Below are positions 1-64,000 of a stretch of 64,000 bases of DNA, piece by piece. A program made the translations under genes and the position numbers. A model generated the notes under the pieces. That model was not told the DNA's origin and made no database searches. It saw nothing but the letters and a program-made list of their open reading frames with translations. This DNA comes from Erysipelothrix amsterdamensis (lineage in GTDB: Bacteria; Bacillota_I; Bacilli_A; Erysipelotrichales; Erysipelotrichaceae): contig NZ_OW659496.1 of the NCBI RefSeq assembly GCF_940143175.1, positions 744,001 through 808,000 on the forward strand. The letters run 5' to 3'. Each line of letters starts with the position of its first letter. Within the stretch, counting starts at the first letter, position 1.

Positions 1-2
1 CG

Positions 3-125
3 ACAATTCAGAAACTAAAATATCCAAATTCTGGTGGTGTACGACTCGATATTGTTGATGAGCTCTTAATCAACCTTGGTGTTACATTTAAAGAAATCAT
101 CGATAAATATGGTGAGTATAAGTAA
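3..125 (+). CDS. C-terminal end of an unrecognised gene (partial)
   Basis: An open frame runs in from the window edge and stops at TAA 123-125. It encodes about 40 residues ending in DKYGEYK. The sequence is polar and probably helical, and may be the tail of a small regulator, but no family is recognised. It is the only trace of what lies left of the conjugative element, so it could be either element or chromosome. Confidence 0.45.
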   Translation, partial: TIQKLKYPNSGGVRLDIVDELLINLGVTFKEIIDKYGEYK

Positions 126-129
126 ACGC

Positions 130-152
130 AAAAAAAAGAGCCTTAATGGCTC
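130..152 (-). terminator. Rho-independent terminator read leftward
   Basis: GAGCC and GGCTC form a 5-bp stem with a TTAAT loop. On the minus strand the stem is followed by a run of seven or more U. Its direction does not suit the partial gene at 3-125, so it would end a leftward or antisense transcript from the repA upstream region. Confidence 0.5.
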
Positions 153-169
153 CGAGCTGCGTTACAACC

Positions 170-196
170 TTATTAGATATGCGTAGTATCTAATAA
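170..196. repeat. 10-bp perfect inverted repeat upstream of repA
   Basis: TTATTAGATA at 170-179 and TATCTAATAA at 187-196 are exact reverse complements with a 7-nt spacer. This is the only clear structure in the 126-474 gap apart from the leftward terminator. It could be an operator or an antisense RNA hairpin that controls the downstream initiator. The rest of the gap is AT-rich with no gene seen. Confidence 0.5.
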
Positions 197-474
197 GTGA
201 TTCACCACAATATGCAATTTATAATTACATAAATTGTGCTTTTAAGCGTGTCGAAATTAATTGACCGCCCATAAAAATATTATAAGGTAAACTCAACTCA
301 AAATCAACGCGAATAATGCAACATCCAGCAATCAAATACACTATTTTTCATTTTTCTTTAATTTAATGATTAAAGTTGAGACATAGATCTATATTGATGC
401 AGGAATCTATAGGTTCTTGAATACATTTCATGTGTAAGTGCATGCATCAAAGAATTAAGAAAGAAGGGGTAATT

Positions 475-1464
475 ATGACGCAAAGAAGACGATTTCATGT
501 AAGTGATGTGATTAATAGTACATTTTTTCAAGTTCCTAAATTTCTGTTCACAGATGAGTTTAAAGATTTAAATAGTGATGCGCGGTTACTTTATGCCATG
601 CTAAAAGATAGACATGAGTTATCACTAAGAAATAGATGGCTAACTGATAATGGAGAAGTATATCTTATTTATACGCGTGAAGAAATGATGCGGATGTTAC
701 AAGTCAGCAAACCGACAGTAATCAAAGCCATGGAAGCTTTAAAAAATCATGGTTTATTAGAAGAAGTAAGACAGGGTTTGAGAAAACCCAATCTGATTTT
801 TATGTACATGATTGAAGATGAATACTATCAATTTCATAATGAAATTCCAAATCATAAAAACGAGGTAAATGAAGAGGTTTTTGAAGAAAAAAGTGATGAA
901 AAGCCTCTAAATAGTGGGGAAATCCCTGAAGTAAAAAATCTTTACTTCAAGAAGTCAAAAAACTTTACCTCTGGAAGTAAAAATTCTTTACCTCAAGAAG
1001 TAAAGAATCTTTACCCTATCTATACTGATAGTAATAAGACTGATATTAGTAATACTGATAATCTATCTATCAATCAAGAGCATAAGAGAAATGATGGATT
1101 GATTGATGAATATAATGACTATGAACAACAAGTTAAAGAAAACATTCAGTACTATGATCTATTACAAGTGTATCCATATAAACACGATGAAATAACAGAA
1201 TTGTTGAAGATCATTTTAAGCATATTGATGAGTGATGAGAACAGTTGTACTCGGATTAACGGTCAATATGTTCCAATTCATTTGGTAAAAGAACGAATGC
1301 TGGAGTTACGGTATGAACACATCCAGTATGTCTTTGAGTGTCTTGATTGCATTAACCATAAAATCAAAAACATTCGTTCTTATTTGATTACGACGTTATA
1401 CAATGCAAGCGAAACGTTAGGTAATTATTATGAAGCGAGAGTAAGAGAAAGCTTTGCATCATAA
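475..1464 (+). CDS. repA: RepA_N-family replication initiator
   Basis: A 329-residue protein starting MTQRRRFHVSD. The N-terminal ~110 residues (FFQVPKFLF, LNSDARLLYAMLKDRHELS, then a winged-helix stretch with SKPTVIKAMEALKNHGLLEE) match the RepA_N initiator domain of low-GC plasmids and conjugative elements. The start at 475 is chosen because AGAAGGGG lies just upstream; an in-frame ATG at 430 lacks a ribosome site. The middle is low in conservation and holds four 23-bp iterons (928-1019). In pAD1-type RepA_N replicons the origin lies inside repA, so this gene probably carries its own origin. parA and parB follow at once, as in plasmid replication and partition cassettes. Replication by this protein is inferred from family. 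Confidence 0.85.
   Translation: MTQRRRFHVSDVINSTFFQVPKFLFTDEFKDLNSDARLLYAMLKDRHELSLRNRWLTDNGEVYLIYTREEMMRMLQVSKPTVIKAMEALKNHGLLEEVRQGLRKPNLIFMYMIEDEYYQFHNEIPNHKNEVNEEVFEEKSDEKPLNSGEIPEVKNLYFKKSKNFTSGSKNSLPQEVKNLYPIYTDSNKTDISNTDNLSINQEHKRNDGLIDEYNDYEQQVKENIQYYDLLQVYPYKHDEITELLKIILSILMSDENSCTRINGQYVPIHLVKERMLELRYEHIQYVFECLDCINHKIKNIRSYLITTLYNASETLGNYYEARVRESFAS
928..1019 (+). repeat. Four tandem 23-bp iterons inside repA (candidate origin)
   Basis: Units at 928-950, 951-973, 974-996 and 997-1019 each begin GAAGT and contain a CTTTAC block. The period is exactly 23 bp, not a multiple of three, so the repeat is kept at DNA level while the encoded residues change. The best units contain the near-palindrome GTAAAGAATCTTTAC. 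Location within a RepA_N gene is the known arrangement of pAD1-type origins. Confidence 0.8.
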
Positions 1465-1497
1465 TTCATTAATCTGCATTGAAGAAAGGAGTATAAA

Positions 1498-2277
1498 ATG
1501 ATGAAGGTAACCTCAGTTTACACATTCAAAGGTGGTGTTGGGAAAACAATTACGACAATCATTATGGCCATCGCATTTGCACTTCGAGGTCAAAAAGTTT
1601 TGGTAATCGATATTGATCCCCAATGTAATTTAACTAATTTCTTTGTTCCAAACTATGAAGGTTTAACGCTTTGTGATTGTATTTTTGAAGCGCATAAAGT
1701 AAATACAGTAATTCAAGCTACACGATTTAAAAATATTAGTATTATTCCAGCTTCTATGAATTTAGTATTGAGTAATGATGCTCTTATAGTTGCGAAAGGT
1801 TTAACACATTTAAAATTTAGAAAAATGATAGAATCTTTAGATGAAGGATTTGAACGATGTCTGATTGATTGCCCACCGTACTACACAGAATTAGTTGTAA
1901 ACGCCCTTTTTGTCAGCAATGAAGTGATTATTCCATTTCAAGGGGATAAGAACTCACAAGATGCATTTCATTTAGTCACAAAGACTTTAGATGATTTTAA
2001 TGGCGAATATTCAAGAAGAATATCATACCGAGGATTGTTTACAGGTAAAAAACGCAATAATAACGACACCAAAATCTACGATGAATATTTAGAGCGTGAT
2101 TTAATTTATGATAATGCGATTCGTTTCCAAGGAAAGCCAGCAGATGAAATGTACAGTACAGGAAAGTCAATATTCGAAAAAGAGACAGGGATTTCAAAAG
2201 ACTATCGTGAGTTTATAGAAGAGTATTTACTTCGAGAGAGTGGAAAGGAGTATGAATTAAGTCGTGAGTTTGTTTGA
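1498..2277 (+). CDS. parA: ParA-type partition ATPase
   Basis: A 259-residue ParA/Soj-like ATPase without an N-terminal DNA-binding extension. It shows the deviant Walker A KGGVGKT near residue 14, the A' segment VLVIDIDPQCNLTNFF near 36-51 and Walker B-like RCLIDCPPY near 121. GAAAGGAG precedes ATG-ATG; either Met may be used. It overlaps parB by 14 nt, so the two are translationally coupled. Role: ATP-driven segregation of the element, or, with its ParB partner, global control as IncC/KorB do in IncP plasmids. The second possibility is of interest because of the repeated palindromes in the transfer operon. Confidence 0.9.
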   Translation: MMKVTSVYTFKGGVGKTITTIIMAIAFALRGQKVLVIDIDPQCNLTNFFVPNYEGLTLCDCIFEAHKVNTVIQATRFKNISIIPASMNLVLSNDALIVAKGLTHLKFRKMIESLDEGFERCLIDCPPYYTELVVNALFVSNEVIIPFQGDKNSQDAFHLVTKTLDDFNGEYSRRISYRGLFTGKKRNNNDTKIYDEYLERDLIYDNAIRFQGKPADEMYSTGKSIFEKETGISKDYREFIEEYLLRESGKEYELSREFV

Positions 2278-2962
2278 TATTAAAAATGGTACAGATATGA
2301 GTAATGCGACGTATGCAGCAGTAGCCAAACCTAAGTTAATTCTTATTGATGATTTACTCGATCATGTTGATAATCGTGAATATCAGAAGGAACGTATTGA
2401 CGCACTTGTGTATAATATTAAACAGGATGGGTTGCTTCAACCGATTGTGATTACTCCAAGTAATGAATTAGAAGGAAAATACACAATTTTGGCGGGGCAC
2501 CATCGTGTACAAGCATATAAACGATTGCGTGAGATTGATGATCAGGATATGTATGAAGCAATTTTGAGTATTGTTTTACCATCAATGGATGAAACGGACA
2601 AACTTAAATATGTGCTTACAACAAATGTAAATCCTGAATTAAGTTTTAAGGAAAAGGAAGCACTTCTTAAAACTGCTGATCACCTTTACCAAAAACTCAT
2701 TGCAATTGGCAAGAAACCTATGGGCCGAAAACGTGATTGGCTCGTGAATGTGACTGGACTTTCTCAATATTTTGTTAGAAAATTTGAAGGGGACCCAGAA
2801 AAAAAGAAAGAAAGTCCTACGCTTGATGATCAAGCTAAAAAGTTGATAAAACAATTTGAAAAACAATATGCATTTCTTGCAGACTACTATGCAGAATTGG
2901 ATTTTGAAACACAGCAAAAAATCGCTTCATGGATTTTAGATTTAGAAAGTATAACACGTTAG
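2264..2962 (+). CDS. parB: ParB/KorB-like DNA-binding partition protein
   Basis: A 232-residue ParB-family protein. The N-terminal nuclease-like domain is clear: RIDALVYNIKQDGLLQPIVI, then the CTPase-type box AGHHRVQAYKRL near residues 84-95. A central helical region (KEALLKTADHLYQKL, SQYFVRKF) would be the helix-turn-helix. The GTG start at 2264 lies inside parA, with GGAAAGGAG upstream at a rather long spacing; the next in-frame ATG (2297) lacks a ribosome site and would trim the N-terminus. Expected role: binding a centromere-like site for segregation, possibly also operators. The 17-bp palindromes between 9.06 and 20.3 kb are candidate targets, but nothing here proves binding. Confidence 0.85.
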   Translation: MSLFDIKNGTDMSNATYAAVAKPKLILIDDLLDHVDNREYQKERIDALVYNIKQDGLLQPIVITPSNELEGKYTILAGHHRVQAYKRLREIDDQDMYEAILSIVLPSMDETDKLKYVLTTNVNPELSFKEKEALLKTADHLYQKLIAIGKKPMGRKRDWLVNVTGLSQYFVRKFEGDPEKKKESPTLDDQAKKLIKQFEKQYAFLADYYAELDFETQQKIASWILDLESITR

Positions 2963-3169
2963 CTTTTTGATGAAGGTAACATGAAAGTGTAGGAATCCAA
3001 GAGTAAACAGAGGGATTCTGATTTAAAAAAGCAAAGGAAATTGAACTTAAAAAGAAAGGGACAGTCCCAGAATAATAACCGTAAGGTATCGATGAATGAT
3101 ACGAAACGTGATAGGGCATTAACGGATGATACGTTCTCATCCCGCGTTACGAACAAAGGAGGTTTTAAG

Positions 3170-3457
3170 ATGCTTCAAATTAAGGCAGATAAAGATATCA
3201 CTTTAGATTCTTGTTATTTAATGGTTGATAATAACGAAAACAGCATGATGCTTCCATTAAAGCAAATTGATCATATAAAACTAGAGAAAAATATTCAAAA
3301 AAGTATTAAACATAAAAATAATTATGATATCATTGTTTTATACAATAAAGACCATGTAATGTTACATCGTCTCCGATTCGAAAGTCGCGAATTAAGTTAT
3401 AGACTTTATAACATAATCATGGCAGTCATCAAGGAAAGGAGCGTGATGGACCTATAA
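3170..3457 (+). CDS. Small conserved-element protein, function unknown
   Basis: A 95-residue protein beginning MLQIKADKDITLDSCYL. The start is set by AAAGGAGG at 3156-3163; the frame is open farther upstream but has no ribosome site there. The pattern of alternating strands (CYLMVDNNENSMMLPL, YDIIVLYNKDHVMLHRL) and a C-terminal helix suggests a small beta-rich fold. No family is recognised. It follows parB by about 200 nt and precedes a 64-residue gene, so it belongs to the replication and maintenance end of the element. Confidence 0.65.
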   Translation: MLQIKADKDITLDSCYLMVDNNENSMMLPLKQIDHIKLEKNIQKSIKHKNNYDIIVLYNKDHVMLHRLRFESRELSYRLYNIIMAVIKERSVMDL

Positions 3458-3507
3458 GTTTGATAGCTTTAGGATGCTTCTTAGATAATAAATAGGAGCG
3501 TGAAATT

Positions 3508-3702
3508 ATGTATTTAAGACAATTAGAGTTATGTAAAAAGTATCTCTATGATCAAGATATCTCTTTCGATAATATTCAGAAAGAAAATCTTGAGTATCTT
3601 CTTTATAGCATGAATATGAGTGAAGGGATTATAGCAGATGCTTTAAAGGTTGAACAAAAAGAAATTGTGAAACTCTGTATTCAATGGAATGTTTATAGAT
3701 AG
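3508..3702 (+). CDS. 64-residue helical protein, function unknown
   Basis: ATG follows TAGGAGCG at suitable distance. The product (MYLRQLELCKKYLYDQDIS...) looks wholly helical and charged; the segment SEGIIADALKVEQKEIVKLCIQW resembles a small helix-turn-helix, which could make it a DNA-binding regulator. That reading is weak. It lies in line with, and 10 nt upstream of, the following membrane-protein gene, so the two are probably cotranscribed. Confidence 0.6.
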   Translation: MYLRQLELCKKYLYDQDISFDNIQKENLEYLLYSMNMSEGIIADALKVEQKEIVKLCIQWNVYR

Positions 3703-3712
3703 GAGGATACAC

Positions 3713-4783
3713 GTGAAAAAACATATGGAGTGGCTCAAAACATTTAAGGGAAAGGAAATTCTTGGAATCTGTCTTGCTATATTGCTTGCGGTATTTGTAA
3801 TTAATCTTTCTTATAAAAACAAAAAAGATGAACCTATTCTCATTTTTAAGGAGAATATTGTTGTTGAATATGGTCAAAAATCATTTATAGAAGATGATGA
3901 AACTGAAGAGAAAAGTGACACATCATCAAAACGAGAAACATTACCTGTGCTCATGCCTGAAGAACTCATTCAAAAAGATGTTTCTAAGTATGATGAACTA
4001 TCCTTTAATAAAATTGCAGTTGGTGGAGAACCAGTCACTTTAGAATTCCGTTTTATTGATACTTCCACAATTGGATCGCATGAAGGAATTATCTATGCAC
4101 GTCATGGTAAAAACGTCAAAGAGTTTAACTTTACTTACGAAGTTTTAGATACACGATATCCAGTTATTGAGGGTGAGAATCAAGTCAAATTGAAACATGA
4201 TGAGGCGTTTGATCTCAACCTATATAATGCATACGATATTATTGATGGAGATTTAGAAATAACTGTAGATGGGATGAAAGATGAAGCTGGAACCTTTGAT
4301 ATCACTTTAAAAGCTACAGATAAAAATAAAAACACCACTAAAAAAACGGTTACCATTACACGAGAAGAAGCACCATCAGTAGCTACAACATCAAGTGATA
4401 AGTCCAATCATGAAGTTGTTTCAAATGAATCCGATGATACCAATAATTCACATTACGCTTTCTCAGAAAATTCATATACAGAAGCAAATTATTCAAGTCA
4501 AACAAATGAGAATTATGAAGTTTCTAATACTCAAAAAGGTCCATCACAAATTGAATCAAACAATGCTGAGAAAACGCAATACTTAGAAGTTGTGGAAATG
4601 GTAGATACCATGCCACGCCCCAATCCTCTCGATGAAACCCCTCCAGGAATGATTTTTTATAAAGATTATGGATCCTTTGATGCATGTAGTGCAGATATAT
4701 ATAATCAATTAGATGTACATACTTGGGAATGGGATAGCAATATTTGTGATCCTTGGGGATTTATGTATTATAGTACAAGATAA
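3713..4783 (+). CDS. Membrane-anchored Ig-like surface protein of the element
   Basis: A 356-residue protein from GTG 3713, chosen because AGGAGG lies at 3701-3706; an upstream ATG in frame would overlap the previous gene. One membrane helix (GICLAILLAVFVINLSY, about residues 19-35) is followed by an extracytoplasmic part. Residues about 140-220 (YPVIEGENQVKLKHDEAF ... KKTVTITRE) form a bacterial Ig-like/DUF5011-type domain. A Ser/Asn-rich linker leads to a C-terminal module with two Cys (DACSADI, NICDPWGF). A second protein at 16615 has the same plan and a similar two-Cys end, so these look like paralogues, perhaps involved in mating contact or surface exclusion. No precise function is known to me. 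Confidence 0.65.
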   Translation: MKKHMEWLKTFKGKEILGICLAILLAVFVINLSYKNKKDEPILIFKENIVVEYGQKSFIEDDETEEKSDTSSKRETLPVLMPEELIQKDVSKYDELSFNKIAVGGEPVTLEFRFIDTSTIGSHEGIIYARHGKNVKEFNFTYEVLDTRYPVIEGENQVKLKHDEAFDLNLYNAYDIIDGDLEITVDGMKDEAGTFDITLKATDKNKNTTKKTVTITREEAPSVATTSSDKSNHEVVSNESDDTNNSHYAFSENSYTEANYSSQTNENYEVSNTQKGPSQIESNNAEKTQYLEVVEMVDTMPRPNPLDETPPGMIFYKDYGSFDACSADIYNQLDVHTWEWDSNICDPWGFMYYSTR

Positions 4784-4794
4784 TTAAACCGGGG

Positions 4795-4814
4795 GAGGAT
4801 AGTCCTCTTTTTTT
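4795..4814 (+). terminator. Terminator after the Ig-like membrane protein
   Basis: GAGGA/TCCTC stem with a 3-nt loop followed by eight T residues, 12 nt after the stop codon of the preceding gene. Confidence 0.75.
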
Positions 4815-4833
4815 ATTAATGAAAGGAGTTGAG

Positions 4834-4872
4834 ATGAAGAAAATAAACATATATAAAGCAAGAAGTCCTTAA
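4834..4872 (+). CDS. Possible 12-residue leader peptide
   Basis: GAAAGGAG sits 6 nt upstream of ATG 4834. The frame reads MKKINIYKARSP and stops. A strong terminator hairpin follows within a few nucleotides, upstream of the giant adhesin gene. A short translated frame next to a terminator is the layout of an attenuator, but no regulatory codon run is obvious and it may simply be a gene remnant. Confidence 0.35.
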   Translation: MKKINIYKARSP

Positions 4873-4875
4873 GTC

Positions 4876-4905
4876 AAGCGAGCTAAAAAGCTCGCTTTTG
4901 TTTTG
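4876..4905 (+). terminator. Terminator or attenuator before the adhesin gene
   Basis: AAGCGAGCT and AGCTCGCTT pair perfectly over 9 bp with a 4-nt A loop, followed by TTGTTTT. It lies 27 nt upstream of the adhesin start and directly after the mini-frame at 4834. Transcription of the adhesin must either begin after it or read through it. Confidence 0.75.
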
Positions 4906-4932
4906 CATGAACGTTAAAAAGGAGGTAAGAAC

Positions 4933-7900
4933 ATGCAGAAAACAATTAAAAAATTTGGTATTTCATTGTTGACATTTCTTTTGGTTATTACAGGCTTTGT
5001 TACCAATGTAAGTGCTGATAACGGTGAGGTATATCATAATGATGACATGTCAGTTGTAGTGATGGTAAGTCGAACGATTAAGGATGACACAGTTACCCTT
5101 GATTTCGATACCAAAACTACAGAAGACATCACAATTAAGGAATTTAAAATAGCTGATGATTCACTTCAAAAACAGGATCATCGTTACGCTTATGTAGTAG
5201 GTGAGAATGGGAATTACAAGTTTACCGTCGAATACACACGGAATCTTTTACTTGAAAAAGAAAACGAAGAAAATAAAATCATCGAGCGACAAGAAAAATT
5301 CGAGTTCTCACTTGATGTCGATGAACTTGAAGAAAAAAATGAAACAAATATTGAAGCATCTCAGGATGTGGAGCTTGAGCTTGATGAAGATTCTCATAGT
5401 GAATTAAAGGAAGAACAAAAACAGGAGCACTTAAAAACGGAAGAACACGAAAGCGTTCATGATAAAACGGCTCCAACATCAAGTAATTCGCAAAAAATTA
5501 TTCAAGATATTAGTGTTACTGTTTTGGAAAATGGCACACGTACATTGAGTGCGCTTCCTAATATGAATGATTTAGATAAGTTTATTAATGAAGACGAATA
5601 CATTTGTATTAACAACGAAACAGGTGTTATTTCGATTGAACGACTAGTTAAGCCGCAACCAGCCATTAGACGCTTTAGACGAAGTATAGGGAATGTTGTG
5701 ACAACAGGGCAAAAAGTCATTCCTGCGGGTGAAACCATCACCGTCACATGGCGCGCAGACCGTAGTTTTTACTGGCAATTATGGGGTGGGATTTCAGAAC
5801 TTTTTGTAAATGGAAATCGTGCTTACTGTCTTGAACCATCCATCTTTGATCAAGTCGCAACCAACAATGCATCTTTCACAACCTTAGATAGCGTTAACGG
5901 TGTGCGCGTGCATCCAGATGGTCGTCTTGCATTTACCCCATCATCTAAACAACGCATTAACCTTGAGCTTATTGCGAATTATGGATACAAGTATCCAGGA
6001 CATCAAACCATGCGTTATGAATGGGCAACCAAAAAACTTATCTGGAATGAAATGGGATGGGATGTGACCGGTGGTCCTAATGTTGATACTGAAATGGCAG
6101 AAATTCGTTCATTAATAGCACAACATAACGATAAACCATCGTGGCATGGCCAATCACGCAAGGTGAAGAAAGGTCAAGTAATTGATTTATCTGAAGCAGG
6201 ATTAAATAAGTATAGTGTTAATGACAAACTAACACATGGATTAGAAATCATAAAAGATAGCGGCAACACTTTAAAAGTTCGAGTAGTTGAAAAAGATGCG
6301 AGATTAGTGATTAGAAAGAAAGGTGGATCAGAGCAAGGTACATCATATGTTTATTCGGACGGTCATTCTCAAAAAGTAGCTCACTTTAGATTTCAAGATC
6401 CAACGGATGCAAATATAAAATTTGAAATTAAAACAGAAAATATTAGCTTTAAGAAAACCGATACGAATGGAAGCCCTGTTGCAGGCGTTGTGATTGAAAC
6501 ATCGTATCAATCTGATATGAGTGGGCAAACATGGAAGCGTACAACGGACAAGAACGGACAATTTGTCAGTCGTGACTGGGAAACAGATCGAATGATGTAT
6601 TATCGTGAAGTATCAGCACCAGCACCTTATGTGGTTGATCCAACAATTAAGTCTCATCGGGTGGTGGAAGGCGAGAATAAAAACATTATTTCGATGGTGA
6701 ATAAATTCCAACGTTCTAACATCACGCTTACTAAAATTGAAAATGACTGGGATCAAAATTTTCCAGAAAATAAAGGTAAGAAATTAAGTGGGGCAAGCAT
6801 TGAACTTTATGCAAAGGAAGATATTTATGAAGGAAGTCATCGTGTTTATCAAGCAGGAGACCTCTTGGGGACAAAAGTAACTGATTCAACAGGAAAAGTT
6901 GTCTTTAAAAATGTACCAATCGGTCAATATTACGCTAAAGAAACTAAAGCGCCAGAAGGTTATGTTCTCTTCCAAGGACAATGGGATATTTCGATTAAAT
7001 ATGATGGCGGTAAGCCAACAGTCAAAGTTACCGAAACCGGTAAGACAGTTACCAACCAAGTTATTTACGGTCAAGCTAAACTCATTAAGACCGATGGAAA
7101 TCGTAAGCTTTTAGGGGGCGTTGTGTTTGGCGTCTATCGACTTGATGGAACCCTTGTTGAAGAGAAAACGAGTGATGCCAATGGTGAGATTCTTACATCA
7201 AATCTTCGTTATGGTGATTACTACTTTAAAGAACACCAATCCTTAAGTAATTATTGGCCAGATGAAACTCCAGTTTACTTCTCTATTCAACAACATAAAG
7301 AGGTGAAACATGTAACAATGGCTAACAAACAAGTCCTTGTACATCTTGAATGGAGTAAAACAAATGAAGATGGAATGCCTCTTGAAGGGGTTGGATTTAA
7401 AGTAAAAAATACAAAGACCAATGAATTTGTAACACTATCTTATGCAGATGGTAAGAAGGTGGTTGAAGAGGATATCTGGTTTACCGATGCACAAGGGGAT
7501 GTATTTATTAAAGGTTTAATCGAAGCTGGTGAATATGAGCTTGTGGAAGTGGAACCTCTTGATGGATACCAAGTAATACAGCCGCTTAAATTTACGGTTG
7601 ATAACAAGCAAAATTACATTGATCTCGGGGCGCTTATTGGACTGTCTCTCAATGTTGGAGACGTTGTGAATGAGTGGAATAGAGGAAATCTTAAAATTAC
7701 TAAATGTGATATTGATACTAAAGAAGCTTTATCAAACTTTGGTTTCAAGCTCTACGATATGAAAAATAATTTGATTGGCTACTATGAGACAGGTGCTGAT
7801 GGTACTGTAAGCATCGATAACTTAAAATACGGCACTTATGTTGTAGAGGAAGTAAAAGTTGGTGGCGACTACGGAATTGACCCTCAAAAAGCACGTCAAG

Positions 7901-9447
7901 AAGTATTCATTGAAGAACATGGGAAAACATATGAGGTAACCTTTGAAAATAAACATGCAGATATTAAAACGAATGCTTCGTTTGTAGCGTGTGATAAGGA
8001 AAATCCGGATATTGTGACCCTTGTGGACGTCGTTAAATACACTGATTTACAAGTTGGTAAAGAGTATGTACTTGATGGAACACTCATGTATAAAGATATT
8101 CAAAAACCCGTGAAGATTGATTATGAAATTGTTAAAGGGCAAACAGTATTCACACCTACATCAAAAGATGGAAGCATTGAAGTTAAATTTACATTAGATG
8201 CAAGCAAGTTAGAAGCTAAAACACTGGTTGTGTTTGAAGATTTATCACGCGAGAAACAATCAGTCGTTGTTCATCATGACATTAACGATATTGATCAAAC
8301 AGTAACAATTCCAGAAATTGGTACAAGTTTAACGTATACAAATCGTGATAAAGAAACACCGAATATCGTCACATTGACGGATAAAGTACGTTATAACGAT
8401 TTAGTCCTTGGCAAAGAATATACTGTTAAAGGTCAACTTCAAGATGGGCTTACGGGCTTACCTTTACTCATTGATGGAAAAACAGTCGATGGTGAAACGA
8501 CATTTATCGCAAACCAAAAAGATGGCTTCGTGGATGTTACATTCACATTCGATCAAAATAAACTCGAGACAGAAAAAATCGTTGCGTTTGAAAATCTCTA
8601 TGAGAAAGAGCGACTTATCGCAGTTCATGCGGATCTTGAAGATAAAGACCAAACAATTGAGATTATTACATATCGCATTTTAAAGAAAGATATTGATACC
8701 AAGGAAGTACTTAAAGAAGCTGAATTCACGCGCTATGACTTAGATGGAAACATCATTGAGGTATTAAATACAGATGAAAAAGGTGTTGTTGAATTTAAGT
8801 TATTCAAAGGTGAAGTCAATACAGCTAAGGAAACAGGAGCACCTCTTGGTTACAAGTTAAGTGATGAAGTTGTAACGATGGATACAAATGTGAGTGAAGA
8901 TGGAAGCTTATTTGTTATCGAATACTATAACGAACTATTACCTGATGATGCTTTACCAGCAACTGGAGTTTCAAACTCATTTACGATTGTCGCCACGATA
9001 CTCGTAATGTTAGGAGGAATTTTTATCGCATTAAACAAATTATTTAATAAACGAAAAGTAAACGTGGTAGGTTCTACCACAATAAAGAATAAACCAACCA
9101 ATTGGTTTAAAAATATACTAAACGGATTCGCTGTATTAGCGACTTCTGCTATCGTTTTAGGAATCAGTACTGTGAGTGTAAGAGCGGATGTGATTGATGA
9201 TTTAAACAGTCTTTGGAATAACTCAAAAAGAAATATTGGTCGACTTTTAACTTTAATTGGTACTGTCATTACTTCGATTGCGACAGTGGTTTTATTTATT
9301 GCATTTGTTATCCTTTTATTTAATTTTGTGATGTCAAGACGCCGCGGTGAGGATACAAGTGAAAAGATGATGCCGCTTTTTGGAGTACTTATTGGTTTCG
9401 CAATCGTCATTGCGTTATCTGCCTTCGGTTGGGCTTCATTAATTTAA
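4933..9447 (+). CDS. Giant LPXTG adhesin fused in frame to a VirB2/TrbC-like pilin
   Basis: A 1,504-residue product with AAGGAGG before ATG. Signal peptide about 1-28, then a Glu/Lys-rich stretch and a thioester-domain-like region (AYCLEP, Cys about 299; the expected Gln motif reads ATKKLIW, so the bond may be missing). Next come several Cna_B/SpaA-type domains (FKKTDTNGSPVAGV, AKLIKTDGNRKLLGGVVF, LKITKCDIDTKEAL) and two VaFE/T-Q ester-type domains (KTLVVFEDL ... DQTV; KIVAFENLY ... DQTI). A sorting signal LPATG, hydrophobic stretch and KRK tail would normally end the protein near residue 1376. Instead a 17-bp palindrome (9064) reads through in frame as VVGSTT into a second signal peptide (cleavage after VRA) and a two-helix conjugative pilin of about 100 residues. 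The pilin part may be initiated separately at ATA 9082, but no ribosome site is visible there. Confidence 0.85.
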   Translation: MQKTIKKFGISLLTFLLVITGFVTNVSADNGEVYHNDDMSVVVMVSRTIKDDTVTLDFDTKTTEDITIKEFKIADDSLQKQDHRYAYVVGENGNYKFTVEYTRNLLLEKENEENKIIERQEKFEFSLDVDELEEKNETNIEASQDVELELDEDSHSELKEEQKQEHLKTEEHESVHDKTAPTSSNSQKIIQDISVTVLENGTRTLSALPNMNDLDKFINEDEYICINNETGVISIERLVKPQPAIRRFRRSIGNVVTTGQKVIPAGETITVTWRADRSFYWQLWGGISELFVNGNRAYCLEPSIFDQVATNNASFTTLDSVNGVRVHPDGRLAFTPSSKQRINLELIANYGYKYPGHQTMRYEWATKKLIWNEMGWDVTGGPNVDTEMAEIRSLIAQHNDKPSWHGQSRKVKKGQVIDLSEAGLNKYSVNDKLTHGLEIIKDSGNTLKVRVVEKDARLVIRKKGGSEQGTSYVYSDGHSQKVAHFRFQDPTDANIKFEIKTENISFKKTDTNGSPVAGVVIETSYQSDMSGQTWKRTTDKNGQFVSRDWETDRMMYYREVSAPAPYVVDPTIKSHRVVEGENKNIISMVNKFQRSNITLTKIENDWDQNFPENKGKKLSGASIELYAKEDIYEGSHRVYQAGDLLGTKVTDSTGKVVFKNVPIGQYYAKETKAPEGYVLFQGQWDISIKYDGGKPTVKVTETGKTVTNQVIYGQAKLIKTDGNRKLLGGVVFGVYRLDGTLVEEKTSDANGEILTSNLRYGDYYFKEHQSLSNYWPDETPVYFSIQQHKEVKHVTMANKQVLVHLEWSKTNEDGMPLEGVGFKVKNTKTNEFVTLSYADGKKVVEEDIWFTDAQGDVFIKGLIEAGEYELVEVEPLDGYQVIQPLKFTVDNKQNYIDLGALIGLSLNVGDVVNEWNRGNLKITKCDIDTKEALSNFGFKLYDMKNNLIGYYETGADGTVSIDNLKYGTYVVEEVKVGGDYGIDPQKARQEVFIEEHGKTYEVTFENKHADIKTNASFVACDKENPDIVTLVDVVKYTDLQVGKEYVLDGTLMYKDIQKPVKIDYEIVKGQTVFTPTSKDGSIEVKFTLDASKLEAKTLVVFEDLSREKQSVVVHHDINDIDQTVTIPEIGTSLTYTNRDKETPNIVTLTDKVRYNDLVLGKEYTVKGQLQDGLTGLPLLIDGKTVDGETTFIANQKDGFVDVTFTFDQNKLETEKIVAFENLYEKERLIAVHADLEDKDQTIEIITYRILKKDIDTKEVLKEAEFTRYDLDGNIIEVLNTDEKGVVEFKLFKGEVNTAKETGAPLGYKLSDEVVTMDTNVSEDGSLFVIEYYNELLPDDALPATGVSNSFTIVATILVMLGGIFIALNKLFNKRKVNVVGSTTIKNKPTNWFKNILNGFAVLATSAIVLGISTVSVRADVIDDLNSLWNNSKRNIGRLLTLIGTVITSIATVVLFIAFVILLFNFVMSRRRGEDTSEKMMPLFGVLIGFAIVIALSAFGWASLI
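9064..9080 (+). repeat. tra palindrome 1, in-gene
   Basis: Perfect GTGGTAGGTTCTACCAC. It is read in frame as VVGSTT between the LPXTG module and the pilin module of the fused gene. Confidence 0.9.
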
Positions 9448-9477
9448 TTTTTAATTTTTAATTTTGTGATGATAAGT

Positions 9478-9494
9478 GTGGTAGGTTCTACCAC
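9478..9494 (+). repeat. tra palindrome 2, before trbL-like gene
   Basis: Perfect copy. Six nucleotides separate it from AAGGAGG, with ATG at 9512. Confidence 0.9.
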
Positions 9495-9511
9495 ACTCGA
9501 AAGGAGGGTGT

Positions 9512-10345
9512 ATGGGTTTTATATTCCAATGGTTGTTGGATGAATTTATATCGATGCTTTTTGTGGTGATGGAACTCATTTATTCTGTGGTTTCATCGAA
9601 TATCTTTGAAAATTCATACATACAATTCATACTAATTATTTTATCAAGTTTTGCAGGTGTATCATTCTTCTTAGGTTTAGTACCTGCAATATCAAAATAT
9701 GTGTCGGAAAAGAATATCAATATCAATGAATTGATCAAAAATATCTTTACAGGATCACTTTTTGCTTTGTTATTTACACCGTTTTCAACGGCTATTTATC
9801 AGGTTGGTTATTTTTTATCAAGTGAAGCATTAACGATTGCAGGAAAGGCATCATCTATTATTACGAAAGATAATATATTCGATGGAGCAAGCCTCGTTAC
9901 AATGATTAATGGTTATACAGGCTGGGGCATTATCATTAAAAGTAGCGTCGTTTTAGCTATGGTTGTTTTACTCATTATTATTCTATGGCAACAATATATA
10001 CGAGCTGTAGATTTACTTATTTATCAACTGCAAGGTGTCATTTCGGTCTTTAGTATGGTGGGTGGTGATAATTCAGCTTTTAAAACCTATCTTAATGGCG
10101 TGCTGGCACTGACGATTACGCAATCGATTCAAGTAATGTTTTTATACGGTGGGCTTACGATTGTTCGGTTGGGTGGCATTACGGATATGTTTATGGCGCT
10201 TGCCTTCTTTGTGGCTGGAGTAGGCCTTCCTAAGAAAATGAAAGAATGGTCCTACACAACAGGAACTGCAAAAGGAATCTCTGCACTCGCTCAAACAAGT
10301 ATGCAAACTTACACCACACTTCGTATGACTACGATGATGCAGTAG
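9512..10345 (+). CDS. TrbL/VirB6-like conjugation membrane protein
   Basis: A 277-residue polytopic membrane protein with about six hydrophobic helices (for example IQFILIILSSFAGVSFFLGL, SSVVLAMVVLLIIILW, ITDMFMALAFFVAGVGLP) and a cytoplasmic tail. Its place right after the pilin and right before VirB3- and VirB4-like genes fits the VirB6/TrbL inner-membrane channel subunit of a type IV secretion machine. A palindrome and AAGGAGG precede the start. The assignment rests on topology and gene order more than on motifs. Confidence 0.75.
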   Translation: MGFIFQWLLDEFISMLFVVMELIYSVVSSNIFENSYIQFILIILSSFAGVSFFLGLVPAISKYVSEKNININELIKNIFTGSLFALLFTPFSTAIYQVGYFLSSEALTIAGKASSIITKDNIFDGASLVTMINGYTGWGIIIKSSVVLAMVVLLIIILWQQYIRAVDLLIYQLQGVISVFSMVGGDNSAFKTYLNGVLALTITQSIQVMFLYGGLTIVRLGGITDMFMALAFFVAGVGLPKKMKEWSYTTGTAKGISALAQTSMQTYTTLRMTTMMQ

Positions 10346-10355
10346 GAGATGCAAT

Positions 10356-10372
10356 GTGGTAGATTCGTCCAC
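10356..10372 (+). repeat. tra palindrome, degenerate
   Basis: GTGGTAGATTCGTCCAC, matching the consensus except in the centre and one arm position. It lies between the trbL-like gene and the virB3-like gene, farther from the ribosome site than the perfect copies. Confidence 0.6.
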
Positions 10373-10401
10373 GTACATTTAACTTTGAAAGGAGTGAAAT
10401 T

Positions 10402-11241
10402 ATGACCCAGCGAAAACAGAAAGAATTTGTTTATTTATCACAACTTGATCGTGGTGATAAGTTCTATAAGTGGAAATTAGGAAACTTTGTAATCGCGATA
10501 GTTCCTTTACTTGTATCAGCGTTATTCAAATCGGGTTGGGGTCTTATTTTTTCGATTGTTTTCTTAGTTACAACTTTAGTTTTAACTTTTGAAGTATACC
10601 CCGAAGAACATTTGATGAATTATTTGAAAGTGAGAGTGATCTATATGTTTAAACGAAAAGTAGATGTAAACCAACAGGTATATTCTCAAAATAGATTAAT
10701 GCAGATTTCAAATCAAATTAAATTTGGAAAAATATATGAGCATCATATCACTTTAAGTAAAGGAGGGTATGCAGTTTTGTTTGAGTATCAACAACTTAAC
10801 CCTGATTTAATGAGTGATTATGAAATTGAAATTGCAACGAAACAGAAAGCAGCATTTTTAAGCAATTTCCCTAAATTAAAAGAAATGGTCGTAGAATTAT
10901 CCCAATCCTATGATGATGTTATCGCATATAATAAGGAGCTTTTAAAAACAGCGCCTCCACATCTTCACACCTGGATTGAGAAACGTATCGCTTATATTGA
11001 AAGATCGAGCCGCAGTAATAAAGAAGATGAAAAAACAACGATTTTATATTTAGAAAACAAAGACGATGATATTAATCAATTTATTCGTGACGTTGAACGT
11101 TTAGGAATAGAAAACAACGTGTCGCTACATATCTTACAAGGCGATAAATTGAAACGTGTAATCGCATCAATTATTGCGGATGTACGCTATAACGATATTT
11201 ATCCAGAAAATACAGCACAAGCATTAGAAATGGAGGACTAG
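10402..11241 (+). CDS. VirB3/PrgI-like conjugation protein
   Basis: A 279-residue protein after GAAAGGAG. Residues about 1-75 hold two close membrane helices (FVIAIVPLLVSALF, IFSIVFLVTTLVLTF) after a short basic N-terminus, as in PrgI/VirB3-like subunits. The remaining ~200 residues are soluble and resemble the N-terminal domain that in other systems is part of VirB4 (KIYEHHITLSKGGYAVLFEY ... IADVRYNDIYPEN). The stop lies 2 nt before the virB4 start, so the pair is tightly coupled. Role: inner-membrane platform of the mating channel. Confidence 0.75.
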   Translation: MTQRKQKEFVYLSQLDRGDKFYKWKLGNFVIAIVPLLVSALFKSGWGLIFSIVFLVTTLVLTFEVYPEEHLMNYLKVRVIYMFKRKVDVNQQVYSQNRLMQISNQIKFGKIYEHHITLSKGGYAVLFEYQQLNPDLMSDYEIEIATKQKAAFLSNFPKLKEMVVELSQSYDDVIAYNKELLKTAPPHLHTWIEKRIAYIERSSRSNKEDEKTTILYLENKDDDINQFIRDVERLGIENNVSLHILQGDKLKRVIASIIADVRYNDIYPENTAQALEMED

Positions 11242-11243
11242 CA

Positions 11244-13148
11244 ATGTTTGGAAGAAAAAAGAAAAAACAACAACTTCAAGAGAGCATTAAAGATCTTGAA
11301 TTTAAAGACATGATTCTGCCTAACCGTATGCAGTCTCGATATGATCGCATTGAATTTAGTAATGGTAATTATGTTTCGTATGTTGCTATTAAAATCTATC
11401 CACGACGTACCGATACCAAACTTATTTTAAAAGATCTTGGATCGGTAAAAGGTGTATCAATCCTTTTTGATTTATCAGAACTATCGATATCAACATTCGA
11501 GAAACAGCTTAATAAAACGGTTCAAAATGAAGCAGATGGTATGAAGCGCAAAAGTAATGTGGATATCGTTAAACAAGGTGTGAATGAAAAAGCACAAAGT
11601 AACTTTATGACAGAACTTTACAATAATAATGAGAAAACATACAAAGGAACAGTCATTATCAAGATGGTTGCACCAAGTATAGATGAACTTAATACATTAC
11701 GCAAAACAGTGAAATCTAAATTAAGTGCACGGTCTATTTTGGCGGATAATCTTAGCTATCGTCAAAAAGATGCCTATGCATCATTTATGCCATTCAATAA
11801 CAACAAGATTCATGGATTTATTGAACACCCTTATACTGCGCAAACATTTGCGAATTTATGGTTGCCAAACTATGCGTCATGGGTTCAAGCCAAAGGGTTT
11901 CCCTTAGGCCAGATTGAAAATGGTGGTGCTTTCTACTTTGATCCCTTTGAACGGAGAATGAGTGTATCAAATTCTAATGGATTTGTGGTTGGAATGTCTG
12001 GGCGTGGTAAATCGTTCTTACTTAAAATACTGATTTTTAATATGGTATTAAACGGTAAGAATGTCATCATGCTCGACCCTAATAATGAATTTGCAGATCT
12101 TGTAACAAATTTAGGTGGGCAGGCAATACCCTTACCACTTCTGAATGTTTTAGAGATTCGTGTTCATGATAATGAATTGAAACAAGAAATCATGAATATG
12201 AAAGATGCGGAAATTTCAGACTTTAAGTTCCATCTTAATTTCTTAAGAACATGGTATACAACCTATGGAACAGATATTGAAAACAAAGAGGATAAATGCT
12301 TTGAATTCTTATGTAAGCATATATACGCGAAATTCAATATTAATGAGGAGATGGATTATTTAAATTTACCGGCTCACCAATATCCACGATTACGCGATGT
12401 TTATCATGAAGCAGTAGCCTTATCTAAGAAACGATTATCTGAACTTGTGGATGAAGGCATTATTTGGAAGCCAGAGCAGTTCTTGTCAGTAGCACAGACG
12501 CTTCAAACCGCAGTGCTTGATGGTAGTGATAGCCAATATTTTGATGTATATACCTCGGCTCCTATGGATTTGAGCAAGCAAATAATTCTTGCAATTCAAC
12601 TAAAAACCATTAACAATCTAAAACCAGCTACAAAATCTGCAATCTACCTCAACATGAATAATTACATTAGTGCGCTCATTTTAAGTGACCGGACAACACC
12701 ATTTCTTTATGGATGGGATGAATTACACATGGCGGTTGATAAACGTGCTGATGCAGATAATCAAGCGATTAAAGAGTTTGCGACAATTTATGCTATCGCG
12801 CGTAAGTTTGAAGTTGCTACTTGGGCAGCAACAACCTCACCTCAACACCTTAAGCATCATAGCGTGGTAGATTCAACCACAACAATTTTCTCACAATGTG
12901 CGTTCAAATTTATCTTCCAAGTTGTCGGTGATGACTACAAGCATCTTATAGAGATGGTAAGTAACTTGAATGAGATTGTAAAAGAAAAAGTTCAACTCTT
13001 ACCACGATTTGAATGTATCTCTGTAATTGGTGAAAACATCAATTTCAAGGTAAAAGTGAAAGGGGCCAATCTCAATGATCTACAGGGTGATGAAGATCCT
13101 TACCTTGTTGAAATGGCACAGCTATTCGGTGATGCAGGTGGTCGATAG
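11244..13148 (+). CDS. virB4: VirB4-type conjugation ATPase
   Basis: A 634-residue AAA+-like ATPase that powers pilus and channel assembly. Walker A GMSGRGKS lies at about residues 250-257 and Walker B-like LYGWDELHMAV near 488; the ending (DPYLVEMAQLFGDAGGR) fits the family. At 634 residues it is shorter than many VirB4 proteins, consistent with part of the N-terminal domain residing in the preceding gene. A degenerate copy of the 17-bp palindrome is embedded at 12864, encoding VVDSTT, the same frame as in other in-gene copies. Confidence 0.9.
   Translation: MFGRKKKKQQLQESIKDLEFKDMILPNRMQSRYDRIEFSNGNYVSYVAIKIYPRRTDTKLILKDLGSVKGVSILFDLSELSISTFEKQLNKTVQNEADGMKRKSNVDIVKQGVNEKAQSNFMTELYNNNEKTYKGTVIIKMVAPSIDELNTLRKTVKSKLSARSILADNLSYRQKDAYASFMPFNNNKIHGFIEHPYTAQTFANLWLPNYASWVQAKGFPLGQIENGGAFYFDPFERRMSVSNSNGFVVGMSGRGKSFLLKILIFNMVLNGKNVIMLDPNNEFADLVTNLGGQAIPLPLLNVLEIRVHDNELKQEIMNMKDAEISDFKFHLNFLRTWYTTYGTDIENKEDKCFEFLCKHIYAKFNINEEMDYLNLPAHQYPRLRDVYHEAVALSKKRLSELVDEGIIWKPEQFLSVAQTLQTAVLDGSDSQYFDVYTSAPMDLSKQIILAIQLKTINNLKPATKSAIYLNMNNYISALILSDRTTPFLYGWDELHMAVDKRADADNQAIKEFATIYAIARKFEVATWAATTSPQHLKHHSVVDSTTTIFSQCAFKFIFQVVGDDYKHLIEMVSNLNEIVKEKVQLLPRFECISVIGENINFKVKVKGANLNDLQGDEDPYLVEMAQLFGDAGGR
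12864..12880 (+). repeat. tra palindrome, degenerate, inside virB4
   Basis: GTGGTAGATTCAACCAC, read as VVDSTT. The VirB4 context may have constrained it away from the perfect sequence. Confidence 0.55.
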
Positions 13149-13174
13149 GTTTACAAGTAACACAAAAGAAATGC

Positions 13175-13191
13175 GTGGTAGGTTCTACCAC
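13175..13191 (+). repeat. tra palindrome 3, before a small membrane gene
   Basis: Perfect copy. A 5-6 nt spacer leads to AAAGG and ATG 13209. Confidence 0.9.
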
Positions 13192-13208
13192 GCTAGAAAG
13201 GTCTTCAA

Positions 13209-13547
13209 ATGAATGTTTATGTATCACTTCTATTAAGCTTTTTATATTCATATAAATTTGCTCAAATTAGTGAAGTAAAGAAAAATGATAGATCAAGAAG
13301 AATAATTTCAATACCAACATTCTTCCTGTGCTGGATAAATTTCTTAATTTATATATGCTGGGCATATTATTACCAACATAACCAACTCAATACAGCTCTA
13401 AATATATTTAATGTATATGGGCTAATAACTGTTTTAGTCTTTACAAAGTTACTAGCGAAAACGCCTGTTAGAAGGTCTTCGATTCATTCTAGAGTAATTA
13501 ACTTTGCAATTGTCGTGCTGGTAATTCTTGGTTGGTGTATCAAATAA
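13209..13547 (+). CDS. Small membrane protein of the transfer operon
   Basis: A 112-residue protein with three hydrophobic segments (VYVSLLLSFLYSYKF, FFLCWINFLIYICWAYYY, VINFAIVVLVILGW). The palindrome plus ribosome site at its start is the signature of the operon. Its last 96 nt overlap the 3' end of an opposing gene. Function unknown; it could be an entry-exclusion or channel accessory protein. Confidence 0.6.
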   Translation: MNVYVSLLLSFLYSYKFAQISEVKKNDRSRRIISIPTFFLCWINFLIYICWAYYYQHNQLNTALNIFNVYGLITVLVFTKLLAKTPVRRSSIHSRVINFAIVVLVILGWCIK

Positions 13548-14246
13548 TGATTTCAAAAGTATGTAAAAAGAAGGAAACGATGCACTGATGAAAAGAGTTC
13601 TGTAAAGATCAATTTGCTCTTTCAAAACCACCCCATTAAAAGTAGTCATTGCTTCTTGAAAAGTTATTGATGGATTTGTCTCTTTGATCGTGTTGAATAG
13701 CATTTCTTGTAAATATGCCGAACCATAAGAGGCTATAAACACACCAACAAATAAATAGGAAATTAATATGGAATATTGCAAGGAAGCAAATAGTTTTTTT
13801 GAAGATTTGGGGGTGTTAGTTGTATCGAGTGTAAATGTAGCAAAAAGCAAAAAGAGTAAGATTGCAAGAAGTAAAGAAAAGAACAGGTGAGCTAAGAACA
13901 ATGTTAGAGTAGTCGATTTGTAAGTCCTCCCAAAAGGCAGAGTGAATAATAATATCATTGAAAGCACAAATAATAGAGATAGCATTATTGATATCATCGA
14001 AAACCCTATCATAGGACTGTTGTAAGGCACATTGTTTTTAAGTCTTAAGACAAAATCAATTAAAAAAATAACTGCATAAACTAGAAAAACAACAAACATA
14101 ACAGGAAGTGCAATATTTTTGAAGAATATACAAGTAATCATGATTGTCGCAATACTAGTGCCTATAAAACACCACACAATATAAAAATTAGTTCGATTGT
14201 TAATGTAGTAATCTTTTGTAGCAAAATCATTAAAAAAATCATTCAT
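13452..14246 (-). CDS. Polytopic membrane protein on the opposite strand
   Basis: A 264-residue protein starting MNDFFNDFATKDYY. The start at 14246 is favoured over the Met codon 9 nt upstream because GGGGAG then has normal spacing. It has about six hydrophobic helices (IVWCFIGTSIATIMITCIFF, IALPVMFVVFLVYAVIFLI, ILLFTLPFG, LFFSLLLAILLFLLF, ILISYLFVGVFIASYG). It is transcribed against the transfer operon, convergent with the 112-residue gene, and paired with another minus-strand gene at 14414. No family recognised. The orientation suggests separately expressed cargo inserted in the operon. Confidence 0.65.
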   Translation of the reverse strand: MNDFFNDFATKDYYINNRTNFYIVWCFIGTSIATIMITCIFFKNIALPVMFVVFLVYAVIFLIDFVLRLKNNVPYNSPMIGFSMISIMLSLLFVLSMILLFTLPFGRTYKSTTLTLFLAHLFFSLLLAILLFLLFATFTLDTTNTPKSSKKLFASLQYSILISYLFVGVFIASYGSAYLQEMLFNTIKETNPSITFQEAMTTFNGVVLKEQIDLYRTLFISASFPSFYILLKSLFDTPTKNYQHDNCKVNYSRMNRRPSNRRFR

Positions 14247-14285
14247 TATTTCCATCTCCCCTCTATATGATTATAACAAAGAAAT

Positions 14286-14302
14286 AGGGTAGAACCTACC
14301 AC
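14286..14302 (-). repeat. tra palindrome, degenerate in its first two bases
   Basis: AGGGTAGAACCTACCAC. It is followed by 6 nt and AAGG, keeping the operon layout, and lies before a 30-codon frame. Confidence 0.7.
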
Positions 14303-14320
14303 ACTAGAAAGGACAAGCTA

Positions 14321-14413
14321 ATGAAAACAGATGATAATAAAAATCAAGAAATAATAATTGCGAACACTGATGAGGAATATTTGCAATTTATAGAAAGAAT
14401 TAAATCTAAATAA
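14321..14413 (+). CDS. 30-residue small protein
   Basis: ATG follows the palindrome, 6-nt spacer and AAAGGA exactly as for larger genes of the operon. The product is acidic and hydrophilic (MKTDDNKNQEIIIANTDEEY and ten more residues). It lies between two minus-strand genes, so it may be the remnant of the gene that once filled this slot, or a true small protein. Confidence 0.4.
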   Translation: MKTDDNKNQEIIIANTDEEYLQFIERIKSK

Positions 14414-15058
14414 TTATTTTGAAAAGAATTTCTCAATATATTTTAGTTGTTTCCCAAGTGTATTTACAAAATCTCTTTTCTTACCTGGAGTTTCGAGTTG
14501 AATAAGTGAGTGAAATGAATTTAAAAGATGGAATGCAATCCAATCATTTCCAGTATAAAAAAAGAGCAATGGATAAAAGTTTTGTGTGAAGCATGAAACT
14601 GAAAATGAGATATTGTTATTAATGTTGTAATTCAACCTTTTGTTACCATCAACTATAAGCATCGGAGGCTGATTGTTAAGTGGTGAATACAACGCGATTA
14701 TAGGAGTTTTAGAAACTGAATTTTGTGGTTTTTCATTGTTGTATCTAAACATTTCTTTATTATCAAAAAAAAGGACTTCTTTAAAAACCTGTGGTTGTTT
14801 AGTATAGAAATTAAGAATGTTTTCAATATTAAGAGTTATATTTATACTTCCATTATTGTAATAAAATGGTGCAGTGTAAGTCTCATATTTGTCATTATCA
14901 CTATCACCAAAACCAGAGGAGTAAACAATTTTATGGGCATGTTTTTCTATAAAACGACTCCATAATTTAAGAGTTTGCTTTTCTTCGAATGAGCTACCTT
15001 TGTTCTCGAAAAAATCGAACAGAGCATCTATATCATTTTTTAATAAAAACTTCTCCAT
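14414..15058 (-). CDS. Unknown soluble protein, minus-strand cargo
   Basis: A 214-residue protein starting MEKFLLKNDIDALFDFFENK, with AAGCGAG-type weak ribosome signal upstream. It has no membrane helix. One stretch, PPMLIVDGNKRLNYNINN, recalls the DGNxR box of ParB/sulfiredoxin-like folds, but the match is short. It is rich in Asn, Phe and Tyr and lower in GC than the transfer genes. With the neighbouring membrane protein it forms a two-gene reverse-strand cassette in the middle of the operon. Function unknown; an immunity, exclusion or defence role would be a guess. Confidence 0.6.
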   Translation of the reverse strand: MEKFLLKNDIDALFDFFENKGSSFEEKQTLKLWSRFIEKHAHKIVYSSGFGDSDNDKYETYTAPFYYNNGSINITLNIENILNFYTKQPQVFKEVLFFDNKEMFRYNNEKPQNSVSKTPIIALYSPLNNQPPMLIVDGNKRLNYNINNNISFSVSCFTQNFYPLLFFYTGNDWIAFHLLNSFHSLIQLETPGKKRDFVNTLGKQLKYIEKFFSK

Positions 15059-15161
15059 GTGATATCTCGCTTTCTTTAATAATTATACTAATTTTAGTAT
15101 ATCAAACATAACCTATGAATAAAAGTTGACACTATCTTCACACTAGAAAGGATGATGTCCT

Positions 15162-16271
15162 ATAAAAACAAAACTACTGATCTCATTTTTAAAAAGCAAT
15201 ACTGGTAAGAAAATAATAAAGCTAACTGCAATCGTAGCGGTAGGTTTACTCTTTCTAATAGCAATTATTCCTGTAGCATTCATTGAAGCAATTAATCCGT
15301 TTAAAAGTAATCCATATTTAACTAATGAAATTGAAAAAGGTAATCGACGAGATGATGTATATGATAAAGCACTCAATGAAATCAAACAGAGTAAAAACAC
15401 TGATGAACTTTATGTCAATTTGGATATGGTCCGTATCTTTGAATATTTTGTTGTCTATGATACGAAAAAAGAGTTAACGGAAGTTACGCAAGAAGACGCA
15501 AAGAAACATCTTGAAACCTACTATATTTATCAAGAAGATAAAGAAATTAAGATACCAAAATTAAACGATGAAGGTGAAGCGGTAATAGACGAAGAAACAG
15601 GAGAAGCGCTTCATGAAACTAAAGTAATAACGATTGAGAAAGCAAAGAGTCTCGATCAAATTATTGAAGATTTAAGTGTTGATTATCCAGCACTCCTTAA
15701 TGAAGCCTATGCGCTTCAAATTGTGAATATTTATGACTTCCAAAAAAATATTACAAAGCGACGGATTCATGGTGGTGGAAATGGGGAACCAGTCGCAAAA
15801 GAATGTTATGTATATTACGAACCATTTGGTGAGTATTTGAAAGGTGGAGCCCATTATGCAGTTGATTTATCAGGTGAAAGAGGAACTCCAATTATGGCGG
15901 TTCAGGATGGTGTTATTAAAGAAATTGTAAATCAATATGATGATACCCCGGTCGGTTTAAGTTTTAATGAAGCGCAAGGATATTCAGGTAGAGAAAATTA
16001 TGTTCTCATTGAACATGATGCTGCACTTGCTGGAGCATCTTCATTTAGTACACGATATATGCATATGACTGCGTGGGACGAGATGCCTTATAAGGTAGGG
16101 GATGTGGTAAAGATTGGGGAAATTATTGGTTACATGGGAAACAGTGGTTTTTCAACTGGATATCATCTGCATTTTGAGACTTGGGTTGATGGTAAACGCA
16201 TTGATCCCCTCACGTTTTTTGATTTCGGCCAGTTGCGGGACAGTTCCAATTATAAAGGATGTGGATATTAA
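15162..16271 (+). CDS. Membrane-anchored M23 peptidoglycan hydrolase, apparent AUA start
   Basis: The 369-codon frame begins at ATA 15162, 10 nt after AAAGG, and reads IKTKLLISFLKSN. A membrane helix follows (LTAIVAVGLLFLIAIIPVAF). The first conventional in-frame starts are TTG 15420 and ATG 15426, which would remove the anchor. A single-base deletion after ATG 15155 would also restore the frame, so an indel is the rival explanation. Residues about 210-350 form an M23/LytM domain: HYAVDLSG and GYHLHFE supply the metal ligands. The enzyme would open the cell wall locally for the mating channel, as transfer-operon hydrolases do elsewhere. A degenerate palindrome-like context (CACTAGAAAGG) precedes it. 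Confidence 0.8.
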   Translation: MKTKLLISFLKSNTGKKIIKLTAIVAVGLLFLIAIIPVAFIEAINPFKSNPYLTNEIEKGNRRDDVYDKALNEIKQSKNTDELYVNLDMVRIFEYFVVYDTKKELTEVTQEDAKKHLETYYIYQEDKEIKIPKLNDEGEAVIDEETGEALHETKVITIEKAKSLDQIIEDLSVDYPALLNEAYALQIVNIYDFQKNITKRRIHGGGNGEPVAKECYVYYEPFGEYLKGGAHYAVDLSGERGTPIMAVQDGVIKEIVNQYDDTPVGLSFNEAQGYSGRENYVLIEHDAALAGASSFSTRYMHMTAWDEMPYKVGDVVKIGEIIGYMGNSGFSTGYHLHFETWVDGKRIDPLTFFDFGQLRDSSNYKGCGY

Positions 16272-16277
16272 AAAAGT

Positions 16278-16294
16278 GTGGTAGGTTCTACCAC
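16278..16294 (+). repeat. tra palindrome 4
   Basis: Perfect copy, 6 nt before AAGGAGG of the 49-residue gene. Confidence 0.9.
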
Positions 16295-16311
16295 GCATGA
16301 AAGGAGGAAAT

Positions 16312-16461
16312 ATGAGGCGCAGAAGAAAAATAGTGATTTTAATTATAGCAATTATGCTTTTATTTGTACTGTTATCCATGAATTTGAATTTTTATGAATT
16401 CATTCCGTTTGTATTACTTCTTTTAGTAATGCTTCTTATTGTACTAGTATTTCTATTATAA
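16312..16461 (+). CDS. 49-residue double-helix membrane protein
   Basis: ATG follows the palindrome and AAGGAGG. The product begins MRRRRK, then two hydrophobic helices (IVILIIAIMLLFVLLSM and FIPFVLLLLVMLLIVLVFLL). Its size and very strong ribosome site suggest a real small membrane protein. Function unknown. Confidence 0.65.
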   Translation: MRRRRKIVILIIAIMLLFVLLSMNLNFYEFIPFVLLLLVMLLIVLVFLL

Positions 16462-16614
16462 AAATATAAAAAATTAAAATTTTAGTGGAGGTGGGAGATT
16501 GTATATGTTTTAGGGATTTCCAAACACACTTTCACAGTTCTTAGATTAACTCTGATGTACTTTGTAAAAAATTAGATGAAAGATTAGAAAGGTATATGAA
16601 GGAAGGTGAAAAAA

Positions 16615-17487
16615 GTGCTAAACAGGGTTGGTAAAAAACAAACAATGATTCTCGTTGTTATAATAACGCTTATTTCATTCGTATTTTGTTTTAGTATTTA
16701 TTCGTGGAGATCATCACTTAAGGTGAATGAGAAAAAAGACGTACCTATGCAGGAATTGAAGTTGAGTGTTACTGAATACGAATTAGAACTTGGAGATGCT
16801 CCACCTGATTTTAAACAATTTATTATGAAATCAGATATTAAAGAAAACGTAGATATTGATTTAAGTCAATTCAATAAGGATGAAATAGGTGAGTATGAAA
16901 TCAAGTATCGTTATACGGATCTAAATATTCCGTACGGAAATTCTCTTATTGTTAAAATACATGACACCATGCCCCCGTTTATGAAACTTAAAAATTTAGT
17001 GATGGAAATGGGAAGTACAGTTGATGTCATGCAATTTGTTGAAGAATATCAAGACTATCAAGAAGTCGTTTTCTCATTTAAAGATGAACCGGATATGAAT
17101 CGCAAAGGAAATCAATATATTAGAATCCTTGCAACAGATGCAAGTGGAAATTCTACATATAAAACAGTGATGTTAACGCTTAATGAGAAAATTGAGTCTT
17201 CACCCAATCATAACGCTGCTGGTGTGGTAGAACCTACCACACCTAATAAAGAACAACCATCATCTGCACCTTCATCATTCGAATCAAAACAACCACCTTC
17301 ATTTCCTAATAAGAATGGTTCTTATGTTAAATTTCCAATTGAACAACACGGAACATTTGATGATGCTTTTATAGCATGTCAAAGAGAACGAGCGGAGCAA
17401 ATAAACTCAGGTGTTACAGGTATTGGTAGTTGTAGACCTTATAAAGTCAATGGAATCAATAAAGGTTATGAGCTGATTTGGGAATAA
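16615..17487 (+). CDS. Membrane-anchored Ig-like protein, paralogue of the 3.7-kb gene
   Basis: A 290-residue protein. GTG 16615 is preferred because AAGGAAGG lies 8 nt upstream; GTG 16606 in frame is possible. It has one N-terminal helix (TMILVVIITLISFVFCFSIYSW) and an extracytoplasmic Ig-like region (MPPFMKLKNLVMEMGSTVDV ... YKTVMLTLNE). A Pro/Ser linker carries a perfect palindrome read as VVEPTT (17224), then a C-terminal module with two Cys (DDAFIACQRER, GIGSCRPYKVNG). The layout copies the protein at 3713. It may display a C-terminal module at the mating surface, but no function is established. Confidence 0.65.
   Translation: MLNRVGKKQTMILVVIITLISFVFCFSIYSWRSSLKVNEKKDVPMQELKLSVTEYELELGDAPPDFKQFIMKSDIKENVDIDLSQFNKDEIGEYEIKYRYTDLNIPYGNSLIVKIHDTMPPFMKLKNLVMEMGSTVDVMQFVEEYQDYQEVVFSFKDEPDMNRKGNQYIRILATDASGNSTYKTVMLTLNEKIESSPNHNAAGVVEPTTPNKEQPSSAPSSFESKQPPSFPNKNGSYVKFPIEQHGTFDDAFIACQRERAEQINSGVTGIGSCRPYKVNGINKGYELIWE
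17224..17240 (-). repeat. tra palindrome 5, in-gene
   Basis: Perfect GTGGTAGAACCTACCAC, read in frame as VVEPTT in the linker of the Ig-like protein. Confidence 0.9.
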
Positions 17488-17844
17488 AATAGCATCCTTT
17501 CAAATAAGGTTGAAAGCGTAATTGAAAAAGGAAATACTTTAATTTATACTCCTACACAAATGAGGGGTAACTATGTGTTAAAAAGGATTCATTTTATTTA
17601 TAAGTTCATTTAAAAATACTTAAAAAAACTTAAAAAAAACGATATATCAAAATGAGTTTTTGATAAGGTCTAGAAGATGCTAAATATATCATTTTATATA
17701 TCAAAATAAACTGCTTAAAAACCCAGTATTTAAAGGCTTTAGCGATGAACTCGTTCAGCGCTGTGATGGGAATGGGTACATTTATGGGTACATTCCCTTA
17801 TCTTGCAGACAAAAAGAGGAAAAATGGGAACAGGAGTTGAGATT
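17488..17844 (+). other. Intergenic region before the first RHH gene
   Basis: No gene is seen. The sequence contains A-rich repeats (two ACTTAAAAAAA units), two copies of ATATATCAAAAT near 17642 and 17697, and an imperfect inverted repeat built on GGGTACAT at about 17769-17795. Such repeats next to relaxosome-type genes could be operators or accessory binding sites. The evidence is positional only. Confidence 0.35.
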
Positions 17845-18177
17845 ATGGAAAAGATAAAAGAGACTAAAATTAGAATCAATGAAGCCGATCTTAATCGTTT
17901 AAAATGCTTAACTGGCGCAACTACGATGAATGGAGCCGTGGATATAGCAATTAAATACACGCTTGATAGTTATCGCAAAGATATTGATTTTGATTTATTA
18001 AATTTTGTAGAACGAGTTGTTAAGGAGCGAATGCAACAGTATACGCAAGAATTATTTACTCGTATTGATGCAGTACAACAGGAGTTTGAACAATTATATA
18101 TCATAGAGGCTGAAGTAACAGAAGCTATCAATGACCTAGTCTTTGCAATTCAACAAAAGCAAAGACCACAAAAATAA
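17845..18177 (+). CDS. Ribbon-helix-helix-like protein 1 (possible relaxosome or regulatory factor)
   Basis: A 110-residue protein starting MEKIKETKIRINEADLNRLK, with CAGGAG upstream. The strand TKIRI followed by two helices (NEADLNRLKCLTG, NGAVDIAIKYTLDSY) is the ribbon-helix-helix pattern, and a helical tail follows. The protein at 18526 aligns over the same region. Two RHH-like genes directly upstream of the relaxase fit MobC/TraY-type accessory proteins that bind oriT. They could equally be repressors that bind the 17-bp palindromes. Confidence 0.6.
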   Translation: MEKIKETKIRINEADLNRLKCLTGATTMNGAVDIAIKYTLDSYRKDIDFDLLNFVERVVKERMQQYTQELFTRIDAVQQEFEQLYIIEAEVTEAINDLVFAIQQKQRPQK

Positions 18178-18190
18178 AGATAATAAAAAT

Positions 18191-18207
18191 GTGGTAGGTT
18201 CTACCAC
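18191..18207 (+). repeat. tra palindrome 6
   Basis: Perfect copy, about 6 nt before AAAGGAAG of the 67-residue membrane protein gene. Confidence 0.9.
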
Positions 18208-18232
18208 GCCCAGAAAGGAAGAAGTTATTAAG

Positions 18233-18436
18233 ATGATTTATGCATTATTGTTAATTTGGTTAGTTACCTTTACCGCAAGCTTCTTTATTTTAGATATAGC
18301 AAGTAAACGACTTGAATTACCCAATAAAAGGAATCGGATCTGTTTTTGCTTAAGATTCTCTTTATTGATAAGTACAGCTTTTACGGTGTTACTTTTTGTG
18401 CTTCATTTATTGACGGTTTTAAATATATTTTATTAA
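18233..18436 (+). CDS. 67-residue membrane protein
   Basis: The frame starts MIYALLLIWLVTFTASFFIL and has a second helix (LLISTAFTVLLFVLHLLTVL). The frame is open upstream, but the palindrome and AAAGGAAG set the start at ATG 18233, with a slightly long spacing. Function unknown. It separates the two RHH-like genes. Confidence 0.55.
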   Translation: MIYALLLIWLVTFTASFFILDIASKRLELPNKRNRICFCLRFSLLISTAFTVLLFVLHLLTVLNIFY

Positions 18437-18459
18437 GAATATAGATTTAGAGACAATAT

Positions 18460-18476
18460 GTGGTAGAACCTACCAC
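18460..18476 (-). repeat. tra palindrome 7, intergenic
   Basis: Perfect copy with the AAC centre. It lies 34 nt before the AAGGAG of the second RHH-like gene, so it does not keep the 6-nt spacing of the other intergenic copies. Confidence 0.9.
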
Positions 18477-18525
18477 ATGTGTTAAAGCAAAAATAATCAA
18501 TTAATTATGTAAGGAGTGATGAATT

Positions 18526-18831
18526 ATAGATAAGCAATATTTGTTAAGGCTATCAAAAGAAAAGATGGATACATTAAAGGTTCGCCTGGATGTTAATACC
18601 TATAATAAAGCAGTAAGAACAGCGCTTGATTTTACCTTAGATAACTACAACCGTAGTATTAAGAATGAAGCGATGGAAATTATTGATCTTACAATAACAA
18701 ATTCAATTCGTGCAGAAATTGTACCAGCATACAATTACATTAGAAAAGTGGAATACCTTCAATCACTGTTTAGAAAAAATCATGGAATCATGCTCAAAAC
18801 GCTTAGTGATGCAAAAGAAAAAATGTGGTAG
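18526..18831 (+). CDS. Ribbon-helix-helix-like protein 2, apparent AUA start
   Basis: The frame opens after TGA 18520 with ATT-ATA-GAT-AAG. AAGGAG at 18511-18516 lies 9 nt before ATA 18526 (6 nt before ATT 18523). No ATG or GTG occurs in frame until Met inside KEKMDTLK, which would delete the strand of the RHH fold; TTG 18541 is the first conventional alternative. The product (about 101 residues, DKQYLLRLSKEKMDTLK ... YNKAVRTALDFTLDNY) aligns with the protein at 17845. A perfect palindrome overlaps its last codons and precedes the relaxase. Likely DNA-binding accessory protein of the relaxosome, or an operon regulator. Confidence 0.65.
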   Translation: MDKQYLLRLSKEKMDTLKVRLDVNTYNKAVRTALDFTLDNYNRSIKNEAMEIIDLTITNSIRAEIVPAYNYIRKVEYLQSLFRKNHGIMLKTLSDAKEKMW

Positions 18832-18841
18832 GTTCTACCAC
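18825..18841 (+). repeat. tra palindrome 8, before the relaxase
   Basis: Perfect copy. It overlaps the last codons of the preceding gene (reading CGRFYHI-type frame shift at its stop) and lies 6 nt before AAAGGAGG of the relaxase. Confidence 0.9.
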
Positions 18842-18863
18842 ATTCTAAAAGGAGGTGATCCAG

Positions 18864-20330
18864 ATAATCACGATAAAAACAAAATATAGTACGAATAATA
18901 AGAGTAACATCGCTTATCTCAATTACATTGCAACACGTGAAGGCGTAAAACTTGAACTATCACATGATCACATAAATAAACCTGTATCGCAAAAACAAAA
19001 AGATTTATTGAAGCAACTCTTTAAAGATGACGCTTTTAATGATGATTTAAAAGAATTGAAAGCGTTTCGAGATAAACCAAGCAGTTACACTGCAAGTGAG
19101 CTTATATCTCGAGGGCTTGATTACACATTGAATGTTGATAATAAAGTCTATCTTAATTATATCGCTACGCGTGATGGTGCTGTGGTAGAACCTACCACAA
19201 AACATGGACTCTTTGATTTGGAAGGAACTGCAGATTTAAAATCATTTAAGGAAATTATGAATAATTATTCGGGCCGTGTCTATAAGATGATTATTTCCCT
19301 ACCATATAATTCAGATTTTAGAGAGAAGGAAAAGTGGGAAATGTTAATTCGCTCATCGCATCCAAAGATTGCGAAAGTATTTAATAGAAATGTATCTGAT
19401 ATAGCGTGGGTTGGTGCTGTTCATGAAGCAAGTAATCCCCATGTTCATTTAATGATATGGTCAAAAACAGAAAGGGAATTAGATTTAAATAAGACTGAAT
19501 TTAAAAAAGCTATGGAATATTTAAAGATAACCTTTGCACAAAAAATCTATAAGAATGAATTTCGAGAATTAAATCAACTGCGTCAGGAAACAATGCAAGG
19601 ACTTAGAAGTGAATTAATGAAGCATTTGAAATCATATAATCAAGGAATATTTCATAATGGTTTGGATGTGAATACATTTCACTTAATGCAGGCATTTGCG
19701 CGTGATATACCAGACGTTAAATATGGATATCAAAGTCCAGAAAATAAAGTAAAGATTAATCAAATTCTTGTATCGTTGATTGAACATCATCCTGATTTAT
19801 ATAAAATGTTAGAAGCGCTTGTCGAGAATCAAAGCAAACGAATTGATTACTATAATATTTCCAGAGAAGCAGATAAGAAAGATCATATAGAACAATTTAT
19901 ACAGAAGCTTTTCAATCCTACTAAAAATGATAAACCAATCTTACAAAATATGCTTATAACTGAATTACAGAGTATGGGGGATTTACTAGAAAATCGTGGT
20001 ATCAATGTGGTAGAACCTACCACAAGTGAAAAACATAAATGTCAGTTTTCACTAGAAAAAGAACCACAACTTCTAAAAATGATTAAAACGCAAAGAGAAG
20101 AATATTTTAAAGGAACGCTTCCGAAACGTGTTCAGCAGGATCTTCAAATAATAAATATAAATAAGCAGGAGAATAAATTTTTAGATTCGAAGCAAGCTGG
20201 GAAAGAAAGCAAAAAAGAAATACTAGATTTTAAGAATAAAAAATACAGTGAAACAAGATTTTTCGTCAACAAGGAGTGTGGTAGAACCTACCACATCAAG
20301 AAGTCAAACTATAGGATTGAAACTGGGTAA
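18864..20330 (+). CDS. MobP-type relaxase, apparent AUA start
   Basis: A 488-codon relaxase. AAAGGAGG (18848-18855) is 8 nt before ATA 18864, giving ITIKTKYSTNNKSN. The only conventional upstream start, GTG 18855, overlaps the ribosome site itself. The motif YLNYIATREGV (residues about 15-25) and a second YIATRDG near 95, then HGLFDLEG and the metal-binding NPHVHLMIW near 192, fit the MobP (PF03432-like, MobP3-type) relaxases of Gram-positive ICEs. The enzyme would nick oriT and pilot the strand. Perfect palindromes read as VVEPTT at 19182 and 20007. At the third (20278) the reading frame differs, and the usual-looking tail continues in another frame (see 20248), which suggests a C-terminal frameshift. 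Confidence 0.85.
   Translation: MITIKTKYSTNNKSNIAYLNYIATREGVKLELSHDHINKPVSQKQKDLLKQLFKDDAFNDDLKELKAFRDKPSSYTASELISRGLDYTLNVDNKVYLNYIATRDGAVVEPTTKHGLFDLEGTADLKSFKEIMNNYSGRVYKMIISLPYNSDFREKEKWEMLIRSSHPKIAKVFNRNVSDIAWVGAVHEASNPHVHLMIWSKTERELDLNKTEFKKAMEYLKITFAQKIYKNEFRELNQLRQETMQGLRSELMKHLKSYNQGIFHNGLDVNTFHLMQAFARDIPDVKYGYQSPENKVKINQILVSLIEHHPDLYKMLEALVENQSKRIDYYNISREADKKDHIEQFIQKLFNPTKNDKPILQNMLITELQSMGDLLENRGINVVEPTTSEKHKCQFSLEKEPQLLKMIKTQREEYFKGTLPKRVQQDLQIININKQENKFLDSKQAGKESKKEILDFKNKKYSETRFFVNKECGRTYHIKKSNYRIETG
19182..19198 (-). repeat. tra palindrome 9, inside the relaxase
   Basis: Perfect GTGGTAGAACCTACCAC, read as VVEPTT just after the second YIATRDG motif. Confidence 0.9.
20007..20023 (-). 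repeat. tra palindrome 10, inside the relaxase
   Basis: Perfect copy, read as VVEPTT in the C-terminal region. Confidence 0.9.
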
Positions 20331-20481
20331 AGGATTAATGCGATCAATGATGCAAATTTCTATGGAACTTGAAATGACATACAAACAAGCTTTCATTCAA
20401 AGTAAAAAGCATCAACATCAAAATCAAAATAAGAAAATAAAACTCGCACATCGTTTAGAAAAGGAGGAAAGGTATAAATGA
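20248..20481 (+). CDS. Displaced relaxase C-terminal tail (overlapping frame)
   Basis: A 77-codon frame overlaps the last 83 nt of the relaxase in a different phase. It reads the palindrome at 20278 as VVEPTTS, the same residues as the in-frame copies, then a basic helical tail (GLKLGKGLMRSMMQISMELE) that looks like a normal relaxase end. Its stop overlaps the VirD4 start. The simplest reading is that an indel between about 20240 and 20278 moved the tail out of frame. It could also be an independently translated small protein, but no ribosome site is evident at its Met. Confidence 0.5.
   Translation: MKQDFSSTRSVVEPTTSRSQTIGLKLGKGLMRSMMQISMELEMTYKQAFIQSKKHQHQNQNKKIKLAHRLEKEERYK
20278..20294 (-). 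repeat. tra palindrome 11, at the relaxase frame change
   Basis: Perfect copy. It is read CGRTYH in the relaxase frame and VVEPTT in the overlapping frame. It is the last copy in the window. Confidence 0.9.
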
Positions 20482-22403
20482 TTTTTATAGTGTCAATGAT
20501 TTTGTATCTGTTTGGGATTATGACTTATATTGTATTAATGTCATATGATTATAGTACAAATAAACTGATTATGTCAGCGTTACTACCATCTTTTCTAAAC
20601 ATTAAGTGGCAATACTTATTAAGTAGTGCGATATTGTTTATCGTTATACCCTTGTACATTCATCTAGGAAAGAAAGCACAAGCTTCTGCAAATAAAAAAC
20701 AAGTTGCAGGTGATTTGCACGGATCAGGTGCTTGGGCAGATCTTAAAGAAATTCGTGAGAATTATCAAAGTTATACCTTTAAAGATTTTTATAATGATAA
20801 ATGTGTTCCAAGTGGATGGCTTGTCTACTATAGTCCCAAGACTCATGAACATTTTTTCGATATAACACCTTGTTCGGCATTAACACTTGCTCCCGCACGA
20901 AGAGGAAAAACTACAGCCATCTCAATCCCTGAAATTCTGTATAATGCTAAATCCGATGCATCAATGTTTATTCCGGATACCAAAGGAGAAATGTTAGATT
21001 TGCTTAAACCAATACTTGATGAATTGGGTATTCGAATTATCAACTATAACCTTGATGATACCGAGTACTCTGATAAATATAATTTGATTGGAGATGTGTC
21101 TGATTACTGGGATAAACATCTCGAAGCTTTAAGTAATGGAGACACAACAGAGAGTAATAAAGCATTAGCATTATGTCAACAAAACGCATTAATCATTGCA
21201 GAACAAATGATCCTTGCAACAAAACGTGAGGATACGGGAGCAATGCATAGTTTTTTCCTAGGGACATCGATTGGATGGATTGCATCATGCATTTTACTTG
21301 TGGTTCAATTTGCACCGAAACATTTACGACACTTTCCATCAGTAGTATCGGTATGTAAAGATCTTGCAGTTCAATCATTTGAAGAGAATAAACTTGGATT
21401 AATTTTGAGTAAACTTAAAAGTGACAATCTTGCAGTGAGTGTTGCAGGAGGGGCGATGTCAGCTGAAAAAGAACTCTTAAACAATGTGACATCATCCGTT
21501 CTTGATGCAATGCAACCATTTGAAAACAAAGCATTATTAAACGTATTTAACTATAGTGGAAGCAATTGTTTAGAGGACTCAGTAAATCAACAGACATTCA
21601 CTTTCTTAAATTTTCCACTAAACAATACATCAGCATGCAGTATTGCTTCACTTATGATTACCCAACATGTTGAAGGACTAGCAGTTATTGCTAAGAATAC
21701 AAAGTCTAATCATTCAAGTGATGTCGGAAAATTAAAGAGACCTTACCGTATTGAAGGTGAAGAAATTGGAAATATTCCAGCAATAAAAGGGATGGAGAAA
21801 TATTTATCTCTTTATCAAGGATTCGGAATTACCTTTTCATTAGTATTTCAAGATTATACTCAGATTAAAAGACGGTATGGTAATAATGCAGAAACCATTC
21901 TTAAAAATGCAGACATCAAACGCTATATTGGCTTTAATGCCGATGATGTGGATTTTGGAAAGCGTGTGTCACAAGCATTAGGTACAATTACTGTCGAAAC
22001 AAAAAGTCAGTCAAATTCATATCGAGGAGGCTATGGTGGTGGACCACATCGCTCTACAAGCACAAACCTCATTAAACGGGAATTAATGACTGTAGAAGAG
22101 GTCTTACAAACAAGAGATGCAATCATTATGAAAAGCCCCAACAAACCGCTTAAAACGAGTTTTGTGCCATATTATGATAAAAGATTCCCCGTTAAACTTA
22201 GCAGAAGTGGTTACAAAGGAAAAAGGGTGGGATTTGAGAATATAAAAGTGTTTAATGAATCTGAATTATTTGAAATTATTAACCTCAAAAAGATTAAGAA
22301 TGAAAATGTCATCGATTCAATAAAAGCTGATGATATGTTAACAGAGGTAAAGAAACGTGAACTTGACCTAACAATGATGGATATAGAGAATAAAATAAAT
22401 TAG
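20478..22403 (+). CDS. VirD4/TraG-type coupling protein
   Basis: A 641-residue coupling ATPase. GAAAGGAGGAAAGG lies upstream, and the start overlaps the previous frame by 4 nt. Two N-terminal membrane helices (MIFIVSMILYLFGIMTYIVL; YLLSSAILFIVIPLYIHLG) anchor it. Walker A is LAPARRGKTT near residue 140, followed by FIPDTKGEMLDLL; FSLVFQDYTQIKRRYG near 450 is a family signature. It would link the relaxase-bound DNA to the VirB4-driven channel. The Walker A has Arg-Arg where Ser-Gly is common, but the GKTT core is intact. Confidence 0.9.
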   Translation: MIFIVSMILYLFGIMTYIVLMSYDYSTNKLIMSALLPSFLNIKWQYLLSSAILFIVIPLYIHLGKKAQASANKKQVAGDLHGSGAWADLKEIRENYQSYTFKDFYNDKCVPSGWLVYYSPKTHEHFFDITPCSALTLAPARRGKTTAISIPEILYNAKSDASMFIPDTKGEMLDLLKPILDELGIRIINYNLDDTEYSDKYNLIGDVSDYWDKHLEALSNGDTTESNKALALCQQNALIIAEQMILATKREDTGAMHSFFLGTSIGWIASCILLVVQFAPKHLRHFPSVVSVCKDLAVQSFEENKLGLILSKLKSDNLAVSVAGGAMSAEKELLNNVTSSVLDAMQPFENKALLNVFNYSGSNCLEDSVNQQTFTFLNFPLNNTSACSIASLMITQHVEGLAVIAKNTKSNHSSDVGKLKRPYRIEGEEIGNIPAIKGMEKYLSLYQGFGITFSLVFQDYTQIKRRYGNNAETILKNADIKRYIGFNADDVDFGKRVSQALGTITVETKSQSNSYRGGYGGGPHRSTSTNLIKRELMTVEEVLQTRDAIIMKSPNKPLKTSFVPYYDKRFPVKLSRSGYKGKRVGFENIKVFNESELFEIINLKKIKNENVIDSIKADDMLTEVKKRELDLTMMDIENKIN

Positions 22404-22450
22404 ATTATAAATAGTAAAACAAGGAATAAAAGAAAAGGAGAATAGTATTT

Positions 22451-22783
22451 ATGAACAAAGTAATTATTACAGGAACACTACATGGACAATTAGTTAAAAA
22501 TGAAATTGGAGAAGGTAAGAGCAAATTATTATTTACTATTATCTCACGAAATGATTATCCAAATCGAGAAGGAATTTATGAAAACACGTTTATTAATTGT
22601 GTTGCATGGAATGAAACAGCGGGTTTTATTTTAAGAAACTTTAAATCAGGAGATTCAATTGAAGCAATAGGAAGCATTATAAATGAAACTTGGGAAAAAG
22701 ATGGGGTAAAACAATATAAAGATCGTATACACATTAAAGATGTGGGCTTTGTTCCAGTTAAATTAAAAAGTCAAACAGAATAG
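22451..22783 (+). CDS. ssb: Single-stranded DNA-binding protein
   Basis: A 110-residue OB-fold SSB (MNKVIITGTLHGQLVKNE, FINCVAWNETAGFILRNFKSGDSIEAIGSI). It lacks the long acidic tail and terminal DDIPF of chromosomal SSBs, as is common for mobile-element versions. AAAAGGAG lies 9 nt upstream. Position after the coupling protein fits protection of transferred single strands, or replication of the element. Confidence 0.85.
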   Translation: MNKVIITGTLHGQLVKNEIGEGKSKLLFTIISRNDYPNREGIYENTFINCVAWNETAGFILRNFKSGDSIEAIGSIINETWEKDGVKQYKDRIHIKDVGFVPVKLKSQTE

Positions 22784-22928
22784 AAAAATTTAATGGATTT
22801 TATATACTTAACGATTTCGCTATAATTTCGTTATATATAAATTACTCATAGGGTGATTGCTTAAATAATTAATAGATAATATACTAAGATTAACATATGA
22901 AAATATATTATAGAGGGAGTGTTGCGGA

Positions 22929-23705
22929 ATGGATCTTGTTGAATATTTTATCAATCACATTGGTGATAAAGAAAATGCATTTTATTTAGAGTTCGCAGAA
23001 AATTTTACCGACAAGTTACATGATTTTGAATTACCTGTAAAAGATCAATTGGAAATAATAGAGGAATGGAGAACACTTCTTTACCCCTCAAATCCAAAAT
23101 CTAAACAATTGGAGGCCGAAAATTGTCTCAAATTTGTATTATATTCATTTTGGCTTTATAACAATGGTTACAATATTGAGGGACATTCTAACTTATTAAG
23201 TAGAATAAAACATCCAAGACAGATATCGGATGGAGAGTTTTATAATGCAACGGAGAGTAAATTTGGTAGAGACGAACGAGGTAGTGTAACTTGGTCGAGT
23301 AGAAGGAAATATATAAATGAATTGGAATTTAAAACCGTTGATGTAGTTTCAGATTTTATTGACTCTGATTTGAATACACTTATTAACTCAATTTCAACAA
23401 GCAATGATGATTTTTGCAATAAAAGATCGGATGACAAACTAGCACATATCAAAAATGTATTAGAAAATATAATGAAACCAACAAGAAGCGGAAGCTATAT
23501 TGATGTTCCTTTTAGCGAGCTAACTAATGGATACATCACAGAAGAATCTGTCCGCGATTTTGGCAATGAACTACAGGTTTTTAGACATGCTAGACCTGAT
23601 TCAATTCTTAAAAGACAGGAGTATTCAGAAGATCAAAAAAACTCCCTAATAAGTTATGGAATTGCAGTAGCAACGATAGCTTATAATTATGTTAATCAAA
23701 ATTAA
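22929..23705 (+). CDS. Unknown soluble protein, accessory cargo
   Basis: A 258-residue protein with GAGGGAG upstream. N-terminal half: acidic helices (MDLVEYFINHIGDKENAFYL) and the stretch HSNLLSRIKHPRQ. C-terminal half: KLAHIKNVLENIMKPTRSGS, then VFRHARPDSILKRQEYSEDQ and a hydrophobic last helix. No family is recognised. It is at the distal end of the transfer module beside a structured RNA and probable oriT, where variable cargo is common. The upstream DNA has ATTTCG repeats and several TATAAT-like boxes, so it likely has its own promoter. Confidence 0.6.
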   Translation: MDLVEYFINHIGDKENAFYLEFAENFTDKLHDFELPVKDQLEIIEEWRTLLYPSNPKSKQLEAENCLKFVLYSFWLYNNGYNIEGHSNLLSRIKHPRQISDGEFYNATESKFGRDERGSVTWSSRRKYINELEFKTVDVVSDFIDSDLNTLINSISTSNDDFCNKRSDDKLAHIKNVLENIMKPTRSGSYIDVPFSELTNGYITEESVRDFGNELQVFRHARPDSILKRQEYSEDQKNSLISYGIAVATIAYNYVNQN

Positions 23706-23739
23706 ATTTTATTAGTATGTATAAATTAGATTTGGTGTC

Positions 23740-23936
23740 AAAATAGTAAACACTATATGATTTAGAAAATAAGTAATTAGAAGAGAGCGTCTTTTAAAAT
23801 GAAGGCATGATGTTGAGATGGAAAAAACGTGACAAAGGCCGTTTTTTCAGAATATCGTAAGTTTCTACATCATGCCGTTAAGAATTTTAAAAGGTGCGAC
23901 CGCGAAAAGGTTGTAGGGGTTCCTGCAACCTTTTTA
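23740..23936 (+). ncRNA. Candidate structured RNA with terminator
   Basis: A nested hairpin spans 23804-23876: the outer arms GGCATGATGT/ACATCATGCC pair over 10 bp and the inner arms GAAAAAACG/CGTTTTTTC over 9 bp. A strong terminator follows at 23905-23935 (stem of about 13 bp with one G-U pair and a U tract). A weak promoter (TTGGTG, 16 nt, TATATG) lies near 23740. No reading frame of note is present. The whole looks like a free-standing transcript of about 170 nt between two unrelated genes. Confidence 0.5.
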
Positions 23937-23948
23937 TTATATTAGAGA

Positions 23949-24353
23949 TTAATTATCTTCATCTAAATCTTTATTTATAATTTTACCGTTTTCACTTCGG
24001 TACTGCTCAAATAATTCAGCCATTTCATTATCCTTTAAAGCAAATTTTTCAAGTTGTTCCAGCATTTTAATTTCACTGATTTTGGCTTGCATCTTGTCAA
24101 AAATAATTCTATTTTCAATCTCTTTTTTTGTCTTTTGTTCCCAGGATTTGATATTTACTTTATCGATTATTTCAATTGGTTGAATTGGTGATACAAGCAC
24201 TTGATAAGGTGGCACAATTTTTTCAACACGTCCAGTAATTGGGTCGTTGTTGTAATCTGGAATTACCACCACATCATTTGGGTTAAGTTCTATTTTTGAT
24301 GAACATAATACACTGATTTCATTTTTAATTTCTTTCACTTGATAATATAACAT
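23949..24353 (-). CDS. Small unknown protein next to the oriT candidate
   Basis: A 134-residue protein starting MLYYQVKEIKNEISVLC, after AAAGGGAG. The N-terminal ~65 residues are beta-rich (DVVVIPDYNNDPITGRVEKI, PYQVLVSPIQPIEI) and the rest is a charged coiled coil ending in acidic residues. It resembles no family I can name. Opposite orientation to the transfer genes and adjacency to the inverted repeat at 24469 may link it to DNA processing. Confidence 0.6.
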   Translation of the reverse strand: MLYYQVKEIKNEISVLCSSKIELNPNDVVVIPDYNNDPITGRVEKIVPPYQVLVSPIQPIEIIDKVNIKSWEQKTKKEIENRIIFDKMQAKISEIKMLEQLEKFALKDNEMAELFEQYRSENGKIINKDLDEDN

Positions 24354-24468
24354 TGTTTATTTTCTCCCTTTCTATAACTTATTTTTACAATTGCAATTTT
24401 AATTAACTCTAGATTAAGTTACTTGCTCATTGTTTATCGCTCCTTTCTGATAATCAAGGGCTAGTCCC

Positions 24469-24679
24469 TTTGACACCCTATCCTTAGCACACAATTAGGT
24501 GAGAAATGCAAAATGAAATGAAGAGATGGCCGTAAGTCGTACTAGTGCGGGAGGAGGGTGAATGTAGTGAACGAATCATCTCGAAATGAAACTCGAGAGA
24601 AAAATTTTAAAAATGTTTTTAATTTAAAAATTTTCGAATTTTGCATTACGAACGAGTGTGCTATGGTAAGGGTGTCAAA
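24469..24679. other. oriT: Probable oriT: 211-bp region with 24-bp imperfect terminal inverted repeats
   Basis: Left arm 24469-24492 and right arm 24656-24679 match at about 21 of 24 positions. The left arm contains GACACCCTATCCTTAGC, which resembles the nic core of IncP-type origins (CCTATCCTG), and the relaxase here is of the same broad MobP class. Inside are a second inverted repeat (ATGCAAAAT 24506/ATTTTGCAT 24638), a TCTCG/CGAGA hairpin and an A/T-rich palindromic stretch. No gene is present. A miniature transposable element with terminal repeats is the alternative; no target duplication is evident. Confidence 0.55.
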
Positions 24680-25033
24680 TACTACTATTAGTTATTAATG
24701 AGTTATATTTGGAAAAGTCTTGATTAATGTTCAGAAGTAACATATTTAGAAACTGATCTAGATCTTGAGGTGAGAATTTAACATAGCTTTATAGTAGATA
24801 TTTCATTTAAGTGGTAAAAATAACAAGTAATAAATAATTTTGAGTTATTATTACGAAATTTAACTTATGAATTAATCAAATAGCAATGAAAAGAGAATAA
24901 AAGGTTTGCTTCATTATTATCGAGGTTTAAACAAAAATTAGATGATATTCCCATGATTAGCCTATCATCAATATTATTTGATATAATAAAATTAAATAAA
25001 CGTGATTTAAATTGTCGTAAGGAGGCACTAAAT
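24680..25033 (+). other. AT-rich gap before the NTPase gene
   Basis: No convincing gene. A TATAAT box near 24982 could be the promoter for the large NTPase, whose ribosome site follows at 25019-25025. Otherwise nothing is seen. Confidence 0.4.
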
Positions 25034-28000
25034 ATGGGTGATAACTTTTCAGAAGGATTACGAAATATGAAATCAGATATTAACAAAATGTATTCATATA
25101 CAAAGTTGTGTATAAACGGAGCCAAAAAATTATTTGTTGAGAAAACTAGTGACGATTTATATTCAAGTCTTGGAGCAACTGATAATGCTGCCGAAAATGA
25201 AGCGTATGAAGAAGCTTTAGATTCTGCAATTTCAAATACAAACAACTTGAATATAGCTATAATGGGCAAGTACTCGTCAGGAAAGAGTAGCATAATAAAA
25301 ACGTACTTTAAAAAACCAGAAAACGCAATTTTAAATCCAATTTATATTTCTTTAGCATCATTTAATGAAATAAAGACCCCCAAAAAAGGAGTGAAGAGAA
25401 ATGAATACTTCCAGTCAATAGAAAAAAGTATTCTTCAACAAATTTTCTATAACGTAGATAGCAATAAAATTCCACTTTCAAGTTTTAAAAGAATTAATAA
25501 ACATCCGAAATGGAAAACATTACTGACTTCAGTGACAGTAGTACTGCTGTTGGGATCAATTATCGTTTTTTTAAATCCTAATGCATTTGATTTTTTAGTG
25601 GAACACTATAATATTCTAACTTCGAAAAAAGGAGCTGGCTTTTCTCTTTCAGTTGTTACTTTTTTATTCGTTTTTTTTATGGCACTGATAAATAAGATCG
25701 CCTACTTCACTCTCACAAGTTTTAATATTAGTAAGTTCAAATTCAAGGATGCTGAAATAGAAATTAACGGAAAAAACGAATCATTATTTAACAGATTTGT
25801 TGATGAGATACTGTATTTCTTTGAAGTTACATCACACTCTGTAGTTGTTATTGAGGATTTAGATAGATTTGACGAACCTACAGTTGTTTTTACCAAGTTA
25901 CGTGAAATGAGTTTATTAATTAATAGTTCTAATCAGATTAAAAGAAGGATTGTTTTTGTATATGCAATGAAAGATGATTTTTTTACTGACTATGCTGATA
26001 GGACTAAGTTTTTTGATTTTATTTTGCCAGTAATACCTTACGTTTCTGCCGTAAATTCAAATGAAATACTCTGGAAAAAACTAGATAAAAGACTTGGAAT
26101 AAGTAAATCAGATTCAACGAAAAGTTGTGACATTGATAAAGAGTTTATCAACGATATCAGTGTATACATTTCAGAAAGTAGAATAATTGATAATGTTGTA
26201 AATGAATTTAGTTTATTTAAGAAAAAGTTAAATAAAACCGAGATGAGTGATAGGGGTTTGCTTTCTTTAATTATTTATAAAAACTTATTTCCGAGAGAAT
26301 ATAATGAATTATCTTCAAATCAAGGATTTATGTTTGATTTTATACAAAAAAAAGGAGAGTTATCGGATAGACTTAAAGCAGCTCATGAAGAATCAAACAC
26401 TGAACTTATAGAAAAAAGGATCAAAATAATTGAAGAATCTTTAAACGGAATGAAGGAAATCAAGGAAGTTTTTATATCAAGGTTAACAAGTCATGAAAAT
26501 CGTATAGTTACTAGTTTTAAATTAAATGATAACTCAAGTATAGATGTGTTAGAATTTCTAGAACTTGAAGATGAAGACATCTTTGAAAGAATAACTAATT
26601 ATACAACTTACTCTGCCTCATCTATTGATCATAGTCATTTTGTGTATTCAACATTTGGTGGATATGATACCTTAGTTAATAGAATAAAAACTATAGGAAT
26701 AAACAAATCAAAAAGTCTAGAGATCATTGACAAGAAAATCAAAAAAAACAATTCTTTAATAAAAGAAATTGATGATTATAAAATATCGACTTTTTTTTCA
26801 AAAATTAACATGAATGATTTAACCAAAAATCTAATGGAATTTGAGATATTTTTACTTAGAAGAGGATATATTTCAGAAGACTATAGAAATTATATTAATA
26901 TATTTCACTCAGGCGACATTACAGAATCAGATTTCAATTATATTTTAACAGTGAAGAAAAACTCGATGTTAAGTTATGACTATGAAATAAACAACTTGAA
27001 AAATACAATTCTCAGACTAAATATTTCTGATTTTTCGGATTCTAATTTTTTAAATAATGATATAGTGGAAGAAATAATAATAAAAAAAGTAGATTATCCT
27101 AAACAGTTCAATGAATTAGCTAATATACTAAATAAACCCGATGATTCAGTAGAAGAATTCACAATACAATTTATCAGTAGAATTAGGAATAAACAAGCAG
27201 TAATACCTATTTTATTTAACACTATGGATGTAGGATTGATGCAAATAATTGAAAGAAATAGAGATAAGACAGAGCTAATGTATTCTATAATCGATGCATT
27301 TTTGACATTTGTACCGATTGATCCAATGAGTAAACTAAGCATTATATTAATTGAGTATATAGAAAACAGCTCTAATGTAGACTACTTATTTGATAATTAT
27401 TCAGACGAAAGAATGGAAAAGCTTAAAAAACTGAATATCAGGCTTAGAATGGCAGACATTGATAATAAGCCATATTCATCGTATATTTATGATAACTTTT
27501 TGATAAATTTTTGTGAAAAACAATTATATGGATACTTTAGATATAAAGAGATTAGTATTAATGAAATTTGCAGAAAACATTTAACTGCAATTTCAAAGAG
27601 CAAGGAGCTTGAGGGATTATATAGGCATGTCATTATTAATATGGATTTATTTATTGATGAGTTTTATAAATACACAAATGATATAGAAGAAGATGAAGAA
27701 GTGTTACTAGAAGTATTGAGAGAGGTAAGGGATATAGAGCTTATAAATGATTTAATAAGTGCGATTAACATCCAATTTTCAAACATTAAAAACGTGTTAC
27801 TAAATAATCAAATACGAAATTGTATTCTCATTGCTGGAAAATTCAAAGGAACATGGGATAATCTAGATGAAATTTTTGAAATTTATTCAGATAATGATAA
27901 TATCCCAGATAAATATGCTGATTTCGAAAGTTTGATCACTGGTTTTTTTGAACTTAACTATGTAGAATTAAGTAAAACGAAATGGCAAAGTTCCGATAGA

Positions 28001-28717
28001 AATTTAAGGAACATGCATTACATATTGACGAGTCGAAGAGTATCTAATAGTAGTCTAGAACAAACGTTAGATAGCATTCCAATTCGCTTGAACATTTCAA
28101 GTAGCTTATTTGATGAAATTGATTTTAAAAGATTAGAGATGCTTATACTGAATAACAAATTAAATCTTACTGTCGATGTTATAAACAAGCTTATCCTTAA
28201 TGAAAAATACGAATTGGCTTCTAAAGTAGTGATGCCTAATATAAATAGGTTTATTAAAGAAATAGCAGTATATGATATTAATGAGGAATTGATTAACGCC
28301 TGTGTTTTGAATGAGGACGCAACAGAAGCGGATAAATTGCTACTTCTAAATAGTATTGAAATAAGTTTAATAAGTAACAATTCTATAAAATATTTTATAG
28401 AGAGAGTAAATCCAAGAGATATCCATAAATACAATGAAGAGCTAATTAAGGAGTATTTTAAATTTCAGAAATCTGAAAATAACATATTAATCGGTATAAA
28501 AGATTTACTCATAAATAATATTCCTATCAATAACTTCACTTTTGTAAGTGAAGTAGGCGAAATAGCAAAAATAGGAGATACTAGATTAAAGTATGCAAAA
28601 ATCACTAAATCAAAAATTGGATTAGAAGTAGCTGAATTGCTAGCTAAAAACGATGTAATTATACGGTATAAAGAGTTCCAGTCTTTTATAAGGTTAGTAA
28701 ATAATCAATCTAATTAA
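25034..28717 (+). CDS. YobI/KAP-like membrane P-loop NTPase, possible defence protein
   Basis: A 1,227-residue protein. AAGGAGG sets the start at ATG 25034. Walker A GKYSSGKSS lies at residues 79-87. Two membrane helices sit inside the NTPase region (LLTSVTVVLLLGSIIVFL about 165-182; SVVTFLFVFFMALI about 206-219). Walker B SVVVIEDLDRFDEP follows near 270-283. This order, with helices inserted between Walker A and B, is that of KAP-type NTPases and the YobI family. The C-terminal ~800 residues are helical with no catalytic motif I recognise. KAP-like transmembrane NTPases have been reported as antiphage proteins (for example Tmn), so a defence role is plausible but inferred. It stands alone, strongly AT-rich, at the element boundary and not far from a type I RM system. 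Confidence 0.75.
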   Translation: MGDNFSEGLRNMKSDINKMYSYTKLCINGAKKLFVEKTSDDLYSSLGATDNAAENEAYEEALDSAISNTNNLNIAIMGKYSSGKSSIIKTYFKKPENAILNPIYISLASFNEIKTPKKGVKRNEYFQSIEKSILQQIFYNVDSNKIPLSSFKRINKHPKWKTLLTSVTVVLLLGSIIVFLNPNAFDFLVEHYNILTSKKGAGFSLSVVTFLFVFFMALINKIAYFTLTSFNISKFKFKDAEIEINGKNESLFNRFVDEILYFFEVTSHSVVVIEDLDRFDEPTVVFTKLREMSLLINSSNQIKRRIVFVYAMKDDFFTDYADRTKFFDFILPVIPYVSAVNSNEILWKKLDKRLGISKSDSTKSCDIDKEFINDISVYISESRIIDNVVNEFSLFKKKLNKTEMSDRGLLSLIIYKNLFPREYNELSSNQGFMFDFIQKKGELSDRLKAAHEESNTELIEKRIKIIEESLNGMKEIKEVFISRLTSHENRIVTSFKLNDNSSIDVLEFLELEDEDIFERITNYTTYSASSIDHSHFVYSTFGGYDTLVNRIKTIGINKSKSLEIIDKKIKKNNSLIKEIDDYKISTFFSKINMNDLTKNLMEFEIFLLRRGYISEDYRNYINIFHSGDITESDFNYILTVKKNSMLSYDYEINNLKNTILRLNISDFSDSNFLNNDIVEEIIIKKVDYPKQFNELANILNKPDDSVEEFTIQFISRIRNKQAVIPILFNTMDVGLMQIIERNRDKTELMYSIIDAFLTFVPIDPMSKLSIILIEYIENSSNVDYLFDNYSDERMEKLKKLNIRLRMADIDNKPYSSYIYDNFLINFCEKQLYGYFRYKEISINEICRKHLTAISKSKELEGLYRHVIINMDLFIDEFYKYTNDIEEDEEVLLEVLREVRDIELINDLISAINIQFSNIKNVLLNNQIRNCILIAGKFKGTWDNLDEIFEIYSDNDNIPDKYADFESLITGFFELNYVELSKTKWQSSDRNLRNMHYILTSRRVSNSSLEQTLDSIPIRLNISSSLFDEIDFKRLEMLILNNKLNLTVDVINKLILNEKYELASKVVMPNINRFIKEIAVYDINEELINACVLNEDATEADKLLLLNSIEISLISNNSIKYFIERVNPRDIHKYNEELIKEYFKFQKSENNILIGIKDLLINNIPINNFTFVSEVGEIAKIGDTRLKYAKITKSKIGLEVAELLAKNDVIIRYKEFQSFIRLVNNQSN

Positions 28718-28774
28718 AAAAAACAACGCACCATCAAAGGGAACTGACCTAGTTCCAAGGTACGTTGTTTTTTT

Positions 28775-28776
<2 letters not shown>
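28716..28776. terminator. Bidirectional terminator shared by the NTPase and GH101 fragment
   Basis: A long hairpin: AACAACGCACC pairs with GGTACGTTGTT (one mismatch) around an inner GGAACT/AGTTCC stem with loop GACCT. A-runs and T-runs on each side make it work in both directions. A second copy near 46.18 and 47.47 kb is interrupted by an insertion sequence. Confidence 0.85.
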
Positions 28777-30240
<1,464 letters not shown>

Positions 30241-30546
30241 GAATATTTTTTCATGTTCGGAATCAATCATTATAGTTGCCTTATATATTATCCATGCTAT
30301 ATTAATGTTAGGTTTTGGTATTTAAAAACCTAATTATGGACAATATTTTTTTATTTAAGAAAGTAAAACAATATGTTCACAATTCTAATGTATCTGGTGA
30401 ATATAGGAAGGAGTATTTAAGTACTAAACAGCTACATTTCTGAGATAAATAATTTATCAACTTTTTGTTTTACAATTGTTGACTATGAGTGAATCCAAAC
30501 CTACGTCGAAATGAATCATAACATTAAGAGGAGATAATATTAGATT
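30241..30546 (+). other. Gap upstream of the large adhesin
   Basis: No gene is seen. The stretch is AT-rich, begins where homology to GH101 ends, and ends with AAGAGGAG before the adhesin start. A likely promoter lies near 30460-30490 but is not distinct. Confidence 0.4.
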
Positions 30547-33500
30547 ATGTACAAAAAAAATAATAGAATACTAATTGTGTTTTTGCTTATATTTTCATTT
30601 GTAATAACTTCCGTATCAATTTATGGGGATCATACACCAAAATCGGGGAGAGATATCAAACTGCTTTTATTAGAAAAAAATTCAAATTTGTTTACAAACA
30701 CAGAGGTCAACATTAAGAATAATTCTGGTGAAATACTCGATAAATATACTGAAGATAGTTATTTAGAAATAAATATGAATTGGTCAATACCCGAAGAATT
30801 AGAGGGGAAGTTGCAACAAGGTGATTTTTATGATTTAGATATACCTAATAATTTGACGGATATATCTATTCATAAATCCGAGAATATACAACTTAATAAA
30901 GATACGATTCGAATCTATATTGATACTAATCTTTCGGGTTATTTAAAATTTAATGCTAAATTAAAAGATTCGGATTTTCAAGAAGAAATAATAGAATTTA
31001 AAGATGCGATTACAACTCAAAGTATTGTTATCACGCGTAAAGAGGTCTCGGATTTAGGTGCAAGCTCAGAAAACAGTGCTGTCAAGGATTCAGTAAGTGA
31101 AGATGATACTCATTTACAGAGCGTAGCGCAATTTTCGAAACCGAGTTCAATTGCAGTATCACGCTTCAAAGTTTATACAGAACCAACCAAAACTACATAC
31201 TTGTCTGGAGAAGAAATAGTTTTTTATGTGGGTGTTTCTCTTACCGATGAAAGTTCTACATTGTCCAATGCACATCTAAGTGTAAGAATCCCCAAAAAAA
31301 ATATTGTAAAATCAACCCTATCAGCTTCCGATATTTCTAGTCAACTGAATAAAAAAATTAGTGAAATTGATGATTATTATATAATTGATTATGAATTAAA
31401 ACCTCTGGGAGCCGGAGCAAGTTTAGACATTCCTTTCAAGTTTGAAACACATAACGGTGAAACTCCAAATGGATTTGCCATCTCGGTTGAAGCATCAATA
31501 TCAAAAGATGACAACGATATGTTATCTTCCGATGCATTAGATTTTACCATTAATACAAATAAGCCGAAGATTGAAAAATTCATATATAACGGAAATTTCA
31601 AAACTAATAAAGACATGAATACTGTTCTTGCAGGATACGAAAAAAATAAAGAGCAAACAATGCTTTCCGAGTCTCTAACGGATTTAGAATATGTTCGCTT
31701 CAGCTATTCACTGTCCACAGGTGACTCTGCAGAGTCAGCTGGTTCAAGACTCTATGATCACGTTGTGATCGAAGATAAAATTCCTGATGATGCCGTCTTT
31801 GTCGCTGAAGATAATAAAGGCTGGACTTTTGATGAAAAAAATCGGATAGCAAAATACGTGTTCGAAAGTGAACAAGGTGTACATCTTGTTCCCAACTTGT
31901 TTTTAGATAAGGTATTCTTGAAGTTGAAATTTCCTAATGCCAAGGTTGGGGTCACACGAATTAATAATGTTACTGCAACATCGACACCCAAAAATATGGA
32001 TAGTTTAGAGAGTCCTGATATTGTTTCAGACGATATTAAATTCGTATTGAAAGCAAGACCAAAAACACTTATAAACGGTTCCAAATCTATATCATATTCT
32101 GAATTTTATGATTATCAAAAAGATAGAGAAAAAGTATTTACTTGGAACTTGACAGCGAGTAATGCGATTGGTGGAGAGGAGCAGTTTGTGACCCTTGGTA
32201 GTCTTGAAATAAAAGATTATGGTCTAGATGAGCGACTCAAATATACGGAATTAAAAATTCCTAAACAAGAATATTTTAAAGGCACTTTATCTATAATCGC
32301 TTTGATGAAAGATGGAAATCGAATTATTTTAGGAAATGATTTATCGACAGAAAATGATCAATCATTTAAGCTTAATGAAGAAACTGTATCAATATCGATT
32401 TTAACTTCTGAAGATAGTGTTATCGAAAATAGTAAATCATTAAAAGTGTACATCGATACGATGCTTAGAGACACAGAACTGGATGTAGTGCCAGATAATG
32501 TGGTGGTGACATACTTAGAAAATAAAGCAGACTTCAACATAAGCACAAAAGAGGGACAAACTGAAACTAATTCAGTGCGATCCACCATACGCTTTTATAA
32601 AGTACGTCCAAGTGTTACATTAAATAAAAAAATCGAAAATTCAAAAAAAGATTATTTTATGGATGATTTAATAAAATACTCGTTGAGTTTAGACTTTAAC
32701 AATTTTTTAGGTGATTCTAACTACATTGATGGAACTAAAATTGTCGATATTTTGCCGATTGGAAACGATTATATTAATGGGTCATCAAACGTGAAAATTG
32801 CTTCAAACGTATCAAGTAATATAAAATCACATGTTAATGATCCAGAAATCATCCATAACTATAAGGAATCTGGTCAGACGGCATTAGTATGGGATTTAGG
32901 AAAACTAGAATATAAAGGGAATAATAGCATGGGTTACATGCGTGGTTCTGTTATCGTTAGTTACTCTACACGCTTAACTAGTTTTGCGAGTCAAGGTCAG
33001 AACAAAAATGAAGCATACCTTTCATGGGTAAATTCGGATATTGTTAAAGCTGCAGGTGAAACGCAAAAAGATTTATACGATCTAAATAACAATGGTGATT
33101 ATGAAGAGTTGATAAGTAAATCGAACGTTCAATTTAACTATGTACCACCACGTGAACTTTTAATTCGCAAAGAAGTTAAGGGCTCATTAGATTCGCGTTA
33201 TCTGTTGCCACCAAGTAAAGGATTGAGTGAACTTGATACTCTTGTGAGCTATCGTTTTAGAATGGATAATTATTCAATTACAGATATCAAAACACTGTCA
33301 TTTATTGACTTAATTCCAGATTTGAACGATAAAACAGCGAGTGAAGATGTGACTCAAGGATCAAAGCGAATTCCTAGAAATTCTAATTTTAAATTAATGC
33401 TTAGTGGACATATCACTCTTCCCGAAGGGTTGAATGTATACTACACGACAGATACTATCCCTGATGACATTAGAGATTTCTATAAAAATGCGATATGGCA

Positions 33501-35697
33501 ATCTCATTTAGACGACTATCAATCTGCTACTGCATTTAAAATAGAATTAGAGAATGGATTTGTATTCGAAAGTGGAAAAGGCTTTGCATTTGATATAGAT
33601 TTCAAGGTGCCCAATAATCTTAAATTAAATGATGGAGACAAGGCAGTGAACTCATTTGGTGTGTCTACATCTTCAAATCTCGATTTTTTCGAGTCAAATA
33701 TTTCCACTCTGGAAATTGTCAAATATGCGGTGACTGGAACGGTATTTGACGATTTTAACGAAGACGGAGTTTTTGACAAAACAATTGATGACACGATTGC
33801 AAAGCATCGTGTTCGGCTAGTCGATCAAGATGGAAACGAGGTTGTAGATAAAGATGGGAAACCGTATGAAACTGTTACCGATGAGCATGGAAACTATACG
33901 CTTAATGTGTTGCATCAAGGAACTTATCGTGTCAAAATTTTGACACCAGAGGGTTTTGAAATCACAAAAACAGTGGAAGAATCTAACGGTTCTCACCTAG
34001 AGAATAACTCATCGCAAATTTCTAAAGAATTTACTCTTAATAGCGATAATCGTAAAGCGATTATCAATGCTGGTTTTTATAAAAAAGATACCTCTGTTGA
34101 AGTAGTTAAAGTACTAACTAATCATCAGGGCGATATTATCAAAAAAGAACAGAGTTTTGAGTTCCTAGTTCACATTGAAAACAAAAATGATGGATTAGAT
34201 TCAATGATACCTTATTCAGGTAACGGAGCTATCTTACAAGAAGATTCCGAAAATAGAGTGAGTGTGATTCAAATCAAGGATGGTAAAGTTCAAATACCGG
34301 CTAATCATAAACTAATTATTAGTGGACTGCCTAAATTTAGCAAGTTGACAATTGTTGAACAAAACTCTGGTAAGTATGATGTAGAAGGAGGAATTATTGA
34401 TACAATAACGGACAAAACGCATAAGTCTTTCACAGTTATCAACACATTGAAGAACGAAAAAACGAGCGTCACCGCACAAAAGGTATGGCTTGGTGGACCA
34501 ATTATTAAACCGGATGTAAGTCTACAACTTTATCGAAACGGTAGTCCGTATCTTACACCAATTATTCTTCAAAATGGCAACACAGAATACACATGGGATA
34601 ACCTAGATAAAACTGATCTTGAAGGTAATGTTTACAGTTATACTATTGATGAACTTAATGTTCCTGAAGATTATGCTAAGACCGTTAATGGAACTACGAT
34701 CACAAATACTTATCTTCAAAAATTTAAAGATATTGAAGTTACAAAAGAATGGATTGGAGGACCTAAGGATAAACCAACGGTAAAAATCAACTTATTTGCG
34801 AACGGAATTATAGTAGGAGAAACAGCAATTCTCGAAAGTGGTTCTTCTAATTATATATGGAAAGATATGCCGGTAACTGATTTATTAGGGAACCCAATTT
34901 CGTATACAGTAGATGAGATTAATGTACCGCATGATTATAGTAAACATGTAGATGAATTTAAGATAACTAATACATATACTCCTGGAAAGCAATCAGTTCA
35001 AGTACAAAAAGTATGGGTTGGTGGTCCAAAAGAGAAACCAACAATCTCAGTGCAACTATATAGAAATAATATTGAGTTTGGAGAAGTTGTTGAAATGAGT
35101 CCGGGTGTGACGACGTATATATGGGAGAATCTCGATGTTGCGGATGAAAACGGTAATACTTATGTATATACTATTGATGAAATTGATGTTCCCAAAAGTT
35201 ATAAAAAATCAATTCAGGGGACAATTTTAACAAATACGTACGAACCAGAGGTTATTGATCTTGTTATGAATAAAAAATGGATTGGTGGTCCAATAGATAA
35301 ACCAAGTATAGAAATTGCTTTATTTGCTAATAATAATAAAGTGGGAGAATCTATCTATTTAACTTCCGGAAAAAGCACTTATACTTGGACTAATATGCCA
35401 TTAACGGATATAAATGGAAATTTAATCCTTTATCATGTCGATGAAATAGAAGTACCATTGGGTTATGTTAAAACAATTAAAGGAATGACAATTACGAATA
35501 CTTTCATGCGAGAGGATGATATCAACAGTGATACTAATAAACCTGAATCTTCAGATGAAAAACAAAATCATCTACTCAATAAAGATGAAAAACTACCAAG
35601 TACAGGGCAACAATCTGTGTATGGTAGAATCGGTTTGATTATATTATTTAGCGGTGTAATGGCATTGTTAATTTCAAACAAAAAGCGAAACAAATAG
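30547..35697 (+). CDS. LPXTG-anchored adhesin with SdrD_B and four Cna_B repeats
   Basis: A 1,716-residue surface protein. Signal peptide (ILIVFLLIFSFVITSVSIYG, residues about 8-27), then a long beta-rich region of ~1,000 residues without Cys. An SdrD_B-like domain follows (GTVFDDFNEDGVFDKTIDD, about 1062-1130). Four tandem Cna_B domains of about 85 residues begin TAQKVWLGGP, VTKEWIGGP, QVQKVWVGGP and MNKKWIGGP and each ends TITNTY or similar; odd and even repeats resemble each other most. The end has LPSTG, a membrane helix and NKKRNK. AGAGGAG lies about 12 nt upstream of ATG. Role: sortase-anchored adhesion to host matrix, inferred from family. It resembles the Rsp-type surface proteins of Erysipelothrix in plan. 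Confidence 0.9.
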   Translation: MYKKNNRILIVFLLIFSFVITSVSIYGDHTPKSGRDIKLLLLEKNSNLFTNTEVNIKNNSGEILDKYTEDSYLEINMNWSIPEELEGKLQQGDFYDLDIPNNLTDISIHKSENIQLNKDTIRIYIDTNLSGYLKFNAKLKDSDFQEEIIEFKDAITTQSIVITRKEVSDLGASSENSAVKDSVSEDDTHLQSVAQFSKPSSIAVSRFKVYTEPTKTTYLSGEEIVFYVGVSLTDESSTLSNAHLSVRIPKKNIVKSTLSASDISSQLNKKISEIDDYYIIDYELKPLGAGASLDIPFKFETHNGETPNGFAISVEASISKDDNDMLSSDALDFTINTNKPKIEKFIYNGNFKTNKDMNTVLAGYEKNKEQTMLSESLTDLEYVRFSYSLSTGDSAESAGSRLYDHVVIEDKIPDDAVFVAEDNKGWTFDEKNRIAKYVFESEQGVHLVPNLFLDKVFLKLKFPNAKVGVTRINNVTATSTPKNMDSLESPDIVSDDIKFVLKARPKTLINGSKSISYSEFYDYQKDREKVFTWNLTASNAIGGEEQFVTLGSLEIKDYGLDERLKYTELKIPKQEYFKGTLSIIALMKDGNRIILGNDLSTENDQSFKLNEETVSISILTSEDSVIENSKSLKVYIDTMLRDTELDVVPDNVVVTYLENKADFNISTKEGQTETNSVRSTIRFYKVRPSVTLNKKIENSKKDYFMDDLIKYSLSLDFNNFLGDSNYIDGTKIVDILPIGNDYINGSSNVKIASNVSSNIKSHVNDPEIIHNYKESGQTALVWDLGKLEYKGNNSMGYMRGSVIVSYSTRLTSFASQGQNKNEAYLSWVNSDIVKAAGETQKDLYDLNNNGDYEELISKSNVQFNYVPPRELLIRKEVKGSLDSRYLLPPSKGLSELDTLVSYRFRMDNYSITDIKTLSFIDLIPDLNDKTASEDVTQGSKRIPRNSNFKLMLSGHITLPEGLNVYYTTDTIPDDIRDFYKNAIWQSHLDDYQSATAFKIELENGFVFESGKGFAFDIDFKVPNNLKLNDGDKAVNSFGVSTSSNLDFFESNISTLEIVKYAVTGTVFDDFNEDGVFDKTIDDTIAKHRVRLVDQDGNEVVDKDGKPYETVTDEHGNYTLNVLHQGTYRVKILTPEGFEITKTVEESNGSHLENNSSQISKEFTLNSDNRKAIINAGFYKKDTSVEVVKVLTNHQGDIIKKEQSFEFLVHIENKNDGLDSMIPYSGNGAILQEDSENRVSVIQIKDGKVQIPANHKLIISGLPKFSKLTIVEQNSGKYDVEGGIIDTITDKTHKSFTVINTLKNEKTSVTAQKVWLGGPIIKPDVSLQLYRNGSPYLTPIILQNGNTEYTWDNLDKTDLEGNVYSYTIDELNVPEDYAKTVNGTTITNTYLQKFKDIEVTKEWIGGPKDKPTVKINLFANGIIVGETAILESGSSNYIWKDMPVTDLLGNPISYTVDEINVPHDYSKHVDEFKITNTYTPGKQSVQVQKVWVGGPKEKPTISVQLYRNNIEFGEVVEMSPGVTTYIWENLDVADENGNTYVYTIDEIDVPKSYKKSIQGTILTNTYEPEVIDLVMNKKWIGGPIDKPSIEIALFANNNKVGESIYLTSGKSTYTWTNMPLTDINGNLILYHVDEIEVPLGYVKTIKGMTITNTFMREDDINSDTNKPESSDEKQNHLLNKDEKLPSTGQQSVYGRIGLIILFSGVMALLISNKKRNK

Positions 35698-35802
35698 TTT
35701 TTATAGGATTTACTTATAACTATACTACGAAAATATATAACTTCAAATCGAAATGTGTTGTAGATTTTAGTGAAAGTAGTAGGGTTGAGATGAGAATACA
35801 AG

Positions 35803-35829
35803 AAAAGGCCTCATATGAGGCTTTTTTTT
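35803..35829 (+). terminator. Terminator after the adhesin
   Basis: GCCTC/GAGGC stem with ATAT loop, extended by A-T pairs, followed by eight T. Confidence 0.8.
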
Positions 35830-36099
35830 AATTCTATAATAATTTAGTTTCTTTTGAACAAACGTATCCTGTGTGATTGCGACAATATGTAGGAGTACTT
35901 TAATTTCTTGATGAACTTGAAATCTGGTTTGTATCGGTGTGGAATTAAGTTAATAATGCTGATTAGATGAAACACACATTCATTGAATTGAATGTGTCTC
36001 TTATTCAATTAGGTTGATATGAACACTAATTTATATTGTGAAATGGTCATATTTTTAACTCGTTACGGCCTTAATCTTAGCAAGATAACAGTTCAAATA

Positions 36100-36735
36100 T
36101 ATGAATAAAGAGTTGCAACTCTACTATATCCACGCTAAGAATCAGCCACGGTCCATTGAAGAAATGAAACATGAGATATTTCGCACTCACTTAAAGCAAG
36201 AATTTGATATTGCAGGAAAGATCATAGTTTTGAGTACCGACTTTACTTAGTTCAGAGGATGGGATGGTAACTTCCAATACAACTGCATTATTCTAGACCT
36301 TTCGCATCGAATCATTGTCGCAACTAAGACAGGTCGGTTGATGTCAAGTGGGATGCTAGAGTAAGATTAGAAACAGCACTGTTATCACAGAAAGAACGAC
36401 CAAAAGACTTAATTCTTCATAGCGACCAGAGAACCAATTCTCATCGTAGGATTTCACAGAATATTGTTAAAAAATGAAATTACTCAAAGTATGAACAAGG
36501 CAGGATGTCCTTATAATAATATAGTGTTGGAACAATTCTCTAGAACTATGAAATTGGAACTTAGCCTCCGATTTTAATTCAGCAACGAGAAGCTGTAATA
36601 CTATAATATATATTTGGGTGTTATAACCTGATAGACCGCATGCATCAAGTGGTTATTAAAGTTCAAACGAAATCAGAAATACTTATATCTATTTATATAG
36701 AAGTGTTCAAAAAAACTTTACCATTAGAAAGAACG
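36100..36735 (+). pseudogene. Decayed IS3-family transposase (OrfB remnant)
   Basis: Reading across frames gives IS3 OrfB-like fragments: PRSIEEMKHEIFR, a TDFT remnant of the first Asp motif, LILHSDQ remnant around 36410, and MNKAGCPYNNIVLEQFSRTMKLEL, which corresponds to the region near the catalytic Glu. Several stops and frameshifts interrupt it. It shows that the interval between the adhesin and the RM system is a graveyard. The flanks 35830-36099 hold nothing recognisable. Confidence 0.6.
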
Positions 36736-36959
36736 TTTGATTAATAATTTAGAACCTAAAAAATCACTTGTTATATTTGAAGCAATCGAGGTTTCGAAGT
36801 TATTCCTTGGTTTGATGACTTATGTAAATTGAATGAAGAGGTTGTCGGGGAAGTTATGACTAGAAATTCATCTAAATAATTCAAGTAAATATTGACTATA
36901 TTGTAATTTATTTTTAGATAGTTAACCCAACAAACCAATACTTGAATTTTGTCAACTTA

Positions 36960-37569
36960 TGATTATAATGAGTGCGTTTTTAATATATTGAAATGTAGAA
37001 ATGGTAGAAATTTTTTATGAAACTATTTATAAATATTTCAAGTAAATCTGATGCTAGATTACTTCAAAGACATTACCTTTGGGAATAATAGAATTAGTTG
37101 AATTCAGTATGGAAGAAACAATTAGTGATACCTATTGTGAGAACATTATGATGGATAAAGGTTTCCTTTACCCAACATTGACATTGTTAAGAAAATAATA
37201 CCAGAAGGCAATAATATTGCCTTGATCGATATAAAAAAACCATCATTGGTGTATTAGATAGGCATAAGGAACTAATAGACAGCCTATTCAGCAATGAAAA
37301 AGTAAATCACTTAAAAATATGTTGGAATTAATGAAAGAAGGTAATCAATTCAAACAAGATATATTAAAGAAGTAAAAAGAATGCGAAATATTACTGATAT
37401 AAGTACCAATGTACATAGCAAGTGGTTTCGTAACCCAACAGGTATAGATGCTAATTGTGACTTGGAATTACTTAAAGAAGAAAAATTAATAAAGGTTTTA
37501 GAGGATAATGATTCGACAATAACGTTTAACATAAACTGGCAAAAAATAAGAAATAAACTGATTGCATAA
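36960..37569 (+). pseudogene. Broken unknown gene
   Basis: Short coding fragments in changing frames (SMEETISDTYCENIMMDKG, IALIDIKKP, MLELMKEGNQFKQDILK) lead into a last open stretch of 62 codons from ATG 37381 (NITDISTNVHSKWFRNPTGI) ending at 37569. Together they look like one gene of perhaps 200 residues broken by several frameshifts. The family is not identified. The 36740-36960 stretch before it has no gene. Confidence 0.45.
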
Positions 37570-37753
37570 GTTTATTTCTCTGTTGTTTATCTACCTTTAG
37601 CGAAGTTTGCAAAGATTAACCAGTCAGATGATATTACAAAATGACTCTCTTAATTGACAGAGTGTTTATAATATAAACTTTTGTTAGTAACATGCTTCAC
37701 GCTTATAAGTGAAGAAAAAAACTATTGAAAACATATTATTTTTAAATTTTGGA

Positions 37754-37899
37754 TTGTATCTAATCAAATACATGATATAATAATTATAGTAAATCGATAT
37801 AAGTTATATCTTAGAAGGAAAAGTAACTGTGCAGTTTGTGCAGGATTGCTTGTCCCACCAGAATTTTAGAAAACAGCCGCTGTAAAGCGGTTTTTTTAT
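37754..37899 (+). ncRNA. Candidate structured small RNA, copy 1 (upstream of hsdM)
   Basis: A consensus-like promoter (TTGTAT 37754, 16 nt, TATAAT 37776) is followed by a leader of about 85 nt and a terminator (CCGCT/AGCGG then seven T, 37877-37897). The core is nearly identical to a second copy near 45.95 kb. It contains a UGCA-GUUUG-UGCA hairpin (37830-37842) and a GGAU-UGCUU-GUCC hairpin (37843-37855). The loop UGCUU can also pair with AAGUAA (37821-37826), a possible pseudoknot. It ends 84 nt before hsdM and may be a cis-regulator or a free RNA. No known family is recognised. Confidence 0.65.
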
Positions 37900-37982
37900 A
37901 TATCCGCAACTTATTATTCATCATTAAAACAAGATGAATAATGTGATATGATAGAACATATAGAAGAAATAAAGGGGTAACT

Positions 37983-39578
37983 ATGACAACGAACTTACAT
38001 GCAAAATTATTTGGTGCGGCAGATCATTTACGAAGTAAAATGGATGCTTCAGAGTATAAGAATTATTTATTAGGTTTAATTTTCTACAAATATCTTTCGG
38101 ATAAGTTGCTCGTTGAAGTTGTAGAACTTTCGGGTGCAGAAATCCAACACTATCCTACTAAGGAACTTCAAGTAAAGCTTTATCATGAGTTAACAGTAGA
38201 TTCAGATGCTAAGGAAGCATTAGAAGATGCGATAATCGATAAATTAGGTTACACCATTAAGGAAGAATTCTTGTTCTCGGAACTTGCTGACAAGGCAATA
38301 CAAAATATATTTCAATTAAATGACTTAAAGCAAGCATTTCAAAATTTATCATCTTCTTTTGACCAGTTTAATGGGCTGTTTGATGACGTAGATCTAAGTT
38401 CGAGAAAGCTCGGTTCTGACGATCAACAACGTAATATTACAATTACTGAAGTTATGAAACAACTTAATGATATTGATGTTTTAGAACATAACGGTGATGT
38501 GATTGGTGATGCTTACGAATACTTGATTTCACAATTTGCATCGGATGCTGGGAAAAAAGCGGGAGAATTCTATACTCCGCATGAAGTATCGGTCATGATG
38601 GCCCGCATTGTTGCTTTAGGACAAGAAGATAAAAGACTCTTTAGTGTCTATGACCCAACCATGGGTTCGGGCTCTCTAATGCTTAATGTTCGTAAATACT
38701 TAAACCATCCTGATACTGTTAAGTATCACGGACAAGAACTTAATACAACAACTTATAATTTGGCAAAGATGAATCTAATTCTTCACGGTGTTGAAAATGA
38801 GGACATGAACATTCGCAATGCGGATACACTGAATAAAGATTGGCCAACAGAAGAGCCATATCTCTTCGACTCAGTTCTTATGAATCCTCCGTATTCCGCC
38901 AAATGGTCAGCTGATGATAAATTTTTGGATGAGCCACGTTTTAATCGATACGGAAAACTAGCTCCTAAATCTAAAGCGGATTTTGCATTTTTACTTCATG
39001 GATTCTACCATTTGAAAGACTCAGGAACTATGGCGATTGTATTGCCTCATGGCGTACTCTTTAGAGGTGGTGCAGAAGGGGTTATTCGTGAAAAATTATT
39101 GCGTGATGGTAGTATTGATGCAATTATCGGAATGCCAGCAAATCTCTTCTTTGGAACCTCCATTCCAACAACTGTCATTGTCCTAAAGAAAAATAGAATG
39201 AATCGTGATGTGCTGTTCATTGATGCAAGTAAAGAATTTGTGAAAAATAAAAATCAAAACAAGCTTGATGATGTGTATATCGATAAGATTGTGGAAACAT
39301 ATAAGAACCGCAAGACTCTTGAGAAGTATTCATATGTTGCGTCGTTTACTGAAATTGAAGAAAATGACTTTAACCTTAATATTCCAAGATATGTCGATAC
39401 CTTTGAAGAAGAGGAACCTGTAGATCTTTTTAAGGTTGGCGAGGAAATGAGAGTTCTAAAAAGAGAGAAGCAAGAATTGAAACAAGAATTGCTTAAAATG
39501 ATGCAACAATTGAAATACTCCGAAGAAGACGCGGCTTGGATGCAGGGAGCATTTGAGGTAATAGACGATGAAAAATAA
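37983..39578 (+). CDS. hsdM: Type I restriction-modification DNA methyltransferase subunit
   Basis: A 531-residue adenine methyltransferase. It has the N-terminal HsdM helical domain (FGAADHLRSKMDASEYKNYL), then GEFYTPHEVSVMMARI, SAM-binding motif I YDPTMGSGSL near 221-230 and catalytic motif IV LMNPPYSAKW near 300. AAAGGGGTAACT precedes ATG. hsdS overlaps its end by 11 nt, which couples modification and specificity subunits. In the full complex it methylates the bipartite target read by HsdS and protects the host genome. Confidence 0.95.
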   Translation: MTTNLHAKLFGAADHLRSKMDASEYKNYLLGLIFYKYLSDKLLVEVVELSGAEIQHYPTKELQVKLYHELTVDSDAKEALEDAIIDKLGYTIKEEFLFSELADKAIQNIFQLNDLKQAFQNLSSSFDQFNGLFDDVDLSSRKLGSDDQQRNITITEVMKQLNDIDVLEHNGDVIGDAYEYLISQFASDAGKKAGEFYTPHEVSVMMARIVALGQEDKRLFSVYDPTMGSGSLMLNVRKYLNHPDTVKYHGQELNTTTYNLAKMNLILHGVENEDMNIRNADTLNKDWPTEEPYLFDSVLMNPPYSAKWSADDKFLDEPRFNRYGKLAPKSKADFAFLLHGFYHLKDSGTMAIVLPHGVLFRGGAEGVIREKLLRDGSIDAIIGMPANLFFGTSIPTTVIVLKKNRMNRDVLFIDASKEFVKNKNQNKLDDVYIDKIVETYKNRKTLEKYSYVASFTEIEENDFNLNIPRYVDTFEEEEPVDLFKVGEEMRVLKREKQELKQELLKMMQQLKYSEEDAAWMQGAFEVIDDEK

Positions 39579-40743
39579 ACCTGATATTAGATTCGATGGA
39601 TTTAATGAGGATTGGGAACAATGTAAATTGATCGATATAGTAAATCGAGTTAATAAGTCCTCGAATTCAAATGTGTTGCCTAAAGTTGAGTTTGAAGACA
39701 TTGTTTCTGGAGAAGGAAGATTAAATAAAGACGTTTTTTTAAAATTAGATGATAGAAAAGGGATTTTGTTTGAGCCAGAAAACATCTTGTATGGTAAACT
39801 GCGTCCTTATCTCAAAAATTGGCTGTTTCCTAATTTTAGTGGAGTTGCATTAGGTGATTTTTGGGTTTTTAAAGCAACAAATATTAGTGTTCCGTCTTTT
39901 GATTTTTATCTGATTCAATCAGACAATTATCAAAAAGTTGCAAATGATACTTCTGGTACAAAGATGCCACGGTCTGACTGGAAAAAAATTTCTGCAACTG
40001 ATTTTGCTATCCCTGGCAAGCAAGAACAACACCAAATCGGGGTATTCTTCCAGTCATTAGATAATCTCATCACCCTTCATCAGCGTGAGTTAGAAAACTA
40101 TAAACTATTAAAAAAAGGATTTTTGCAAAAACTCTTTCCTTCAAATGGTGATACAAATCCTTCAATTCGATTTGATGGATTTACTGACGCTTGGGAACAG
40201 CGCAAGCTAGGGGATGAGTTTGAAAAGGTTAATGAACGTAATGATGGAACCTTTGGAAAGGATAAATGGATTTCAGTTGCAAAAATGTACTTTCAAGAAC
40301 CTGAAAAAGTTCAATCAAACAATATTGATACTCGAACTTATGTAATGCGAGAAGGCGATATTGCATTCGAAGGTCACCCAAATGCTAATTTTAAATTTGG
40401 CCGTTTTGTTGCAAATGATATTGGTGCAGGTGTCGTTTCCGAACTTTTTCCAATATACAGACATAAAGTAGAATACGACAATAATTATTGGAAACATGCG
40501 ATTCAGCTTGAAAGTATTATGCAACCCATTTACGCTAAGTCAATTACGTCTTCCGGTAATTCTTCGAACAAACTAGATCCTAAGCACTTTTTAAGACAAG
40601 CAGTTTATGTGCCTAGAATAGATGAGCAGTATGAAATTGGGGGGTTCTTTAGGAACCTCGACAACCTCATCACCCTTCATCAGCGTGAGTTAGATAATTA
40701 TAAAGAATTGAAAAAAGGATTCCTACAAAAGATGTTCGTATAG
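39568..40743 (+). CDS. hsdS: Type I restriction-modification specificity subunit
   Basis: A 391-residue HsdS with two target-recognition domains. Each half opens IRFDGF..WEQ and ends with a near-identical conserved helix: DNLITLHQRELENYKLLKKG near 166 and DNLITLHQRELDNYKELKKG near 366. The repeated blocks share about 29 identical bp (centred on 40066 and 40664), so the two TRDs could be exchanged by recombination. No second hsdS or recombinase gene is visible here. The first TRD determines one half-site and the second the other; the target cannot be read from sequence alone. Confidence 0.93.
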   Translation: MKNKPDIRFDGFNEDWEQCKLIDIVNRVNKSSNSNVLPKVEFEDIVSGEGRLNKDVFLKLDDRKGILFEPENILYGKLRPYLKNWLFPNFSGVALGDFWVFKATNISVPSFDFYLIQSDNYQKVANDTSGTKMPRSDWKKISATDFAIPGKQEQHQIGVFFQSLDNLITLHQRELENYKLLKKGFLQKLFPSNGDTNPSIRFDGFTDAWEQRKLGDEFEKVNERNDGTFGKDKWISVAKMYFQEPEKVQSNNIDTRTYVMREGDIAFEGHPNANFKFGRFVANDIGAGVVSELFPIYRHKVEYDNNYWKHAIQLESIMQPIYAKSITSSGNSSNKLDPKHFLRQAVYVPRIDEQYEIGGFFRNLDNLITLHQRELDNYKELKKGFLQKMFV

Positions 40744-40764
40744 TTTGAATAATAGGGGGCTACT

Positions 40765-43700
40765 ATGAGTAGAAAATATGATAATGAATTAGAGTTAGAG
40801 CGTAAATTAATTGAGAGTCTTGGAGAGGGTCATAATCAATGGACGTATCGTTCTGACTTAAAAAGCGAAGCGGATTTATGGAGCAATTTAAGAGAAAAAA
40901 TAATACGAAATAATTTGGATGCATTAAATGATGTAATGCTCACAGATTATGAATTTGAGCTGATTAAAACGGAGTTGTTAAGTAAAACAACAACGCCTTT
41001 TAATGCTGCGAAGTGGTTAAAAGGCGAAAATGGCATTGCCCGTATCACGATTGATCGTGAGGATGTATCACTTGGATCGTTGTCGCTAGTGTTGTATTCA
41101 AACCGAGATATTGGTGGAGGGATATCATCCTATGAAGTTGTAAATCAAATTGCGACCAAACCATCGAATGCGGATGGAAGAGATCGTCGTTTTGATATCA
41201 CATTATTGATTAACGGTCTACCTATTGTTCAAATTGAATTAAAACAAGTACGCGCCAAAGACGGATTCTACCAAGCTTTCAGACAAATAAAAAAATACGC
41301 AGAGGAAGGATTGTTTAGAAACAATATTTTTTCTACGCTGCAATTATTTGTCATTTCAAATGAACAGACAACGCGTTATTTTGCGAATGCAATGCCCGAG
41401 CAGATGAATGAAAAGTTTTTATTTAGCTGGCGTACAAAAGATAATGAGCGCATTGAGGATATTTATGAATTCTCAAAACAGGTTCTAAATATACCGGATG
41501 CGCATCGCCTTATTGCAGATTATACTATTGTGAGTGAAGATCAAGATAACAAAACACTGATGGTCTTGCATCCTTATCAAATCCATGCAATTGAATCATT
41601 ATATCGTGCAGCAATGCAACATCAATCCGGATATATCTGGCATGCTACAGGGTCAGGGAAAACATTAACCAGTTTTGTATCCACGAAATTATTAGCCCGA
41701 AAAACAGGTATCGATCGTACAATCATGCTTGTGGATCGCAAAGATTTGGATAATCAAACAACGGGCGAGTTTACCAAGTTCGCATCTGAATTTAACACTG
41801 GGATATCAACCGGGACAGCATCTTCAAATAGCTTGATTGTAGGTACGGGAAGTTCACGAGAACTCAGTGAAGCACTGCTTTCAGAATCCAATACGAATAC
41901 CATTATTGTAACAACGCGACAAAAGCTTGACGCGGCGATGCGATATGCAGAAAATCTTGAACTAGAACGTGGTACCCAACGGTTTAAAAAATTAGTTGGG
42001 TCTCATATCGTATTTGTTGTCGATGAGTGTCATCGTGCAGTGAGTTCAGAAGGTATGGAAGAGATTAAGAAATTATTCCCTAACTCGACTTGGTTTGGTT
42101 TTACCGGTACCCCAATTTTTGAAGTGAATAAAAAACAAGCGCAAGGACGACTTGCTCGAACTACCGAAGATCAGTATGGGCCTTGCTTACATACGTATAC
42201 AATTAAGAATGCTCTTGATGATCACTCTGTTTTAGGATTTCAGGTGGAGCATGAAGATACCGTTGGGTCTCTGGAACTAGATAATGCGATTTTTAGATTC
42301 ATGCGACATTCAGATGCAAAGAATGATCTTTCCGATAACGAACTGAATGAAGTAATTAATAAAATGGAACCAATTGATAAAGAGAAATATTTATCAAATA
42401 GTCATTATGATAATCAAAAGCATATCGACACAGTTATTTATAAAATATTAAAACCTGATAGTGCATCCATTAAGTTTAAATTCAAAAATGGTAAACCGAC
42501 TATGTCTGCAATCTTAACAACGTCCTCGATTGATATGGCAAAGCGGTACTATAAGTCAATCAAAGCATTTACTGAGAAAGAAAAGTGGCATGAAATAAAT
42601 TATGCGGATGCGAAACTGCGCGAAGGGTATGCAATTGATGATCCGGACTTTCCACGTGTTGCGATTACGTACTCGTTACAAGAAAATGATGATCAAGCTT
42701 ACGAGATTCAAAATGAAATGAAAGAAATTATTAATGATTATAACCGAGCTTACGGTACATCATGGCGTGTTGAAGACATCGATCGTTATAATGGCGATAT
42801 TAATAATCGCCTCGCACGAAAAAAAGGGGAGTATAAAATTCCGGGGAATCAAGTTGATCTCGTGATTGTGGTTGATCGCTTGCTTACTGGATTTGATGCA
42901 CCGACAATTCAAACACTGTTCGTTGATCGAAATTTGATGTATGCAAATCTTATTCAAGCATTTTCTCGAACCAATCGTACTTACCCTGGGAAAGAAAAAG
43001 GTCTCATTGTAACATTTAGAAAACCCGAAACAATGGTGAAGAATGTAGAAGAGGCGACTTTACTCTATTCAAATGATAATACGAATGATAGCGGTCTGAT
43101 TTATCCTTCGTACGAGGAATCAAAACGTAAGTTTGATAAAGCATCATTAAAATTCAATAAGCTAGTCAAAGGGCCGATAACGTTCAGTGAGGATGCACCC
43201 ATTGAGAACAACATCGAATTTGTGAAAGCCTATCAAGAACTAACACGATCTTACGAGGCCTTAGTCACTTATGACGATTTTAATGAAGTGATTGCGACGT
43301 CAAAGACATTACAAGAAAAAGTAGCGTTATTACATGATAATGAAGGACTTTATCAAACTATCAAAGCTTCATTGATGCTCGAAGAAACTGAGAAAAAAGA
43401 ACCTATGGATTTAGGGGATGTGGAATTTTATAGTGATATTGCATCAACGATATATGATGTTGATTCAGCTTATATTACGAAATTACTGGGCTTGTACGCA
43501 CCTTATAATTCATCAGTGCGTGAAGACATCGAAAAAGCAATGGACAAACTAAACAAATCTGAATTCATTAAAAATATCTATAGAGCTATATTAAATGATA
43601 TTGACTCAGGAATAATTAAGCCTGACGATGATACACAAGCGGTTAAGCGATATTATTTCAGTGAAGCGAGAGATTCAACGATCAGCCTGTTTGCGCAGGA

Positions 43701-43929
43701 ATGGTGTGTCTCTGAAGATGAATTGATGATTTCAGCGGTTCAATATCGCATTGGTATGGAAACCCCTCCCAATATTGGAAGAATAACGAGTTCGATGAAC
43801 GCTTCCGACTATGGTAAGCGACACAGTATTGATAAAGTAATACCTTTTATATATCATGCGAAAATTAAAGAGGCATGGTCAGATCTTCTAAATCATCAAA
43901 TACTTGAAATTGATGCGGAATTGAGTTAA
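40765..43929 (+). CDS. hsdR: Type I restriction endonuclease and translocase subunit
   Basis: A 1,054-residue HsdR. The N-terminal nuclease domain shows DITLLINGLPIVQIELKQ (PD-ExK-like). Helicase motifs follow: HATGSGKTLTSF near 292, VVDECHRA near 418, FGFTGTP near 446 and the C-terminal RecA-like part with DRLLTGFDAP and QAFSRTNRTYPGKEKG near 730. AATAGGGGG lies upstream, 21 nt after hsdS. No inactivating change is visible, so the system appears complete. Confidence 0.95.
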   Translation: MSRKYDNELELERKLIESLGEGHNQWTYRSDLKSEADLWSNLREKIIRNNLDALNDVMLTDYEFELIKTELLSKTTTPFNAAKWLKGENGIARITIDREDVSLGSLSLVLYSNRDIGGGISSYEVVNQIATKPSNADGRDRRFDITLLINGLPIVQIELKQVRAKDGFYQAFRQIKKYAEEGLFRNNIFSTLQLFVISNEQTTRYFANAMPEQMNEKFLFSWRTKDNERIEDIYEFSKQVLNIPDAHRLIADYTIVSEDQDNKTLMVLHPYQIHAIESLYRAAMQHQSGYIWHATGSGKTLTSFVSTKLLARKTGIDRTIMLVDRKDLDNQTTGEFTKFASEFNTGISTGTASSNSLIVGTGSSRELSEALLSESNTNTIIVTTRQKLDAAMRYAENLELERGTQRFKKLVGSHIVFVVDECHRAVSSEGMEEIKKLFPNSTWFGFTGTPIFEVNKKQAQGRLARTTEDQYGPCLHTYTIKNALDDHSVLGFQVEHEDTVGSLELDNAIFRFMRHSDAKNDLSDNELNEVINKMEPIDKEKYLSNSHYDNQKHIDTVIYKILKPDSASIKFKFKNGKPTMSAILTTSSIDMAKRYYKSIKAFTEKEKWHEINYADAKLREGYAIDDPDFPRVAITYSLQENDDQAYEIQNEMKEIINDYNRAYGTSWRVEDIDRYNGDINNRLARKKGEYKIPGNQVDLVIVVDRLLTGFDAPTIQTLFVDRNLMYANLIQAFSRTNRTYPGKEKGLIVTFRKPETMVKNVEEATLLYSNDNTNDSGLIYPSYEESKRKFDKASLKFNKLVKGPITFSEDAPIENNIEFVKAYQELTRSYEALVTYDDFNEVIATSKTLQEKVALLHDNEGLYQTIKASLMLEETEKKEPMDLGDVEFYSDIASTIYDVDSAYITKLLGLYAPYNSSVREDIEKAMDKLNKSEFIKNIYRAILNDIDSGIIKPDDDTQAVKRYYFSEARDSTISLFAQEWCVSEDELMISAVQYRIGMETPPNIGRITSSMNASDYGKRHSIDKVIPFIYHAKIKEAWSDLLNHQILEIDAELS

Positions 43930-44009
43930 TAATTTTGACAAGATAAAAGACTCATTCAATTCTGAACTGCTCCCTGTCAAGTAGACAGGTGAAATAAATA
44001 AAATATCCA

Positions 44010-44045
44010 AGATGATTTATCACTTTATGATGAATCATCTTTTTT
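44010..44045 (+). terminator. Hairpin terminator at the edge of IS A
   Basis: AGATGATT and AATCATCT pair around a 15-nt loop, followed by T6. It can end the hsdMSR transcript and shield orfB. Confidence 0.6.
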
Positions 44046-44991
44046 ATGCTACAAGTGACTGCATTTGTTTTTCTCTAATGTTTGACCAGTAAGCTTCAAT
44101 CTTCTTGTTAGTTGGAATCGCGTAGACTACAGGTGTCTCTGTTCCTAGCGCTTCAGTTCGAACCATCATTGGTGTTTTGTTTTTGAAGCGTTTCTGAAGT
44201 CTCTTGTTGTTATAAAAATCAATATACACTTCAATTGCTTTCTTCAATTCGCTTCTTGTACTGAATTCATTAGGGTAGTACATTTCTGATTTGATTGTTC
44301 CCCAAAATCCTTCCATAGGACCATTATCAATACAATGTCCCACTCTAGACATACTTTGCATCACTCCTTGATCTTCTAGCTGTTTCCTAAATGCCCTACT
44401 TGTGTATTGGAATCCGCGGTCACTGTGAAATAAAGGTTTTGCCTCTGGATATCTCGCGATAGCTTTATGATAAGTATCAAACACAAGTTGATTATTGTTC
44501 CGATCACTTATTTGATACGCCACAACACTTAAATCATAAAGATCAATAATCGCACTGAGATATAGTTTCTTACTTGAACCTTTAATCTTAAATTCTGTGA
44601 CGTCTGTCAGCCATTTTTCATTCGGTTTTGCGGCAAAGAAATTTCGATTTAAAATATTTTCAGCTGTGATTTCAGGAGTGCTTCGTGAATATTTTTTAGA
44701 CTTTTGACGAATCACTGATTTCACCCCTAGCATCTTCATGAGTCTATGAATCCTCTTCGAGTTATATTGAACGCTATTCAACTCATTGATCCAATCCGTC
44801 ATGCGTCGATAGCCTAAGATATGTCCAAATAGTTCATCATAATCAAGAATGAGATTGCAAAGCTCATGATTTTCAATTTCATTGCTTGTTTCAACACGAT
44901 GCGTCCATTTATAATAACTACTTCTTGCGATTTTAAGTACCTTACACATCCACTGAATACTCCAGCCATGTTTATGATGTAGTTCCTGCAC
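44044..44991 (-). CDS. IS3-family transposase OrfB (IS A)
   Basis: A 315-residue DDE integrase. HTH_21-like N-terminus (YRRMTDWINEL, RIHRLMKMLGVKS), then catalytic motifs WLTDVTEF, FHSDRGFQYTS and GPMEGFWGTIKSE, giving D, D and E, with the usual C-terminal YNNKRLQKRFKNKTP. It starts 12 nt after orfA in another phase, so production as an OrfAB fusion by programmed frameshift is expected. It seems intact. Confidence 0.92.
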   Translation of the reverse strand: MQELHHKHGWSIQWMCKVLKIARSSYYKWTHRVETSNEIENHELCNLILDYDELFGHILGYRRMTDWINELNSVQYNSKRIHRLMKMLGVKSVIRQKSKKYSRSTPEITAENILNRNFFAAKPNEKWLTDVTEFKIKGSSKKLYLSAIIDLYDLSVVAYQISDRNNNQLVFDTYHKAIARYPEAKPLFHSDRGFQYTSRAFRKQLEDQGVMQSMSRVGHCIDNGPMEGFWGTIKSEMYYPNEFSTRSELKKAIEVYIDFYNNKRLQKRFKNKTPMMVRTEALGTETPVVYAIPTNKKIEAYWSNIREKQMQSLVA

Positions 44992-45002
44992 TGCGAGATA
45001 CT

Positions 45003-45707
45003 TTACTTCTTGTTTTGCTTTGGAGAATATCGCCCCCTTTCGATTTCCTTCACTTTTTTTAATAGAATGTTCTCGCGTTCTTTCAGTTCGAGTTGTCTTT
45101 CAAGTAGTTTTACTTTACGTTCTAAACGTTCTTCATTACTAAGTTGATCTTCTTGTTTTCGCTTGCCACGTTTATCAAGAAGACCATCATCTCCCAATTC
45201 GTTATACTTTTTCACCCACTGATAAACCTGAGCATAAGAAAGTTCATAGCGCTCAGCAGTCCCCTTATAATCGTAGTCATGTTCAATACAATATGCGACA
45301 ATTTCCTGACGCTCCTCAATTGTTGTTTTTCTACCTTTTGTCATATAGACTTCTCCTTTAGGATCGTAATCCTTTATAGTTTCAAGTCTATTATACTTTT
45401 TTATCCATCCGCGCAAAACCTCATGGGAACTTATACCATATTTAATACTAATATCTTTAAGAGAACCTGCGCCTTCAAGATAATCCCTAATTGCGGATTC
45501 CTTGAGCTCTTTCGAATAACTTTTGTTTCGATCTTTATCTGAAAAAACTTCAATACCATAAGTTTGATACTTTTTCACCCAACTACGTAATGTACTAGAA
45601 TCAATAGATAATTCTTCAGCTATTTCTGGTGCACCTTTTATGCCATTCAAATATTCATTAATTGCTTGTTCTTTTATTTCGGCTGGATATTTATTCTTTC
45701 TCCCCAT
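45003..45707 (-). CDS. IS3-family OrfA (IS A)
   Basis: A 234-residue OrfA, longer than the common ~100 residues, with three helix-turn-helix units (IKEQAINEYLNGIKGAPEIA; LKESAIRDYLEGAGSLKDIS; ERQEIVAYCIEHDYDYKGTA) and a C-terminal leucine-rich coiled coil (LERKVKLLERQLELKERENI). AGGAGGAGC lies upstream. It binds the IS ends and forms the transposase with OrfB, as in IS150-type elements. Confidence 0.9.
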   Translation of the reverse strand: MGRKNKYPAEIKEQAINEYLNGIKGAPEIAEELSIDSSTLRSWVKKYQTYGIEVFSDKDRNKSYSKELKESAIRDYLEGAGSLKDISIKYGISSHEVLRGWIKKYNRLETIKDYDPKGEVYMTKGRKTTIEERQEIVAYCIEHDYDYKGTAERYELSYAQVYQWVKKYNELGDDGLLDKRGKRKQEDQLSNEERLERKVKLLERQLELKERENILLKKVKEIERGRYSPKQNKK

Positions 45708-45900
45708 AGAAAAAGCTCCTCCTTTTTTGTAGTGCCCGATTTTATTTATTTCGGGTGTCTACTTTAAGGGGAGCTTATCATTCAATGAATGAGTCTTTTG
45801 TTCGACTAAGTTGCTCCAAATATTTATTAGTGGTATTTAATGTGAACTTTGTAAACTAAAACACTAAAATTTATTATTTAGAAATTTTAGAGAAAAAAAC

Positions 45901-46038
45901 TTGTATACAAACTCATACATGATATAATAATTATAGTAAATCGACTTAAGTTATATCTTAGAAGGAAAAGCACTTCTGCAGTTTGTGCAGGATGGCTTAT
46001 CCCACCATTTAAAATTTAGACTCACTTTTAAGTGGGTT
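45901..46038 (+). ncRNA. Candidate structured small RNA, copy 2
   Basis: The promoter (TTGTAT 45901, 16 nt, TATAAT 45923) and the following ~70 nt match copy 1 almost base for base. Differences sit where pairing can be kept: AAGC instead of AAGU opposite loop GGCUU, and GGAU/AUCC instead of GGAU/GUCC. The terminator (CTCACTT/AAGTGGG plus T6, 46021-46036) is unrelated in sequence to that of copy 1. No gene lies immediately downstream, which argues that the RNA can work as a free transcript, or that its gene was lost to insertion. Confidence 0.65.
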
Positions 46039-46280
46039 TTTTGTGTTTTTAATTTTAAAGGTTACCAAAAAGTTACCAAAGTTATGAGAATATAAAATAC
46101 TCACTAATTTCGACACAACTTTGAGAAACTTTATGAATTCAAGGCATGTTCTATACATACCATGATTCACTAAAAAAACAACGCACCATCAAAGGGAACT
46201 GACCTAGTTCCGTGGGACTAAAGAAAAAAACCTCTTGTATGAGAATTATTGTAAAATAGTTCAATATAGGAGGTTTTTAT

Positions 46281-46598
46281 ATGGGAACACGAACTATGCA
46301 TAGCTATGAGACAAAGATGAAAGTTATAGAAATGAAATTGGCAGGATACTCAAGCAGGTTTATTCAGACTGAACTTGGAATAAAAAATGTAACACAAGTC
46401 AAAACATGGTGGAGATGGTATCGAAATGGTGAACACTATCGATTTTCTCAACCTGTAGGCAAGCAATATACTTTTGGAAAAGGGCCTGAAGGAGACACGG
46501 TCGAAGAAACACAAAGACTTAGAATTAAATCTTTGGAGCAACAAATTGAACTATTAAAAAAGTATTTGGAAAGAGAAAGGATGTGGTTCCTGAAATAA
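46281..46598 (+). CDS. IS3-family OrfA (IS B)
   Basis: A 105-residue OrfA with an N-terminal helix-turn-helix (MHSYETKMKVIEMKLAGYSS ... VKTWWRWY) and a C-terminal leucine-zipper helix (RLRIKSLEQQIELLKKYLE). TAGGAGG lies upstream. Its 3' end overlaps orfB by 16 nt in another phase, the standard frameshift layout. Confidence 0.9.
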   Translation: MGTRTMHSYETKMKVIEMKLAGYSSRFIQTELGIKNVTQVKTWWRWYRNGEHYRFSQPVGKQYTFGKGPEGDTVEETQRLRIKSLEQQIELLKKYLERERMWFLK

Positions 46599-47434
46599 TC
46601 ATCAAGCTCGTTGAAGAGTATCGCAACACTGTATCAATTAAAGATATCTTGAATCTTTTTGGGGTACCTAAGTCAACGTATTACCGTTGGACTAAAAAAG
46701 AGCAACTAGATTCTAATAATTATTCTGTCAATGAAGCATTAGTAATTGAACTTTGTAAAGAAAATAAATTTCGTTATGGATATCGAAAAATAACTGCATT
46801 AATTCGAAAAGAAAGAATTATCAATAAGAATACTGTTCAAAAGATAATGCAGAAACACCAATGTCAATGCCGTGTTAAGGTCAAACGGTATCGAAAAAAC
46901 AAAAATCCGAAGATCATTATGCCCAATATCATTAATCGCGACTTTAAATCACTACGTCCTCTAGAGAAATTGGTGACAGATATCACTTACATCCCTTATG
47001 GCCATAAAATGCTCTATTTATCTACGATCATGGATTTATATAATGGTGAGATTATTGCGTCTACATTGAGTGACAGACAAAACCTAGAATGTGTGGTTGA
47101 TACATTAAATCAACTTCCGGATATCGTTCAGCCATGTATTCTTCATTCTGATCAAGGAAGTGTCTATACATCAAAAGAGTATCAACTTAGAGTAAAAAAT
47201 AAAAGCATTACCATGAGTATGTCCCGTAAGGGGACACCCGCTGATAATGCTCCTATCGAATCGTTTCATGCCTCTCTAAAGTGTGAAACATTCGAATTAA
47301 ACCCAGAACTAAAGGGTTCTACTGAAATTGTATCACAAACTGTGATAAACTATTTAAAATATTACAATGAAAATCGAATACAAGAAAAGCTAGGATATCA
47401 ATCGCCCGTAAATTATCGGTTAACTTCATCCTAA
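46583..47434 (+). CDS. IS3-family transposase OrfB (IS B)
   Basis: A 283-residue DDE transposase: YGYRKITALIRKE, then LVTDITYIPYG, LHSDQGSVYTS and APIESFHASLK supply D, D and E; the end YYNENRIQEKLGYQSPVNY is typical. The frame is complete, so the element may still be active. Confidence 0.92.
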   Translation: MVPEIIIKLVEEYRNTVSIKDILNLFGVPKSTYYRWTKKEQLDSNNYSVNEALVIELCKENKFRYGYRKITALIRKERIINKNTVQKIMQKHQCQCRVKVKRYRKNKNPKIIMPNIINRDFKSLRPLEKLVTDITYIPYGHKMLYLSTIMDLYNGEIIASTLSDRQNLECVVDTLNQLPDIVQPCILHSDQGSVYTSKEYQLRVKNKSITMSMSRKGTPADNAPIESFHASLKCETFELNPELKGSTEIVSQTVINYLKYYNENRIQEKLGYQSPVNYRLTSS

Positions 47435-47492
47435 CTTGGTTTTTTCTTTAGTCCCACGGAACTAGGTCAGTTCCAAGGTACGTTGTTTTTTA

Positions 47493-50400
47493 TTAATTAG
47501 GTTGACGCTTACGTTTATTTAGTATGAAAAATAGTGTTCCAATTACCACTGCACTAATACCTAAAACAATAATACTCATAGGTGATTCGACACCTGTACC
47601 AGGAAGCTTCGAATCTGAAGAGTCTTTTGTTTGAGAAGGATTATTTGGATCGACTGGATCAATTGGTTTAATTGAATCGATTGATTTCATTTTTTCTAAC
47701 GCTCTTATAGCATCATTGAGTTCAATCCCGATTGCATCAATAACATGTTGACTATCAGCATCTTGATTTTCTAACATCGTAATTGCATTTTTAAGGATGG
47801 ATTCAAATTTAGTCCAACTTTCCTCAGTATATTCATCTTTTTTAAGAGTTTTTGATGTTCCAACTAATGCTTGTAAGGCATCATAATTTACATCTTCCTC
47901 TGAAGTAAGTTCAAGATGACTCATTGCCTTTGCTAATGTTCGAACCATTTCATCAATAGATAATTGAGTAGCTTCTTCATTTTTATAAAGTTCTTTTGCA
48001 CTTATAAGGACTGTTTCAAACTCTTTCCAACTTAATTCAGTATATAGTTCTGGTTTTAGTTCTGAAGCTTGTTCAATAAGAGTTTTTAAGTGTGTCTTAT
48101 CTACAGGAATAATTTTTTCACCATAGTTTAAAGCATAAGTTCCAAGCTCATGAGTCTTGAATACAAGTGCATCATCTACATACTTAGCATTGACTGGTGT
48201 CCATGTTCCATCTGATTGAAGATGGAGTAGTTCAGTCACTGGTTGCGATGCTTTCATGAAAATAAATTGACGAGTCGAACGTGTTGGAATTGTTACAGTA
48301 ACTTCACCATTAAGTGGTTTCACTTCAATACCGTTACGTACAAGACTCATATTGTAAATATCTACATCAATCATTTTTTCTTCAAATTCTTTTTTGAGTG
48401 TTTCATCTTTAGTAACATTAAGTATATCTGTGTTTTCAATAACATTTGAAAGACCAGTCATACTTATATTAAATTCTTTGTTCTCTAATGTGACTTCGTA
48501 AGGTGGTACTACTTTCTCAATGCGAACATTATCTAATACAACATCTTTGTAACTTCTAAAGTTTGCTTCTTTATTCGAGGAATCTTGAAGATCAGGAGCT
48601 ACACTTGTTGAATAGATACCAAACCATGTTTGTCCAGACTTTGATCCTGTAATTTCAACTTCAAAGCGTTGTGCACCATCTTTATTGAGTGTAGCAGTCA
48701 GAGGGATTTGTTGTTCATTTCCTGTAAATTCTCCATCACCAATCATAACTGCATATGTTCCTTCTGATCCTGCTTCGTAATCAAATGAAACTTTGTATGT
48801 TTCTCCAATTTCAAAGCGGATATTTTGAGGAATCGTTTGGTAAACAAGTTTTCTACGTTGTGTTAAACCATTTGTTTTCAAGGACCAATCGCCATCAATT
48901 ACGTCTGAAATTTTCTTATTGTTCCAACCACGTTGAGTATATGGCTCATGCTTTTCGGATAAGTGAGTTCTGTTATCTTCAACACCTTCAACGTTCCCCA
49001 CAACAAATGGGTAAATACCTTGAGTACTATTTTCAAAGTCTTGGTAGAATACATTTTCTTTTAGATGAGGATTACCATTGTTTTTTGTAATTCGCACATC
49101 GTCGAAGTATGTCGCGCCATCTCCCGCTTCACGGATTAAGGATAATGTAACATTTTTACCATTAGTAGGTGCGGTAAAGTACACAAACATATTTTGGAAG
49201 TAACTATTGTTATTCACAGTAGATGAGTTTGTATTGTGTGCATATGCTTTTACATAGTTTTTTGCGATAGATTTTTCGGTATAGTTAGATATTATTTCTC
49301 CATCCACATTAAGTTCAAGAATTGCTTTCGAATCTGAACGGTTGTCGACACCAACATAAACTACATAAGTATCACCAGCTTCTAAATCTGTAAGTATCTG
49401 ACTAACCTTAGTTGTCTCCGAATTATCCTGAATACGTAACATATCATTACTTGCTTGTGATTTTATGACATCTGCATTTTCTCCTGTCACATCCCATGCA
49501 TCAAGATTTTGATAATTGAATCCTGGATCTACAATATGAGCACCACTTCCGTAGCTTACATTTTTTTCTGCCTGGTCTCCTTTATAGATTACATAAGGAA
49601 TATCTGCTTTTGCATCTAAGGTAATTCGACCATCTTTAACTGTAATAGTATCAATTAATTTATTACCGGTTTCAGTCAACTGGTAAAACTTAACAGACGA
49701 TACATTCCAATCGCTTGGAATTTCCCAAGTTGATGTTCCACCTTTTTTATTAAAGTGATAAAGCTTTTCTTGATCGCCTGTAAGGTTATTTCCATTTTCA
49801 TCCCAGTTCCAAGGAAGAAGATACTTATCACCATCTAAGATTAAACGATCGTTAAGTTTTATGGTACGAGAACGATAATTATCGCGGTCATTTTTATAAT
49901 CATTTGATTTTCTTTCGATTATTAATTTATCATTTGCGTCATTTACAAGTTCAACCATCATTTCAGGGTTCCAATCAAAGTTTTTACCTTTTGAGTTAGT
50001 CATATTAACTGGAGTTCCTTCAACCCAACGATTCACCTTAAAGTGTTGTATATATTTTGTAGAAAGGTTATTTTCGAAAAGATTTACAATATAACCATTA
50101 TAATCGTTACGTCCTTGCCATCCTTCAAAGTCTTTCATGTTATAACCACCTAGGAGCGGATATTCGGCAGCGCCACCATATGAAGGGAAGTCTGCAGGCC
50201 ATGAATCACGTTGTTGGTTAAAGATAAAGCGCGTTAATGTTGAGTTGATACCTTTTAGCGTATAACCTCCATAAGTAAGGTCGGCTGCCCAGTGTTGGAA
50301 TGTTGAATCAGGTTCAAATGCATAACCCCATTCTCCGCCTAAACGCCATCCTTGATCATGAATTTCTTTTGCGAGTTGATGACTTGTCCATGCATTGTTG

Positions 50401-53024
50401 TCACCAGATTGACCATTACCCCATACGTCAACATAAATCCAGTCAAGGTTGTCACCAACTAAGTTTTTAAGGTCTTCAAATCGAGAACGACGTCCATTTG
50501 CTAAATCGATGGCAGCATCAATATTGATACCTTGATCAATCCAGTTCCAACCGTAGTTGTAGGAACCATCTGCAGATTTACGTAAGATTTTTTCATTGAA
50601 ATATTTTGACTCTAGATAAGTTTCACTCGCATTAACATGAATACCAATCTTTGCGCCAAAGTCCACCGATTCATCTATTAAGTATTTGAACTCTTCAACA
50701 CCACCCATGCGACGTCCAATATCTGCATAGTTTAAGTGTCCTGAGTCATGTCCTTCACTACCATAACCTTTTAGTAAAACTGATTGTCCAAGGCCATCTG
50801 TATGCAAGTTTATTTTTTTAATACCATCTAATGTCATTAAGAATGGGTTTTGAGCATGAGAACCAAAGTTCATTGCGATTCGATAAGCTACTAAATCTTT
50901 AACCGATTCTGCACCAACTGGTGAATACATAATATCTCTAAATGCAATAGCACCATCTTGCCAGTTCACAACACCATCATCATTAGCATCTTCTGTAATG
51001 ACAACTTTAGCTTCTGGTAATTCAAGTGTTTGTTCATTGAACATCACATCACGGTGGTAAATCCATGGTGAACTAGATAATCCTACTGAGTTATAAGACT
51101 CAAATTCTTTTACACGTGCATTTATACGTACAAAGTCATTTACGCCACCACCTGATGAGTACTGTGAATTACTGTGCATACTTGCTGAAAGTTCGCTGTT
51201 TGAAATGACAGCATACATATAATTACTGTTAAAACTTCGTAGTGTGTCAGTTACCTCCGTTAATGTATCACCATTAACAGTTGTATCAGTTGAAATTTTT
51301 GCGCCGTACACATTAGCATTCGTTTCCGATGAATTGACGGATACTAAACTATGATTTGGAATTTCGAGGGTACGGATAATTTCTTCATTTGTTTTTTGTG
51401 AAGTATTATTATTCTTAATTTCAGTTACACTAAATTCAAGAGTATTATTTTTCACTTCCAAAAGTATCGTAAGATCAGCATTAATTTTATTTTCCGTATT
51501 GATTGCTTTTAAAATATATTTAATACTATTTTCGGATACTTTTTCTAAGCTTACTTCTGGAACAATATCAACATTATTAATTTTAATAGTATCAATTTTA
51601 GTTGGTTGACCTTGCATTTTTTTACCATTTGTTAAGGTGTAATCGAGCACCCTTGGAAATGCTTCGTCAAGACGAACTGTCATATCTGAAGATTTAATTT
51701 CTACAGGTACGACACCTTCATTATCTGGATCAACAGGACGCTCAGGTGTTATTTTCGTAACTTTAACATTATCGACTAACACTGAACCCATACCGCGATC
51801 TTTAAAAAATCCAAATGCTCCTATGCCTTTAGCAAGGCCATCCATTGTATTCGAAAGAATTTGTTGTCCATCAATAAAAAGCGTTATTGTTTGATCCTCT
51901 ACAACAGTCTTCCAGTGGTGGACCTCATTTGGATTTAATACTGTTCCTTTGGAAGTAGGGGACCATGCTGGTTTAGCACCAAAGTTTTCTGTGAAATAAT
52001 CCCCTTGATTATCTCCAATTACAGCATAACCATATTCACCACCATCTTGAACACGCACAAGTTGACCAAAACGAATCATATCGTTAATGGCGTCCTCTGC
52101 TTTTTCAATCGTAATGTCAGCTTCAAAAATATAATTTTCTAAAAGTGGTGTTTCTCTGAAGATAATAAGATTTTTATCTCTTGATTGAAAATAAAGTCGT
52201 ACTGAATTATTGCCATCATGTGTGATGATTGATGTTTCGACTTTTCCTTTTTCAACGGTAAACATCTCTTTTAGTGATTCATCCGTCAAATCTTCAAAAT
52301 TAGTTTCAAACGTATATTCCTCATAAGTATCAAGGACCGGTCTCTCAAATTCAGGTTCTGGAATAACAATATCATCTTGGTTATCCGCTTTTACAAGAAT
52401 TTTTGAGAGAATTCCTGAATAGGTCCCTAGTTTTACGACAATGTCTTCAGACTTTTCTTGAAGTTGATTGATGACATTTGTATCGAATGATTGAGTAAAT
52501 AGCTGTTTCTTATCACCATCATCACTTGTAATCCAAGCAATTAGAAGATCATCTTTTAAAGAAACTTCTAACGTATTTTTCGAACCTAATTTAGGACCTG
52601 GTAGTCGATTGTCATTTTTATAAGTACCATTTCCGTCAACTTTATATTCCCAAAACCACCCACCTGCATCATACGCTACAGTTAGAAAATTCTTAGAATC
52701 AGTATAGAATAAATGAACCCCAAAGCGGCTTTTTTCTGAGGTGTTCTCTGCAATAAAATCAAATGTAAAGTTTGCTTCTTTACCATCTGTTTTCCATTCC
52801 TTATTAGGTTTAAAGATTGCAGGATTGTCTTGATTATCATTTCTATCAGATGATGAAAGTTCATAATAGCGTACGCCATCTTTGATAACTTCCTTCACGG
52901 ATCCGTTACTTGCAGAAATAGATTCCCACTCTGCGGTATTGTCAGCATAGATTTTACTTGGATTCGTAGTCATTGTTGTTAAGGCAACGACTATAGTAAG
53001 AAATCCAGTTAAAAATTTCTTCAT
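47493..53024 (-). CDS. Wall-anchored endo-alpha-N-acetylgalactosaminidase (GH101)
   Basis: An 1,843-residue secreted enzyme that releases Gal-beta-1,3-GalNAc from mucin-type O-glycans. Signal peptide (FLTGFLTIVVALTTMTTNPS), N-terminal carbohydrate-binding-like modules with LamG-type segments, then the GH101 barrel. Asp866 in YVDVWGNG and Glu898 in GGEWGYAFE lie 32 residues apart, the same spacing as the nucleophile and acid/base (764/796) of the pneumococcal enzyme. C-terminal carbohydrate-binding modules, FIVAR-like helices (about 1640-1770) and LPGTG plus membrane helix follow. AGGAGGAG precedes ATG 53024. A cre-like site lies 56-69 nt upstream. The 3' end is duplicated at 28.8 kb. Confidence 0.93.
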   Translation of the reverse strand: MKKFLTGFLTIVVALTTMTTNPSKIYADNTAEWESISASNGSVKEVIKDGVRYYELSSSDRNDNQDNPAIFKPNKEWKTDGKEANFTFDFIAENTSEKSRFGVHLFYTDSKNFLTVAYDAGGWFWEYKVDGNGTYKNDNRLPGPKLGSKNTLEVSLKDDLLIAWITSDDGDKKQLFTQSFDTNVINQLQEKSEDIVVKLGTYSGILSKILVKADNQDDIVIPEPEFERPVLDTYEEYTFETNFEDLTDESLKEMFTVEKGKVETSIITHDGNNSVRLYFQSRDKNLIIFRETPLLENYIFEADITIEKAEDAINDMIRFGQLVRVQDGGEYGYAVIGDNQGDYFTENFGAKPAWSPTSKGTVLNPNEVHHWKTVVEDQTITLFIDGQQILSNTMDGLAKGIGAFGFFKDRGMGSVLVDNVKVTKITPERPVDPDNEGVVPVEIKSSDMTVRLDEAFPRVLDYTLTNGKKMQGQPTKIDTIKINNVDIVPEVSLEKVSENSIKYILKAINTENKINADLTILLEVKNNTLEFSVTEIKNNNTSQKTNEEIIRTLEIPNHSLVSVNSSETNANVYGAKISTDTTVNGDTLTEVTDTLRSFNSNYMYAVISNSELSASMHSNSQYSSGGGVNDFVRINARVKEFESYNSVGLSSSPWIYHRDVMFNEQTLELPEAKVVITEDANDDGVVNWQDGAIAFRDIMYSPVGAESVKDLVAYRIAMNFGSHAQNPFLMTLDGIKKINLHTDGLGQSVLLKGYGSEGHDSGHLNYADIGRRMGGVEEFKYLIDESVDFGAKIGIHVNASETYLESKYFNEKILRKSADGSYNYGWNWIDQGINIDAAIDLANGRRSRFEDLKNLVGDNLDWIYVDVWGNGQSGDNNAWTSHQLAKEIHDQGWRLGGEWGYAFEPDSTFQHWAADLTYGGYTLKGINSTLTRFIFNQQRDSWPADFPSYGGAAEYPLLGGYNMKDFEGWQGRNDYNGYIVNLFENNLSTKYIQHFKVNRWVEGTPVNMTNSKGKNFDWNPEMMVELVNDANDKLIIERKSNDYKNDRDNYRSRTIKLNDRLILDGDKYLLPWNWDENGNNLTGDQEKLYHFNKKGGTSTWEIPSDWNVSSVKFYQLTETGNKLIDTITVKDGRITLDAKADIPYVIYKGDQAEKNVSYGSGAHIVDPGFNYQNLDAWDVTGENADVIKSQASNDMLRIQDNSETTKVSQILTDLEAGDTYVVYVGVDNRSDSKAILELNVDGEIISNYTEKSIAKNYVKAYAHNTNSSTVNNNSYFQNMFVYFTAPTNGKNVTLSLIREAGDGATYFDDVRITKNNGNPHLKENVFYQDFENSTQGIYPFVVGNVEGVEDNRTHLSEKHEPYTQRGWNNKKISDVIDGDWSLKTNGLTQRRKLVYQTIPQNIRFEIGETYKVSFDYEAGSEGTYAVMIGDGEFTGNEQQIPLTATLNKDGAQRFEVEITGSKSGQTWFGIYSTSVAPDLQDSSNKEANFRSYKDVVLDNVRIEKVVPPYEVTLENKEFNISMTGLSNVIENTDILNVTKDETLKKEFEEKMIDVDIYNMSLVRNGIEVKPLNGEVTVTIPTRSTRQFIFMKASQPVTELLHLQSDGTWTPVNAKYVDDALVFKTHELGTYALNYGEKIIPVDKTHLKTLIEQASELKPELYTELSWKEFETVLISAKELYKNEEATQLSIDEMVRTLAKAMSHLELTSEEDVNYDALQALVGTSKTLKKDEYTEESWTKFESILKNAITMLENQDADSQHVIDAIGIELNDAIRALEKMKSIDSIKPIDPVDPNNPSQTKDSSDSKLPGTGVESPMSIIVLGISAVVIGTLFFILNKRKRQPN

Positions 53025-53079
53025 ATACTCCTCCTTTAGCTCTAGTTCTTTAGCTAATTTAAGTATACAAGTCTCTGTA

Positions 53080-53093
53080 TGTAACCGCTTTAA
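53080..53093 (-). promoter_or_regulatory. Cre-like site upstream of GH101
   Basis: TGTAACCGCTTTAA on the plus strand matches the CcpA cre consensus TGWNANCGNTNWCA with one mismatch. It lies in the GH101 promoter region and shares 11 bp (AGCGGTTACAT on the minus strand) with a site before the PTS IIB gene. Carbon catabolite control is the likely meaning. Confidence 0.5.
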
Positions 53094-53468
53094 TTATATT
53101 GTTATAACCTTATAACTTCTTGTTGTATGAGCTTTAGGACAATATAATTTATTCTAAAAATTCTTTTTTAACAAAGTTTTGAGAAGTTATATGTTCAAAA
53201 GCAGATAAAACATATGATTTAATTATTACATTTACTTTATCGACTATCTTACTTGGTTAGATTAGTGATACATGTACTTGGAAGAGGGTAAGAAGATAAG
53301 TTAGAAGACATGCATTTACTTTGAATAGAAAGAGTATTTTAAAAAGACTTCATTCGATATTGAGTGAAGTCTAGAGTAAAAATAATTAGATAGGAAGATG
53401 ATTTAAATAATGCTGAAGAAAGTATTACATTCTTTAATTCTTTTGTAGATTGAAGAAACAATGGTTTT
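53094..53468 (+). other. Gap upstream of GH101
   Basis: No gene is seen. It holds the AT-rich part of the GH101 promoter region and a weak hairpin near 53346-53373 (GACTTCATTC / GAGTGAAGTC) that resembles a terminator stem without a T-run. Confidence 0.4.
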
Positions 53469-53801
53469 ATGACTCGTTCTATTGGAGAAACTACTCCCAA
53501 AATAGCACCATTGTCTGGATCAATGATTAAACTTATTTGTCTAGATACTGATATTATTGATCAGATTATTAATAGTGAGCGAATTGATGTGAAAAATCAA
53601 ACATTGAAGATTTATTTTCAATCATTAACTGAAACTAACCAACTTGTTCATTTTTCAGAATCGAAATGTGAATACCGAGTAAGTAGTATTCAAGTTGATA
53701 ATATTGGTCATTTAAATGTAGATATTCAATTTCTTCATAACATTAGTGACTCCAATAATATTCCATTAGATTATGTTCACTCGTCTATTTTGTGCATCTA
53801 A
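53469..53801 (+). CDS. Unknown 110-residue frame, possibly a remnant
   Basis: Open from ATG 53469, with no clear ribosome site. The product has beta-rich alternation (LKIYFQSLTETNQLVHFSES, HLNVDIQFLHN) and no recognised family. It lies alone between GH101 and the PTS regulator. The lack of a ribosome site and lone position make a gene fragment as likely as a real gene. Confidence 0.35.
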   Translation: MTRSIGETTPKIAPLSGSMIKLICLDTDIIDQIINSERIDVKNQTLKIYFQSLTETNQLVHFSESKCEYRVSSIQVDNIGHLNVDIQFLHNISDSNNIPLDYVHSSILCI

Positions 53802-54274
53802 TGATTGGTTACTGTAACTATGACAATCGGAGGTATATTTATCTACGAGCGACTAAAATCGTAGGATATTCGAACTAAACATTGATGATTATCAAGACAT
53901 TTTGATTCATATAGTTATGTTGTATTTGATAATATTTAAAGAATTATTTAAGAATCACTATGGCATCTAACTAGTTGTGACTACAATTAAAGATAATTAA
54001 ACAAAGAACTATTACAAGAGTAATAATCTTACTCTTGTAATAGTTCTTATTATTTGTATATTAGAATGAAATTATGACATATAAAATTTCCTAAGTCATG
54101 GCCGTGAACTTTGATGTGTTGAATGCTATTTTGATGCTAAAATAAGTGTAATCAACGAAAATTAATCATCATGTACTGAAACATTGTAAGATACGATTTG
54201 TTATTCTCAGGTTATATTAAATTAGTTATTAATTATCGAAAATGATGAAATGAGAATTGTAGAAGGGGGAAATA
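53802..54274 (+). other. Gap with a perfect 20-bp hairpin
   Basis: No gene. A 20-bp perfect inverted repeat lies at 54004-54023 and 54029-54048 with a 5-nt loop, with A-rich and T-rich flanks; it could terminate in both directions. The rest is AT-rich and includes the promoter region of the PRD regulator. Confidence 0.5.
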
Positions 54275-56182
54275 ATGAATTCCAGACAACGCAAAATCTT
54301 AGAATATCTTTCAGATAAAAAAATATGGATTAAAGGTAAAGAACTTTCACGTATTATGGGAGTATCTGATCGAACGATTCGCTCTGATATTGATCTATTA
54401 AATCAAGAGATTCCTGGAATTATAGAATCGAGTACACGAGAAGGTTATCAATTAAACTTTAATAAATATCAGACTTATAAATATTTAAATACTGATGTCA
54501 TACCTCAAACTCCAGATGAGCGCAGTATTTATATCATAAAAATACTTTTATTTTCAAAGAAACGACAAAAAATTATGGATTTACAAGATGAACTTTTTGT
54601 AAGTGAACACACGATTGAAGGTGACATTAAGCGAATCCGAGATTTAATAAAGCCGTATGGGGGCTTAAAATTAGTTCGAGAAAAAAATACAATATTTTTT
54701 CAAGGAAACGAACACCTTAAGCGGAAGATTTATCGTGACCTCCTAACAAACGAGATTAAAGATAATTTTTTAAATATTAATCGTACAGCTCTTCTTTATA
54801 GTCGTTTTGATTTGGTACAGGTAACCAAAATATTTGAAGAGACTCTTAATAAATACAATTATTCGGTTAGAGAAACCGCGATTCCAATGATTGTGGTACA
54901 TATGGGAATAACGATTGAGCGTATGTTAAGTGGTCATTATCTCACTGATGATTCTATTAATAAACAAGTGGATCAAAGAATTGAATTTGAAATATCAGAA
55001 TATTTCTTTGAAAGAATTATACAGATAGTTCCAATAAAATATTCTATTACGGAAGTTAGAGGTTTTGCTAATATTCTTATGGGATATCAAAATGCTTATC
55101 ACTTGAATGATATATTAGAATATAAAAATAAAATTGTAGATCTTTCAAAACTTCTTGATGAAGTTGTAAAAGTACTTTATGAGACTTTTGATTTAGACTT
55201 TTCAATGGACGAAGATTTTAAAAATGGATTGCATCTACATATTCAATCACTAGTTTTGAGAATGAAAAACGGTACAGTAATTCCTAATGCTCATCTACAA
55301 GAAATAAAAAAATCATACCCACTCATTTTTGAAATGGGATTGGTTATTGGTCGATTAATTGGAAATTCGTTTGGTTTTGAATTGTCTGAATCAGAGGTAG
55401 GTTTTATTTCACTACACATTGGAGCGGCATATGATCGTTTATCTAGTAAGAAAAAGCATCATGTACTATTAATTGCTCCGCATAATCGAAGTCTTTCAAA
55501 ATTAACTAAAGGGAAGATTACGAACATGTTTAAAGAACGTATGGAAATTATAGCAATACACGAGTACTATGTTGAAAAAAACATCGAAAAGATGAATGTT
55601 GATTTGATAATTACTACGTTGCCTATCGATCATAATCTTGAAGTAAAAACAGTTCAAATTTCGATGTTTTTGAGTCACGAGGACGAAGGAATGATATTCA
55701 GGGCATTAAATGAATTAGATAAAGAAGAATTTAACCTTGAATTTGGCAATCAATTTGGCACTTTAATTGATGAACGTTTTTTCTTTAAAAATCTCGAGAA
55801 AGAAACACCAAAAGAAGTTATAGATTATATGAGTCAAAAGCTTTATGAGAACGGTATTGTTTCAAAGGACTTTAAAGATTCTATTTTGGATCGTGAAGCA
55901 ATGTCGTCGACATCATTTAGTTATTCAATAGCAATTCCCCATCCTTTGGATCTCAAGAGCAAGCAGTCAAAAGTGGCTGTTGCATTATTAAGAAAACCAA
56001 TACAATGGGGAAGTTATAACGTCAAACTGGTAATGATGCTTGCAATAAACGAAAAAGATAGCTCAACAATGTGGTTGTTTTTTGATTGGTTATCGGAAAC
56101 CATAACAAATCCATCAAAAATGTCAAAGCTGTTACAATCAAAAAATAGAAATGAATTTGTTCATTGGATGATGAATGATTAG
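54275..56182 (+). CDS. PRD-containing PTS-controlled transcription regulator
   Basis: A 635-residue BglG/LicR/MtlR-type activator. HTH_11 at 1-55 (RQRKILEYLSDKKIWIKGKE, VSDRTIRSDIDLLN), a second HTH near 85-140 (FVSEHTIEGDIKRIRDLI), two PRD domains (about 175-275 and 285-395, with the conserved LxxHIxxxxxR pattern LHLHIQSLVLRMKNG), a IIB-like domain (about 400-480) and a C-terminal IIA domain with the phosphorylatable His in SIAIPHPLD near 555. AGAAGGGGG precedes ATG. It lies 9 nt upstream of a IIA gene, so it probably senses the phosphorylation state of this PTS and turns on the operon when substrate is present. Confidence 0.9.
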   Translation: MNSRQRKILEYLSDKKIWIKGKELSRIMGVSDRTIRSDIDLLNQEIPGIIESSTREGYQLNFNKYQTYKYLNTDVIPQTPDERSIYIIKILLFSKKRQKIMDLQDELFVSEHTIEGDIKRIRDLIKPYGGLKLVREKNTIFFQGNEHLKRKIYRDLLTNEIKDNFLNINRTALLYSRFDLVQVTKIFEETLNKYNYSVRETAIPMIVVHMGITIERMLSGHYLTDDSINKQVDQRIEFEISEYFFERIIQIVPIKYSITEVRGFANILMGYQNAYHLNDILEYKNKIVDLSKLLDEVVKVLYETFDLDFSMDEDFKNGLHLHIQSLVLRMKNGTVIPNAHLQEIKKSYPLIFEMGLVIGRLIGNSFGFELSESEVGFISLHIGAAYDRLSSKKKHHVLLIAPHNRSLSKLTKGKITNMFKERMEIIAIHEYYVEKNIEKMNVDLIITTLPIDHNLEVKTVQISMFLSHEDEGMIFRALNELDKEEFNLEFGNQFGTLIDERFFFKNLEKETPKEVIDYMSQKLYENGIVSKDFKDSILDREAMSSTSFSYSIAIPHPLDLKSKQSKVAVALLRKPIQWGSYNVKLVMMLAINEKDSSTMWLFFDWLSETITNPSKMSKLLQSKNRNEFVHWMMND

Positions 56183-56191
56183 GAGGATACA

Positions 56192-56524
56192 ATGACAGAT
56201 ATAGAATTAGTAAGTTTTAAGATAATTAGCGAAGTTGGTACTGCAAAATCCTTTTTTATGGAAGCAATTGCTTTTGCTCAAAAAAATAATTTTGTAAAAG
56301 CAAGGAAATTGATTGAGGAAGGCGAGAATCATCGCATTTTAGGACATGAGACCCACTTTGAATTAATTCAAAAGGAAGCAAGCGGTGAACCGCTTGGGAT
56401 TAATTTGATTCTAATGCATGCAGAAGATCAATTGATGGCAGCTGAAACAATTAAAATTTTAGCAGAGCAACTTATTAAGAGTTATGAAATAATTAATGAA
56501 TTAGCGATACAAATCAATAAATAA
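56192..56524 (+). CDS. PTS lactose/chitobiose-type IIA component
   Basis: A 110-residue three-helix IIA protein of the Lac/Cel (ChbA) type. The phosphoryl-accepting His is in LILMHAEDQLMAAETI near residue 75. TTAGGAGG precedes ATG. It receives phosphate from HPr and passes it to IIB. A terminator follows before the IIB gene, so IIA may be made with the regulator and the rest from a second promoter. Confidence 0.9.
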   Translation: MTDIELVSFKIISEVGTAKSFFMEAIAFAQKNNFVKARKLIEEGENHRILGHETHFELIQKEASGEPLGINLILMHAEDQLMAAETIKILAEQLIKSYEIINELAIQINK

Positions 56525-56551
56525 AACCTTTCAGTATAGAAAGGTTTTTAT
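56523..56551 (+). terminator. Terminator between IIA and IIB genes
   Basis: AAAACCTTTC/GAAAGGTTTT, 10-bp perfect stem with 6-nt loop and T-run, overlapping the IIA stop. It splits the cluster into two transcription units unless it is antiterminated. Confidence 0.85.
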
Positions 56552-56673
56552 TTATTGATTCTAAAATTCTTACGAAAAGTATCTAGAGATATGTAATATA
56601 GGTGAATTTGAGAACTATCATCACATAGTCACGTAATTATGTTCCGTTGTCTTAGGAAACGATAATATAAGCA

Positions 56674-56697
56674 AGCGGTTACATTAGCGGATATAAT
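56674..56697 (+). promoter_or_regulatory. Promoter and cre-like site before PTS IIB
   Basis: AGCGGTTACAT (56674-56684) is shared with the GH101 promoter region; its reverse complement TGTAACCGCTTGCT fits the cre consensus with two mismatches. TATAAT at 56692-56697 is a good -10. No clear -35 exists, as expected for an activator-dependent promoter. Confidence 0.55.
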
Positions 56698-56725
56698 GTA
56701 AGTACAATAAGGAGGGAGAAGATTT

Positions 56726-57049
56726 ATGAAGAGAGTATATTTATTTTGTAATGCTGGGATGTCAACGAGTTTGTTAGCAAGCAAAATGCAAACAGTTGCA
56801 GACTCACATAAGTTACCAATTGAAGTAAAAGCATTCTCTGACTCGAAGATGGATTCTATTGTCCAAGAATTTAATCCGGATGTAATTTTGTTAGGGCCAC
56901 AAATTAAATATAAATTTGAGGAAACTAAAGCAAAATATGCGGGATCAGGGGTACCTGTTGAAGTCATTGATTTAGAGGATTATGGCAAAGTTGATGGAGA
57001 ACGTGTATTAAAAAAAGCAATTATGCTAATTAAGGGAAAGGGGAAATAA
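56726..57049 (+). CDS. PTS cellobiose/chitobiose-type IIB component
   Basis: A 107-residue IIB. The active-site Cys lies in YLFCNAGMSTSLLASKM (Cys 8), the standard P-loop of ChbB/CelA. AAGGAGGG precedes ATG. It transfers phosphate from IIA to the sugar held by IIC. The IIC gene starts 4 nt after its stop. Confidence 0.92.
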   Translation: MKRVYLFCNAGMSTSLLASKMQTVADSHKLPIEVKAFSDSKMDSIVQEFNPDVILLGPQIKYKFEETKAKYAGSGVPVEVIDLEDYGKVDGERVLKKAIMLIKGKGK

Positions 57050-57053
57050 GATC

Positions 57054-58406
57054 ATGTTTGATTGGTTAGAAAAAACGATGGCTCCAATTGCTGAGAAGCT
57101 AAGTACAAATAAAGTATTGGTTGCTATTCGTGACGGTTTTTTAGTTAGTACTCCGTTAATTATAGTTGCATCGATATTCTTATTAATTGCGAATTTCCCT
57201 ATAACTGGATATCCGGAGTTTATGGAGGGAATTTTTGGATCAGGTTGGGACAGCCATTTATTGGTGGTATCAAATGCTACAATAAATATGATTGCACTCT
57301 TAAATGTTTTAGGTATTGCTTATTCATATGCTAAACAACTAAAAGTTGAACCTATTTCGGGAGGAGTGGTTGCGCTTGTATCGTATCTAATCATTACGCC
57401 ACAAACACACGAATTGTTCCTAAATGCAGATGGAAAAGCATTTAGAGGGTTTGCTTTCTCAAATTTAAATTCTCAAGGTTTATTCCTCGCCATGATTACC
57501 GCGATTGTTGCCGTTCAAATCTTTGCATATGTAACGAAAAAAGGTTGGGTAATTAAACTTCCTGAAGGTGTTCCACCAGCAGTAATGGGATCATTTGCTG
57601 CTTTGGTTCCTAGTATGTTTGTAATGATTACGTTCTTCTTAGTGCGTTTATTATTTGTGAATACATCTTTTGGAAATGCACAGAACTTTATTTTTACAGT
57701 ATTGCAAACACCTTTGATGGGACTTGGAACAAATAAGTTATTTGAAGTAATTTATCAGTTCTTATCAACTCTATTCTGGTTCTTCGGTATTAATGGACCT
57801 GCAATTACAAATACCATATTCTCTCCAATTCATAATACGATGACTTATGCAAACCAGGCAGCCTACATTGCGGGTGAGTCGCTTCCATATATCTTTACGG
57901 GTCCATTCTCTGATTTTTTTGGAAACTACGGTGGGGGCGGAAGTACATTGTCATTAGTCCTATTAATGGTCACAATGGGTAAATCGCAACGCATGAAACA
58001 ATTAGGTCGCTTATCGATTGTTCCTGGAATTTTTGGAATTAATGAAATGATTATATTTGGACTTCCAATCGTACTGAATCCAATAATACTGATACCATTT
58101 CTACTTGTACCGGTTATGAATATTGCATTATCAACAGCTGCGACAGTCATTGGAATTATTCCATATACAACAGGAATTGCCTTACCATGGACAACACCAA
58201 TTTTCTTCTCGGGTTGGTTATCAACTGGTAGTCTATTTGCCGGAATATTCCAATTGGGACTTCTAGCACTTGGTTGCTTAGTTTATTATCCATTCTTTAG
58301 AATCTTAGATAAGCAATATCTCGAAGATGAAAAGAAACCACAAGATTTACAAGTGGATGAATTAGATGATATCTCGCTCGATGATATATCGTTTGATGAC
58401 TTATAA
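57054..58406 (+). CDS. PTS cellobiose/chitobiose-type IIC permease
   Basis: A 450-residue membrane permease with about ten helices. It starts MFDWLEKTMAPIAEKLSTNK, contains FFGINGPAITNTIFSPIHNT, and GIFGINEMIIFGLPIVLNP, the ChbC/CelB substrate-binding loop. An unusual acidic tail (LDDISLDDISFDDL) follows the last helix. It imports and phosphorylates a disaccharide-like substrate; the neighbouring asparaginase-like and peptidase genes suggest the sugar may carry an amino acid or peptide. Confidence 0.92.
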   Translation: MFDWLEKTMAPIAEKLSTNKVLVAIRDGFLVSTPLIIVASIFLLIANFPITGYPEFMEGIFGSGWDSHLLVVSNATINMIALLNVLGIAYSYAKQLKVEPISGGVVALVSYLIITPQTHELFLNADGKAFRGFAFSNLNSQGLFLAMITAIVAVQIFAYVTKKGWVIKLPEGVPPAVMGSFAALVPSMFVMITFFLVRLLFVNTSFGNAQNFIFTVLQTPLMGLGTNKLFEVIYQFLSTLFWFFGINGPAITNTIFSPIHNTMTYANQAAYIAGESLPYIFTGPFSDFFGNYGGGGSTLSLVLLMVTMGKSQRMKQLGRLSIVPGIFGINEMIIFGLPIVLNPIILIPFLLVPVMNIALSTAATVIGIIPYTTGIALPWTTPIFFSGWLSTGSLFAGIFQLGLLALGCLVYYPFFRILDKQYLEDEKKPQDLQVDELDDISLDDISFDDL

Positions 58407-58423
58407 GATTTAATATATAAAAC

Positions 58424-58472
58424 ACGAAGCGACTTGTGAAAGACCGATATGGACTTCATAAGTTTGCTTCGT
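58424..58472 (+). terminator. Intercistronic hairpin after IIC
   Basis: ACGAAGC/GCTTCGT plus ACTTGTGAA/TTCATAAGT (one mismatch) form a stem of about 17 bp with a 14-nt loop. The T-run is weak, so it may be a partial terminator or an mRNA processing/stability element. Confidence 0.55.
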
Positions 58473-58491
58473 TTCATTTAGGAGGACAATT

Positions 58492-59010
58492 ATGAGAGTA
58501 TTACTATTTTTTGATCAAACACAAGCTGGAGCTGGAGGTAAGGAAAGACCGAACGTCGAGTTGGCGGTGGAAAAAGGCGGAATTGGATCTTACCACATGT
58601 TTGAAAAATACATTAAACAAGAAGGGGGTCTCGTTCTAGCGACTATGTATTGTGGTAATGGTTATTTTTTCGACCATGAAGAAGAAGTGAAGCGTAAAGT
58701 TGCTGGACTTGCTACCAAATTAAAAGCAGACATTGTATTATGTGGCCCATGTTTTGATTATCCAGATTATTCAAGGATGTCAGCAATTCTCGCACAATAC
58801 ATCGAAGAAAACACTGATACAAAAGCAGTAGCAATGTTCTCAAAAGAAAATGAAGAAGTGATTAAACAATACAAATACAGTGTGAGAATCATCAAAATGC
58901 CACGTAAAGGTGGAACAGGTTTGAATGAGTCGCTTGAAAACATGTCAAAAGTTCTAAAAGCAGTTGTAGAAGATCAGCCAAAATCAAGTTATGAATCGTT
59001 TATATATTAA
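58492..59010 (+). CDS. GrdB-like glycine/sarcosine/betaine reductase-family protein
   Basis: A 172-residue protein with TAGGAGG upstream. MRVLLFFDQTQAGAGGKERPN, TMYCGNGYFFDHEE and ADIVLCGPCFDYPDY follow the N-terminal half of GrdB-type reductase subunits (GVGGEE, CGDN, GPAFNAGRY). It lacks the selenocysteine region and the partner genes of glycine reductase. Cys is present in YCGNG and CGPCF. A redox or ligand-binding role tied to amino-acid-sugar conjugates is possible but unknown. The next gene begins 15 nt later. Confidence 0.6.
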   Translation: MRVLLFFDQTQAGAGGKERPNVELAVEKGGIGSYHMFEKYIKQEGGLVLATMYCGNGYFFDHEEEVKRKVAGLATKLKADIVLCGPCFDYPDYSRMSAILAQYIEENTDTKAVAMFSKENEEVIKQYKYSVRIIKMPRKGGTGLNESLENMSKVLKAVVEDQPKSSYESFIY

Positions 59011-59025
59011 GGAGTTGTAATTATA

Positions 59026-60021
59026 ATGAATCGTTTACAAGAATTATGTGCATTACCTGGGGTATCGGGAGATGAGAAAGAAATTCGAGATTATCTCTAT
59101 AATTTTTATATTGATAAAAATTTAGGAATCATTGAAGATCGTCTAGGATCCGTATTTGGTGTGAAAAAAGGAAACTCTGATTACAATGTTATGATTAGTT
59201 CAAATATGGATGAGAGTGGACTCATGATTTCTCAAATTAATGACAACGGAAGTATGGAATTTATTGTTGTTGGTTTATATATGAAAGCATGGTTGAACGA
59301 TCAGTATGTAACACTCCTCGATCGCCATCATAAGAGGTTGTCAGGAATCGTATTACGAAAAGGCGATGACTTTGTTATTGATGCTGGATTTAAAACAAAA
59401 GAAGAAGCTGAAGTTGCTGGAGTTCTTGTTGGTAATTTTGTCATCGTTACTCCAAGATTTGAGTTGTTAAATCAGAGTGTTGCAGCCAATAATTTATCAA
59501 ACAGAGCTGGTATCGAAGTCGGTCTAAAACTTTTAGAATCACTTGAAAATAAAAATTTAAACTTTAATCTCAATGTTGGAGGGATTTCCCATTCGGTCGT
59601 TGGACAACGTGGTGCTATTACTGCGACAACATCAGTGCATCCAGATCTTGCTATCGTTGTTGATGCCGCTTATGTTGAATCATGGGACGACAAAGATATT
59701 TTTATAAGAAGCTTTGATAAATCACTATTACCAAGTCAAATATTAAAACAAGATCTTTATGAAGCAGCCAAAGCATGCGGTTTTATGCCTCAAGCTCATT
59801 TGACTGATCTTCCAACAGACGGTTCCTTTATCCATAAATCCTTATCTGGTACACCAACAATCGTTGTGGTAATTCCACTTAAATATAAAGATTCGATTTA
59901 CAATGTCATTGATACACAGTACCTCGATAATATTACTACTGTATTGAATCACTATTTAACAACTTTAAATTCTAAGCGTATTGTGGAAACACAAAACTGT
60001 AGAGGAACTCGTCATGAGTAA
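59026..60021 (+). CDS. M42-family peptidase homologue lacking metal ligands
   Basis: A 331-residue M42 (glutamyl aminopeptidase/endoglucanase M) homologue. The fold signature is kept (LCALPGVSGDEKEIRDYL, VVGQRGA, IVVDAA, LPTDGSFIHKS). The usual metal ligands are not: AHMDE reads SNMDES, DDRAG reads SNRAG, the catalytic EE before GLRGA reads HS, and the C-terminal His is missing. Only the Asp of IVVDAA remains. It is therefore probably inactive as a peptidase and may be a regulatory or structural partner of the adjacent M42 protein. AAGGAG precedes ATG; the next start overlaps by 8 nt. Confidence 0.75.
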   Translation: MNRLQELCALPGVSGDEKEIRDYLYNFYIDKNLGIIEDRLGSVFGVKKGNSDYNVMISSNMDESGLMISQINDNGSMEFIVVGLYMKAWLNDQYVTLLDRHHKRLSGIVLRKGDDFVIDAGFKTKEEAEVAGVLVGNFVIVTPRFELLNQSVAANNLSNRAGIEVGLKLLESLENKNLNFNLNVGGISHSVVGQRGAITATTSVHPDLAIVVDAAYVESWDDKDIFIRSFDKSLLPSQILKQDLYEAAKACGFMPQAHLTDLPTDGSFIHKSLSGTPTIVVVIPLKYKDSIYNVIDTQYLDNITTVLNHYLTTLNSKRIVETQNCRGTRHE

Positions 60022-61092
60022 TCAAATTGATTGGAATGATTTATTAGAATTATCAGATATTTATGGTGTTTCTGGTATGGAATATCGAGTTGTAAAATAT
60101 CTACAAGAAAAAATTAACTTACCACTTGAACAAGATGGTATTGGTTCAGCTCTATTTACTCAAAAAGGAAATGGACTTAGCATCATGGTGGCTACACATA
60201 TGGATGAGGTCGGTTTCTATGTGAAAAAAATTGATGAAGATGGTTATCTTTTTTTACAACCAGTTGGTGGTATTTGGCCCCATGTAATCATGAACCAAGA
60301 AGTTGTAGTTATTAATGATCATGATGAAGAATTCTATGGAATTATTGGTAGTAAAGCAATGCATGGAATGACGATGGAAGAAAAAAGTAAAACAATTCCA
60401 ATTGACCGTGTTTATGTAGATATGGGTGTTTCCTCTAAAAATGAAATACTTGATAGGGGTATTAAAGAAGGAGATATGGTCGCGTTTGTATCAAAAAGTC
60501 GTATCATGAATGATAAAAATTATATTTGTGGTAAGGCCTTTGATGATCGCGCAAGTGAGCGGTTGGAATGTGGTTAATGAATTCTCTAATTAATAAGCCA
60601 ACAGATAATGAAGTTACTTTGGCAGCAACAGTACAAGAAGAAGTAGGACTTCGTGGCGCTCGAACCACTGCGGATTTGGTTTATCCCAATCTAGCAATTG
60701 TGATAGATACTACAGTTGCTGGAGATACTCCCGAGGATCATAATATCATTCGACTCGGTGGAGGAGTTACTATTAGTGTTATAGATTCTATGACTATACT
60801 AAATAGAGGTCTTCTTAATTATCTTGAAGGGATTTGTCGAACCAACAATATTCATTACCAATTAGGATGCTTCTTAGATGGCGGTACTGATGCGGGAAAC
60901 ATTCATAAATCACGTGAAGGAATTCCATCAATCATATTATCCATTCCAATGCGTTATATGCATACGCATCGAGGTGTCGTTCATAAATTCGATATCCAAG
61001 AAACATTACGATTAGTGGAATATATTGTCAGAGATCTAACAGTAGAAAAGTATAGAAAAATATTAAGTGAAAATTACAATTATAGAGAGTAG
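60014..61092 (+). pseudogene. M42-family aminopeptidase split by a frameshift
   Basis: Two frames make one M42 enzyme: 60014-60577 (VATHMDEVGFYVKKID ... ICGKAFDDRAS) and 60568-61092 (GMWLMNSL ... VQEEVGLRGARTT ... AIVIDTT ... YMHTHRGVVHKFDI). The metal ligands (His, Asp, Glu-Glu, Asp, His) are all present but divided. Loss of one base around 60550-60560, after DDRAS, explains the shift: codons GCG-GTT-GGA-ATG-TGG resume the normal sequence. It is either a recent inactivation or a sequencing error, because both halves are otherwise undamaged. It shares the operon with the asparaginase-like gene, 11 nt downstream. Confidence 0.85.
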
Positions 61093-61103
61093 AGGTATAA
61101 ACT

Positions 61104-62060
61104 ATGTGGGGTATTATTGCTACATGGCGAATGGCTAAAGAAGGTGTAGATAGTGCAGTTACTATCCTAGAAGATAATGGTAATGCAGGAGATGCAATTG
61201 AAACAGCAATTAAAGCAATTGAAGATTTCCCATTCTACAAATCAGTCGGTTATGGAGGACTTCCAAATGAGGAAATGGAAGTAGAATTAGATGCAGCATA
61301 TATGGATGGTACAACATTTGATATTGGCGCTGTCGCAGCAATTAAAGATTTTGCAAATCCAATTTCAATTGCACGTTCTTTAAGCCGATATAAAGTTAAT
61401 AATTTATTGGTAGGTGCAGGTGCAGAGGCTTACGCTCATAAGGAAGGATTCGAACGTAAAAACATGCTAACCAATCGCGCCAAAATTCATTATCATAACC
61501 GCGTAAAAGATATGCGTGAAATCGAAATTTCGCCCTATTCAGGTCATGATACGGTGGGAATGGTCTCGGTAGATAGCGAACAAAATATTATTGCTGGTAC
61601 ATCTACAAGTGGCCTTTTCATGAAGAAAAAAGGACGCGTTGGCGACTCACCAATCATTGGGTCAGGACTCTATGCTGATAGTCTTGTTGGGGGAGCTTCC
61701 GCAACAGGTCTAGGTGAAGACTTGATGAAGGGCGTCGTTTCGTATGAAGTTGTGAGACTTATGAAGGAAGGAATCACACCACAAGAAGCAGTAGAAAAAG
61801 TAACATTCGATTTTGATCGTGAATTGATTGAACGTCGAGGTGAAGCGGGTGATATTTCTATTGTTGCTATGAATAAAAATGGTGAATGGGGAGTTGCATC
61901 AAACATTGATAATTTTTCATTTTCGGTAGCAACTGAAAAGCAAGCGAATACTGTTTATATCACAAAGCGAGTAGGAGATCACATGATACATGAAATTGCT
62001 CCTCAAGAATGGTTAGATAAGTACTTAAGTGAACGTATGAAACCTTTGGAGGAAAAATAA
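61104..62060 (+). CDS. N4-(beta-N-acetylglucosaminyl)-L-asparaginase-like Ntn hydrolase
   Basis: A 318-residue isoaspartyl peptidase/aspartylglucosaminidase-family hydrolase. The autoprocessing nucleophile is Thr150 in GHDTVGMVSVD. GDSPIIGSGLYAD and GGASATGLGED are the substrate-binding and oxyanion signatures, and the N-terminal VGYGGLPNEEMEVELDAAYM fits aspartylglucosaminidases. These enzymes cut the bond between GlcNAc and Asn of N-glycopeptides. There is no signal peptide, so it acts in the cytoplasm on imported conjugates. It lies between M42 and M20 peptidases in one operon, 1 nt before the next gene. Confidence 0.88.
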   Translation: MWGIIATWRMAKEGVDSAVTILEDNGNAGDAIETAIKAIEDFPFYKSVGYGGLPNEEMEVELDAAYMDGTTFDIGAVAAIKDFANPISIARSLSRYKVNNLLVGAGAEAYAHKEGFERKNMLTNRAKIHYHNRVKDMREIEISPYSGHDTVGMVSVDSEQNIIAGTSTSGLFMKKKGRVGDSPIIGSGLYADSLVGGASATGLGEDLMKGVVSYEVVRLMKEGITPQEAVEKVTFDFDRELIERRGEAGDISIVAMNKNGEWGVASNIDNFSFSVATEKQANTVYITKRVGDHMIHEIAPQEWLDKYLSERMKPLEEK

Positions 62061-62061
62061 T

Positions 62062-63171
62062 ATGCTTAATAAAATTTATGCAAAAATGGATGAATTAATG
62101 CCAGAGCTTCTAAAATCAATCCAACGTCTTGTTGCTATTGAATCTGTTGAGGGGGTTCACACTGAGGATGCACCTTACGGTGAAATGCCCAAAAGAGCAC
62201 TTTTAGAGGTGCTTACCATTGCTGAAGAACTAGGATTTCATACAAAGAACATTGATAACATCATCGGATATGCGCAGTATGGTGAGGGGGATGGCGACTA
62301 TATCGGTATCTTTGGACATGTTGATGTCGTTCCAGTAGGAGAAGGGTGGTCTTATCCACCACTTGGCGGTGTCATCGATAGAGGACGAATTTGGGGTCGC
62401 GGCGTCTTAGATAACAAAGGACCAATTCTTACAAATCTTTATGCGCTCTATGCTCTTAAAGAATTGGGAGTAACCTTTAATAGACCGGTTCGTGTTGTTT
62501 TTGGTACAAATGAAGAGTCAGGATTTGGATGTGTTAAACATTATTTGACCAAAGAAAATCCTCCGGTATTTGGATGGACACCAGATTGTAAGTGGCCAGT
62601 AGTTTACGGAGAAAGAGGTCGTGCTCTAATTCAATTTGTTAATCATGGCTCTCAAGAAGACTTTAATGAATTTATTAACGAATACATTCTTTCAAGTCCA
62701 AATAATGGTGTTAAGTTAGGTATTAATGTTAAAGATGAAGACTTTGGTGAAATGATTATGCGTGGTTATAAACTGGGTATGACTGATGATAACCTATTCT
62801 TCCAAATTTCACTAAGTTATCCTAAAGTAAAAACTGTGGATGAATTGATTGAAATGATTCGTAAAGTAACTCCTGAAAGTATCGAAGTAGTTTGTGCTCA
62901 CAACTGGAATCCTGTATTTTATGATAAAGAGTCACCAGAAATCACCTTATTAACTGATGCTTATGAAGAAGTAATGGGTGAACGTTTGGCTCCAGTTACA
63001 ACAACAGGAGGTACTTATGCAAAAATTATTCCTAATATTATTGCATTTGGTCCAAGTTTCCCAGGTCAAAAAGATATTGCCCACTTACCAGATGAGTGGA
63101 TGAATCTTGATGATATTTTGAATAATGCCAAAATTTATAGCAATGCTCTCTATAAATTGAAAGATCTATAA
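62062..63171 (+). CDS. M20-family dipeptidase (PepV-like)
   Basis: A 369-residue metallopeptidase. The metal and catalytic motifs are intact: FGHVDVVPVG, WGRGVLDNKGP, GTNEESGFG, WTPDCKWPV and the final His in QKDIAHLPDEW. It is about 100 residues shorter than typical PepV, with a reduced lid domain. TGGAGG lies upstream in the end of the previous gene. It would finish hydrolysis of small peptides released in the cytoplasm. A terminator follows. Confidence 0.9.
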   Translation: MLNKIYAKMDELMPELLKSIQRLVAIESVEGVHTEDAPYGEMPKRALLEVLTIAEELGFHTKNIDNIIGYAQYGEGDGDYIGIFGHVDVVPVGEGWSYPPLGGVIDRGRIWGRGVLDNKGPILTNLYALYALKELGVTFNRPVRVVFGTNEESGFGCVKHYLTKENPPVFGWTPDCKWPVVYGERGRALIQFVNHGSQEDFNEFINEYILSSPNNGVKLGINVKDEDFGEMIMRGYKLGMTDDNLFFQISLSYPKVKTVDELIEMIRKVTPESIEVVCAHNWNPVFYDKESPEITLLTDAYEEVMGERLAPVTTTGGTYAKIIPNIIAFGPSFPGQKDIAHLPDEWMNLDDILNNAKIYSNALYKLKDL

Positions 63172-63204
63172 AAGTAGAATTATTCAAAAGAGTATAATCT
63201 GAAT

Positions 63205-63238
63205 AAAAAGTGAGAACTTGAAGATGATCCCACTTTTT
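63205..63238. terminator. Bidirectional terminator at the end of the PTS-peptidase operon
   Basis: AAAAAGTG/CACTTTTT stem with an 18-nt loop; A- and T-runs on both sides. It separates the operon from the convergent minus-strand gene. Confidence 0.65.
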
Positions 63239-63279
63239 AATAAATATTGATACTGAAAAAATATTTAGTAGTAATGGAA

Positions 63280-63837
63280 TTACAAGTTACGTCGTAAATG
63301 GTCTTGTAATAGTTCTAATAATTGTTTATCGATTGGCGCATCACTGATTCCAATAGATGGGAGTGTACTTAAGGATCTAAGTTTTCCTTCAAACGCTGCC
63401 TTATATACTTTGTTGGTATTTGTTGAAAAATATGATAATTCTATTGTTGATACATGATTAGAATCTAAGTTAGAAGGAACGACTGCATAAGTTGCTGTCT
63501 GTCCTGGAGCAAGTACTGTGTCCTTCATTCTAGTTGAGAATGGCTTTTCATTTACAGTCAAGGCTGAATCTGTAGTCTCATCAATGCTTGCTTTTTCAAT
63601 ACGAGCTGAAGAATTACCGAAATTTTTAATTACGATGTAAAAATGATCTCTATTCGTAATTAAAGGAGCAGTGTAAATTTGAAGATTAGCACGTGTGCTC
63701 TCTTCAATCATTTTATTTTGTTCTCTTGAATTTTTTCTAGACTCATATAAAGTCCACAAAAAAGCTGCTGTAGAAATAATTGAAGATAAGATAACTCCCA
63801 AAATCTGCTATATTTCATACGATATGTTTAGAAACAT
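63280..63837 (-). pseudogene. Membrane-anchored unknown protein with an early in-frame TAG
   Basis: GTGAGG lies about 8 nt before ATG 63837, which reads MFLNISYEI then TAG (63810-63808), then QILGVILSSIISTAAFLWTL and an open frame to 63280. The only later starts are TTG 63801 (ribosome site absent) or ATT. The body of about 173 residues has one N-terminal helix and a beta-rich external domain (FYIVIKNFGNSSARIEKASI, LAPGQTATYAVVPS). Function unknown. It may be a nonsense-inactivated gene, a read-through case, or a gene using TTG. Confidence 0.6.
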
Positions 63838-63889
63838 AAAAGATACCTCACTTTCATAGTTATTTAACTTTATTGTATTCCACTAAAAA

Positions 63890-64000
63890 TTAACCTGTAA
63901 TTAAATCTATTAGAGATTCTATAGTCGAGCAGGATTCGAATTTGAATTCAAGTTGGGAGATGTCATACTTCCTTAGTGTCGCTATATGTTCTGGAAAGCA
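63890..64000 (-). CDS. C-terminal end of an unrecognised gene (partial)
   Basis: From the window edge the minus strand is open for 36 codons (FPEHIATLRKYDISQLEFKF ... LIDLITG) and stops at 63890. It is 53 nt upstream of the ATG of the TAG-bearing gene, so it may share its transcript. Too little is visible to name it. Confidence 0.4.
   Translation of the reverse strand, partial: CFPEHIATLRKYDISQLEFKFESCSTIESLIDLITG

Follow-up and report, generated by a model that had tools for sequence, protein, structure and literature searches.

A surface adhesin with an LPXTG sorting signal and a pilin of a conjugative element are encoded in one uninterrupted reading frame in Erysipelothrix amsterdamensis, and a short palindrome that recurs along the element lies at their join. 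This fusion is confirmed as sequence. It lies in a window of 64,000 nucleotides (positions 744001 to 808000 of a single-contig 1.91-Mb genome), which is the whole stretch of DNA analyzed here and to which all coordinates refer. We consider it rather probable that the whole explanation combines an in-frame fusion of adhesin and pilin, a processed product, and palindromes that were already present as sites of the ParB protein of the element.

One reading frame for an adhesin and a pilin

The fused open reading frame (ORF) (4933 to 9447, plus strand; 1,504 amino acids, open throughout) encodes, in this order, a signal peptide, SpaA/T-Q ester repeats, an LPATG sorting signal, and a signal peptide with a two-helix pilin. 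Residues 1 to 1377 make up the surface protein, comprising the first signal peptide, SpaA plus T-Q ester/VaFE repeats, and the sorting signal, and this half matches the profiles of SpaA (6e-76), T-Q ester (8e-44), and the VaFE repeat (2e-58). The cell wall sorting signal (8953 to 9057, plus strand) begins with LPATG at codon 8953 (residue 1341) and continues with a hydrophobic helix (residues 1345 to 1372) and NKRK (9046 to 9057). The marks of an LPXTG sortase substrate, an N-terminal signal peptide and an LPXTG-helix-positive tail, are thus present, the match to the Gram_pos_anchor profile reaches 19.5 bits, just under the cut-off of 20, and one sortase gene was found (PF04203, 7.7e-23). The sorting signal is not C-terminal, as 127 further residues follow with no stop between. 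Elsewhere in the window, the end of a large LPXTG protein gene (47493 to 53024) is duplicated ~18.7 kb away (28740 to 29039 versus 47458 to 47757), in a separate ORF (28775 to 29743), and an IS element at 46195 to 47474 has perfect inverted repeats of 35 nt and an rli23-like antisense RNA match at 47238 to 47337.

At the join, the palindrome GTGGTAGGTTCTACCAC (9064 to 9080, plus strand) is read in frame as V-V-G-S-T-T, a peptide (VVGSTT) on which we found nothing in the literature, and the RNA of the join folds at z = -3.3. Downstream of the palindrome lie IKNKPTNWFKN, the second signal peptide (residues ~1384 to 1418), and two more hydrophobic helices (residues 1435 to 1471 and 1476 to 1504), with the stop codon at 9445 to 9447. 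The pilin half (9082 to 9444, plus strand) consists of a basic N-region, the signal peptide (to 9186), and a mature VirB2-like pilin, with a probable cut between SVRA and DVIDD (GAT at 9187). It has the signal peptide, the two hydrophobic helices, and the place before TrbL/VirB6 of such a pilin, and its match to the Mbov_0395 family profile is weak and below the cut-off (E 0.0018). Single-sequence structure predictions were of low confidence, with a pLDDT of 52 for the C terminus of the fusion and 40 for ParB. The initial annotation had described a complete sorting signal (LPATG, helix, KRK) followed without a stop by a second signal peptide and pilin, with a palindrome at the join; these observations are all confirmed, and the interpretation placed on them is partly supported.

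Helices alternate with basic segments across the C-terminal part of the fusion, and when this pattern is read by the positive-inside rule for membrane topology, a path through the membrane can be proposed. The ribosome would make one polypeptide from the adhesin and pilin frame, the first signal peptide would export the adhesin, and the sorting helix with its KRK would cross the membrane from outside to inside. A basic cytosolic loop (KRKVNVVGSTTIKNK) would carry the join, after which the second signal peptide would cross from inside to outside, the next helix from outside to inside, followed by SRRR, and the last helix from inside to outside. Given the alternation of helices and positive charges, sortase and signal peptidase could each act on the product, as had been suggested, and sortase would then release the adhesin to the wall while signal peptidase would release the pilin, in a fixed 1:1 ratio. 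On these features of the sequence, a polyprotein made from the fused ORF is plausible.

Related elements, which we found by VirB4 or relaxase within the same bacterial family, provide the comparison that had been recommended, and the pilin is a separate gene in all five examined (G278, G298, G398, G243, and G383). In each, a separate small gene for two hydrophobic helices adjoins TrbL at the pilin position, with a signal peptide in G278, G298, and G398, and in G398, G383, and G298 the adhesin-type genes stop after the sorting signal. The VaFE/SpaA LPXTG proteins beside T4SS genes in relatives share the signal peptide, the SpaA plus T-Q ester repeats, and the sorting signal but end there, whereas the protein described here continues into the pilin. 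Similarly, VirB2-like pilins next to TrbL/VirB6 (for example, of the Mbov_0395 family) are likewise small, with two hydrophobic helices, and directly before TrbL; in several relatives they carry a signal peptide, whereas here the pilin has no start of its own and forms the C-terminal part of the adhesin. Among the elements examined, the adhesin-pilin fusion was seen in this one alone. No close pilin relative was found among 296 genomes of the class, and searches of genome contigs, viral contigs, and plasmids by VirB4 or relaxase gave no close relatives, or only matches of ~25% identity.

The only in-frame candidate starts for the pilin are a GTG at 9064, inside the palindrome, and a nonstandard ATA at 9082, with anti-Shine-Dalgarno pairing energies of -2.0 and -6.7 kcal/mol, respectively, set against a background of -4.0 ± 2.8 and values of -8 to -16 for most other gene starts of the element that were tested. 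Neither an ATG nor a Shine-Dalgarno sequence belonging to the pilin was found, which leaves the fused frame as the only ordinary route to the pilin; internal initiation at 9082, which had been put forward for checking, would have no usable start there, the codon being ATA and without a Shine-Dalgarno sequence. An alternative is that the open frame stems from an error in sequencing or from a recent, inactivating frameshift; the adhesin would then normally end with a stop at NKRK, and the pilin would be translated on its own or be dead. In the neighboring frame, KRK is followed directly by a stop codon, next to a short run of A, and the original stop was therefore probably lost through a small slip; in addition, a stop triplet in any frame lies at most 6 nt upstream of 22 of the 43 palindromes that precede a Shine-Dalgarno sequence. 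Undoing the slip, however, would still leave the pilin without an ATG and a Shine-Dalgarno sequence, and one base error cannot restore two ordinary genes, which argues for an established fusion and against a single base-calling error, although it is not proof. The pilin reading frame is moreover intact, and no second copy that could replace it was found in this genome. We therefore consider an error or inactivating frameshift rather unlikely.

Palindromes of the element and of its relatives

There are 11 exact copies of GTGGTAGGTTCTACCAC in the 1.9-Mb genome, all of them between 9064 and 20294 of the window (~11 kb of the element), where 3 degenerate copies are also found, and with up to 3 mismatches the pattern occurs 15 times in the window versus 0.49 expected. 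No copy was found outside 9064 to 20294 in the whole genome with one mismatch allowed. A host-wide repeat was ruled out, the palindrome being confined to the element. Other genomes yielded no palindrome clusters, only 7 scattered single matches plus 1 viral contig.

Many copies, all on the plus strand as are the genes named with them, sit before a Shine-Dalgarno sequence (those at 9478, 10356, 13175, 14286, 16278, 18191, and 18825), with the start mostly 13 to 29 nt after the palindrome. The copy at 9478 to 9494 precedes the Shine-Dalgarno sequence of trbL, which encodes a TrbL/VirB6-like conjugation protein (9512 to 10345; TrbL_4, 8e-13), and a degenerate copy with 2 mismatches (10356 to 10372) precedes that of the next gene. 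Further copies in this position are found at 13175 to 13191, at 14286 to 14302 (degenerate, with 2 mismatches, before AGAAAGG and ATG), at 16278 to 16294, and in the intergenic region at 18191 to 18207, before AGAAAGGAAG, while the copy at 18825 to 18841 supplies the stop TAG of the ORF at 18541 to 18831 and precedes the Shine-Dalgarno sequence of the relaxase. The copy at 18460 to 18476 is intergenic and has the opposite center (GAACC). Others lie inside genes: a copy with 1 mismatch (12864 to 12880, read VVDSTT) in the VirB4-like ATPase (11244 to 13148), one at 17224 to 17240 (VVEPTT) in the ORF at 16606 to 17487, and those at 19182, 20007 (VVEPTT), and 20278 in the MobP3 relaxase (18855 to 20330). 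The center orientation of the exact copies tracks position, in that six with GGTTC stand before starts or at the join and five with GAACC stand elsewhere (chance probability for this sorting, 1 in 462). In the stretch from 13209 to 15058, two minus-strand genes (13452 to 14255 and 14414 to 15058) lie between palindrome copies within the otherwise plus-strand transfer operon and are perhaps inserted cargo.

The initial annotation had suggested that the stop codon between adhesin and pilin was lost when the palindrome inserted, and this claim did not hold up. That annotation mentioned neither the other copies of the palindrome (11 to 14 in all) nor the versions carried by related elements. A small mobile or inserted repeat acting in this way might be suspected from the crowding of many almost identical copies into one region, with some of them in frame within genes, but in the relaxase (19182) and VirB4 (12864), the two genes checked, the sites align gap-free to relatives and thus arose by substitution, not by insertion. 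The copies are also restricted to one element genome-wide, and relatives carry different sequences at equivalent positions. As the palindrome is an element-wide site that often lies exactly between a stop and the next Shine-Dalgarno sequence, a mobile repeat appears very improbable to us, and the palindrome is not supported as the cause of the fusion. It is instead an element-specific site, most likely a preexisting one: the fusion probably arose around a site already present at a gene junction, where the stop, the Shine-Dalgarno sequence, and the start were lost and the site stayed.

Related elements each carry a palindrome of their own in 4 to 16 copies, compared to at most 2 in shuffled controls, and its placement is like that seen here. 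A Shine-Dalgarno sequence plus start follows within 22 nt after 43 of 92 sites, versus 2.7% of random positions. The palindromes are ATGTCAA-N3-TTGACAT in G383 (14 copies), ATGTCAG-N3-CTGACAT in G398 (5 copies), CATAGCA-N4-TGCTATG in G420 (5 copies), CATGGCA-N4-TGCCATG in G310 (4 copies), and ACATGGA-N7-TCCATGT in G421 (5 copies); ATGGCAATNATTGCCAT is found in both G378 (11 copies) and G418 (9 copies), and the GTGAGCAAATTTGCTCAC type is found in the second elements of G418 and G420 (12 and 16 copies, respectively). Dispersed palindromes were absent from six other elements or fragments, and G335, which encodes ParA/ParB, has none in the 16 kb seen. By locus, L064/L052, L100, L098, L099, L051, L101, L067, and L131-L132 each have their own palindrome family, whose copies precede Shine-Dalgarno sequences and in many cases lie close to parAB. 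In G378 (L100, 16331 and 19206), the palindrome ATGGCAATNATTGCCATG includes ATG codons in frame, by which the next protein could gain MAIIAM or MAMIAM.

Their constant place just upstream of the Shine-Dalgarno sequence, together with a strong 7-bp stem and a 3-nt loop, would also suit RNA hairpins that act on the transfer mRNA, be it on its translation, its processing, or its stability, or on ribosomal frameshifting at the join. The bias in center orientation in this window favors such hairpins and counts against a symmetric DNA site, which does not predict a correlation of orientation with position. Several sites lie within genes, however, and both center orientations occur before starts in G378, G418, and G383. 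Furthermore, the sites match exactly within an element and differ between elements as ParB diverges, which points to recognition by a sequence-specific protein, and we regard control by RNA hairpins as having only a modest chance of being correct.

ParB as the putative binder

The most likely reading of these data is that the palindromes are putative parS/OB-like sites of an element-encoded ParB. A palindromic site of ~16 bp is present in several copies, only on the element, and the element has adjacent genes for ParA (1498 to 2277, plus strand) and for ParB (2264 to 2962, plus strand), the proposed palindrome binder. The parA region was available for six palindrome-bearing elements, and each of these encodes ParA next to ParB. 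All ParBs tested have a match to ParB_N or ParB_C in Pfam, in some cases under the curated cut-off, and the ParB profile searched against structures matches ParB/Noc/Spo0J proteins (best, 3e-16); in the ParB of this element, GHHR replaces GERR at the CTP motif.

ParBs that are 58 to 72% identical go with the same palindrome, and those that are at most 42% identical go with different ones. The ParBs of G378 and G418 are 72% identical and their palindrome is identical; in G418, one copy alone is not on the transfer contig, and it lies ~0.4 kb from the gene of this G418 ParB. The second ParBs of G418 and G420, which are 58% identical, lie among copies of their common palindrome, GTGAGCAAATTTGCTCAC. 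Two predictions of a shared palindrome were borne out, for the ParB pairs of G378/G418 and of the second elements of G418/G420. An out-of-family test went against the ParB reading, in that G029 has ParBs that are 28 to 29% identical, without dispersed palindromes.

In this window, parAB has no palindrome closer than 6 kb, whereas several relatives have palindromes beside parAB, and we therefore do not claim membership in a classical parABS locus for this element. A family of ~130-amino-acid proteins (23949 to 24353 in the window, minus strand; Y..KEI...DVVVIP) is present in each of the six palindrome-bearing elements for which ParA was available and is absent from those without palindromes. 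Because this family co-occurs as well, ParB is the best candidate and is not proven. If bound at 11 to 14 dispersed sites, ParB may serve partition, repression of the transfer operon, or both. More tentatively, and with the odds in our view against it, the elements might use a ParB whose specificity changes rapidly as an element-wide switch, bound to many self-specific sites between the stop codons and Shine-Dalgarno sequences of transfer genes, with one such junction having collapsed into an adhesin-pilin polyprotein that sortase and signal peptidase would cut.

Known systems and biological meaning

In RK2 (IncP-1), KorB is a ParB-family clamp that recognizes a 16-bp operator and acts in both partition and the silencing of replication and transfer genes (PMC11790492). 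The KorB/OB system resembles the present one in having a ParB-family protein (here, the proposed binder) and an operator of ~16 bp. In contrast, RK2 OB sites lie upstream of promoters (PMC11790492), while many sites here lie between a stop and a Shine-Dalgarno sequence in apparent operons, or inside genes; the hosts also differ, and here the site sequence varies between elements. In cluster K mycobacteriophages, the start-associated sequences (SAS/ESAS) are many short repeats at translation starts, about half of them with an upstream inverted repeat, and their function is unknown (PMC3203893). They share with the system described here the large number of start-associated copies and an inverted-repeat consensus that differs, there by subcluster. 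However, they belong to a phage, not a conjugative element; the SAS is an asymmetric repeat of 13 bp located at the start, the ESAS pairs two imperfect repeats of 17 bp around a spacer of variable length, and the passages that describe them mention no ParB link (PMC3203893). The present system combines features of KorB/OB and SAS/ESAS and matches neither in full. We found no description of such a site system in conjugative elements in the literature searched, an absence that is not proof of novelty.

With nine ParB genes with sites and two pairs of diverged ParBs that share one site, these elements would offer a readily testable case of ParB-site coevolution. The site system also hints at a second role for the partition proteins of integrative elements, namely, control of transfer gene expression through sites near the starts of genes. 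If the fusion is expressed, it would represent a naturally occurring polyprotein from which two different export-linked enzymes yield equal amounts of an adhesin for the wall and a subunit of the conjugation pilus.
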